Below are positions 1 through 34,742 of a stretch of 34,742 nucleotides of DNA, piece after piece. Below the pieces are notes generated by a model. That model saw only the letters and a list, made by a program, of their open reading frames with translations, was not told the origin of the DNA and did no database searches. Location of the stretch: the IMG/VR virus record IMGVR_UViG_3300032050_005727, positions 1 to 34,742 of that record; one strand, 5' to 3'. This DNA is from a virus. The first letter of the stretch is position 1, and each line of letters opens with the position of its first letter. Position numbers and translations under genes: made by a program.

Positions 1-45
1 AGAAAAATTTTTTTATAAATATTTTTTTATTTCGTTTTTTTGTCT

Positions 46-53
46 TATATTAG
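46..53 (+). promoter_or_regulatory. candidate TAnnTTTG-like promoter upstream of primase
   Basis: TATATTAG lies just upstream of the primase ATG at 58 and follows T-runs. It matches the Bacteroidota -7 consensus TAnnTTTG at all but one fixed position. The stretch from about 22 to 53 resembles 11141-11174 (T7-run, TTTC, second T-run, GT, TATATT(T)AG), the only other place in the window with this layout. No clear -33 TTTG is visible at the expected distance. If it is a promoter, the transcript would start at or very near the ATG. Confidence 0.35.
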
Positions 54-57
54 ACTA

Positions 58-987
58 ATGGACAAAGAATTACTCGTTTTAGGTTTACTTGAGAGTGTAC
101 TAGGCAAAGGGAAAGGTTCCAAAACAACTATGGACTATGCTTTCTATTGCCCAGTGTGTAAGCACCATAATCCAAAATTGATTGTTAACATTAAGACTGG
201 ACAATACAATTGTTGGACTTGCCACCCTGCTACCAAAGGTAAAACCCCTGTATCACTCTTGAAAAAAATCGAGGCTCCTACAGAGAAGCTACTCGAAATG
301 AAGACCTATTTCCAAGGAGATAATACTAAGATTGATACCACAAAAGCTAATAAGGTAACCCTTCCAGAAGAATTCTTATCATTAGCTAATCCAGACAAGT
401 CACTAGAAGCAAGACACGCTTTAGCTTACTTAAAGAAAAGACAGATCTCACTTCAAGATATACAAAAATACAACATTGGCTATTGTAAAACAGGTAGATA
501 TAGAAACAAGATCATTGTGCCTTCTTATGACAAAGATGGATCAATCAACTACTTTATAGCTAGATCATTTGAAAAAGATCCCTTTCAAAAGATAGATGCA
601 CCAAGTTGTAATAAGACAGAGTTAATAGGCTTTGAGTTCTTTGTAAACTGGTCTGTTCCTGTTATATTATGTGAAGGTATATTCGACGCAATTGCAATAA
701 AACGTAACTCTATTCCATTGTTTGGTAAGACTATTCCTAAGTCACTCATGATGAAATTAGTAGAGTCTGAAGTAAAAACAGTATATTTAGCATTAGACAA
801 AGACGCTTTGAAAGAGGCGTTAGATTATTCACAAACTCTTCTCGATCATGGGAAAGAGGTTTATTTAATAGAGTTAGAAGGAAAGGACCCATCTGACATT
901 GGCTTTGTAGATATGACTAAACTTCTACATAAAGCGAAGCCACTATCCTTTAGTGATCTCCTTCTAAAGAAAATTCAACTAATATGA
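58..987 (+). CDS. DNA primase, zinc finger plus TOPRIM
   Basis: The 309-residue product would make RNA primers for phage lagging-strand replication, the role of T4 gp61. An N-terminal zinc finger has CPVC at residues 31-34 and CWTC at 52-55 (CHC2-like). A TOPRIM core follows, with the CEGIFDA acidic motif near residue 206, the ALDKDA motif near 246 and GKDPSDIG near 280. The reading frame can be extended to a TTG at 40, but the ATG at 58 gives a natural start after a promoter-like T-rich stretch. The stop overlaps the next start as ATGA, so it is probably co-transcribed with the nuclease. It is slightly shorter than T4 gp61. A helicase partner is not in the window and may lie upstream. Confidence 0.85.
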   Translation: MDKELLVLGLLESVLGKGKGSKTTMDYAFYCPVCKHHNPKLIVNIKTGQYNCWTCHPATKGKTPVSLLKKIEAPTEKLLEMKTYFQGDNTKIDTTKANKVTLPEEFLSLANPDKSLEARHALAYLKKRQISLQDIQKYNIGYCKTGRYRNKIIVPSYDKDGSINYFIARSFEKDPFQKIDAPSCNKTELIGFEFFVNWSVPVILCEGIFDAIAIKRNSIPLFGKTIPKSLMMKLVESEVKTVYLALDKDALKEALDYSQTLLDHGKEVYLIELEGKDPSDIGFVDMTKLLHKAKPLSFSDLLLKKIQLI

Positions 988-1778
988 TTGAACAATCAAA
1001 GAACGTCTATAAGGACAGATTCTTAAGACGTATCGTTGAAACAGATCCTGAGCTAAGACAAATCACACTTCATGATTCTAGATATTATCAAAGGTCTCCT
1101 GGTGTTTTTTATCCTTCTGTTACAACTATTCTAAGTTACTTTCCAAAAGGAGCCTTTTTTGAAACATGGTTAAAAGATGTTGGTCACAACTCTGATATTG
1201 TTATGAGGCGTGCCGGAGATGAAGGAACCCAAGTCCATGAAGCTATTGAAAGCTTTTTGAAAGGTGAAGAGATTAGATGGATAGAGTCTAATGGTAAAGT
1301 CAATTATGCTACTCACGTTTGGAAAATGATTCTTGGCTTCGTTGACTTCTGGACTACTTATAAGCCGGTGCTACTTCTTTCTGAAGAGTTCATGTACTCA
1401 GATACGCACAAGTACTCTGGCACATTAGACCTTCTTGTTGAGATTAATGGTGAAAAGTGGTTACTAGATATTAAGACTTCTAACAACATTCATGAGAGCT
1501 ACTACCTTCAAATGGCAGCTTACACCAAGGCATACCAAGAAAGATACCTACAGAATGTAGATCGTAACGGTATTATCTGGTTGAAGTCTAGTAAGAGAGG
1601 GCCTGATAAGACTAATAAGAAGATGCAAGGAGCTGGCTGGGAGATCTTAGAAGGCAAGAAGACTGTAGACGAATACTTCCAGATGTTCTTGCATACTTAC
1701 GAGACCTACAAGATCATGCACCCAGAAACAGAGATTGAACTACTTACGCTACCGAACACGGTTAAACTAGGTCAGTAA
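984..1778 (+). CDS. PD-(D/E)XK exonuclease, Cas4/RecB-like
   Basis: The 264-residue product is a probable nuclease of the Cas4/RecB restriction-endonuclease-like superfamily, acting in phage DNA replication or recombination. The core motifs are visible: D149 in GTLDLLVE, then D162-I-K164 (a DxK variant of ExK), then the downstream LQMAAYTKAY helix that serves as the QxxxY motif of RecB-like enzymes. An upstream SVTTIL segment near residue 46 and a VHEAIE helix near residue 83 fit the family. There is no cysteine cluster for an Fe-S centre, unlike true Cas4. Translation is coupled to the primase (4-nt ATGA overlap). The stop codon at 1776-1778 runs into the first copy of the recurrent ATATTTATT motif. 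Confidence 0.8.
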   Translation: MIEQSKNVYKDRFLRRIVETDPELRQITLHDSRYYQRSPGVFYPSVTTILSYFPKGAFFETWLKDVGHNSDIVMRRAGDEGTQVHEAIESFLKGEEIRWIESNGKVNYATHVWKMILGFVDFWTTYKPVLLLSEEFMYSDTHKYSGTLDLLVEINGEKWLLDIKTSNNIHESYYLQMAAYTKAYQERYLQNVDRNGIIWLKSSKRGPDKTNKKMQGAGWEILEGKKTVDEYFQMFLHTYETYKIMHPETEIELLTLPNTVKLGQ

Positions 1779-1787
1779 ATATTTATT
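1779..1787 (+). promoter_or_regulatory. late-promoter-like motif copy 1 (ATATTTATT)
   Basis: ATATTTATT sits inside the 10-bp palindrome TAAATATTTA, abuts the nuclease stop codon and ends 6 nt before the kinase ATG. With T4-like spacing the mRNA would be leaderless. It marks the boundary between the replication block and the accessory block. Confidence 0.45.
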
Positions 1788-1793
1788 GGTAGT

Positions 1794-2579
1794 ATGATTA
1801 AGCTACTAGACTTATTAAAAGAGGCCAAGGGCCAGAAGAAAGCTATTATTATGGCTGGTGGGGCCGGTGCTGGAAAGTCTACATTTTCTAAGCAACTTCA
1901 ATCTGATCTTAAAAAGGCTGGCTGGACTGACTTGAATGCAGACAAATACGTTGAAGACCCAGACAGTCCTATGTACAATAATCTAGGCGCCGCGGCTTCT
2001 AGAATAGACAAAGTAGATCTACCTAATACACTTGAGAAAGGACAGAACTTCTTATACGATACTACTGCTAGTAATGTACAAAGAGTTCAAGCTATCAAAG
2101 ATGCTGGCTATGATATCATGATGGTCATGGTCTACACTAACCCGATCGTCAGTTTTCTTCGTAACTTCAAGCGTGAGCGCAAAGTTCCTACTGTAGGAGT
2201 TCTTTCTAGTTGGAATAACGTATATAAGAATATCGAGACATATAAAAAGATGTTCGGTAACAACTTCCATTTGATCTCTACAGGAACTAGTCCTGAAGAA
2301 GAGAAGATGGTAGCTGAGTTCAACAAAGCTTTTAAAGCTGGTAAGTTGAAAGAGTTCTTCGAAGGACTTTTATCTTCTGGACAGTTTAAGTCTACATTCA
2401 AGAAAGACCCAACTAAGAAGAAAACACCAGAAGAGATTGCTAAGTCTAAAGCACTTGTAGATAAACAGATCGATGTATTGTCTAATCAGTTTGATCAAAT
2501 TGAAAAGCAAGTAGAGAAGACGAAAGAAGAAGACATGAGTAAAGTAGTTAACGCAGCAAAATCGTTTATCAAGAAATGA
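1794..2579 (+). CDS. P-loop kinase (zeta-toxin/AAA_33-like) with targeting-like N-terminus
   Basis: The 261-residue product is a small P-loop phosphotransferase. Walker A is GGAGAGKS at residues 22-29. It is followed by a LYDTTASN segment near residue 88 and an R-rich NFKRERKVP lid-like segment near 122-131, the layout of zeta-toxin, polynucleotide-kinase and AAA_33 proteins. The substrate cannot be read from sequence; nucleotide, RNA end or UDP-sugar are all possible. The first ten residues (MIKLLDLLKE, then A) form a short amphipathic helix ending in L-x-E|A, which matches the T4 capsid-targeting and prohead protease consensus. The last ~60 residues are lysine/glutamate-rich and probably coiled coil. 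It overlaps the next gene by ATGA, forming a unit of enzymes through 4068. Confidence 0.75.
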   Translation: MIKLLDLLKEAKGQKKAIIMAGGAGAGKSTFSKQLQSDLKKAGWTDLNADKYVEDPDSPMYNNLGAAASRIDKVDLPNTLEKGQNFLYDTTASNVQRVQAIKDAGYDIMMVMVYTNPIVSFLRNFKRERKVPTVGVLSSWNNVYKNIETYKKMFGNNFHLISTGTSPEEEKMVAEFNKAFKAGKLKEFFEGLLSSGQFKSTFKKDPTKKKTPEEIAKSKALVDKQIDVLSNQFDQIEKQVEKTKEEDMSKVVNAAKSFIKK

Positions 2580-3166
2580 TCAACCCAGTTAAAATAGGCC
2601 GTAGTATTGTTGATGACATTTTGAAAGAAGCGTCTTCAGATGTAGGCCCATGCTTTTATCCTGGTAAATTTAAACCTCCACATAAAGGTCACTTTGAAGC
2701 CGCAAAGTATCTGGCTTCTAAACCTTATATTAACAATGTCTATGTGATCATATCTAGAGTTGAGAAGTTTGGTATAACTCCAGAAGACTCATTGTATATA
2801 TGGAAAGAGTATTTGAAAGCAGAACCTAATCCTAAGATTAGTGTTTCTATTTCAACAGAGTCTACACCTATTAAAGATATTTTTGTCTTTATGGACAAGA
2901 ACCCAGAAGTAGATCCTATTTATGTAGCTGGAGCTGGTGAAGAAGTTGAAGGCTTAGGTTACTTCGATGCTTTACAGAAAAGATTTCCTGATCGTGTAAG
3001 AAAAGAAGTTGTGCCTGATCAGTTTGAAAGAATATCTGCTACACAAATGCGTGCCGCTATTAAGACAGGTAATGTAAAAGAGTTTGAGAAGTTTATTCCA
3101 GACGCAGCATATAACAAAGGAGTCACCAAAGATGTGTTCGGTAGACTTATGAAAATAATCAAATGA
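2576..3166 (+). CDS. HxGH nucleotidyltransferase (cytidylyltransferase/NMNAT-like)
   Basis: The 196-residue product belongs to the HxGH nucleotidyltransferase superfamily. It has FYPGKFKPPHKGH with HKGH at residues 36-39, and the second nucleotide-binding signature ISATQMR at 153-159 (family form ISSTxxR). Relatives transfer AMP or CMP to NMN, phosphopantetheine or glycerol phosphate. An NAD-related role is plausible because several T4-like phages carry NMN adenylyltransferases, but specificity cannot be assigned here. The first 19 residues precede the fold and end in ILKE|A, another L-x-E|A prohead-protease-like site. It is coupled by ATGA overlaps to the kinase before it and the zincin-HAD gene after it. 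Confidence 0.8.
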   Translation: MINPVKIGRSIVDDILKEASSDVGPCFYPGKFKPPHKGHFEAAKYLASKPYINNVYVIISRVEKFGITPEDSLYIWKEYLKAEPNPKISVSISTESTPIKDIFVFMDKNPEVDPIYVAGAGEEVEGLGYFDALQKRFPDRVRKEVVPDQFERISATQMRAAIKTGNVKEFEKFIPDAAYNKGVTKDVFGRLMKIIK

Positions 3167-4068
3167 CAGACGCACAGAAAATATTAACCATTGAGGACTT
3201 TGTTGAGTTTGCTGTAAGACGACTTGGTATTGAAAAAGCACCTGAATTAAAGTTCGCTAGTAACAGAGACTGGGCAGTTAAACGCCATAGTTTTGGTCAG
3301 TATGATCCTAATGGTAATACACTGACAGTTTATATCAATAATAGAAATATGGCTGACGTGCTTAGAACACTTGGCCATGAATTAGTTCATCATAGACAAA
3401 ACGAACTAGGCAAAATCCAGAATGATTCTGGTAAAACTGGCTCTGAAATAGAAAATGAAGCAAATGCTCTAGCCGGAGTATTAATGCGTGATTATGGTCG
3501 TATCAACGACACTATTTATGAGGCCATTATTCCTTCACTAAAACAAATATATGAGGCAGAAAAGTCTGGACGTATTCAAATCTATTGTGATATGGACGGT
3601 GTGTTATGCGACTTCGACAGTAGGTTTGAACACTTCTACGGTGTACCACCTAGAGAGTACGCTAACGAGAAAGGTCAAAAGGCTATGGAAGAAGCCGTCG
3701 ACAAAGTAGGAGTGGTATATTGGTCTAAAATGCCATGGTTAAAAGGTGGTCAAGAACTCTGGAATAAGATATCTAAATACAACCCAGCAATATTAACTAG
3801 TCCAGGTAAATTCATTCACGCTAGAGAAGGTAAGTTAATTTGGATCAAAGAGAATCTGAACCCACAGCCAAGAGAAATTATGTTCGCTAATACTGGAAAA
3901 AAGTTTGAAGCGATTAAAGACAAGACTCCACAAGAGATTAGAAACTCAATGTTGATAGATGACTATTATCCAAACCTTGCTCCATGGAAAGAGATTGGCG
4001 GTATTGCTATCATGTATAAATCTTATGATCAAGTAAGTGCAATATTAGATAAGTTTAGACTAAAATAA
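3163..4068 (+). CDS. zincin metallopeptidase-HAD 5'(3')-nucleotidase fusion
   Basis: The 301-residue protein has two apparent enzymes. Residues ~1-115 carry a metallopeptidase signature, HELVH at 72-76 (HExxH), followed by a glutamate-rich ENEANALAG segment near residue 98 that could supply the third zinc ligand. Residues ~138-301 are a haloacid-dehalogenase fold: DMDGVLCDF at 143-151 (nucleophile and acid aspartates), AILTSP near 212 (motif II) and MLIDDYYPN near 265 (motif III/IV), most like 5'(3')-deoxyribonucleotidases. The linker holds two IYE|A strings (cut after residues 120 and 131), matching the T4 gp21 cleavage consensus. Peptidase target and nucleotidase substrate are unknown. It is coupled by ATGA to the nucleotidyltransferase. 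Confidence 0.75.
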   Translation: MTDAQKILTIEDFVEFAVRRLGIEKAPELKFASNRDWAVKRHSFGQYDPNGNTLTVYINNRNMADVLRTLGHELVHHRQNELGKIQNDSGKTGSEIENEANALAGVLMRDYGRINDTIYEAIIPSLKQIYEAEKSGRIQIYCDMDGVLCDFDSRFEHFYGVPPREYANEKGQKAMEEAVDKVGVVYWSKMPWLKGGQELWNKISKYNPAILTSPGKFIHAREGKLIWIKENLNPQPREIMFANTGKKFEAIKDKTPQEIRNSMLIDDYYPNLAPWKEIGGIAIMYKSYDQVSAILDKFRLK

Positions 4069-4072
4069 TGTT

Positions 4073-4651
4073 ATGATCCCTAATGAGTCAACACTCAAGA
4101 AAGAGTTTTCGAAACGTGATGTACAAAGAATGCGTAACCTAATCACCGGTAAATCTGGTGACAGAACTCAGATTCAAGCAGGCTACGAAAGAAAACACCA
4201 AGACTATAAAGAAGGTGATGTTTGGGAAGAAGATGGAAAGAAGTGGACTATCAAAAATGGTGTTAAGCAGTCTATTACAAAGCTAGACAAATTCAAACAT
4301 CTTATTAGCCTTCCTCTAACTTGCCCTTGTTGTAAGAAGCCAATGAAGGCCGACGACATCAATAAGAAGATGTACTCTATTCACATGATGTGTTTTAATT
4401 GTGTAATAGAAATGGAGGCCAAGTTAAAAGCAGAAGGCAAATTTGAAGACTACGAAAAGAATATACTTAACTCTAACAAGAATGCTAGCCTAGAAGACTT
4501 TGAAAAGGCTCTAGACGCTTGGCTTGAAGAGAAAGATACCTTTGTTTCTGAACAAGGAGACATAGAAAACTGGTCTGGTGGAGATAAAACCAAGGCCTAT
4601 GAGGAGATCAAGAAGAAGATCCAAGAATGGAAGAAGGTTGATATTTATTAG
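4073..4651 (+). CDS. zinc-ribbon protein of unknown function
   Basis: The 192-residue product has one treble-clef/ribbon-like zinc site: C84-P-C86-C87 and C107-F-N-C110, giving two CxxC knuckles 19 residues apart. The N-terminal third is basic (KKEFSKRDVQRMRNLITGK), followed by a DVWEEDGKKWTIKNGVKQ segment that I associate with conserved T4-like phage proteins of unknown role. The C-terminal third is a charged helical region. The four-cysteine site suggests binding of nucleic acid or protein, but no enzyme motif is seen. It starts 4 nt after the preceding stop. Its own stop (TAG, 4649-4651) lies within the second recurrent ATATTTATT motif, so the transcription unit probably ends here. Confidence 0.7.
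   Translation: MIPNESTLKKEFSKRDVQRMRNLITGKSGDRTQIQAGYERKHQDYKEGDVWEEDGKKWTIKNGVKQSITKLDKFKHLISLPLTCPCCKKPMKADDINKKMYSIHMMCFNCVIEMEAKLKAEGKFEDYEKNILNSNKNASLEDFEKALDAWLEEKDTFVSEQGDIENWSGGDKTKAYEEIKKKIQEWKKVDIY
4641..4649 (+). promoter_or_regulatory. late-promoter-like motif copy 2 (ATATTTATT)
   Basis: GATATTTATTAGTAAA spans the stop codon of the zinc-ribbon gene and ends 18 nt before the ATG at 4668. The downstream AGTA is shared with copies 3 and 5. It begins the block of small lysine-rich genes. Confidence 0.45.
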
Positions 4652-4667
4652 TAAATCGTTAGAGTAT

Positions 4668-5297
4668 ATGCCAGCCACTTCTAAACAACAGCAAAAATTG
4701 ATGGGACTTGTTCATGCCCTTCAAAAAGGAACTGTTAAACCTTCACAAGCATCTCCTAAAGCAAGAGAGATGGCCAAGACTATGAAGCCATCTGATGTAA
4801 AAGACTTCGCTGCCACTAAACATAAAGGTCTTCCTAAGAAAGTAAAGAAAGAAGAAGGACTACAGATTCCTGAAATGTATGTGGTTCGTAAGCCTAAAGT
4901 AGGTATGAAAGAAGCTGATCTTGTAATGAAGATCAATCCACTAGAAGGAATTCAGCCTCTTAATATTGGTATGGACGATGTTCATACTGTAGCTGTAGAT
5001 GCAACTCAAGCTCAAGAGATTGCGGCTGAAACATATAGAAAATGTATGGACGAAGCTTTCCAGCTTGAAGAGAAGAAAGGAAAGGTTGGTGACAAGCTTA
5101 AAAAAGCTATCGACCACCTAGAGAAGAAAAGAAAAGAGCATCTTGATATGGCAAAAGAAGATCCTAAGAGTGCCGCTAAGCATAAAGAGCATATCGCTAA
5201 ACTTGCCCAGCAAATCGATGATCTTATGACCAAGATGGAGAAGATCGAGAAGAGCAAAAAAGAGATTAAGAAGGACGAAGACAAAAAAGATAAGTAA
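4668..5297 (+). CDS. DUF3008-like N-terminus with charged coiled-coil tail
   Basis: The 209-residue product starts at the ATG at 4668; an in-frame extension to 4578 only reads the previous gene in another frame. Residues 1-~60 (MPATSKQQQKLMGLVHALQK, then SDVKDFAATKHKGLPKKVKK) closely resemble DUF3008, a short basic domain found in phages and bacteria with no known function. The middle includes a conserved-looking GMKEADLVMKINPLEGIQP stretch. The last ~80 residues are almost all K/E/D/A helix, probably coiled coil. The gene ends in a lysine-coding A-rich tract, and its TAA overlaps the next ATG as TAATG. Function unknown; DNA binding or a packaged internal protein is plausible. Confidence 0.75.
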   Translation: MPATSKQQQKLMGLVHALQKGTVKPSQASPKAREMAKTMKPSDVKDFAATKHKGLPKKVKKEEGLQIPEMYVVRKPKVGMKEADLVMKINPLEGIQPLNIGMDDVHTVAVDATQAQEIAAETYRKCMDEAFQLEEKKGKVGDKLKKAIDHLEKKRKEHLDMAKEDPKSAAKHKEHIAKLAQQIDDLMTKMEKIEKSKKEIKKDEDKKDK

Positions 5298-5299
5298 TG
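5283..5299 (+). repeat. 17-bp direct repeat, left copy
   Basis: AAAAAAGATAAGTAATG encodes the end of the DUF3008-like protein (stop TAA) and the ATG of the next gene. An identical 17-mer occurs exactly 420 bp downstream at 5703-5719, bracketing the gene between them. Confidence 0.9.
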
Positions 5300-5704
5300 A
5301 AACAGCAATTAAGCGAAATAAAAAGAATGCAAAAATTGGCTGGTATCATTAACGAAGATTTGACTAGTGATATCAAATCTGATTTAGAGAAAGTATCAGG
5401 TTTAGGACCTATTCTTGATCCTGTTAAAGTAAAAGAAGTAGCTAAAGAATTAGTAAAAACTTCTAAGAAAATAAACCCTGACGTTTTTCAAAAAGACATA
5501 AACGCCTTTAATAAAATAGCTGTTTATTTAGCTAATAATAAACTAAGTAAAGCCGCTACTACTATTGCTAGTTTAGGTGAGAGTTTTCGTTTAACAATAT
5601 GGGGCATTATGGATGAGGTATATCCAGAACTTTGGAATACACTATTTCAAGAAAAATATCATTCAGATGCAAAACCAACACCAAAAGATAATTTACCTGA
5701 ATAA
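5297..5704 (+). CDS. unknown 135-residue protein, possible inserted gene
   Basis: I do not recognise a fold. The N-terminus, MKQQLSEIKRMQKLAGIINE then D, is an amphipathic helix ending in I-N-E|D and resembles the helix-plus-L/I-x-E starts of its neighbours. The rest looks all-helical with no cysteine pairs, catalytic signature or membrane segment; the segment TIWGIMDEVYPELWNTLFQEKY near residues 100-122 is aromatic-rich. The gene is bracketed by an exact 17-bp direct repeat (5283-5299 and 5703-5719) that includes both its own start codon and the start codon of the next gene. Excising one 420-bp unit would cleanly rejoin the flanking genes, so it may be a recent acquisition. Confidence 0.7.
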   Translation: MKQQLSEIKRMQKLAGIINEDLTSDIKSDLEKVSGLGPILDPVKVKEVAKELVKTSKKINPDVFQKDINAFNKIAVYLANNKLSKAATTIASLGESFRLTIWGIMDEVYPELWNTLFQEKYHSDAKPTPKDNLPE

Positions 5705-5719
5705 AAAAGATAAGTAATG
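5703..5719 (+). repeat. 17-bp direct repeat, right copy
   Basis: This copy is identical to 5283-5299, including the TAATG at its end. Here the TAA is no longer the functional stop: the upstream gene ends at 5702-5704 and the ATG at 5717 opens the Dps-like gene. Confidence 0.9.
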
Positions 5720-6088
5720 GAAGCAGTAGGACTATTCTTAGGTACATTAATGCAGAGCCGTAATCAAGCTCACATTTACCACCTTCAAGTACAAGGTATG
5801 GGTTCTTTCGCAGCCCATAAAGCGCTTCAAGAATATTATGATGGCATAATTGATCTAATTGATGGAATCGCTGAATCTATTCAAGGTCGCTATGGTATCA
5901 TAACTAACTATAAAATGGCTGATACTATTCGTGAAGATAATAACGCTAGACTATATTTTGATGGTCTATCTAAATTTGTAGAGACTATCAGAAAGCAGCT
6001 TCCTCAAGATTCTTATATACAAAACGAAGTTGATACTGTAGTTAAGCTCATTGAGACAACTAAGTACAAGCTTAAATTCTTACAATAA
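5717..6088 (+). CDS. mini-Dps / ferritin-like protein
   Basis: The 123-residue product looks like a compact four-helix ferritin-like protein. Residues H22, H34, D49 and E53 have spacings of 12, 15 and 4, which equal those of the Dps intersubunit ferroxidase site (E. coli Dps H51, H63, D78, E82). The surrounding AHIYHLQ and HKALQEYYDGIIDLIDGIAE strings are typical of the family's first two helices. It is shorter than cellular Dps (about 167) and lacks an obvious lysine-rich DNA-binding tail. Iron oxidation with peroxide and DNA protection is the expected activity if it assembles. It resembles a family often annotated only as a T4-like phage protein of unknown function. Its TAA overlaps the next ATG. 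Confidence 0.75.
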   Translation: MEAVGLFLGTLMQSRNQAHIYHLQVQGMGSFAAHKALQEYYDGIIDLIDGIAESIQGRYGIITNYKMADTIREDNNARLYFDGLSKFVETIRKQLPQDSYIQNEVDTVVKLIETTKYKLKFLQ

Positions 6089-6828
6089 TGGATAAGGCCT
6101 TACTTAAGCAAATAAAGAAAGGCATCGAAGTCGAAATGGAACACACTGATGATCCTAAAATGGCTTTGAAGATAGCCATGGATCATATCAAAGAAGATCC
6201 TAAATACTACGACAAACTAACTAAAGCAGGTCTAGAAGAGTGTTGCTCAAGAGGTATACAACTTCATGAAACTGCAAACAGACTTCTAATCTCAGAAGGT
6301 CTTAATTACCATTTACAAAATAAGATTGATCTTAACGAATCGATCTACCGTCCTCAATCAACAAACTTTCTAGCTTTGTTTGAAGAGGCTCGTGCTTTGT
6401 ATGATGCTGGTAAACTACAACTATCTGAGCAAGACGAAGTATATTTCAGTGAAACTGATCTAGGACTAACTGGGATCTATAACGGTGTGAAAGTGCCACT
6501 TGACTTTCCAATGACTATTGACTTCTTGTTAGAAGTAAAAAAGAAAGCAAAGAAGAAACAGCCTGAATTAAATAAGCCTAAGCGTGGTGGTTCAAAAAAG
6601 TTCTACGTTTATGTACGTAAACCTGGTGGTGGCATCAAGAAAGTATCTTTTGGTGATACATCTGGCTTATCTGCTAAGATCAATAACCCAGAAGCTAGGA
6701 GAAGTTTTGCCGCTAGACACAAATGCTCACAAGCTAAAGACAAGACAACTCCAAAATACTGGTCTTGCCGTCTACCAAGATATGCTAAGCTCTTAGGACT
6801 TAAGAGTAATTTTTCTGGCTTTTGGTAG
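6088..6828 (+). CDS. DUF5661-like N-terminus plus basic C/H-containing domain
   Basis: The 246-residue product has two recognisable ends. Residues 1-~45 (KKGIEVEMEHTDDPKMALKI, then DHIKEDPKYYDKL) match the DUF5661-type motif seen in many phages. Residues ~165-240 are basic (GGSKKFYVYVRKPGGGIKKV, then ARHKCSQAKDKTTPKYWSCR) with H-x-C...C residues that could bind metal. I recall this C-terminal region in marine T4-like phage proteins of unknown function. The middle is rich in L/I-x-E strings (ISEG, LNES, LFEE, LSEQ), possible prohead-protease sites that would free the two ends. No catalytic motif is seen. Confidence 0.7.
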   Translation: MDKALLKQIKKGIEVEMEHTDDPKMALKIAMDHIKEDPKYYDKLTKAGLEECCSRGIQLHETANRLLISEGLNYHLQNKIDLNESIYRPQSTNFLALFEEARALYDAGKLQLSEQDEVYFSETDLGLTGIYNGVKVPLDFPMTIDFLLEVKKKAKKKQPELNKPKRGGSKKFYVYVRKPGGGIKKVSFGDTSGLSAKINNPEARRSFAARHKCSQAKDKTTPKYWSCRLPRYAKLLGLKSNFSGFW

Positions 6829-6840
6829 AAATAACTTTAA

Positions 6841-7479
6841 ATGCTTAACTACAATATAGAGTCTTTCAAGTGCTTGGTAAGACAGTCTTATTTTACTAAA
6901 GACGTAAAACACCATTCTATATTCCACAAGTGTTATGCGTTTGGTATACAGTCTGTTGACTCCAAGATATTGACGTTTCATGTTATGACTGATTATGGCA
7001 TGTTAAGGTCTCGTGTTCCTATCTCTGAAATCTATATCAAAGAGCCAAAAGAAGATGTACCATATTACTACAAACAGCTCTGGGATTGTTTTGGATCAGA
7101 TGCTAGTGTAATTAAGTTCGACTTCTTGAAAGACAAAAGGTGTAGAGTACTATTAAGAGACAAGTCTTATGTTTGGGCTACATATATGTTCACAGTAGAC
7201 TGGCAGAATAACCCTTATTCAAATGAGCCATCAGACTACAAATGTGGTCATATTCTAGTAGCAGACGAAGGCTACTTACTTTGTCAGCCTAACAATAGGA
7301 TATTCTGGAAGGATTCTAACTGGATAACAAAAGACTTCCCAGTTGACCCTAAAATGATCAAGGTAGACACTGAACTACTCAATGTAGAATCAATATCTGA
7401 CAGATGGGTAAGTGAAGATTCTGACTGTTTTTATTATGATATCAATGAGGCCATACCAGGAAATAAAAAAAGAAAGTAA
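6841..7479 (+). CDS. conserved hypothetical protein, 212 residues
   Basis: I do not recognise a functional family, although the opening (NYNIESFKCLVRQSYF) resembles T4-like phage proteins of unknown function. The protein is rich in aromatic residues and mixed beta-strand patterns, has scattered unpaired cysteines (residues 11, 31, 76, 98 and others), and shows no signal peptide, membrane segment or nucleotide-binding motif. It starts 12 nt after the previous stop and ends in a lysine-rich tail (GNKKRK). Its 3' end overlaps the start region of the next reading frame, so translation of the two is probably coupled. Confidence 0.65.
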   Translation: MLNYNIESFKCLVRQSYFTKDVKHHSIFHKCYAFGIQSVDSKILTFHVMTDYGMLRSRVPISEIYIKEPKEDVPYYYKQLWDCFGSDASVIKFDFLKDKRCRVLLRDKSYVWATYMFTVDWQNNPYSNEPSDYKCGHILVADEGYLLCQPNNRIFWKDSNWITKDFPVDPKMIKVDTELLNVESISDRWVSEDSDCFYYDINEAIPGNKKRK

Positions 7480-7705
7480 TATTGTTGTAAGACACTTTGA
7501 CGAAAACATTGACCCTGTTGAGTTAATGTGGCATCGTGATCAAGAAGATCGTATTATTGAACCAGTTGAACCAACGGACTGGAAGTTTCAGCTAGACAAT
7601 CAGCTACCTACTTTAATCGACAAGCCGATATTTATTCCTAGGTATACGTGGCACCGTGCCATTAAAGGTACAGGCCCACTAAAAGTAAAAATAACGAAGC
7701 TGTGA
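7445..7705 (+). CDS. small beta-rich protein, cupin-like (tentative)
   Basis: The conserved part begins around 7481 (IVVRHFDENI) and continues WHRDQEDRIIEPVEPTDWKF, DNQLPTLIDKPIFIPRYTWH, RAIKGTGPLKVKI. The HRDxEDRxVE, IPxYTxHR and G-x-L-x-V-x-I pattern looks like a small double-stranded beta-helix (cupin) with histidines on two strands. The frame is open from an ATG at 7412, but that lies well inside the preceding gene; the ATG at 7445 gives 86 residues and is my choice, and a non-ATG start near 7481 is possible. It is coupled to the following gene by a GTGA overlap. The function is unknown and the fold is inferred. Confidence 0.6.
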   Translation: MRPYQEIKKESNIVVRHFDENIDPVELMWHRDQEDRIIEPVEPTDWKFQLDNQLPTLIDKPIFIPRYTWHRAIKGTGPLKVKITKL

Positions 7706-8292
7706 TCAAACTTACTAACATACTAACCGAAATGCTTCAAGAAGCTTGTTGGGACGGATATGAACAACAAGGCATGAAGAAGAAAGGTGACAAGATGGTT
7801 CCTAACTGTGTTAGAGTAAGTGAAGCCAAGAAGAAAAAGAAAGGAAAAATCAACCCTGCTTACTTGACAAAAGATGCAGCGGCAATGAAGAAAGAGATCG
7901 ACAGAGTTAAGAAGTTAAAGTCAGATGACCCTTCTGCTTATGGCAAATGGGAAGCTGATTATGCTGATAAAGCCAAGACCAAAAAGTATAAGACTAAGAA
8001 GAGTGCCGCTACTTCTGCTTACGAAAAAAGATTCGGTAAGAAGAATGAGGCAGAAGGACCAGGATCAATCCCTGAACCAGAGACTAAATTAGTTAGCCAA
8101 GATCCTCAGACTGGTAAAGTTAGTTGGGATGTTAGCTACGAGGTCAAGCCAAGAGAATTATATAAAAGAGTTGATGACCTAGTTAAGTTTTTAGAAAGAG
8201 CTAAAGGAAACCCTGAGTTAGATGGTATTAGACTTTCTCTAAGAAACCTTAGAGCTAAGATCAGTAGACTAATGACTCAAGGTAAATTGTAA
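7702..8292 (+). CDS. lysine-rich phage protein with CWDGY motif
   Basis: The 196-residue product starts at GTG in a GTGA overlap. The N-terminus (MIKLTNILTEMLQE, then A) is another short helix ending in L-Q-E|A, followed by CWDGYEQQGMKKKGDKMVPN and C, a motif I associate with marine T4-like phages. The middle is very basic (KKKKKGKINPAYLTKDAA and a K-rich KTKKYKTKKSAATSAYEKRF). The C-terminal ~65 residues are a cleaner domain (VSWDVSYEVKPRELYKRVDD and following helices). It has no enzyme motif. Charge and neighbourhood fit a DNA-associated internal or prohead protein, which is an inference. Confidence 0.7.
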   Translation: MIKLTNILTEMLQEACWDGYEQQGMKKKGDKMVPNCVRVSEAKKKKKGKINPAYLTKDAAAMKKEIDRVKKLKSDDPSAYGKWEADYADKAKTKKYKTKKSAATSAYEKRFGKKNEAEGPGSIPEPETKLVSQDPQTGKVSWDVSYEVKPRELYKRVDDLVKFLERAKGNPELDGIRLSLRNLRAKISRLMTQGKL

Positions 8293-8295
8293 ACT

Positions 8296-8574
8296 ATGAA
8301 GTTACACGAACTATTACATCAGTTGTTTGAAGAGAGGTTGAAGTTTCACCACTCTAATGCACCGGATGCAAAAGGTAAGTTTAGAAAGTTATCAGCAGAA
8401 AAGCTAGCTAACTGGTTGATTAGAACAAGAAAGAGCAACATGAGTAAAATCACAGGCTCTTTAAACCAACAAGCTAACTTTAATCGTAGAGAAGATCCTG
8501 CTTACGCAAGAAAGATGGACAGAACTCGTGAGATTGTTAAACGTAAACTTGACAAAAAGAAGAAGAAAAAATGA
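8296..8574 (+). CDS. small basic protein with SLNQQ motif
   Basis: The 92-residue product begins MKLHELLHQLFEE, a helix with an L-F-E|E site, then continues with a basic conserved part (LSAEKLANWLIRTRKSNMSK, ITGSLNQQANFNRREDPAYA) and ends in a lysine tail (KLDKKKKKK). I recall the S-L-N-Q-Q, N-R, D-P-x-Y-A pattern in marine phage proteins of unknown function. The poly-lysine codons provide an A-rich tract immediately before the ATG of the next gene (ATGA overlap), which may act in its initiation given the lack of a Shine-Dalgarno sequence. DNA binding is plausible. Confidence 0.65.
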   Translation: MKLHELLHQLFEERLKFHHSNAPDAKGKFRKLSAEKLANWLIRTRKSNMSKITGSLNQQANFNRREDPAYARKMDRTREIVKRKLDKKKKKK

Positions 8575-8861
8575 TCAACAATATAGATATATTAAAGCAG
8601 ATACTACTTCGTGAATACGATGCTGAAGTAGAAAAGGCACTTGCAAACAAGGCTAAAGCTACTAAGATATCTAAGTCAATACTTAAAAGTGTATATGCAA
8701 AAGGTCTAGCTGCTTGGAAAACTGGTCACCGCCCTGGTGTTGGTCAACATCAATGGGCAATGGGCCGAGTTAATTCATTTGTAACTGGTAAAGGTGGTGC
8801 TAGAAAAGTTGACGCTAAGTTGTGGAAAAGAGCAAGTAAATCAAAGAAAAAGAAAAAATAA
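8571..8861 (+). CDS. DUF5824-like basic protein
   Basis: The 96-residue product has an N-terminal helix (MINNIDILKQILLRE, then Y; L-R-E site), then VYAKGLAAWKTGHRPGVGQH and QWAMGRVNSFVTG, close to the pattern (RGxxAxxxSHRPGxxxxxWAMARVNSF) of the DUF5824 family found in T4-like and other marine phages. It ends in RASKSKKKKK. No activity is known for the family. The conserved W, H-R-P-G and R-V-N-S-F residues suggest a compact nucleic-acid or protein binding module. It is coupled by ATGA to the gene before it. Confidence 0.7.
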   Translation: MINNIDILKQILLREYDAEVEKALANKAKATKISKSILKSVYAKGLAAWKTGHRPGVGQHQWAMGRVNSFVTGKGGARKVDAKLWKRASKSKKKKK

Positions 8862-8862
8862 T

Positions 8863-9603
8863 ATGAACAACCTATCATTTTTCAAGGCGCTTCTCATGAA
8901 AGAAATTGATGAAGAGCTTAAAGGTGGACAAAAGAAGTTAGATGTAGCTGAGCCTAAAGGTAAAATTACTGCTGCTGACTTCAAAGCTCTTCGTGCTAAG
9001 AAAGGTATGAAGAAAGAAGCAGCTCCAATTAAACAAGATATTTACGGTGAAGATCCTAACCTAGATGTTTATGCTGATAAAGATATTCCAGGACAAGGAA
9101 TGACAGAAGGTGGTGATCATGAAGTATCAATGGCACACAATAGCCTTGAGTCTATTATCAAAAGTGCAATGGAACTTAAGATGAAGCTAGGTAATGATGA
9201 GCGTAATATCCCAGGCTGGATTCAAGATCATATTACAAATGCTGAGAACTATATTGATCAAGCTGCTCAAGGTTTTCATGAACTATCTCATGATGATCAA
9301 GAAGGCGAGCATGATGTTAATGAACTTCCAAATGGTACAGAAGAAGAGCCTGTAGATGATATGACTCTACAAGGTATGATGGAAGATTTGTTTGAAGCAA
9401 AGAAGAAGCCTTCTGCTGGTTTATCAAAGAAGCAAAAGTCAACTATTGCCAAGAAAGCAAAAGCTGGTAAAGATATCGGTAAGAAAGGCAAAGGCTTTGA
9501 AATGATCGCTAAAAAAGCCGCTAAAAAATACGGTTCAAAAGAAAGAGGACAAGCTGTAGCTGCCGCCGCAATGTGGAAAAGCGCTGCTAAAAAAGCAAAA
9601 TAA
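8863..9603 (+). CDS. acidic-middle, lysine-rich-tail protein (possible internal/prohead protein)
   Basis: The 246-residue product starts at the ATG at 8863; the in-frame extension to 8794 lies inside the previous gene. The N-terminal helix is MNNLSFFKALLMKEIDEE. The middle (residues ~60-180) is acidic, with a conserved-looking GGDHEVSMAHNSLESIIKSA and WIQDHITNAENYIDQAAQGF helical region. The C-terminus is strongly basic (AGLSKKQKSTIAKKAKAG, then KKYGSKERGQAVAAAAMWKS), a tail I recall on several marine phage proteins. The bipolar charge and N-terminal signal-like helix fit a core protein packed with DNA, but no function is established. Confidence 0.65.
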   Translation: MNNLSFFKALLMKEIDEELKGGQKKLDVAEPKGKITAADFKALRAKKGMKKEAAPIKQDIYGEDPNLDVYADKDIPGQGMTEGGDHEVSMAHNSLESIIKSAMELKMKLGNDERNIPGWIQDHITNAENYIDQAAQGFHELSHDDQEGEHDVNELPNGTEEEPVDDMTLQGMMEDLFEAKKKPSAGLSKKQKSTIAKKAKAGKDIGKKGKGFEMIAKKAAKKYGSKERGQAVAAAAMWKSAAKKAK

Positions 9604-9605
9604 GA

Positions 9606-11135
9606 ATGCCTGTGTCACAGCACGATATATTAAAGACTATACTCTTACAAGAGTTAGATAGGATGGAGCCTGAAACATCTACGTTTGAGGATGATCCTAT
9701 GCAGTTTATATTGAGAAAGTATGCTGGTCTTAAGAAGACTCTCGAGTACTTAATGACTCCTTCATTTGAAGAGTATATTACTGGCATTTATGTAGTGGCC
9801 CCTAAGCCTACAACATTCAAGATCGTACTTCATAATGGCCAGATATTCTTTTTACAATTCATGGGCAAAGCTTATGAAGCCACTGTAGAAGGAAAGAGAT
9901 ACTATTTGATGGCAATTGGTGAGAAAGAAAGATGCATGGTTGCTATCTCTAGACTATTAAGATTTGGTAGCCCATTGAAAACTAAAGGACCTGAAGGTGC
10001 AGAACAAGCTCCGGCAGGTGGACCAGATGAAGAAGCAGGGCCAACACCTCCGTCAGAAAAACCAGCCGCAGGCGAAGAAGGTGGAGAAGAGGAATTGACA
10101 GAAGCGACTATATTAGAAGCTATACTAAAAGAAGCCGATACAGACAAAGCCACTTTATTTGAATCAGCACTTGTATATGCTTGGTACAAATTAAACAATC
10201 TACCGGTTCCAAAAGATGCAATACTACCAGAAGAGTTAACTAAACTAAAGTCTAACAAGAACATGGTAGAAAAAGCAGGCCAAGCTATCATTGATTTAGA
10301 TCTAGTTGGAGGAAATTCTGCTAAAGCTATTGGTCGTACTGGTGACAGTATAGATACTACTGAATTTTGGAAAAGTCAAGGAGCTACTAATAAGACTTCT
10401 AAGACTGATGTTGTTTTAGGAGACAAGAAGATATCTGTAAAAGTAGGTAACTCTCAACTAATGTCTGGAGGTAAAAATGAATCTCTAGCTACTTTTTATG
10501 CTGCCGCAAAAAAGGTACCAAACATATTGAATACAAAAGAGGCTAAAGCTGTATTAGATACATTTGACAAGTTTGTTGAAGTAGGATATACCAAGTCTGG
10601 AGGAGTTGAAGCTGGTTTAAAGTCTGGTAAAGACAAAGTGTTGTCTGCTGGAGATAAAGCACATAAAGAAATGGCTGGCAAACTAGAGGAACTATTTAAC
10701 AAAAGCCCAGAATTTAAAATAGCGTTTGCTCAAGAAGCAATGTCAGGATATGAAAAGTTTGGCCCAAATAGTATAGGATCCGCTGACTATGTTCTTTCTA
10801 CTAACCCTGACTTTTCTAATGCTAAACTGCACTCTACTAAAGACAAAGGGTACGCAGCTAAAATAGCTGATCAAATGAAACTAACTGTTAGATTCAAATC
10901 TTCTTCTGAAAAGCTAAAAGGAGAAAAAACAGGTAGATATAGATTCTGGAGTGTTGTTTCACTGATATCAGACCCGACAAAACTTAAAGAAGGTGTAATG
11001 GATACTATAAAGTCATATATCTCTAAAGTAAGAGACTTTATTGATAACGGGGTTTATTCTTTGACTAAGTTTGTAATGGGTGACACTTTACAAGATGATG
11101 ATATCAAGATAGATAACAACATCGATTTTAGCTAA
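9606..11135 (+). CDS. two-domain protein with nuclease-like C-terminal domain
   Basis: The 509-residue product begins MPVSQHDILKTILLQE then L, an N-terminal helix with L-Q-E. Residues ~25-125 form a mixed domain (FILRKYAGLKKTLEYLMTPS, IFFLQFMGKAYEATVEGKRY). A Pro/Glu/Gly-rich linker occupies ~128-162. The second half contains KTDVVLGDKKISVKVGNSQL then MSGGKNESLATFYAA, with D268 and S277-V-K279 arranged like the D...(E/S)xK core of restriction-endonuclease-like folds. A catalytic role is uncertain because the expected acidic residue before K is Ser. Its neighbourhood among packaged-type proteins raises the possibility of a virion-borne or packaging-related DNA-acting protein. Confidence 0.6.
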   Translation: MPVSQHDILKTILLQELDRMEPETSTFEDDPMQFILRKYAGLKKTLEYLMTPSFEEYITGIYVVAPKPTTFKIVLHNGQIFFLQFMGKAYEATVEGKRYYLMAIGEKERCMVAISRLLRFGSPLKTKGPEGAEQAPAGGPDEEAGPTPPSEKPAAGEEGGEEELTEATILEAILKEADTDKATLFESALVYAWYKLNNLPVPKDAILPEELTKLKSNKNMVEKAGQAIIDLDLVGGNSAKAIGRTGDSIDTTEFWKSQGATNKTSKTDVVLGDKKISVKVGNSQLMSGGKNESLATFYAAAKKVPNILNTKEAKAVLDTFDKFVEVGYTKSGGVEAGLKSGKDKVLSAGDKAHKEMAGKLEELFNKSPEFKIAFAQEAMSGYEKFGPNSIGSADYVLSTNPDFSNAKLHSTKDKGYAAKIADQMKLTVRFKSSSEKLKGEKTGRYRFWSVVSLISDPTKLKEGVMDTIKSYISKVRDFIDNGVYSLTKFVMGDTLQDDDIKIDNNIDFS

Positions 11136-11189
11136 AATAAATTTTTTTCTTTCAACTTTTTTTTGTATATTTAGCCATAAACGCAAATT
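11136..11189 (+). promoter_or_regulatory. T-rich intergenic region with TAnnTTTG-like promoter
   Basis: This AT-rich gap contains two T-runs and TATATTTAG at 11166-11174, similar to the -7 TAnnTTTG box of Bacteroidota with one extra base. Its architecture resembles the start of the window (22-53). It probably drives the small gene at 11190. No clear -33 element is visible. Confidence 0.35.
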
Positions 11190-11441
11190 ATGGCAAGAAA
11201 AGACCATTTATACCGTACTATAAGGACTATTGAAGGGATTGTATTTCACCTCTACGAAGACGACAAAGGGGTGATTAGACCTCACTCTACAAAAGGACCT
11301 GCAGTAGAATACCCTAAGTCTGAAGGAAAATCAGACGAATACTTCATTTTTGGCATCAAATATGATTATGACAAGTGGCTAGAACTGTCTAGACCATTCC
11401 GTAAGGCCCTGACCGTAAATAAGGACGATTTAGTTGAATGA
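11190..11441 (+). CDS. small hypothetical protein, 83 residues
   Basis: A short soluble protein (ARKDHLYRTIRTIEGIVFHL, then GKSDEYFIFGIKYDYDKWLE). I recall the YFI-G-KY-YDKWLELSRP pattern in T4-like phages but know no function. It has no cysteine, signal peptide or membrane segment; the pattern suggests a small beta-sheet followed by helix. It is preceded by its own promoter-like gap and followed by the third recurrent ATATTTAT motif, so it may be a single-gene unit expressed at a different time from its neighbours. Confidence 0.65.
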   Translation: MARKDHLYRTIRTIEGIVFHLYEDDKGVIRPHSTKGPAVEYPKSEGKSDEYFIFGIKYDYDKWLELSRPFRKALTVNKDDLVE

Positions 11442-11444
11442 TAA

Positions 11445-11453
11445 ATATTTATA
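11445..11453 (+). promoter_or_regulatory. late-promoter-like motif copy 3 (ATATTTATA)
   Basis: The motif lies in a 12-bp palindrome, ATAAATATTTAT, four bases after the upstream stop and 15 nt before the ATG at 11469. It contains TATTTATA, the exact reverse complement of the T4 late box TATAAATA, and is followed by AGTAAA as in copy 2. It starts the packaging block. Confidence 0.45.
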
Positions 11454-11468
11454 AGTAAATGAGCAGAG

Positions 11469-11825
11469 ATGTCATTTAACTTAGAAAAATATTTAACCGA
11501 AAACAATCTCACTATCATTTCCAAGATCAGAGAAGACGTTGGAGATGACGAGACTGGACCATCCAAGGCGGACCTTAAGAAGACCGACAAGGATTTTAGA
11601 GACCTTTACAAGAAGAAGGCTCAATACGCTGAACTTCAAAAGAAAGTAAAAGCGATACTATCAAAACACGCTGTAAAAGCACCAGACGGTTCTTTGAAAC
11701 TTAAAGACGTGGCTGCCTACAAGAAAGAAGTAGGTAATATGCCAGATCAACTTAAGCTATTGAAGCAGCAGATTCAACAACTTGAAACACCTGAAACTGA
11801 CACAGATGAAGAACCAATGGACTAA
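11469..11825 (+). CDS. small charged helical protein upstream of terminase
   Basis: The 118-residue product has an N-terminal MSFNLEKYLTE (L-T-E|N) and a second site KIRE|D at residue 22. The remainder is highly charged and helical (KADLKKTDKDFRDLYKKKAQ, then KLLKQQIQQLETPETDTDEE) with an acidic end. I do not recognise it. Size, helical content and position two genes before the large terminase make a small terminase subunit conceivable, but no helix-turn-helix is evident and the resemblance to the other targeting-type N-termini points instead to a virion protein. It overlaps the next gene by 20 nt. Confidence 0.6.
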   Translation: MSFNLEKYLTENNLTIISKIREDVGDDETGPSKADLKKTDKDFRDLYKKKAQYAELQKKVKAILSKHAVKAPDGSLKLKDVAAYKKEVGNMPDQLKLLKQQIQQLETPETDTDEEPMD

Positions 11826-12504
11826 GATAGGCTTTATAGCTATTGCTATTATAGCTTTGTGGTGGATATTCATTCAAAAAGGCTGTAGCCCAGAGTTTGA
11901 TACTAAACCATACGAACACAAGATCGACTCTCTAGAAAATAGAATCGATTCTATCAAACAAGAGAACGATAGTCTAGAAGCTGGTATACAATATCTTGAA
12001 GAGACTAACACATACTTAACTGATCGTGTTGATGGTCTAAAAGATAAAGTAGCTATTCTAAAAGATGATCTTAAAGACGCTGAGAAAGCATTAGTGTATA
12101 CGCCTACACAAGTAGACAGCTTCTTTATGTTTCAATATCCAGTACAGTTTGCTAGCTTAAGTGAAGATACAACACATCTTCCTTTAGAAGTATCTAAGCA
12201 GATTGTTGTTGATGTTAAACAACTTGGTATTAGTAAAGAAGTAATCAAGTTTCAAGACAGCACTATCTTAGGGCTTGATACTCTAGTTAAGAACAAAGAC
12301 AAGATTATCATCGATCTTAGAAAGAAAGAAGAAAATTATATCGCTATTGATAAAGACCGTGTTGAGCAAGGCAAAAACTATCAAATACAAATTGATGGTT
12401 TGAAGAAAGAAGTTAGTAAGAAGAATTGGAAACTCAAGATGGGTAAGTTTGAAAAGGTTATAATCGGAGTTGCAGGCTTAGCCGCTGGCATACTCATAAA
12501 ATAA
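11806..12504 (+). CDS. two-ended membrane protein with coiled coil (spanin-like topology)
   Basis: The 232-residue product starts at the ATG at 11806 (MKNQWTKIG); an extension to 11782 is possible but only overlaps the previous gene more. Residues 8-23 are one hydrophobic helix followed by QKGC with C27. Residues ~36-100 are a heptad-rich coiled coil (DSLENRIDSIKQENDSLEAG), with a further charged helix to ~215, and the last ~14 residues (VIIGVAGLAAGIL) are hydrophobic. A membrane anchor at each end with a coiled coil between is the topology of a unimolecular spanin, which fuses inner and outer membranes at lysis. However, QKGC is not a canonical lipobox, so the N-terminus may simply be an inner-membrane anchor. 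Confidence 0.6.
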   Translation: MKNQWTKIGFIAIAIIALWWIFIQKGCSPEFDTKPYEHKIDSLENRIDSIKQENDSLEAGIQYLEETNTYLTDRVDGLKDKVAILKDDLKDAEKALVYTPTQVDSFFMFQYPVQFASLSEDTTHLPLEVSKQIVVDVKQLGISKEVIKFQDSTILGLDTLVKNKDKIIIDLRKKEENYIAIDKDRVEQGKNYQIQIDGLKKEVSKKNWKLKMGKFEKVIIGVAGLAAGILIK

Positions 12505-12507
12505 AAT

Positions 12508-14100
12508 ATGTCTGAACAACAGAGCATAAAAGAGAAGATTAAAGAGGAGTTTGTCAAATGTGCAACGGATCCTGTATACTTCATGAAGAAGTACTATATG
12601 ATCCAGCACCCTTTAAAAGGTAGACAATTCTTTAATCTTTATCCGTTTCAAGAGAAGGTTTTAAAACTGTTTCAAAAGCACGACTATTCTATAATCAATA
12701 AGTCGAGACAGTTAGGTATCTCTACTCTTGTGTCTGCTTATTCATTATGGTTGATGTTGTTCAATAAAGATAAGAACGTTCTTGTTATTGCTACTAAGCA
12801 AGATACTGCCAAGAACATGGTAACAAAGGTAAGATTTGCTTATCAGAACTTGCCAACTTGGTTAAAGATAGGAACGTCTGAAGATAATAGGTTGAGCTTA
12901 AAGCTTGCGAATGGTTCACAGATAAAAGCTGTTTCTGCAGCCGGTGACTCTGGACGTTCTGAAGCTGTATCTCTACTAGTTATAGATGAGGCTGCGTTTA
13001 TCGATAGAATTGAAGAGATATTCACAGCGGCTCAACAAACACTTGCGACTGGTGGTGGTTGTATAGCATTATCTACTCCTAATGGTGTAGGTAACTGGTT
13101 TCACAAGACTTATCTAGCAGCGCAAGAACAACAAAACAGGTTTTTACCTATATCTCTACCTTGGACAGTTCACCCTGAACGTGATCAAACATGGCGTGAA
13201 GAACAAGATAGAACATTAGGTAAACGAAATGCGGCTCAAGAGTGTGATTGTGACTTTGCAACTTCTGGTAATACTGTTATAGAGCCAGAGGTTCTAACGT
13301 GGTATGAACAGAATATGATCTCTGAGCCAATTGAAAGAAGAGGTCTTGACAAAGCTTTATGGATGTGGGAATATCCTGATCCTTTAAAGTATTATGCAGT
13401 TGTAGCTGACGTGGCTAGAGGAGATGGAAATGACTACTCTGCATTTCATGTTATAGACGTTGAAACAGTAACACAAGTTGCTGAGTTCAAGTCACAAATT
13501 GATACGAGAGAATATGCGAATGTGCTACTAAGCACAGCCGCTGAATATAATAACGCTCTACTAGTTGTTGAAAATGCAAACATTGGTTGGGATGTTATAC
13601 AAACGATATTAGAAAGAGGTTATACAAACGTTCACTATAGTTACAAACAAGACCAGTCAATGGACTTTACTAAATATGTAGACAGGTTTAATACACAGAC
13701 AGGATTGGTGCCTGGCTTCTCAATGACAGAGAAAACTAGGCCTCTTGCTGTAGAGAAGATGAGAGACTTCTTAGAGAATAAAGTAGCAACGATTAGATCA
13801 ATCAGGCTACTTGAAGAACTGAGAGTCTTCATTTGGAAAAATGGCAAAGCGCAAGCGATGCAGAGTTATAATGATGACCTTGTCATGAGTTTTGCTATCG
13901 GAGCTTATCTAAGAGAGACAAGCCTTAGATATAGAAAGACAGCAGAAAGCTTGACATACGCTGCATTAAACAGCTTTACTAGAACACAAGACAATAGTAT
14001 TGCTTATAATGCAAACAACCAGTACAATCAAAACCCGTGGAGTATGAACATAAATACACCACAAGGTGGCGAAGCACAAGACTTAACTTGGTTAATATAA
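12508..14100 (+). CDS. 17: terminase large subunit (gp17-like)
   Basis: The 530-residue product is the ATP-driven DNA packaging motor and headful nuclease, docked on the portal. The ATPase domain shows the T4-type Walker A variant SRQLGIST near residue 66 and Walker B LLVIDEAAF near 157-165, followed by the coupling motif ALSTPNG near 190. The C-terminal RNase H-like nuclease domain begins near residue 297 with VVADVARGDGNDYSAFHVID and includes the later VVENANIGWD and YNDDLVMSFAIGAYL acidic motifs. Length is slightly below T4 gp17 (610). It starts 3 nt after the spanin-like gene and is followed after 6 nt by the portal gene. No small terminase is recognisable next to it. Confidence 0.97.
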   Translation: MSEQQSIKEKIKEEFVKCATDPVYFMKKYYMIQHPLKGRQFFNLYPFQEKVLKLFQKHDYSIINKSRQLGISTLVSAYSLWLMLFNKDKNVLVIATKQDTAKNMVTKVRFAYQNLPTWLKIGTSEDNRLSLKLANGSQIKAVSAAGDSGRSEAVSLLVIDEAAFIDRIEEIFTAAQQTLATGGGCIALSTPNGVGNWFHKTYLAAQEQQNRFLPISLPWTVHPERDQTWREEQDRTLGKRNAAQECDCDFATSGNTVIEPEVLTWYEQNMISEPIERRGLDKALWMWEYPDPLKYYAVVADVARGDGNDYSAFHVIDVETVTQVAEFKSQIDTREYANVLLSTAAEYNNALLVVENANIGWDVIQTILERGYTNVHYSYKQDQSMDFTKYVDRFNTQTGLVPGFSMTEKTRPLAVEKMRDFLENKVATIRSIRLLEELRVFIWKNGKAQAMQSYNDDLVMSFAIGAYLRETSLRYRKTAESLTYAALNSFTRTQDNSIAYNANNQYNQNPWSMNINTPQGGEAQDLTWLI

Positions 14101-14106
14101 TATAAA

Positions 14107-16020
14107 ATGGCAGAACAACAAAAACAAGATAACTTATTCTCGACCTTAAGACGTCTATTCTCTACAGACGTTATTATTCGTAATGAAGGTGGAGACATGT
14201 TAAAAGTAATCGACACCGATACTATTCAAAGATCTGGTGTTATTCAAACCAATTCATTAATTGATAGGTTCAATAAAGTTTATACAACATCAACTGCGTA
14301 TGGTGTTAATCTAAACTTAGCACAGAACTATCAATCAGCAAGGGTGCAAATCTACGCTGACTACGATGCCATGGATACAGATGCTATCTGTTGTTCTGCA
14401 CTTGACATTGTAGCTGATGAATGTACACTTAAAAATGAACAAGGTGAAGTACTTCAAATCAGATCGAGTGACGAAAATATTCAAAAACTCCTCTACAACC
14501 TTTTTTATTCTGTACTTAATATTGAATTTAATCTGTGGAGTTGGGTTCGTAATATGGCTAAGTACGGTGACTTCTACCTCAAGCTTGAAATAGCTGAGAA
14601 GTACGGGGTCTATAATGTAATTCCTTTTTCTGCATATAACATTATTCGTGAAGAAGGATACAATCCAAACAATCCTCAAGAGGTTCGATTCAAATACGAT
14701 CCTAATGCAACATTAGCTTCATCTACTGGTTATAGTAGTCAACAAAACCGTGATAGTGGTGTTTGGTTTGATAACTATGAGATGGCCCACTTCCGTTTGA
14801 CAGGTGATGTTAACTATCTTCCTTATGGTAGATCTTATCTTGAGCCAGCACGTAAACTATTTAAGCAGTATGTACTTATTGAAGATGCGATGTTGATTCA
14901 TCGTATTGTTCGTGCACCTGAGCGTCGTATATTCTACGTAAACGTAGGAGCAATTCCTCCAGGTGAAGTTGATAACTACATGCAGCGTATGATCAATAAG
15001 ATGAAGAAAACACCTCTTATTGACCCTAACACTGGTAACTATAACTTAAAATACAATCAGCAGAACTTGTTAGAAGACTTCTTTATTCCTATCAGAGGAA
15101 ATGATACTTCTACAAAGATCGATACTGCAAAAGGACTTGACTATAATGGTATTGAAGACGTTGCTTACTTCCGTGAGAAGTTGTTCGCAGCACTTAAGAT
15201 ACCTAAAGCTTTTATGGGCTACGAAAAAGACCTTACTGGTAAAGCAACACTTGCCGCTGAAGACATTCGATTTGCTAGAACTATTGAAAGACTACAACGT
15301 ATTATCATTAGTGAGTTGACTAAGATTGCACTCGTTCACCTATATTCACATGGATATACTAACGAGAACGCAGCTAACTTTACATTGTCACTAACTAATC
15401 CATCTATTATTTACGATCAAGAAAGAATCGCTCTTTTCAAAGAGAAGATTGACCTTGCTAAACAAGCTATGGAAGGATCTTTACTTCCTCGTGACTTTAT
15501 CTATGACAAGATCTTCCACTTCTCAGAAGACCAATATGCTGAGCTAGAAGATATGATCATTGAAGACAAGAAGCGTGAGTTTAGATATGCACAGATCCAA
15601 GAAGAAGGAAATGACCCCGCAGAATCTGGCCAGGCTTATGGAACACCTCACCAGATAGCTAGCTTGTATGGTGGAAAAGAAGACTCTGTCTTAAATGTAC
15701 CACAAGGATATGATGAGAAGCAAGTAGGGCCAGGTAGACCTAAGACCCAAACTTCTATCATTTCAACTGATGGTTCTGCTTTTGGTCGTGACCCTCTAGG
15801 AGCTGCGGCATACAGTAAAGACGCTGAAACCGGTGAAAATAATATGAAGCCTAACTACAAAGGTGGTAGCCCTTTAGCTCTTGAGTCTACAATGGGAGAG
15901 TTCTTAAAGAACAAAAACATGTTAGATGCTATGTTCAGCAAGAAAAAAGGTAGAAAGGTTAATCTATTTGAGGAGTCAGATCTTCTAAGTGAAGACAATA
16001 TTAAAGAGGGTTTAGATTAA
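14107..16020 (+). CDS. 20: portal vertex protein (gp20-like)
   Basis: The 637-residue product forms the dodecameric ring through which DNA enters and to which the neck attaches. Diagnostic gp20 segments are present: DAMDTDAICCSALDIVADEC near residue 91, HFRLTGDVNYLPYGRSYLEP near 228, RAPERRIFYVNVGAIPPGEV near 268, NYNLKYNQQNLLEDFFIP near 316 and GYEKDLTGKATLAAEDIRFA near 372. The C-terminal ~120 residues (from about IASLYGGKED) are less conserved, with a basic AMFSKKKGRKVN stretch and an acidic end, longer than T4 gp20 (524). Sheath and tube genes that separate gp17 from gp20 in T4 are absent here. Confidence 0.96.
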   Translation: MAEQQKQDNLFSTLRRLFSTDVIIRNEGGDMLKVIDTDTIQRSGVIQTNSLIDRFNKVYTTSTAYGVNLNLAQNYQSARVQIYADYDAMDTDAICCSALDIVADECTLKNEQGEVLQIRSSDENIQKLLYNLFYSVLNIEFNLWSWVRNMAKYGDFYLKLEIAEKYGVYNVIPFSAYNIIREEGYNPNNPQEVRFKYDPNATLASSTGYSSQQNRDSGVWFDNYEMAHFRLTGDVNYLPYGRSYLEPARKLFKQYVLIEDAMLIHRIVRAPERRIFYVNVGAIPPGEVDNYMQRMINKMKKTPLIDPNTGNYNLKYNQQNLLEDFFIPIRGNDTSTKIDTAKGLDYNGIEDVAYFREKLFAALKIPKAFMGYEKDLTGKATLAAEDIRFARTIERLQRIIISELTKIALVHLYSHGYTNENAANFTLSLTNPSIIYDQERIALFKEKIDLAKQAMEGSLLPRDFIYDKIFHFSEDQYAELEDMIIEDKKREFRYAQIQEEGNDPAESGQAYGTPHQIASLYGGKEDSVLNVPQGYDEKQVGPGRPKTQTSIISTDGSAFGRDPLGAAAYSKDAETGENNMKPNYKGGSPLALESTMGEFLKNKNMLDAMFSKKKGRKVNLFEESDLLSEDNIKEGLD

Positions 16021-16027
16021 TATATAG

Positions 16028-16036
16028 ATATTTATT
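16028..16036 (+). promoter_or_regulatory. late-promoter-like motif copy 4 (ATATTTATT)
   Basis: GATATTTATTACTAGT lies 7 nt after the portal stop and ends 23 nt before the ATG at 16060. The intergenic gap then has an A-run (AAAAAAATT) just before the ATG, with no Shine-Dalgarno sequence. Confidence 0.45.
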
Positions 16037-16059
16037 ACTAGTCGACTTGTAAAAAAATT

Positions 16060-16908
16060 ATGGCAATTAAACACAGCAAATATCGTAATACCGGTATTTT
16101 ATTTGAACTGCTAGTTAGACAGACGACGTCGGATCTTCTGAATAATCAGGATTCAAAGGCAGTTAAAATCTTAAAAAAGTATTTCACCAATACAGAATTA
16201 GGAAAAGAATACAGTCTTTATAGCACTTTTTCGGCTAGTCCAAAGCTAAATGAGGCTAAAGCTGAGATTTTAATTTCAACCATAGTTGAGCAGTACAAGA
16301 AGTTAGACCATGAAAAGATTGGTAAACTTAAGTACAACCTAATCAAGGAGATCAAAAAGAACTACGATCTAGAGAACTTCTTTAAAGCTAAGATCGAGAA
16401 CTATAAGCCTTTTGCTTCTATCTATACTATTTTTGAGAGCCAGAATACAAAATCAGTCGACACTAAACAGCTTATCCTAAATAAGATTAACCTTCTCGAG
16501 CATTTAACAGCAAAAGACCTTACCAACTCCAGAGCTCCTAAGTCTCTAGTAGAAGAGTTTATGAAAGAAGACAAGGAGATTCGTCTACTTGCCTACAAGA
16601 TATTGGTTGAGAAGTTTAACAACAAATACCAAGGAATGTCTGAAAGACAAAAAGACGTACTGAAAGAGTATATTACTAACATTTCAGATACGAAGAACCT
16701 TAAGCTTTATCTTAATAGCCAATTAGAGCAGATTAAGACAGAGCTAACTGAACTTAAAGAAACTTCTACTGACGCTGTGGTTAAGATTAAGCTAGAAGAA
16801 GTGATCAAGTTCATTTTGCCAATCAAAGAAAATCAATCTATCAAAGACGAGGTTATAACTGGAATCCTACAATATTTCGATCTTATCGAAGAGCTTAAAA
16901 AAGGATAA
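16060..16908 (+). CDS. helical protein of the prohead gene cluster
   Basis: The 282-residue product is almost entirely helical and charged, with no cysteines and no membrane segments. The opening KHSKYRNTGILFELLVRQTT and later NTELGKEYSLYSTFSASPKL match a family I recall only as conserved hypothetical in marine T4-like phages. In T4 the small prohead core genes 67 and 68 sit between gp20 and gp21, so location suggests a prohead core or assembly role, but it is far larger than either and I see no direct similarity. It starts after motif copy 4 and is followed 2 nt later by a GTG-initiated gene. Confidence 0.7.
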   Translation: MAIKHSKYRNTGILFELLVRQTTSDLLNNQDSKAVKILKKYFTNTELGKEYSLYSTFSASPKLNEAKAEILISTIVEQYKKLDHEKIGKLKYNLIKEIKKNYDLENFFKAKIENYKPFASIYTIFESQNTKSVDTKQLILNKINLLEHLTAKDLTNSRAPKSLVEEFMKEDKEIRLLAYKILVEKFNNKYQGMSERQKDVLKEYITNISDTKNLKLYLNSQLEQIKTELTELKETSTDAVVKIKLEEVIKFILPIKENQSIKDEVITGILQYFDLIEELKKG

Positions 16909-16910
16909 TA

Positions 16911-17912
16911 GTGAATAAGAAGTTCAATACTCAGTTTGCTACACAGAAACTACGTCAAGAGACTAGTGCTACTAATTTTGGAGGGGCTACATTTACTCCT
17001 GGTACAGGTGAACAAATGGCTACTAACAAAGCCTTCAAGAAAAAAGAGAAGAAGGAAGTTAAAGATGTTGAGCCTAAATACGCAGCTGGTAAAGCTAAGA
17101 TCTATATGAAAGATAAGTGGGGTTGGAAAATGGCGCCGTCTATACCTAACCGTCCATCAAAAGGTGGTTTTATTTACAAGCAATTGTTTGAAGAGTTATC
17201 AGAGTTTGTCAAAGAGAATGAGCCAGTTGAAGAAGTATTCTCTAAAGCTGACTACGAGAAGGCTAAAGTAATTCTGTCTAAGCTAAAAGACACTAACAGT
17301 AAATTATACAACGCTATTATAGCATTTGCTTCTGATGTTTATCCTCATGATCTTGATCAAGAACTAGGAGCAGACATTCAAGCAGCAGGACTAAATGAAG
17401 GATACGAGCACATAAGATACTTGGTAGCGGATCTAAAGAATCTTTATCATAGTTCTAATGACGAGACTTTTAAAAAGGCGGTAGTTGATGTTATACCTGA
17501 TAGTGATAAGTACACGTATGTAATGGATATGCCAGAGAAGTATATCCAGAAGCTTCAGAATTTAGAGAAAATGATTCCACAAGCTAGACTAAGTGATCCT
17601 AAAAGGGCTAGTGAGATTATCAATAATGCTATCGAGTTCTTTATGGACAAACAAGCATTGAACGAAGGATACGCTCAGTTTAGAAACGAAACTAAGACTA
17701 GAAATAAGCCTGATCAATTCCATCAAGCAGTTCGTGCTGTAAAGAAGAAGGTACAAGAGATCAATCGTCTATTTGAATATGTTAGCCGTCTAAAAGAAGA
17801 GTTGTCTGAAGGACAAGACGGTTTAAAATATAAAATGCATACAGAAAAAGCCCTTGCCAAAATCAAGGACATGGTTAATGAACTCAACAAAAACATTAAA
17901 AAGTTTAAGTAA
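16911..17912 (+). CDS. prohead-cluster protein sharing GGATFTPGTGEQ with the major capsid protein
   Basis: The 333-residue product starts at GTG 2 nt after the previous stop. Residues 24-35 read GGATFTPGTGEQ, identical to residues 73-84 of the major capsid protein encoded at 21227. A lysine-rich stretch follows (KAFKKKEKKEVKDVEPKYAA), then KDKWGWKMAPSIPNRPSKGG and FIYKQLFEELSEF, which holds L-F-E|E and L-S-E|F sites. The C-terminal two thirds are helical (QFHQAVRAVKKKVQEINRLF near 266-285). Function is unknown. The shared motif and location argue for a virion or prohead component that contacts the same partner as the capsid N-region. Confidence 0.7.
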   Translation: MNKKFNTQFATQKLRQETSATNFGGATFTPGTGEQMATNKAFKKKEKKEVKDVEPKYAAGKAKIYMKDKWGWKMAPSIPNRPSKGGFIYKQLFEELSEFVKENEPVEEVFSKADYEKAKVILSKLKDTNSKLYNAIIAFASDVYPHDLDQELGADIQAAGLNEGYEHIRYLVADLKNLYHSSNDETFKKAVVDVIPDSDKYTYVMDMPEKYIQKLQNLEKMIPQARLSDPKRASEIINNAIEFFMDKQALNEGYAQFRNETKTRNKPDQFHQAVRAVKKKVQEINRLFEYVSRLKEELSEGQDGLKYKMHTEKALAKIKDMVNELNKNIKKFK

Positions 17913-17915
17913 GTC

Positions 17916-18044
17916 ATGGCAAAATCAAAAGGTGGCGGAGGTAACCAAAAGGTTAGTTTCGGTAAACGTAGAAAAGGTAAAGCTCACAAATCCCACAATA
18001 AACATGATAGATCAGAAAGGAACTATCGTGGACAAGGAAGGTAA
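17916..18044 (+). CDS. 42-residue basic glycine-rich protein
   Basis: A short frame starting MAKSKGGGGNQKVSFGKRRK and ending YRGQGR, with nearly half its residues K, R, H or G. It starts 4 nt after the preceding stop, and its TAA runs into motif copy 5. Its size and its place between portal and prohead protease match T4 gp67 (prohead core, 80 residues) by position only; composition is very different, since T4 gp67 is acidic. I recall similar short basic proteins in this position in marine relatives. Binding DNA or the acidic scaffold is an inference from charge. Confidence 0.65.
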   Translation: MAKSKGGGGNQKVSFGKRRKGKAHKSHNKHDRSERNYRGQGR

Positions 18045-18053
18045 ATATTTATT
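18045..18053 (+). promoter_or_regulatory. late-promoter-like motif copy 5 (ATATTTATT)
   Basis: GTAAATATTTATTAGTATG: the motif overlaps the preceding stop codon (TAA 18042-18044) and ends only 3 nt before the ATG at 18057. With T4 late spacing (start about 6 nt after the box) the RNA would begin inside the ATG, so either the start point is closer, the gene is read from an upstream promoter, or the element does something other than promote. Confidence 0.4.
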
Positions 18054-18056
18054 AGT

Positions 18057-19283
18057 ATGACAACTGCAAAATTATATCGTAAGTTTAAGGCTGGAGAAAT
18101 CAGCCGTGATCGTTTTTTATACGAAGTACGCCGTGACTCCAACTTGCCTTGGATCACTAATACTACATCATTTGATGATGCCGTTAAGATCTTGAAGAAT
18201 AAGAGCATTATCAGTGAGATGGATCAGAATGTAAAGACTGACCCAGCAGTTGATCGTGTAAACCCATACTTCTTGAAGAAGGGTGTTGAGAAACTCCTTG
18301 CCAAAGAAAAAGAGTTGACTAATGACTCATACAAGCTTGCCCTAAACAAGGCTGCTAAAATGCTTGTAAAGAATCCTCATGCATTTGATCAAGATATGCT
18401 TCACAATGCTGATGAGGTTGAAAAGAAAGATGCTAAACTTCAGACTAAAGAAGTTAAGAAAGGTGACCTTAACGATACTGCCAACGAAATGAAGAAGGTT
18501 AAGGTACAAGATAAAACTAAGAAAGCTAAAAAAGCTAAGACTCTAAAGGAAGCAGCTCTAGATGAGTTGACTTCTTCTCTTAAAAAAAAAGAGTCGATTA
18601 ACGAAGACACACACTGGAAGCACACTGTAGGAGCTGAGATTCATACTCCTGATGGTCCTGGTAAAATCAAAGAGATTGTAGGCTCAACATTTACTGTTGA
18701 AATGCATGACGGTACATTGAAAGATTATCAGATCAATGTAATTGAAAAGGCTATCGAGAAGCACAAAGAGAATCCTAAAGAAGCTTCTGCTATGTTCATG
18801 GATGCTCCATTGAACCCTAGCTATAGAATGAATAAAGATGGTCAAAGAGCCATTAACCCAGATGGTGTTGAGTTTAAAGTAGGTGATACTGCAATCGCTA
18901 AAGACAATAATCAAGTTATCAAGATCGGTGCTTTTAAGCAAGAGCAAGGTAGAATCAAAGCTATCTATACTGATGGGCTTGTTACCAATGTAATTGATAT
19001 CGATGGTCTTAAAAAGCAGATGGATAATGTAAGACCTAGTTTACAACCTGATCTTGGATCAGCTTTCAACAAGTTAAAAGGCATGATGGAGAAAAAGAAA
19101 GATGATAAAGCTTTCTTGACCAAAATGAAAGATAAGTTAAAGAAGTTGAAAGAGTCTTTATTTATGAAAGGAACAGGTCCACAAGCTAGTGCTGTAGTTG
19201 CTTCAAGTGATTCATCTAAAAGAGCAGTTAAAGCCGCCGGGTTCAGAGAAGTTCCTAACACTCAAGATGTAAAAGCCGCCTAA
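18057..19283 (+). CDS. prohead-cluster protein with KOW/SH3-like segments
   Basis: The 408-residue product is unrecognised as a whole. Residues 1-~95 are helical (AKLYRKFKAGEISRDRFLYE). Residues ~100-185 are lysine-rich and low complexity, including TLKE|A and SINE|D sites. Two beta-type segments follow that look like SH3/KOW barrels: VGAEIHTPDGPGKIKEIVGS near 190, and EFKVGDTAIAKDNNQVIKIG near 270. The end is Ala/Ser-rich. It sits immediately before the prohead protease and overlaps it by TAATG, the place of T4 gene 68, so a prohead core role is plausible. No enzyme motif is seen. Confidence 0.65.
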   Translation: MTTAKLYRKFKAGEISRDRFLYEVRRDSNLPWITNTTSFDDAVKILKNKSIISEMDQNVKTDPAVDRVNPYFLKKGVEKLLAKEKELTNDSYKLALNKAAKMLVKNPHAFDQDMLHNADEVEKKDAKLQTKEVKKGDLNDTANEMKKVKVQDKTKKAKKAKTLKEAALDELTSSLKKKESINEDTHWKHTVGAEIHTPDGPGKIKEIVGSTFTVEMHDGTLKDYQINVIEKAIEKHKENPKEASAMFMDAPLNPSYRMNKDGQRAINPDGVEFKVGDTAIAKDNNQVIKIGAFKQEQGRIKAIYTDGLVTNVIDIDGLKKQMDNVRPSLQPDLGSAFNKLKGMMEKKKDDKAFLTKMKDKLKKLKESLFMKGTGPQASAVVASSDSSKRAVKAAGFREVPNTQDVKAA

Positions 19284-19915
19284 TGTCAAAACAACTCTTA
19301 ATAGAATATAGTGCTTTCCAACCACTTCCACAGTCTTTGACTGAAGCAAAGCGTCTTGCTAATGGTAACATGGTTGTGTCTGGTATTGTTCAAGCTACAG
19401 ATAAGCCTAATGCTAATAGAAGAATCTATCCTTATCCAATATTAAAAATGCAGGTTGACAAGTATATTGCTGGGCCAATTGCTGAAAACAGAGCTTTAGG
19501 TGAGTTGGATCATCCTGAGTCTTCTGTAATTAATCTTAAGAATGTTAGCCATAATATTACTAGACTATACTGGGAAGGTAAAGACCTATATGGTGATGTT
19601 GAGATACTACCTACACCATCAGGAAACATTCTAAAAGAGTTATTCAAGAATAATATCACTGTGGGCATCTCTTCAAGAGCTATGGGTTCAGTTACACCTA
19701 TTGGTGAAGGCCTAGTTCAAGTTGAAGATGATCTTGATCTAATATGCTGGGACTTTGTATCTACTCCATCTACTTATGGTGCATATATGAAGCCAGTTAC
19801 AGCAGGCCTTAGAGAATCAAAAGACTATACAATTCAGTCAAAGAGCTCAAGAATTCATGAACTTATATCAGACATTATCTGTTCTCAGTCTGGTGTTTGT
19901 TGTATTAGCAAGTAA
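19283..19915 (+). CDS. 21: prohead maturation protease (gp21-like)
   Basis: The 210-residue product is the serine protease that cleaves scaffold, capsid protein N-termini and internal proteins during T4-type head maturation. The catalytic histidine lies in ALGELDHPESS (H77) and the nucleophile in VGISSRAMGS (S130 or S131). Flanking NANRRIYPYPILK, HNITRLYWEGKDLYGDVEIL and CWDFVSTPSTYGAYMKP strings are typical of the family (peptidase U9/S77). Its N-terminus contains SLTE|AKRL near residue 20, a self-processing-type site. It is coupled by TAATG to the preceding gene and followed by an unusually long leader before the scaffold gene. Confidence 0.94.
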   Translation: MSKQLLIEYSAFQPLPQSLTEAKRLANGNMVVSGIVQATDKPNANRRIYPYPILKMQVDKYIAGPIAENRALGELDHPESSVINLKNVSHNITRLYWEGKDLYGDVEILPTPSGNILKELFKNNITVGISSRAMGSVTPIGEGLVQVEDDLDLICWDFVSTPSTYGAYMKPVTAGLRESKDYTIQSKSSRIHELISDIICSQSGVCCISK

Positions 19916-20057
19916 AATATTTTCAAGTTTACGTATTTTTAAGTAAATACTAGATATTTATTGCATATGCAAGATTATCTAATATCTTGCTACTGAATTT
20001 CAATCCTTATATTGCTTCCTACAATTTAATAAGCAATCCCGAAACACTTTTGTTGAA
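19916..20057 (+). promoter_or_regulatory. 142-nt leader of the scaffold gene with two hairpins
   Basis: This is the longest gap in a compact region. It carries motif copy 6 at 19954-19962, then GCAAGAT/ATCTTGC (19969-19975 with 19984-19990, 8-nt loop) and ATTGCTT/AAGCAAT (20011-20017 with 20031-20037, 13-nt loop). Neither is followed by a T-run, so they look like 5' UTR structure rather than terminators. The start codon has no Shine-Dalgarno sequence. Confidence 0.45.
19954..19962 (+). promoter_or_regulatory. late-promoter-like motif copy 6 (ATATTTATT)
   Basis: TAGATATTTATTGCA lies within the scaffold leader, 95 nt before the ATG at 20058. It is the copy farthest from a start codon and would give an mRNA with a structured ~90-nt leader. 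Confidence 0.45.
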
Positions 20058-21197
20058 ATGAGCAATCTTTATCAAGATGCCATTCTCGATGCTAAAGCTT
20101 TACGCGCTTCTGCTATGGCTAACGCCAAAGCTGCTTTAGAAGAGGCCTTCGAACCAAAGATCCAAGAAATGCTTCGCTTGAAGCTTTCTGAAGAGCTTGA
20201 TGAAGTAGAAGAACTTGAAGAAGTAGATGAGCTAGAAGAGAAAAAAGATGAAGTATCTGAGACTGAGCTCGAAGAGAAAAAAGATGGAGTAGAAGAAGTA
20301 AAACATGATGAAGTTAAAGAAGAGTATTCTGAAGACGGAAACATGGAAGAAAACTACGACATCAACGAGGCCGAGCTAGAAGAGATTCTTGCTCAACTCG
20401 AAGAGCTTACTGCCACTGAAGCTGATCAACCAGAAATGGAAGAGAAAAAAGAGGCAGAGATGGAAGAAGCTGAGCAATTAGCTGAAAACATCGATGAAGA
20501 GCTACAAGAAGCTGAAGAAGAGGAAGAAGAAAAAGAAGAGGAAGAAGCTGAAGAAGTTGTTGACGATGAGACTAAGGTGATTGATATCACTCTAGGAGAT
20601 CTAAAGCAAGTACTTCAATCTGTAATGGCTGGACAAGCTGATATGGGTATGCCTTCTGACGAAGCTGATTCTGATTCTGAAGCTGAAGCTGAAGTAACTC
20701 TAGAAGAAATCTTAGCTGAACTTGAAGAAGAAAACGAAAGCGTAGCTGACGTTATGAGTTCTCCAGGTTCTTCTCCAGAAGGAAACATTCCTGAAATGGA
20801 AGAAGCTAAGAAAGAAGAAGATGACGACAAGAAAAAGAAAATGGAAGAAGAGCTTGAAGAAGCTAAAACAACCATTGAAAAAATGCGTCAAGACCTTCAA
20901 GAGGTTAATTTGCTAAACGCAAAGTACCTTTACATGAACAAGTTGTTCAAGTCTAAGTCACTTAGTGAGTCTCAAAAAATCAAAGTTATCAATGCTCTTG
21001 ACCGTGCTACTAACGTAAACGAAGTTAAGAACACTTATGAGACTTTGAAAGAGTCTTTCAATGAGACTAAGAAAGCACAACTTAAAGAATCAATTGGTTT
21101 TGCCTCACAAGCAGCTGGTGTTGCTCCAAAGGCTACTATCGTGGACGCTGATCCATTTATTAACCGTTGGCAGACACTTGCTGGTATCAAAAAGTAA
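20058..21197 (+). CDS. 22: prohead scaffold/core protein (gp22-like)
   Basis: The 379-residue product is the probable major scaffold around which gp23 assembles and which gp21 then degrades. The N-terminus (LYQDAILDAKALRASAMANA, then KAALEEAFEPKIQEML) resembles the gp22 start. Residues ~45-260 are extraordinarily Glu-rich (long E/L/A/K/D runs), then a coiled coil leads to a conserved-looking C-terminus (KSLSESQKIKVINALDRATN and VDADPFINRWQTLAGIKK). It is longer than T4 gp22 (269) because of the acidic expansion. Numerous L/I-x-E strings provide protease sites. Position directly between gp21 and gp23 matches T4. Confidence 0.88.
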   Translation: MSNLYQDAILDAKALRASAMANAKAALEEAFEPKIQEMLRLKLSEELDEVEELEEVDELEEKKDEVSETELEEKKDGVEEVKHDEVKEEYSEDGNMEENYDINEAELEEILAQLEELTATEADQPEMEEKKEAEMEEAEQLAENIDEELQEAEEEEEEKEEEEAEEVVDDETKVIDITLGDLKQVLQSVMAGQADMGMPSDEADSDSEAEAEVTLEEILAELEEENESVADVMSSPGSSPEGNIPEMEEAKKEEDDDKKKKMEEELEEAKTTIEKMRQDLQEVNLLNAKYLYMNKLFKSKSLSESQKIKVINALDRATNVNEVKNTYETLKESFNETKKAQLKESIGFASQAAGVAPKATIVDADPFINRWQTLAGIKK

Positions 21198-21213
21198 TCA
21201 ATTTTTAAAACAA

Positions 21214-21222
21214 ACATTTATT
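21214..21222 (+). promoter_or_regulatory. degenerate late-promoter-like motif copy 7 (ACATTTATT)
   Basis: One mismatch to the consensus, 4 nt before the major capsid ATG. The gap also has an A-rich stretch (TTTTTAAAACAAACA). Strong gp23 expression may come from this element, from copy 6, or from both. Confidence 0.35.
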
Positions 21223-21226
21223 CAAA

Positions 21227-22906
21227 ATGGCAAACTTAGTTCAATCCCTTTTGACTGAATCCGCTCAAACAGCTTTCTCTGATCAACATGGTGTTGCTCA
21301 GAAACTTGCTAAGAAGTGGTCAAAGTCTGGTCTTCTTGAAGGCCTTCAGGATTACGATGCTAACAACATGGCAGTAATTCTTGAGAATCAAGCTAAGCAA
21401 CTTGTCGTTGAATCTACTACAACTAACGGTAACCTTAATACCGGTGGTGCTACCTTTACTCCAGGTACTGGTGAGCAATGGGCTGGTGTAGCTCTTCCAT
21501 TAGTTCGTAAGATCTTCGGACAAATCGCTTCTAAAGAGTTCGTTAGCGTACAGCCAATGAACCTACCTGCTGGTCTAGTATTCTATCTAGATTTCCAGTA
21601 TGGTAACACAAAACCACCACTAACTACTGGTGATTCTGTATATGGTACTCCAAGTGCTAACTTCGGTAACCAAGCTGCTGGAGCCCTTTATGGTGCTGGC
21701 CGTTTCGGTTATTCTTTGAACCAATTCAGTGCTTCTTTCAGCGCATCTCTTGTAGGATTCGCTTCTGGTACTGCTAACTGGGCTGATGTTGATTTTAACA
21801 GCGACTACTCAGCTTCTGCTGCCGCTGGAACTATCACTAAGTTCACTGTTCCTACATCTTCACTTACTGGAAACATTAATGTAGATGGTGTAAGAGCTTT
21901 CATCCTTACTTCTGGTTCTATCATTACTGCTGCTGATAACATTCAGCAAGCTACTGTTCTTTCTAGCTCAGCTGCTGGTGTATTTGTTAATTTCTTCATT
22001 AACAAAGCTATCACTCTAGGTGGTGACGGTCTTGCTAAGAACTACATCGTTTACTACAACAAGGCTACTGATTTCAATAGCCGTGGTGATTTCGAAGATC
22101 GTTCTGGTCTTCCATCTGTACCAAACAGTTTGTCTACTACATCTATCGTTATCCCAGAGATCAACGTACAGATGAAGTCTCAAACTATCTCTGCTAAGAC
22201 TCGTAAGTTGAAAGCACAATGGACTCCTGAATTTGCTCAGGACCTTAATGCTTACCACAGCTTGGATGCTGAAGCTGAATTGACTGGTCTACTTTCTGAG
22301 CACATCTCTCTTGAGATCGACCTCGAAATCCTAGACATGTTGATCCAGAATGCTCCAACTGTTGAGTACTGGTCTGCAAAGGTTGGTAACCAAATCAACG
22401 CTACTAACACAGCGTTTACTTCTAACACAGCTGGTGTTTACTACACTCAGATGAGCTGGTTCCAAACTCTTGGAATTAAGCTTCAGAAGGTGTCTAACAT
22501 CATCCATCAGCGTACTCTACGCGGTGGTGCTAACTTCATGGTTGTTTCTCCAACTGTAGCTACAATTCTTGAGTCTATCCCAGGATTTGCTGCTGATACA
22601 GACGGAGCTGCTGATACTATGAAGTATGCCTTCGGTGTACAGAAGATCGGTCAGTTGAACAGCCGTTACAAGGTTTACAAAAACCCTTACATGCTCGAGA
22701 ACACAATCCTTCTTGGATTCCGTGGTAACCAATTCTTAGAGTGTGGTGCTGTTTACTCTCCATACGTTCCGTTGATCATGACTCCACTAGTGTACGATCC
22801 AAATACCTTCACTCCACGTAAGGGTATCATGACTCGTTACGCTATGACTATGGTACGTCCTGAATACTACGGATTAGTATTCGTATCTGATCTTAACGTT
22901 ATCTAA
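21227..22906 (+). CDS. 23: major capsid protein (gp23-like)
   Basis: The 559-residue product forms the hexamers of the head. Recognisable gp23 segments include SGLLEGLQDYDANNMAVILE (35-54), QAKQLVVE (55-62), VALPLVRKIFG just after the shared GGATFTPGTGEQ motif (73-84), KAQWTPEFAQDLNAYHSLDA near 329, EHISLEIDLEILDMLIQNA near 355 and FTPRKGIMTRYAMTMVRPEY near the end. The N-terminal ~62 residues are the likely propeptide; T4 gp23 is cut after residue 65. Candidate gp21 sites here are LLE|G at 38 and the non-canonical VVE|S at 62. The middle region (SVYGTPSANFGNQAAGALYG onward) is a lineage-specific insertion domain. The gene is followed by a strong terminator. Confidence 0.96.
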   Translation: MANLVQSLLTESAQTAFSDQHGVAQKLAKKWSKSGLLEGLQDYDANNMAVILENQAKQLVVESTTTNGNLNTGGATFTPGTGEQWAGVALPLVRKIFGQIASKEFVSVQPMNLPAGLVFYLDFQYGNTKPPLTTGDSVYGTPSANFGNQAAGALYGAGRFGYSLNQFSASFSASLVGFASGTANWADVDFNSDYSASAAAGTITKFTVPTSSLTGNINVDGVRAFILTSGSIITAADNIQQATVLSSSAAGVFVNFFINKAITLGGDGLAKNYIVYYNKATDFNSRGDFEDRSGLPSVPNSLSTTSIVIPEINVQMKSQTISAKTRKLKAQWTPEFAQDLNAYHSLDAEAELTGLLSEHISLEIDLEILDMLIQNAPTVEYWSAKVGNQINATNTAFTSNTAGVYYTQMSWFQTLGIKLQKVSNIIHQRTLRGGANFMVVSPTVATILESIPGFAADTDGAADTMKYAFGVQKIGQLNSRYKVYKNPYMLENTILLGFRGNQFLECGAVYSPYVPLIMTPLVYDPNTFTPRKGIMTRYAMTMVRPEYYGLVFVSDLNVI

Positions 22907-22929
22907 TTATAGATCGTTAGATTGACAAT

Positions 22930-22960
22930 AAAAGGGGCCTCTTTTTGAGGCCCTTTTTTT
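22930..22960 (+). terminator. rho-independent terminator after the major capsid gene
   Basis: GGGCCTC (22935-22941), loop TTTTT, GAGGCCC (22947-22953), then a 7-T run; upstream A residues extend the pairing into the T-run. It is the strongest terminator seen in the window and isolates the highly expressed capsid unit from phoH. Confidence 0.92.
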
Positions 22961-22975
22961 ATTTATAGTCTCTCA

Positions 22976-22984
22976 ATATTTATT
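22976..22984 (+). promoter_or_regulatory. late-promoter-like motif copy 8 (ATATTTATT)
   Basis: Directly downstream of the capsid terminator and 13 nt before the phoH ATG, so a new transcript must start here or nearby; this is the best positional argument that the motif is a promoter. A second TATTTATA string lies at 22960-22967. Confidence 0.55.
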
Positions 22985-22997
22985 TGAAAGGTATTTG

Positions 22998-23669
22998 ATG
23001 ACGAATCTGAATGGTAGTGTAAAAAGAAAGCCGAAAAACCCTATAAAGTTTTCGGTCCAGTTAAACGAAGAACAGAAGCAGGCAAAAGAGGTTATACTCA
23101 ACAGTAAGATAACTGTTATAAAAGGTCAAGCTGGTTCTGGTAAGTCGTTAGTAGCGGCTCAGGTTGCTTTAGATCTTTTATTTCGTCGAGAAGTAGAGAA
23201 GGTCATATTAACAAGGCCTGCTGTTACTTCAGGTGAAGAGATTGGATTCTTGCCTGGTTCTAAAGAAGACAAGTTAGCTCCTTATACAGCAGCTATATAT
23301 GACAATATGTATAGACTGTACAATAAAGAGAAGATTGATAAATGTGTGACTGACGGTCAAATTGAAGTTATACCTTTAGCGTTTATGAGAGGTCGTAACT
23401 TAACTAACTGTTGTGTTGTTGTAGATGAAGGACAGAACATAACTCACAGACAAATGGAGTTGTTGTTAGGCCGCATCTGTAATGGAACTAAAATGATCGT
23501 TTGTGGTGATATACAACAAATTGATCTAAGAGACAAGAAGTTAAGTGGCTTTAACTTTATATCCACTAACTTTAAAGAAGTAAATGGGTTTTCAGTAGTT
23601 ACGCTAAAGACGAATCATCGAGATCCTATAGTAGAACAAATTCTTGAAATATATAAAGCGCACGATTAA
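22998..23669 (+). CDS. phoH: PhoH-like P-loop ATPase
   Basis: The 223-residue product starts at the ATG at 22998 (MTNLNG); a TTG one codon upstream is in frame but unnecessary. Walker A GQAGSGKS spans 43-50, the TRPAVTSGEEIGFLPGS family signature is near 73-89, Walker B VVVDEGQN near 138-145, followed by CGDIQQIDL near 167-175 and the arginine-containing TNHRDP near 207. PhoH proteins are RNA-associated ATPases common in marine phages; their role in infection is unresolved. Its site inside the head/neck cluster right after gp23 is unlike T4, which lacks phoH. The sequence GAAAGG upstream is one of the few weak Shine-Dalgarno-like strings in the window. It is coupled to the neck gene by TAATG. 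Confidence 0.95.
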   Translation: MTNLNGSVKRKPKNPIKFSVQLNEEQKQAKEVILNSKITVIKGQAGSGKSLVAAQVALDLLFRREVEKVILTRPAVTSGEEIGFLPGSKEDKLAPYTAAIYDNMYRLYNKEKIDKCVTDGQIEVIPLAFMRGRNLTNCCVVVDEGQNITHRQMELLLGRICNGTKMIVCGDIQQIDLRDKKLSGFNFISTNFKEVNGFSVVTLKTNHRDPIVEQILEIYKAHD

Positions 23670-24844
23670 TGGCTTCAACTTCAACTACACCAATATGGAA
23701 CGGCACAGGAGGTCCAATATCAGGATCAACTCCATTTGGTTTTTACGACAACGATACAGTATATCAAGCTGATGGACCTAAAGTAGCTAACTTCTGCGCT
23801 AGAAAGTTAGGCTTTCCTATCATGGAAGTCGAACTACAATCTGGTTCATTCTATGCTTGTTTTGAAGAAGCTGTTTCTGTATATGCTGAAGAAGTTTATC
23901 TACATAAGATTAAAGACAACTATCTAACTTTAGAAGGAACATCTACTGGTTCTGCTTTAAATAATCAAGTAGTTGTACCTAACTTAAATTATACTATTAC
24001 TGTTGCTGAGAACTATGGTACACCTATTCAAGTAGGTGGTTATGTTAATCAGTACAAAGCACCTTTATACTTAACATCGAGTCAACAAACTTACGATCTA
24101 CAAGCTTGGGCAGTTTCTGGAAGTTTGATTAGTGCTGATGATCGAGTAGTTATTAACAGAATATATTACGAAGCGCAACCTGCAATTAATCAATACTATG
24201 ATCCATATATTGGAGGTAGTATCAACTATCAAGGTGCAACCGAGAACTTTGGTTGGGCATCATATTCACCAGGACTTAACTTCGTTTTATTCCCTATCTA
24301 TTGGGATATAGCTCGTATACAAGAGATTGAAATGTCAAACAATGTACGTCGTTCTGTTTATTCATTCTCTTTAACTAATAACAAGCTAACTATATTCCCT
24401 TGGCCAGATTCTGATGGTATTGTTGTTTGGATAGACTATGCTAAGTTTAGTGAATTGAATAGTGTAGCAGGAAATAGTCCTTATTCAGGATCTACTAACT
24501 TAGTAACTAACCCATCTAACGTACCATATAACAATATAACATACGCACAGATCAATCACCCAGGTAAACAATGGATCTATGAGTATACATTAGCTCTAGC
24601 ATCAGAGTTACTAGGTTTGATTAGAGGAAAATATACACAGATACCTGCACCTGGTGCTGAAGTAACATTAAATGGTGCTGACTTAGTATCAAAAGGTCGT
24701 GATCAACAAGCTGCTTTAAGAGAAAGACTTCGTAACGATTTAGATCAGTTAAGTCGTCAAGCACAATTAGAGCGTAAACAATCTGAAAATCAATCGATAT
24801 CGAATACCTTAAATGAGGTACCGATGTTTATATATCTGGGATAA
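23669..24844 (+). CDS. 13: neck/head-completion protein (gp13-like)
   Basis: The 391-residue virion protein has TPFGFYDNDTVYQADGPKVA followed by NFCARKLGFPIMEVEL near residue 45, and FYACFEEAVSVYAEEVYLHK near 61-80, a layout I associate with gp13-type neck proteins of marine T4-like phages. In T4 gp13 and gp14 seal the filled head and join it to the tail. The C-terminal part (WIYEYTLALASELLGLIRGK, then RERLRNDLDQLSRQAQLERK) is helical. It is somewhat longer than T4 gp13 (309). Location after gp23/phoH and before other connector genes supports the assignment, but this rests on pattern memory. Confidence 0.75.
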   Translation: MASTSTTPIWNGTGGPISGSTPFGFYDNDTVYQADGPKVANFCARKLGFPIMEVELQSGSFYACFEEAVSVYAEEVYLHKIKDNYLTLEGTSTGSALNNQVVVPNLNYTITVAENYGTPIQVGGYVNQYKAPLYLTSSQQTYDLQAWAVSGSLISADDRVVINRIYYEAQPAINQYYDPYIGGSINYQGATENFGWASYSPGLNFVLFPIYWDIARIQEIEMSNNVRRSVYSFSLTNNKLTIFPWPDSDGIVVWIDYAKFSELNSVAGNSPYSGSTNLVTNPSNVPYNNITYAQINHPGKQWIYEYTLALASELLGLIRGKYTQIPAPGAEVTLNGADLVSKGRDQQAALRERLRNDLDQLSRQAQLERKQSENQSISNTLNEVPMFIYLG

Positions 24845-24846
24845 CT

Positions 24847-25338
24847 ATGGCAATGTTTGGTTCAACGAGGGATGTAGCTACCTTCAAGATCTTTACAAGA
24901 GAACTTGTTGAAGACATTGTTTCTCAAGAAGTAGGCTACTACAAAATTATGTTGTCAGATACGCCTGTCAATATATACGGTGAAGCTGTGACAAAATATT
25001 TTATTGGTCCTGTTTTGATACCAGTGTTAATAGTTCGTGGAGATTATAATAGGATAAGTTCAGACTATGGTCCAGATACAGAGCGTGATGTTGACTTTCG
25101 TTTCTTCAAAGATCATTTGATAGAAGCAAATGTTGTTCCAGAAGTAGGAGACGTTGTTATGTACAACGAAGTTTATTATGAAGTGAATAATGTTAACGAA
25201 AATCAGCAGATATTAGGTAAAGACCCAGACTATACTTATTCTAATGGAGCTGCTGGTTTTGGTCAATCTTATTCTATCATAGTAACAGGACACTACACAA
25301 GCCCAGATAAACTAGGTATAACACAAGAAAGATTATAA
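24847..25338 (+). CDS. head-tail connector/head-closure protein (gp14 position)
   Basis: The 163-residue beta-rich protein starts 2 nt after the gp13-like gene. Segments IVSQEVGYYKIMLSDTPVNI, ERDVDFRFFKDHLIEANVVP and EVGDVVMYNEVYYEVNNVNE (then NQQILGKDPDY) match a protein I recall from marine phage genomes next to the neck gene. The D-V-V-x-Y-N-E-x-Y-Y-E-V beta pattern is reminiscent of head-closure or stopper folds. It is shorter than T4 gp14 (256) and I see no direct similarity, so gp14 equivalence is by position. It is coupled to the next gene by TAATG. Confidence 0.65.
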   Translation: MAMFGSTRDVATFKIFTRELVEDIVSQEVGYYKIMLSDTPVNIYGEAVTKYFIGPVLIPVLIVRGDYNRISSDYGPDTERDVDFRFFKDHLIEANVVPEVGDVVMYNEVYYEVNNVNENQQILGKDPDYTYSNGAAGFGQSYSIIVTGHYTSPDKLGITQERL

Positions 25339-26582
25339 TGTCAATACAAGTAGTAAGACCACAGAACCGTCAAGAATTTATGAGCAAGCTCGTAGGGCCT
25401 GCTTATGATCCTAAAGAAGGGACTGTGCCTAAACCTTTCTCTGAACCTACTAAACTAGGCCAACCTGAACAAAACAGAGCGTATCAGATTAGTGTTAAAG
25501 GTGATACTGAGAAAGACTTTTATATTGGGCTCGAAGACATTGATTCTGCAGTTAGCCACTACTTTAATGACATACTTAAACTATCTGTTGTACAGAACAA
25601 TACTAAGGTAACTATTCCTATTATCTATGGTACACCTGAAAACTGGAAGGCTGTACAATCAGATGGTTACTATCGTGATCAAAACGGTAAGTTGATGGCG
25701 CCTCTTCTTATGTTCAAGAGGACTAGTGTAACACAGAATAGAGATCTAGGTAACAAGTTAGACGGTAACTTGGTTCACAACGTACAAACATTTGCTACTA
25801 GATACAACAAGAGGAACTTTTACAGTAACTTCAATGTTCTGAATAGTAGATCACCTGAAACGAAGTACGTAGTATCAGTTACACCTGACTATGTTACTGT
25901 AGAGTACGAGTGTATTGTATGGACTTATTTCGTAGAGCAGATGGACAAGGTGATCGAAGCATTGAATTTCGCATCCAGAAGCTATTGGGGCGATCCTAAC
26001 CGCTTCCAGTTCTACAGTTCGATAGAATCATTTCAAGACTCCATAACCTATGAAATAGGTGACAACCGCGCGGTCAGAACAAACTTTAACCTTACTCTAA
26101 ACGGATACCTGATTCCTGATACTATAAATAAAAAGTTAGCTAATGCTAGTGTATACTACGGAGTTAGTGAGATTGTATTTGGTCTTGAAACTACAAGTGG
26201 TCTAGAAGAGTTTTCTGTTAAAGCTGCTTCTACTACCGTAGCTCCTAAGTCTGTTCTACTTACAGATTCTCAAAACATCGTTGTACAAGGAGGTTCAGAT
26301 GCCGCTATTATATATCTTGGTATAAACAAGACAGTAGTTGGTACTTACTCGTCTCCTACAACTATGATATTTGCGGCTACTTGGGCATTAGCTCCAGCAG
26401 GTCTTCCTGCTACTGGTTTAGATAACTTCTCGTTCTTTGTAAACGGACAGTATATTGAGAAGACAGCTATTACAAGCTTTACTGAAGTAGGATCAACATC
26501 AGTTTTAGTAATAGATCCGAATGTACTTGGTTTTACTTTTGATCAAACAGACGTTGTTTTAGCAGTAGGTAAATTTAACTAA
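25338..26582 (+). CDS. virion structural protein, connector or tail-completion type
   Basis: The 414-residue product is unassigned. The core reads YIGLEDIDSAVSHYFNDILK near 62, VQTFATRYNKRNFYSNFNVL near 150, PDYVTVEYECIVWTYFVEQM near 183 and NFASRSYWGDPNRFQFYSSI near 212, a pattern I recall from structural proteins of marine myovirus-like phages. The C-terminal ~140 residues switch to an Ig-like, Thr/Ser-rich beta composition (SVLLTDSQNIVVQGGSDAAI onward), likely a surface-exposed domain. Equivalents of T4 gp3 or gp15 (tail terminators) are possible from its place between neck and fibre genes. Confidence 0.65.
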   Translation: MSIQVVRPQNRQEFMSKLVGPAYDPKEGTVPKPFSEPTKLGQPEQNRAYQISVKGDTEKDFYIGLEDIDSAVSHYFNDILKLSVVQNNTKVTIPIIYGTPENWKAVQSDGYYRDQNGKLMAPLLMFKRTSVTQNRDLGNKLDGNLVHNVQTFATRYNKRNFYSNFNVLNSRSPETKYVVSVTPDYVTVEYECIVWTYFVEQMDKVIEALNFASRSYWGDPNRFQFYSSIESFQDSITYEIGDNRAVRTNFNLTLNGYLIPDTINKKLANASVYYGVSEIVFGLETTSGLEEFSVKAASTTVAPKSVLLTDSQNIVVQGGSDAAIIYLGINKTVVGTYSSPTTMIFAATWALAPAGLPATGLDNFSFFVNGQYIEKTAITSFTEVGSTSVLVIDPNVLGFTFDQTDVVLAVGKFN

Positions 26583-26584
26583 TC

Positions 26585-26803
26585 ATGGCTAGGCTTAAGT
26601 TTAAACAAATATATTCAAATTTACAATACGATACAGCATCGTCTGTACTTACTTTGTCTGGTAGCCAACAAACAGACTTCGTTATTTCTGGTTCAGTTAG
26701 AATCGTATCTACACCTACAATGACAGGATCATTGACTATTCAAAACATCGACAGTTTTGGTGATTCTGGATCATTCTTTACTATGGATTTGGGAGATTAT
26801 TGA
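26585..26803 (+). CDS. small fibre-associated beta protein
   Basis: The 72-residue product, ARLKFKQIYSNLQYDTASSV, then TLSGSQQTDFVISGSVRIVS, GSLTIQNIDSFGDSGSFFTM, DLGDY. It shares the Ser/Thr/Gly 'TGSL' style of the adjacent giant fibre, which suggests a fibre-base, trimerisation or attachment protein. It has no stand-alone motif of known function. It starts 2 nt after the preceding stop; its TGA (26801-26803) overlaps motif copy 9. It could be a split-off N-terminal fibre segment. Confidence 0.7.
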   Translation: MARLKFKQIYSNLQYDTASSVLTLSGSQQTDFVISGSVRIVSTPTMTGSLTIQNIDSFGDSGSFFTMDLGDY

Positions 26804-26811
26804 TATTTATA
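26803..26811 (+). promoter_or_regulatory. late-promoter-like motif copy 9 (ATATTTATA)
   Basis: TGATATTTATACG overlaps the preceding stop codon, 54 nt before the fibre ATG. Like copy 3 it contains the reverse complement of the T4 late box. It is the only candidate promoter for the giant fibre gene. Confidence 0.45.
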
Positions 26812-26817
26812 CGTGGT

Positions 26818-26835
26818 GGGCTATATAGTCCTTTT
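26818..26835 (+). terminator. weak hairpin plus T4 in fibre leader
   Basis: GGGCT-ATAT-AGTCC followed by TTTT. The stem is only 5 bp with one G-T pair, so it may be a weak terminator for the upstream unit, an attenuator in the fibre leader, or chance. Confidence 0.25.
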
Positions 26836-26865
26836 CGCTAGTAGATACTTAACATAACCAGACAC

Positions 26866-29800
26866 ATGTCTAACCAGTTCCTCAAACTGCGACGTAGCGC
26901 AGTACCAGGTAAAATACCTGACACGGGGTCATTGGATTTAGGTGAAATAGCCTTAAATACCTATGACGGAGTTGCCTTCATGAAGAAATCAGTTGGAGGC
27001 ACAGAGTCAATTGTTACCATAGGAAACACAACTGGTTCATTTACTGGTTCATTCTCTGGCGAATTTACAGGTTCACTTTTAGGTACAGCTAGTTGGGCAT
27101 ACAATGCCGTAACAGCTTCTACAGCCGATGACTTTTATGTTAGAGGAGACATAACCGGCTCTAACGCACTTATTACAGGCACATTAACTGCCCAGAGATT
27201 AGTTGTACAGACTATATCTTCTTCTGTAATTTACTCTTCTGGATCTAATATATTTGGAGACGAACTAACTGACACTCAACAGTTTACAGGTTCTGTCACT
27301 ATTACAGGGTCACTAACTGTTAATGGACCTAGTACTTTTAATGGTCAAACAACTGCGAACAACTTAACCGGCTCTTTATTTGGCACATCTAGCTGGGCAA
27401 GCAAAGCTGTAACAGCCTCTTTTGCTCAGTCTGGAAATGGCATATTCAGTGGATCATTTTCTGGCTCTTTCTCTGGTAGCGGTGGTGGACTTACCAATAT
27501 ACCTGCTTCTAGTGTAGTCGGTCTTAATCTGTCTTTAATCTCTTCTGGTAGCGTTACTGCTTCAACAGACCCAGCTTATGGTTTTAAAGTCAATGCTAAT
27601 TCTCAATTATCAGGCTCTACACAGATCACAGGTTCTCTTGGAGTAACAGGATCAGTTAGCATATCAGGAAGCATAGGAAATATATTCTCTGCTAATGTAG
27701 ACACAATGGTCTTTACTGGATCGTTGTATCAAACTGGCTCAACATTTATAACAGGCACTCTTAGTGTCTTTGGAGGTATAACAGGATCTTTATTTGGCAC
27801 ATCTAGCTGGGCAGTATCAGCATCACATGCACCTAGTGCATTAACTGCATCATATGCAATAAGTAGTTCGTATAGTTTCAACTCTACTACGGCTAGTCAT
27901 GCTTTAACAGCTAGTTCAGCAGACAACTTCTTAATAAGACAGAATGTAACTGCATCTAACGCCTTAATAAATGGCACGTTAACTGCTACTACAATTATAG
28001 CTCAATATATTACAGCATCAACTGAATATATAACAGGCTCTACTAAGTTTGGTAGTGAACTAACTAATACACACGAATTTACTGGTAGCGTTACTGTTAC
28101 AGGATCTCTGTCTCTTAATAACGATCCTGTAGTTACACAAGGGCCTTACAATACTTTCTCTCAATCTATACAGTTAAGAGCTACTAATCTTGAGTCAACT
28201 GCTTCTGTATTAACAACAGCGTCGGCTAGTTTTGCTTTAGTAAGCGGTAGTTATTCATCTGCTTCTGGCTCTTTGTCTATCAGAGTAACAACACTTGAGA
28301 ATGCATCAGCTTCATTTGCCGCTGATTCTGGATCTAATAATATAAGAATTACTAATCTAGAATCGACCGCTAGCGTACTTACAGTAGCATCAAGCTCTCT
28401 ATCTACTCGTGTAACAACACTAGAGAATGCTAGTGCTAGTTTTGCACAAGATTCAGGAAGTAATAGCATAAGAATTACTAACTTAGAGTCAACGTCTTCT
28501 ATATTGACTCAAGCTTCTGCATCATTTAGTTCTAGTATATCTTATTTATCTAGTAGCTTTACGGCATTTAGTCAGTCTTATAACACTGGGTCTTTTACAG
28601 GATCTTTCTTTGGTCAAGCTGCTTTAACTGGATCATTTACTGGTTCATTTAGTGGCACGCTGTCAGGATCTTTCTCAGGATCAGTTGCTAATATAGACGG
28701 TCAAACTAACTACATTGCTAAGTTTGATTCACCTAACACAATTGATTCTAGCGTAATATATCAGTCTAGTTCTTTTATTGCTATAAATGAAACTAACTTT
28801 ACAGCAGGAGACCCCGAAGCATTATATGTTTTTCAGACACACCCTACATCATTTAACGTTGTAACTGGTAAAGGTAACACTAACAACTACTTACAGCTCA
28901 ATATACAAAATACTAATCAAGGTATATCAGCGTCATCAGATATAGTTGCTACCGCTAATAACGGTAATGAATTTAGTAACTATATTGACATGGGTATTAA
29001 TAGTGAGAACTTTAATACTGGCTTTATTGGTGAAGCAAATGATGCTTATGTTTACTCTATTGCAAATAATCTACACATTGGTAACGCTGCTACTAATGGT
29101 AGTCACTTAGGCTTCTTTGTTGGTGGAGATGACGTTCAAGCAAACAACAAACTACAACTTAATCCAGACAATATTCACTTTATGTCTGGCTCTTTACAGT
29201 TAACTGGTAGCTTAAATGTATTAGAAGGTATAACTGGCAGTCTATTTGGTACTGCTAGTTGGGCAATATCTGCATCACATGCACCATCAGCACTTACTTC
29301 TAGTTATGCTATTACGGCTTCATATAGTTTAACTGCTACTTCTGCATCTCATGCTATAAACTCTGATATTGCAATTAGTGCAAGTTATGCCGCAACCGCA
29401 TCTTCTGCTAATGACTTTTTAGTTAGACAGAATATAACAGCTAGTAATGCACTTATAACAGGAACACTAACTGCACAGACTATCATAGCTCAGTACATTA
29501 CATCATCTACTGAGTTTATTACAGGTTCTACGAAGTTTGGTACACAACTTACAGATACTCACCAGTTTACTGGTAGTGTGACTATTACTGGTAGTTTGAG
29601 CCTTAATAATGATCCTGTTGTAACACAAACTCCTTATAACACGTTTAGTCAATCTATACAACTTAGAGCGACTAATCTAGAATCTACAGCTAGCGTATTA
29701 ACTAGTGCTAGTGCGTCATTTGCACAAGATTCTGGATCTAATTCTATAAGATTTACTAATCTTGAGTCAACTGCCAGCGTACTTACAACTGCTAGTGCGT

Positions 29801-32800
29801 CGTTTGCTATAGTTAGTGCTAGTTACTCAAGTGCATCAGGATCACTTTCAACAAGAGTTACTAATTTAGAGTCGACAGCATCAGTATTAACATTAGCATC
29901 TGCTTCATTTGCAGTAGTTAGTGGATCTTATTCTAGTGCTAGTAGTTCATTGTCTATTAGAACAACAGATCTTGAGTTAACCTCTTCAGTACTTACTAGC
30001 GCTAGTGCTTCTTTTGCTCAGCAGTCTGGTTCAAACAGTATTAGATTTACTAATCTTGAATCTACAGCTTCTGTTCTTACACAAGCTTCTGCATCATTTG
30101 CACTAGTTAGTTCTAGCTATGCAGCGTTTAGTTCTTCATATAACACTGGATCATTTACAGGTTCATTTACTGGAGTAGGTAACTTAACTGGTTCATTGTT
30201 TGGTACAGCAAGTTGGGCAGTTTCTGCGTCAAGTGCAGTATCAGCATTAAGCTCTAGCTATGCCATAAGTAGTTCTTATAGTTTAACTGCTACTACAGCA
30301 TCACACGCACTTACTACTGTTAGTGCAAGCTACGCTGCTACAGCTTCGTCAGCAGATAATTTCTTAGTTAGACAAAGCATAACCGCTTCTAATGCACTCA
30401 TAAACGGTACGCTTACAGCCACTACTATTATTGCCCAGTATATAACTTCATCTACAGAGTTCATTACTGGGTCTACTAAGTTTGGCAGTCAACTAACAGA
30501 TACTCATCAGTTTACAGGTTCAGTTAGTATAACAGGATCATTAACAGCAACTAGCCCTGTAAAATTAACAGGCCTTACTAATACTAATCAAGTCAATATA
30601 GTTGGCTACGATACAACTACTGGTCAGTTATACTATCAAGCTACAAGCTCTTTAGTATCAGCTACTTCCTCATATGCATTAACTGCATCTGTTGCTATAT
30701 CTTCTTCTTATGCGCAGTCTGCTTCTTTTGCTCAAAGTGCATTTGACATTTTAGTATATGTTAAGAATAGTAGTGGTGCTCAAATTAACAAAGGCTCAGT
30801 TGTAAGAATAGTAGGAGCGGTTGGAGATAATCCTTTAATTGCCACAGCTTCTTATACAGACGATAATAATTCAGCCAATACTTTAGGTATTACTTATCAG
30901 GATATACCTAATGACGATTTTGGTTACGTAATTACAGAAGGTACTTTAAAAGGCATTGATACATCAACACCAGGTTGGACAGCAGGTCAATTATTGTATC
31001 TAGGTTTAAACGGTACAATTACAGGATCTGCTCCTGTAGCACCACTACACGCTGTTCGTTTAGGTGAAGTACTAAGAGTACAGTTGAACAATGGTTCAAT
31101 GTACGTTCGTATAGACAACGGCTATGAATTAGGTGAGCTTCACGATGTACGTGATACTACAACTACAGGGTCTTATGGAGATCTATTAGTTAAAAGTGGT
31201 AGTATATGGATTAATTCTAGACAGTTAACAGGATCATACGGTTTAACAGGTTCACTTTCTGCTACATCATTTACAGGTTCTTTATTTGGCACAGCTTCTT
31301 ATGCAATTAATGCTGACTTATTAGATGGTAGAGATAGCAGTGTATTTGCTACAACTGGATCAAATGTATTTAGAGGAGATCAAACCGTAACAGGTAGTTT
31401 GTTTACATCAGGATCAAACACATTAGTTGGCTCTACTACTTTAACTGGTAGTTTGAATGTAACAGGATCTACTATTCAGACAGGTAACAATACTTTAATC
31501 GGTAATACTACTCTATCTGGTAGTATAACCATATCAGGATCTAGTGGACCAGGTTCTCCTACAGCATCTGTACAAATATATGGTGATATTAGACAAGCAG
31601 GCTATCATAGATTTGACCCTGTAACTACTAATATAAACAATAGCATTTCTGCTTCATACATTTATGTATCAGGATCTACTAATGACTTATACTTTACACA
31701 AAATGGTTCTGGTTACGGTAACACAACTCGTCTACGTTGGATAGAAGGTAACTTGTATACTGGTCTCTTAAATGGTGGTTTAATTACTACTCAATCATCT
31801 ACTGTTTACCAGGTATCAAGTGGTTCAGGTATTATTGTTGACCTAAATGCAAGTTTAAATGACAATCCTTATCCAACTGTTCAATATTTAAACTGGCCTA
31901 ATTTAACTGGTAGTATTAGTGCGTTTACTTCTTCTTATCAACAACTTTTTGTTGGTATTGATAATACTAATAATCTATACGCACAAGGAACACCGTTTTA
32001 TAATGGACAGGTTGATACGCTCATACCAGTCGGTGACGTATTCTTCCAAAATGGTTCTACTATTAATGGAGTAAAAACAGCTCCTGGTTTAGGCTATGGT
32101 TGGAAACAAAGAAGTAATGTATTCATAAGTGCTTTTGGACCATTAAAATTATCTGGTTTTACATTAGCTCCTAGTGGATCAAGTACAGGTAGTTTAATAA
32201 TTGGAAGTGGTACTGCATTTGCTGATGGACAAAATTATACAGTTGATCCTGACAACCCGTCTTATATAATAGATTCAGGAACCAACGTATCTAAGATATT
32301 CAGATACTACCAATCAGGTTCTACATGGGTTTATCAAACTAATGCAGGAGCAGGTTTTGGAGCAATTGACCCAGCTAACTATTCTAATAATGGTACATTA
32401 ACTGGAGTTGGAGCTGGTAACTGGTCTATACAAAGAGTATTCTGGTTCCCTAACTCAGTTACTAAGGCTATAGTAGTTTATTATGGTAATGCTATCTACG
32501 CTACGGAAGCAGAAGCTATTGCCAACTTAAGTATTGAGTCTTTTGTAGAGGCACCAAATACAGCAGCTAATGCTGTCTATGTAGGTTCAATTGTGATTAG
32601 TGGTAATGGCGTGTTTACTAATACTAGTACATTTACTATACTTCCTGGAGGTTTATTCAGACAAGTAGGAGGATCTGGTGGAGGTGGTTCTGTTGTAACA
32701 CAAACATTAGCAGGCTTATCAGACGTTAGTATATCAGGCCCAACAAACGGCCAACCTCTAGTATATAATTCTACTTCTGGTAAATGGGAGAATAGTTCTA

Positions 32801-34742
32801 CATTAGTTGCTAACTTAACAGGTAATGCTTCAACAGCTACAACTGCATCATTTGCTGTTACGGCTTCTTATGTACTCAATGCTGTTAGTGCATCTTATGC
32901 TTTAAGTGCTTCATCTGCAGAACAAGCTAACACGGCATCTTATGTACTACAAGCTGTAAGTGCTTCATTTGCAAGTAATGCCTCTACTGCTTCATATGTA
33001 CTCAATGCTGTAAGTGCTTCTTTTGCAAGTAATGCCTCTACTGCTTCATATGTACTACAAGCTGTATCAAGTTCTTTTGCTAGCACTGCTTCTTTTGTGC
33101 AAAACGCGCAAACTGCTTCTTATGTACTCAATGCTATTAGTGCAAGTTATGCCGCAACCGCTTCTAGTGCAGACAACTTCTTGATCAGACAGAATGTAAC
33201 TGCATCTAATGCTTTAATAACTGGTACATTAACTGCACAGACTATTATTGCTCAGTACATAACATCATCTACAGAGTTCATAACTGGCTCAACAAAGTTT
33301 GGTACGTTATTAACAGATACTCATCAATTTACTGGTAGTGTTACTATCACAGGAAGCCTTAGCCTAAACAATAGTCCTGTTGTAACTGACGCTACATTTA
33401 CTCCTTTTTCTAGCTCTGTTTCTACAAGAACTACTAACTTAGAATCAACGGCTTCTGTACTTACAACTGCTAGTGCATCGTTTGCACAGCAGTCTGGAAG
33501 CAATAGTATAAGATTAACAAACCTCGAAACGACTGCTAGTGTACTTACTACCGCTAGTGCATCATTTGCTCTAGTTAGTGCAAGCTATTCGAGTGCGTCT
33601 GGATCACTATCTACTCGTGTTACTAATCTTGAAACAACATCGTCTGTATTAACTACAGCATCTGCATCGTTTGCACAACAATCAGGTAGTAATAGTATTA
33701 GACTGACTAATCTTGAAACTACAGCTAGTGTACTTACAGTAGCTAGTGCATCGTTTGCAATAGTTAGTGCAAGTTACGCTAGTGCATCTGGGTCACTATC
33801 TATTCGTACTACTAACTTAGAATCGACAGCATCGGTACTAACTACAGCTTCTGCTAGCTTTGCTATTGTATCTTCTAGCTTTGCTACTACTTCAGCATCT
33901 CTATCTACTAGAACAACTAATCTAGAGTCAACTGCTTCTATTTTAACAACAGCAAGCGCTAGCTTTGCTATAGTATCTAGTAGTTATGCCTCAGCTTCTG
34001 GATCATTATCAACGAGAGTCACGACACTTGAGAATGCTAGCGCAAGCTTCGCTCAACAATCTGGTTCTAATAGCATTAGGCTAACTAACCTTGAGACAAC
34101 CGCATCTGTATTAACAGTTGCATCAGCCTCTTTTGCCATAGTTAGTGCAAGCTATTCAGCACTTAGTGGATCGTTTAGAACTGGTTCATACACAGGATCT
34201 TTCACTGGCACATTATTTGGTACGGCTTCTTGGGCTAACAATGCAGTAACATCTAGCTATGTACTAAATGCTATATCTGCATCTTATGCGGCTACAGCAT
34301 CTTCTGCTGACAACTTCTTGATCAGACAGAATGCTACTGCTTCTAACCTCCTAGTCAACAATACTATAACTGCTCAGACACTTGTTGTAACTACAGTTAG
34401 TTCTTCTGTTGTTTACTCTAGTGGTAGCAATATCTTTGGTAATCAGTTGACCAATGTGCAACAGATGACTGGTAGCTTGAGAGTGACTGGTTCAGGTAAC
34501 CACTGGATCATGGGTGGTAATGTTGGCATAGACACAAGAACACCAGCATTTAAAGTAGATATAAATGGTAATGCTAGAGTACTAGGAGGAAGTACTTATT
34601 TAGGAGAGGCAAACGTAGCATCAGGTCATTTGAATGCATATGAATTAATGACATTCAATATCGATATTGATAATGATGATAGTAATCGATATTTTGCCTG
34701 GTATACTAATGCTGCCGATGGAGCAGGAACTGAACTAATGAG
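26866..34742 (+). CDS. giant repetitive tail fibre protein, 3' end beyond window
   Basis: The frame is open from the ATG at 26866 to the last base (at least 2,625 codons), so the gene is partial. The N-terminus (MSNQFLKLRRSAVPGKIPDT, then LGEIALNTYDG-AFMKKS) matches the attachment segment of many phage fibres. The body alternates TGSLFGTASWA-type beta repeats, six copies of a ~65-residue module, three LESTASVLTTASASFA arrays with heptad spacing, and unique domains: 28696-29215 (LQLNIQNTNQGISASSDIVA), 30745-31140 (VVRIVGAVGDNPLIATASYT) and 31560-32680. A LSDVSISGPTNGQPLVYNS fibre motif lies near 32720. The window ends after GNVGIDTRTP, which in related fibres precedes the receptor-binding or chaperone tip. 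It probably forms a long trimeric host-recognition fibre. Confidence 0.93.
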   Translation, partial: MSNQFLKLRRSAVPGKIPDTGSLDLGEIALNTYDGVAFMKKSVGGTESIVTIGNTTGSFTGSFSGEFTGSLLGTASWAYNAVTASTADDFYVRGDITGSNALITGTLTAQRLVVQTISSSVIYSSGSNIFGDELTDTQQFTGSVTITGSLTVNGPSTFNGQTTANNLTGSLFGTSSWASKAVTASFAQSGNGIFSGSFSGSFSGSGGGLTNIPASSVVGLNLSLISSGSVTASTDPAYGFKVNANSQLSGSTQITGSLGVTGSVSISGSIGNIFSANVDTMVFTGSLYQTGSTFITGTLSVFGGITGSLFGTSSWAVSASHAPSALTASYAISSSYSFNSTTASHALTASSADNFLIRQNVTASNALINGTLTATTIIAQYITASTEYITGSTKFGSELTNTHEFTGSVTVTGSLSLNNDPVVTQGPYNTFSQSIQLRATNLESTASVLTTASASFALVSGSYSSASGSLSIRVTTLENASASFAADSGSNNIRITNLESTASVLTVASSSLSTRVTTLENASASFAQDSGSNSIRITNLESTSSILTQASASFSSSISYLSSSFTAFSQSYNTGSFTGSFFGQAALTGSFTGSFSGTLSGSFSGSVANIDGQTNYIAKFDSPNTIDSSVIYQSSSFIAINETNFTAGDPEALYVFQTHPTSFNVVTGKGNTNNYLQLNIQNTNQGISASSDIVATANNGNEFSNYIDMGINSENFNTGFIGEANDAYVYSIANNLHIGNAATNGSHLGFFVGGDDVQANNKLQLNPDNIHFMSGSLQLTGSLNVLEGITGSLFGTASWAISASHAPSALTSSYAITASYSLTATSASHAINSDIAISASYAATASSANDFLVRQNITASNALITGTLTAQTIIAQYITSSTEFITGSTKFGTQLTDTHQFTGSVTITGSLSLNNDPVVTQTPYNTFSQSIQLRATNLESTASVLTSASASFAQDSGSNSIRFTNLESTASVLTTASASFAIVSASYSSASGSLSTRVTNLESTASVLTLASASFAVVSGSYSSASSSLSIRTTDLELTSSVLTSASASFAQQSGSNSIRFTNLESTASVLTQASASFALVSSSYAAFSSSYNTGSFTGSFTGVGNLTGSLFGTASWAVSASSAVSALSSSYAISSSYSLTATTASHALTTVSASYAATASSADNFLVRQSITASNALINGTLTATTIIAQYITSSTEFITGSTKFGSQLTDTHQFTGSVSITGSLTATSPVKLTGLTNTNQVNIVGYDTTTGQLYYQATSSLVSATSSYALTASVAISSSYAQSASFAQSAFDILVYVKNSSGAQINKGSVVRIVGAVGDNPLIATASYTDDNNSANTLGITYQDIPNDDFGYVITEGTLKGIDTSTPGWTAGQLLYLGLNGTITGSAPVAPLHAVRLGEVLRVQLNNGSMYVRIDNGYELGELHDVRDTTTTGSYGDLLVKSGSIWINSRQLTGSYGLTGSLSATSFTGSLFGTASYAINADLLDGRDSSVFATTGSNVFRGDQTVTGSLFTSGSNTLVGSTTLTGSLNVTGSTIQTGNNTLIGNTTLSGSITISGSSGPGSPTASVQIYGDIRQAGYHRFDPVTTNINNSISASYIYVSGSTNDLYFTQNGSGYGNTTRLRWIEGNLYTGLLNGGLITTQSSTVYQVSSGSGIIVDLNASLNDNPYPTVQYLNWPNLTGSISAFTSSYQQLFVGIDNTNNLYAQGTPFYNGQVDTLIPVGDVFFQNGSTINGVKTAPGLGYGWKQRSNVFISAFGPLKLSGFTLAPSGSSTGSLIIGSGTAFADGQNYTVDPDNPSYIIDSGTNVSKIFRYYQSGSTWVYQTNAGAGFGAIDPANYSNNGTLTGVGAGNWSIQRVFWFPNSVTKAIVVYYGNAIYATEAEAIANLSIESFVEAPNTAANAVYVGSIVISGNGVFTNTSTFTILPGGLFRQVGGSGGGGSVVTQTLAGLSDVSISGPTNGQPLVYNSTSGKWENSSTLVANLTGNASTATTASFAVTASYVLNAVSASYALSASSAEQANTASYVLQAVSASFASNASTASYVLNAVSASFASNASTASYVLQAVSSSFASTASFVQNAQTASYVLNAISASYAATASSADNFLIRQNVTASNALITGTLTAQTIIAQYITSSTEFITGSTKFGTLLTDTHQFTGSVTITGSLSLNNSPVVTDATFTPFSSSVSTRTTNLESTASVLTTASASFAQQSGSNSIRLTNLETTASVLTTASASFALVSASYSSASGSLSTRVTNLETTSSVLTTASASFAQQSGSNSIRLTNLETTASVLTVASASFAIVSASYASASGSLSIRTTNLESTASVLTTASASFAIVSSSFATTSASLSTRTTNLESTASILTTASASFAIVSSSYASASGSLSTRVTTLENASASFAQQSGSNSIRLTNLETTASVLTVASASFAIVSASYSALSGSFRTGSYTGSFTGTLFGTASWANNAVTSSYVLNAISASYAATASSADNFLIRQNATASNLLVNNTITAQTLVVTTVSSSVVYSSGSNIFGNQLTNVQQMTGSLRVTGSGNHWIMGGNVGIDTRTPAFKVDINGNARVLGGSTYLGEANVASGHLNAYELMTFNIDIDNDDSNRYFAWYTNAADGAGTELM
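27119..27312 (+). repeat. fibre module A copy 1
   Basis: Encodes the STADDFYVRGDITGSNALIT-type unit through IFGDELTDTQQFTGSVTITG. It is one of six protein-level copies of the same ~65-residue module and, with copy 6, forms the variant using SSSVIYSSGSNIFG instead of SSTEFITGSTKFG. Confidence 0.8.
27913..28116 (+). repeat. fibre module A copy 2
   Basis: Encodes SSADNFLIRQNVTASNALIN, then TATTIIAQYITASTEYITGS and KFGSELTNTHEFTGSVTVTG. It is closely similar in protein to copies 3, 4 and 5 but written with different synonymous codons. Confidence 0.85.
28150..28560 (+). repeat. LESTASVLT heptad array 1
   Basis: Repeats of LESTASVLTTASASFA joined by SGSNSIRITN or YSSASGSLSIRVTT segments. Leucine or aromatic residues recur every seven positions (L3, L10, F17, Y24, L31), giving 28- or 35-residue periods, which suits a trimeric coiled-coil shaft. 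Confidence 0.75.
29401..29604 (+). repeat. fibre module A copy 3
   Basis: Encodes SSANDFLVRQNITASNALIT, TAQTIIAQYITSSTEFITGS and KFGTQLTDTHQFTGSVTITG. It is followed, as in copies 2 and 5, by SLSLNN-PVV and a LESTASVLT array. Confidence 0.85.
29650..30140 (+). repeat. LESTASVLT heptad array 2
   Basis: Several tandem LEST-type units between SQSIQLRATN and SYAAFSSSYN. It starts with the same PYNTFSQSIQLRATN lead-in as array 1, so module A plus array behaves as a composite duplicated block. Confidence 0.75.
30340..30540 (+). repeat. fibre module A copy 4
   Basis: Encodes SSADNFLVRQSITASNALIN, TATTIIAQYITSSTEFITGS and KFGSQLTDTHQFTGSVSITG. Unlike copies 2, 3 and 5 it is not followed by a LEST array but by the unique GYDTTTGQLYYQA domain. 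Confidence 0.85.
32850..33150 (+). repeat. SYVLNAVSASFA repeats with an exact-period 54-bp tandem
   Basis: About five units of TASYVLNAVSASFASNAS (18 residues, 54 bp). The copies starting at 32956 and 33010 are nearly identical in DNA over the 54-bp period, in contrast to the codon-diverged repeats elsewhere in the gene, so this is the youngest duplication seen. Confidence 0.8.
33163..33363 (+). repeat. fibre module A copy 5
   Basis: Encodes SSADNFLIRQNVTASNALIT, TAQTIIAQYITSSTEFITGS and KFGTLLTDTHQFTGSVTITG, followed by SLSLNNSPVV and LEST array 3. Confidence 0.85.
33410..34160 (+). repeat. LESTASVLT heptad array 3
   Basis: The longest array, with many LESTASVLTTASASFA or LETTASVLT units alternating with QQSGSNSIRLTN and YSSASGSLSTRVTN spacers (28- and 35-residue periods, multiples of seven). 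Confidence 0.75.
34297..34490 (+). repeat. fibre module A copy 6 (variant)
   Basis: Encodes SSADNFLIRQNATASNLLVN, TITAQTLVVTTVSSSVVYSS and NIFGNQLTNVQQMTGSLRVT. It shares the SSSV-YSSGSNIFG form with copy 1, so the first and last modules match each other better than the four internal ones. Confidence 0.8.

Follow-up and report, generated by a model that had tools for sequence, protein, structure and literature searches.

Are the short N-terminal helices that recur in genes between positions 1,794 and 11,825 of this phage DNA capsid-targeting sequences of the T4 kind, and could they bring a set of proteins into the head and from there into the next host? The window (the whole stretch of DNA analysed, 34,742 nucleotides) covers part of the genome of a far-T4 myovirus, whose closest cultured relative is Flavobacterium phage immuto. 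A sequence-only reading had listed nine genes in this region with N-termini ending in L/I-x-E. All nine were found in place, and eight of them have [LI]xE within residues 10-22, but 8863 fits the pattern poorly. Internal junctions of the tag-site kind in 3163 and 9606 had been overlooked by that reading. The candidate cargo features are as follows (genes are named by their first position, and a slash follows the tag Glu):

1794..1823, + strand: tag MIKLLDLLKE/A on a Zeta-toxin-like P-loop kinase (gene 1794-2579; PF06414, E 2.6e-13)
2576..2629, + strand: tag MINPVKIGRSIVDDILKE/A on a cytidylyltransferase/NMNAT-type nucleotidyltransferase (gene 2576-3166; phrog_395/3041 cytidyltransferase)
3163..4068, + strand: fused cargo with an M78-like metallopeptidase domain, the junction SLKQIYE/AEKS (Glu ending at 3555) and a 5'-deoxyribonucleotidase domain
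5297..5356, + strand: tag MKQQLSEIKRMQKLAGIINE/D, class B (RMQxLAGIIxE pattern), on a body of unknown function (gene 5297-5704)
7702..7743, + strand: tag MIKLTNILTE/MLQE/A with two sites, basic body of pI 9.8 (gene 7702-8292)
8296..8331, + strand: tag MKLHELLHQLFE/E, very basic body of pI 11.1 (gene 8296-8574)
8571..8615, + strand: tag MINNIDILKQILLRE/Y, DUF5824 body of pI 10.7 (gene 8571-8861; PF19141, E 3.9e-16)
8863..8904, + strand: weak tag-like N-terminus MNNLSFFKALLMKE/I (gene 8863-9603)
9606..11135, + strand: two-part cargo with tag MPVSQHDILKTILLQE/L, a constant N-half, the linker LTE/ATILEAILKE/A and a C-terminal domain
11469..11534, + strand: tag MSFNLEKYLTENNLTIISKIRE/D, class C, with two sites (gene 11469-11825)

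The tag of 1794 has L4, L7, L8 and E10, matching T4 IPIII, and kinase bodies of relatives carry the tags MIKLFDILQE, MKLLDILKE, MISLVQLLKE and MIKLYDLLTE. In 2576, the GxFxPPHKGH motif begins just past the tag end, and relatives retain I-x-x-x-ILxE. The gene at 7702 starts with GTG, overlapping the stop of the preceding gene (GTGA), and its body occurs behind other tags in relatives. Likewise, the DUF5824 body of 8571 stands behind MISLLKLLLE/ in one relative (L157) and after an internal SINE/G in three others (L018, L206 and L263), and the tag of 11469 is common to four immuto genes (F-D/N-L-x-x-FLxENxLTxNSxLLxE). At 8863 the residues read M-K-E rather than [LI]xE, and this N-terminus is conserved only in close relatives.

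The M78-like match in 3163 is weak (E 4e-4, under the Pfam cut-off). Relatives encode the nucleotidase that is fused to it on its own, behind a tag (for example MIKLLDILKE/AEEQQYKIYCDMDGVL); in immuto, the nucleotidase continues with ESDFMPKYQIYCDMDGVL right behind the tag Glu. Examples of tag and junction peptides are LKQIYEAEKS and LTEATILEAILKEAD. In 9606, the two linker Glu residues have codons whose last nucleotides are 10103 and 10133. Its N-half is found alone in about 38 relatives, 21 long members carry at least five unrelated C-parts, and the C-domain of 9606 stands alone behind the tag MNRKNDMSLVKLLKE/ in one relative (L318). A model of the N-half (pLDDT 80) gave no PDB match. We call the C-terminal domain PD-(D/E)XK-like from its KTDV...SVK motif alone, because the best match of its model (pLDDT 65), the MspI restriction enzyme, was non-significant (E 0.33).

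The N-terminal concentration of [LI]xE, on which the sequence-only reading had made its case depend, proved to be well above both the interior background and shuffled sequences. With Glu at residues 8-25, the motif was found by regular expression in 11/17 genes of 1794-11825, a few of them by chance, against an interior-window background of 18.5% (binomial 3.6e-5) and 5.5 expected from shuffled N-termini (P 0.0026). The strict T4 register (hydrophobic-x-x-hydrophobic-[LI]-x-E) was seen in 5/17 window genes vs 1.4% of interior windows, and its Asp control in 0/17. T4 spacing is exact in 1794 and 7702 and occurs at an offset in 2576, 5297 and 11469; 8296, 8571 and 9606 have only a looser spacing, and 8863 lacks it. 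In T4, mutants of the capsid-targeting sequence assign targeting to residues 4 and 7 and processing to residues 8 and 10 (PMC9026906), and the window N-termini, with the exceptions just given, follow this 10-20 residue layout.

The same signal was found in relatives; the tag phenomenon is lineage-wide and reaches beyond 1794-11825. In 80 relatives, 99 of the 367 non-redundant genes upstream of the terminase have the strict register at the N-terminus, a tenfold enrichment over interior windows (2.7%), and 1000 shuffles of these genes gave a mean of 12.3 and a maximum of 24. The enrichment is specific to Glu, and the Asp controls show nothing (2.5% N-terminal vs 2.6% interior in the relatives). 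An unbiased scan for MIKLxDIL showed Glu as residue 10 in 105/120. For immuto, whose genome is complete, [LIV]xE was found in 19/23 genes of the matching region (6.3 expected) and in 7/9 head genes, and only at the background rate in the rest of the genome.

Tags are also exchanged between proteins. The bodies of 613 tagged proteins sort into 245 families, and three tag classes in relatives are spread over 19, 13 and 7 body families. For example, RMQxLAGIIxE (class B) is carried by 13 unrelated bodies, its pattern having at least 91 matches in the scanned part of IMG/VR, and MIKLxDILxE is carried by, and swapped between, many unrelated proteins, among them a kinase, nucleotidase, Nudix protein, superoxide dismutase, ADP-ribosyltransferase and nuclease. 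Conversely, nucleotidase, kinase, nucleotidyltransferase and DUF5824 bodies are each seen behind many tags. Such sharing of one tag by otherwise unrelated proteins is to be expected of a capsid-targeting sequence. At internal domain starts of fused cargo, [LIV]xE lies nearby in 51/55 (16.9 expected). The cargo set had been thought unusually large and partly enzymatic; it is indeed large, but typical of the lineage rather than peculiar to this phage. In bacterial genomes (257 Gb) the tag pattern had 20 matches, of which the real-looking ones were on phage contigs binned into bacteria. PADLOC matches among tagged proteins were scattered, and the Acb1 identity of one tagged 2H protein was set aside, its match being under the Pfam cut-off.

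Loading and cutting would involve the head genes, three of which lie downstream in the window:

19283..19915, + strand: gp21-type prohead protease (PF03420, E 4.8e-24), with its own N-terminal site SLTE/AK
20058..21197, + strand: gp22-type scaffold, whose relatives have a tag-like start, DLLKE/AIADAK
21227..22906, + strand: gp23-type major capsid protein with a tag-like start, NLVQSLLTE/S, and the prohead site QLVVE/STTT

The gp21 homologue named earlier at 19283 is thus borne out by its Pfam match. [LIVM]xE stands directly ahead of the protease domain in 51/55 gp21 relatives, and the place of the gp23 prohead site reads [LIV]xE/(A/S/Q/T) in 24/24 relatives; judged by sequence only, the protease of this lineage probably uses [LI]xE in head proteins. 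Co-occurrence with gp21 (22/36 tagged vs 6/23 control records) was rejected as proof because large marine phage records mostly encode gp21 anyway, and every control record above 100 kb had it. Among 14 tagged fragments without gp21 that were checked for terminase and capsid, a terminase was found in only 2, so most of these are unplaced.

Whether the tags are also cut is the point on which the nearest alternative turns: the helix would dock proteins on the scaffold core, gp21 would cut few of them, and the Glu would be conserved for binding. The residue after the tag Glu is loosely constrained (I, A, G, V, S, E, T and others) vs that in gp23 (A/S) and gp21 (G/S/A/N), and we rejected it as a discriminator of cleavage since it is too free in tags. 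T4 proteins with Asp at position 10 are still targeted and not processed (PMC9026906), and detection in virions says nothing on cleavage. However, Glu and not Asp is conserved here, the sites turn up again at domain junctions, where they would not be needed for binding alone, and the gp21 motif L/I-x-E has few further determinants, so that we regard targeting without trimming as unlikely. Loading into another virion compartment, such as the tail tube or baseplate, in the manner of the N-terminal signals of contractile injection systems, seems considerably less probable. Phage tails can also carry effectors and the tagged genes sit among late genes, but the T4 capsid-targeting register, the head-protease Glu site and the gp22/gp23-like start all argue for the head.

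External virion evidence comes from the relative S-CREM2, a T4-like cyanophage for which 52 proteins of CsCl-purified virions are known from published mass spectrometry. All five tagged proteins compared (MxxFxxF(L/F)xE) are in virions (chance 6.5e-4, with an expression picked after its sequences were seen), and the preset strict motif gave 4/25 vs 5/126 (p 0.04). They are a SAM hydrolase, a kinase, a cytidylyltransferase of the type encoded by window gene 2576 and two unknowns, one protein having Leu for the first Phe; the five tags read MKNFSSFLTE, MKRFDAFLTE, MKDFDSFLEE, MKDLHSFLTE and MQTFSMFFSE. Cargo is thus present in mature virions of this phage. Among cyanophage cytidylyltransferases, the conserved tag was seen only in S-CREM2 and MC09; HTVC008M is without the Glu, and three others are without coverage of the start. 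We found no mention of the tag in the S-CREM2 paper, and our literature search found no virion proteomics for immuto or the window's lineage. Enzymes of metabolism or of nucleic acids are frequent among the tagged bodies, as would suit a tag that collects enzymes on a phage-made structure in the infected cell without their ever entering the virion, but the presence of tagged enzymes in purified S-CREM2 virions makes this slightly more improbable still. Chance is the least credible explanation: Glu-rich proteins with ordinary amphipathic helices do show loose [LI]xE in some 20-25% of 18-residue windows, wherever these are taken, but shuffles and Asp, Lys and reversed-motif controls contradict it, as do the confinement of the immuto motif to one genome region, the near-identical tags on unrelated bodies and the rarity of a K/D-swapped pattern (42 stretches in all IMG/VR vs >120 for the true pattern in part of it).

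We consider it very likely that these N-termini act as T4-type capsid-targeting sequences, in docking, gp21 cutting and release into the next host together with the DNA. The amphipathic helix (hydrophobic at about 4, 7 and 8 with Glu at 10, in some tags shifted inward at unchanged spacing) would dock cargo onto the gp22 core during prohead assembly. Then, gp21 would cut after [LI]xE, as at the homologous gp21, gp22 and gp23 sites, freeing cargo in the head, and the freed proteins would exit with the DNA. In fused genes, sites between domains could yield several enzymes from one core-bound precursor. Prohead loading, which had been proposed for all nine proteins, is well supported by inference from motif enrichment, tag swapping and the S-CREM2 virion data, together with the T4 register, Glu specificity and the kinship of the tags with the N-termini of the phage's own gp21, gp22 and gp23, with 8863 as the weak member. 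Trimming at the tag Glu is plausible and consistent, though unproved, and injection is plausible by analogy with T4 only. The analysis itself shows the motif with its enrichment and Glu specificity, shared and swapped tags, junction sites, the protease and a match to the virion data of one T4-like cyanophage; from these we infer the docking partner, the cutting of the individual proteins, their injection and what they do in the host.

A broader proposal, to which we give about an even chance, is that a swappable ten-residue address defines the repertoire of effectors that uncultured T4-type phages inject. Each virion would hold roughly ten proteins or more, drawn from hundreds of families, and some of these would be polyproteins with constant docking halves and exchangeable payloads, cut at [LI]xE by the head protease inside the capsid. 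The families named in this repertoire are kinases, nucleotidases, Nudix proteins, superoxide dismutase, ADP-ribosyltransferases, 2H/Acb1-like phosphodiesterases and nucleases. The proteins that a phage brings into the cell at time zero are known for few models only, and a short sequence rule, based on T4 mutational data and a cyanophage virion proteome, can name candidates from genomes; some of these are enzymes with the potential to weaken the early defence of the host (Nudix, Acb1-like, ADP-ribosyltransferases). Since relatives share the tag on hundreds of different proteins, a large pool of phage genes of unknown role becomes a ranked, testable list of possible phage-carried proteins, and new tags are on offer for loading proteins into phage heads.

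Compared with known systems, the one described here is a variant of T4 capsid targeting that is large and rich in enzymes. As in T4 IPI-III and Alt, there is a 10-20 residue N-terminal helix with hydrophobic residues at 4/7/8 and Glu at 10, a gp21-type protease and several small basic cargo proteins, and T-even phages, with at least ten internal proteins, offer a precedent for multi-protein cargo. In contrast to T4, where the ipII/ipIII tag reads MKTYQEFIAE, each phage here has several tag families (MIKL, MQxLAGI, FNLxxYLxENxLT, KKSQLRxIIKE), the cargo is mostly enzymatic with hundreds of body families over relatives, and fused cargo carries junction sites. Giant phages (phiKZ, 201phi2-1, SPN3US) likewise have many head or inner proteins, 9-19 per phage, with propeptides cut after Glu by the prohead protease (PMC10052503, PMC9026906), but at S/A-x-E or A-x-E and mostly behind long propeptides (up to about 127 residues) rather than 10-22 residues ending in [LI]xE. 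Membership of the phiKZ-type class was rejected, as the sites here are [LIV]xE and the head genes T4-type. Polyvalent proteins (Iyer et al. 2017, PMC5512222) are effectors of several domains that are packaged or transferred; they have in common with the present cargo a place close to late genes and domains of the peptidase, ART, Nudix, 2H and nuclease kinds. Unlike them, the proteins here are mostly single-domain with a short tag, although 3163 fuses its M78-like domain to a nucleotidase, and fused junctions carry gp21-type sites in place of a dependence on the protein's own peptidase. Finally, the cyanophages S-CREM2 and S-SCSM1, although of another host and phage family, have cytidylyltransferase/NMNAT, kinase and other proteins in purified virions, and those of S-CREM2 start with MKxFxxFLTE.

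The window, a 34.7-kb IMG/VR fragment, comes from a far-T4 myovirus. The nearest cultured relative is Flavobacterium phage immuto, with 55% identity in the major capsid protein, compared with 49% for Microcystis phage Mel-JY01 and 34.5% for Rhodothermus phage RM378. The window and immuto share the gene order primase, exonuclease, nucleotidyltransferase/nucleotidase region, ferredoxin-like gene, terminase, portal, gp21 (prohead protease), gp22 (scaffold) and gp23 (major capsid protein). Directly ahead of the terminase lies a membrane-anchored coiled-coil protein (11806-12504) with a weak Rz-like spanin match (E 8.8e-4), and at 26866-34742 a highly repetitive open frame of 2625 aa with TGSFTGS/ASSADN repeats, probably a tail-fibre-like protein, reaches past the window end.

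The N-terminal motif finding is real. All nine genes that the sequence-only reading had described as starting with a T4-like capsid-targeting tag are present in the window; the [LI]xE ending was confirmed at residues 10-22 in eight, and gene 8863 does not strictly have it. Loosely defined ([LI]xE, residues 8-25), the motif occurs in 11/17 genes of the stretch, compared with 18.5% of interior windows, and in the strict T4-derived register (hydrophobic-x-x-hydrophobic-[LI]-x-E) in 5/17, compared with 1.4% of interior windows and 0/17 for the Asp control. The same reading had proposed comparing N-termini with the rest of the proteome and with shuffled sequences, and enrichment was found by this comparison in immuto as well as in 80 relatives. 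In the corresponding region of the complete immuto genome, 19/23 genes carry the loose motif (6.3 expected; maximum of 15 in 300 shuffles), as do 7/9 head genes, whereas the remaining 196 genes are at background (52, with 45-52 expected). In the 80 relatives, 50% of the 367 non-redundant genes that lie upstream of the terminase have [LI]xE at residues 8-25, compared with 17-28% further into the protein, while [LI]xD is underrepresented and Ex[LI] does not vary with position; the strict register reaches 27% (interior windows, 2.7%; shuffled mean, 12.3/367) and its Asp version 2.5% (interior windows, 2.6%). By this enrichment and these controls, the signal depends on N-terminal position, on the direction of the motif and on Glu.

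The tags are also modular, with three recurrent classes, MIKLxDILxE, (R)MQxLAGIIxE and FNLxxYLxENxLT, which in a first sample preceded 19, 13 and 7 unrelated body families, respectively. When MIKLxDIL was scanned without demanding Glu, Glu stood at position 10 in 105/120 usable matches among those listed, and in a Glu-requiring scan Met lay at the open end of the frame (at most 15 codons upstream) in 89/103. A K/D-exchanged control pattern gave 42 stretches across the whole of IMG/VR, compared with at least 120 for each of two tag patterns in part of IMG/VR. Bacterial genomes totalling 257 Gb contained 20 matches to the tag pattern, and the convincing ones sit on contigs with genes in common with these phages. 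Across the loci examined, 613 tagged proteins fell into 245 body families, a sample picked by tag and thus giving no frequency, and 119 aligned representatives, likewise picked by tag, shared the consensus MIKLxxILxE and nothing beyond. Pfam matches among the bodies include Fe/Mn superoxide dismutase, NUDIX, ART-PolyVal, PD-(D/E)XK, Zeta toxin, RimK ATP-grasp and tRNA nucleotidyltransferase, and nucleotidase, kinase, nucleotidyltransferase and DUF5824 bodies each recur with differing tags in different phages. Three individual genes are listed here (a slash marks the putative gp21 cut position).

L062:5510-6196, superoxide dismutase (PF02777 E 1.6e-30) with tag MITLLEILKE/A
L350:96-635, minus strand, 2H phosphoesterase that may be a packaged anti-CBASS enzyme, with tag MIKLIDILKE/Q and matches to Acb1 and 2_5_RNA_ligase2 that lie below threshold
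Window 5717-6088, small protein of the ferritin-like/DUF5856 type (PF19174 E 1.5e-17; starvation-inducible regulator in PHROG), within the cargo run and untagged

Related sites also occur inside longer proteins. Where a cargo domain begins internally (55 cases), [LIV]xE lies within -25 to +8 of the domain start in 51, compared with 16.9 expected from random positions in the same proteins, the related loci being not fully independent; these sites may be leftovers of N-terminal tags retained after gene fusion. The clearest fusion is window gene 9606, with a constant N-half, the linker LTE/ATILEAILKE/A and a C-terminal domain. Its N-half occurs alone in about 38 relatives, the C-terminal domains of 21 long members are of at least five unrelated types, and one relative (L318) has the window's C-domain as a stand-alone protein with the tag MNRKNDMSLVKLLKE.

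The tags can be compared with head proteins of T4 and of the lineage itself. In the ten-residue tag of T4 IPIII, residues 4 and 7 serve targeting and residues 8 and 10 processing, and T4 gp21 cuts after L/I-x-E (PMC9026906). T4 ipII and ipIII start with MKTYQEFIAE, the spacing of which is identical to that of MIKLLDLLKE in the window. In the lineage, the gp23 prohead site is [LIV]xE followed by A/S/Q/T in 24/24, gp21 has [LIVM]xE immediately ahead of the protease domain in 51/55, and gp22 starts with DLLKE/AIADAK in many relatives; the tags therefore resemble the N-termini of the phage's own prohead proteins. Window gene 16911-17912 (GTG start) contains LRQE/TSATNFGGATFTPGTGEQ, in common with the mature capsid-protein start LVVE/STTTNGNLNTGGATFTPGTGEQ (window 21400-21450), and its relatives retain a similar segment, E-MSTTGTGASFxPGxGEQYAxPKAF.

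Virion data are available for the T4-like cyanophage S-CREM2, whose published proteome comprises 52 proteins (PMC10665884).

Tagged proteins of S-CREM2
SAM hydrolase, tag MKDFDSFLEE, in virion
APH-like kinase, tag MKRFDAFLTE, in virion
Cytidylyltransferase, tag MKNFSSFLTE, in virion
gp13, tag MKDLHSFLTE, in virion
gp136, tag MQTFSMFFSE, in virion

Across about 145 of the 175 kb of this genome, the tag type was not found outside the virion list. The chance of 5/5 tagged proteins being among 52 of 219 is 6.5e-4, for a tag expression picked after the sequences had been viewed; the preset strict register gave 4/25 non-tail virion proteins and 5/126 non-virion proteins (p 0.04). Window gene 2576 is of the NMNAT/cytidylyltransferase type (phrog_395), and is directly similar to the S-CREM2 cytidylyltransferase only over a short stretch (35 residues, E 2e-4); virions of S-SCSM1, S-CBWM1 and S-SZBM1 have also been reported to contain NMNAT or cytidylyltransferase proteins. 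We found no mention of an N-terminal signal in the S-CREM2 virion-proteome paper (PMC10665884). The virion-packaged Cas9-like nuclease gp12 of S-CREM2 (L489:7704-10313) has a tag-like RFASFMAE/A at residues 18-25.

Packaging of the tagged proteins is the best explanation; a literature search found no virion proteome of the window's lineage. Since the tags set no fixed residue after Glu, some tagged proteins may be trimmed incompletely or not at all, and injection would follow by analogy with T4. Four records of ~175 kb contain 14-19 strict-register genes per genome, compared with 4-9 for the Asp control, which indicates an excess of about ten tagged proteins, the cargo number per virion being estimated from gene counts only.

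Compared with the T4 capsid-targeting system, that of this lineage is a large, enzyme-rich variant rather than a system of a new kind. That T4-like phages can load varied proteins by means of tags has, as a general idea, already been published (PMC9026906), and what appears to be new in the searchable literature is the scale, the use of multiple tag families, the sites at domain junctions, the exchangeable payloads and the agreement with the S-CREM2 virion.
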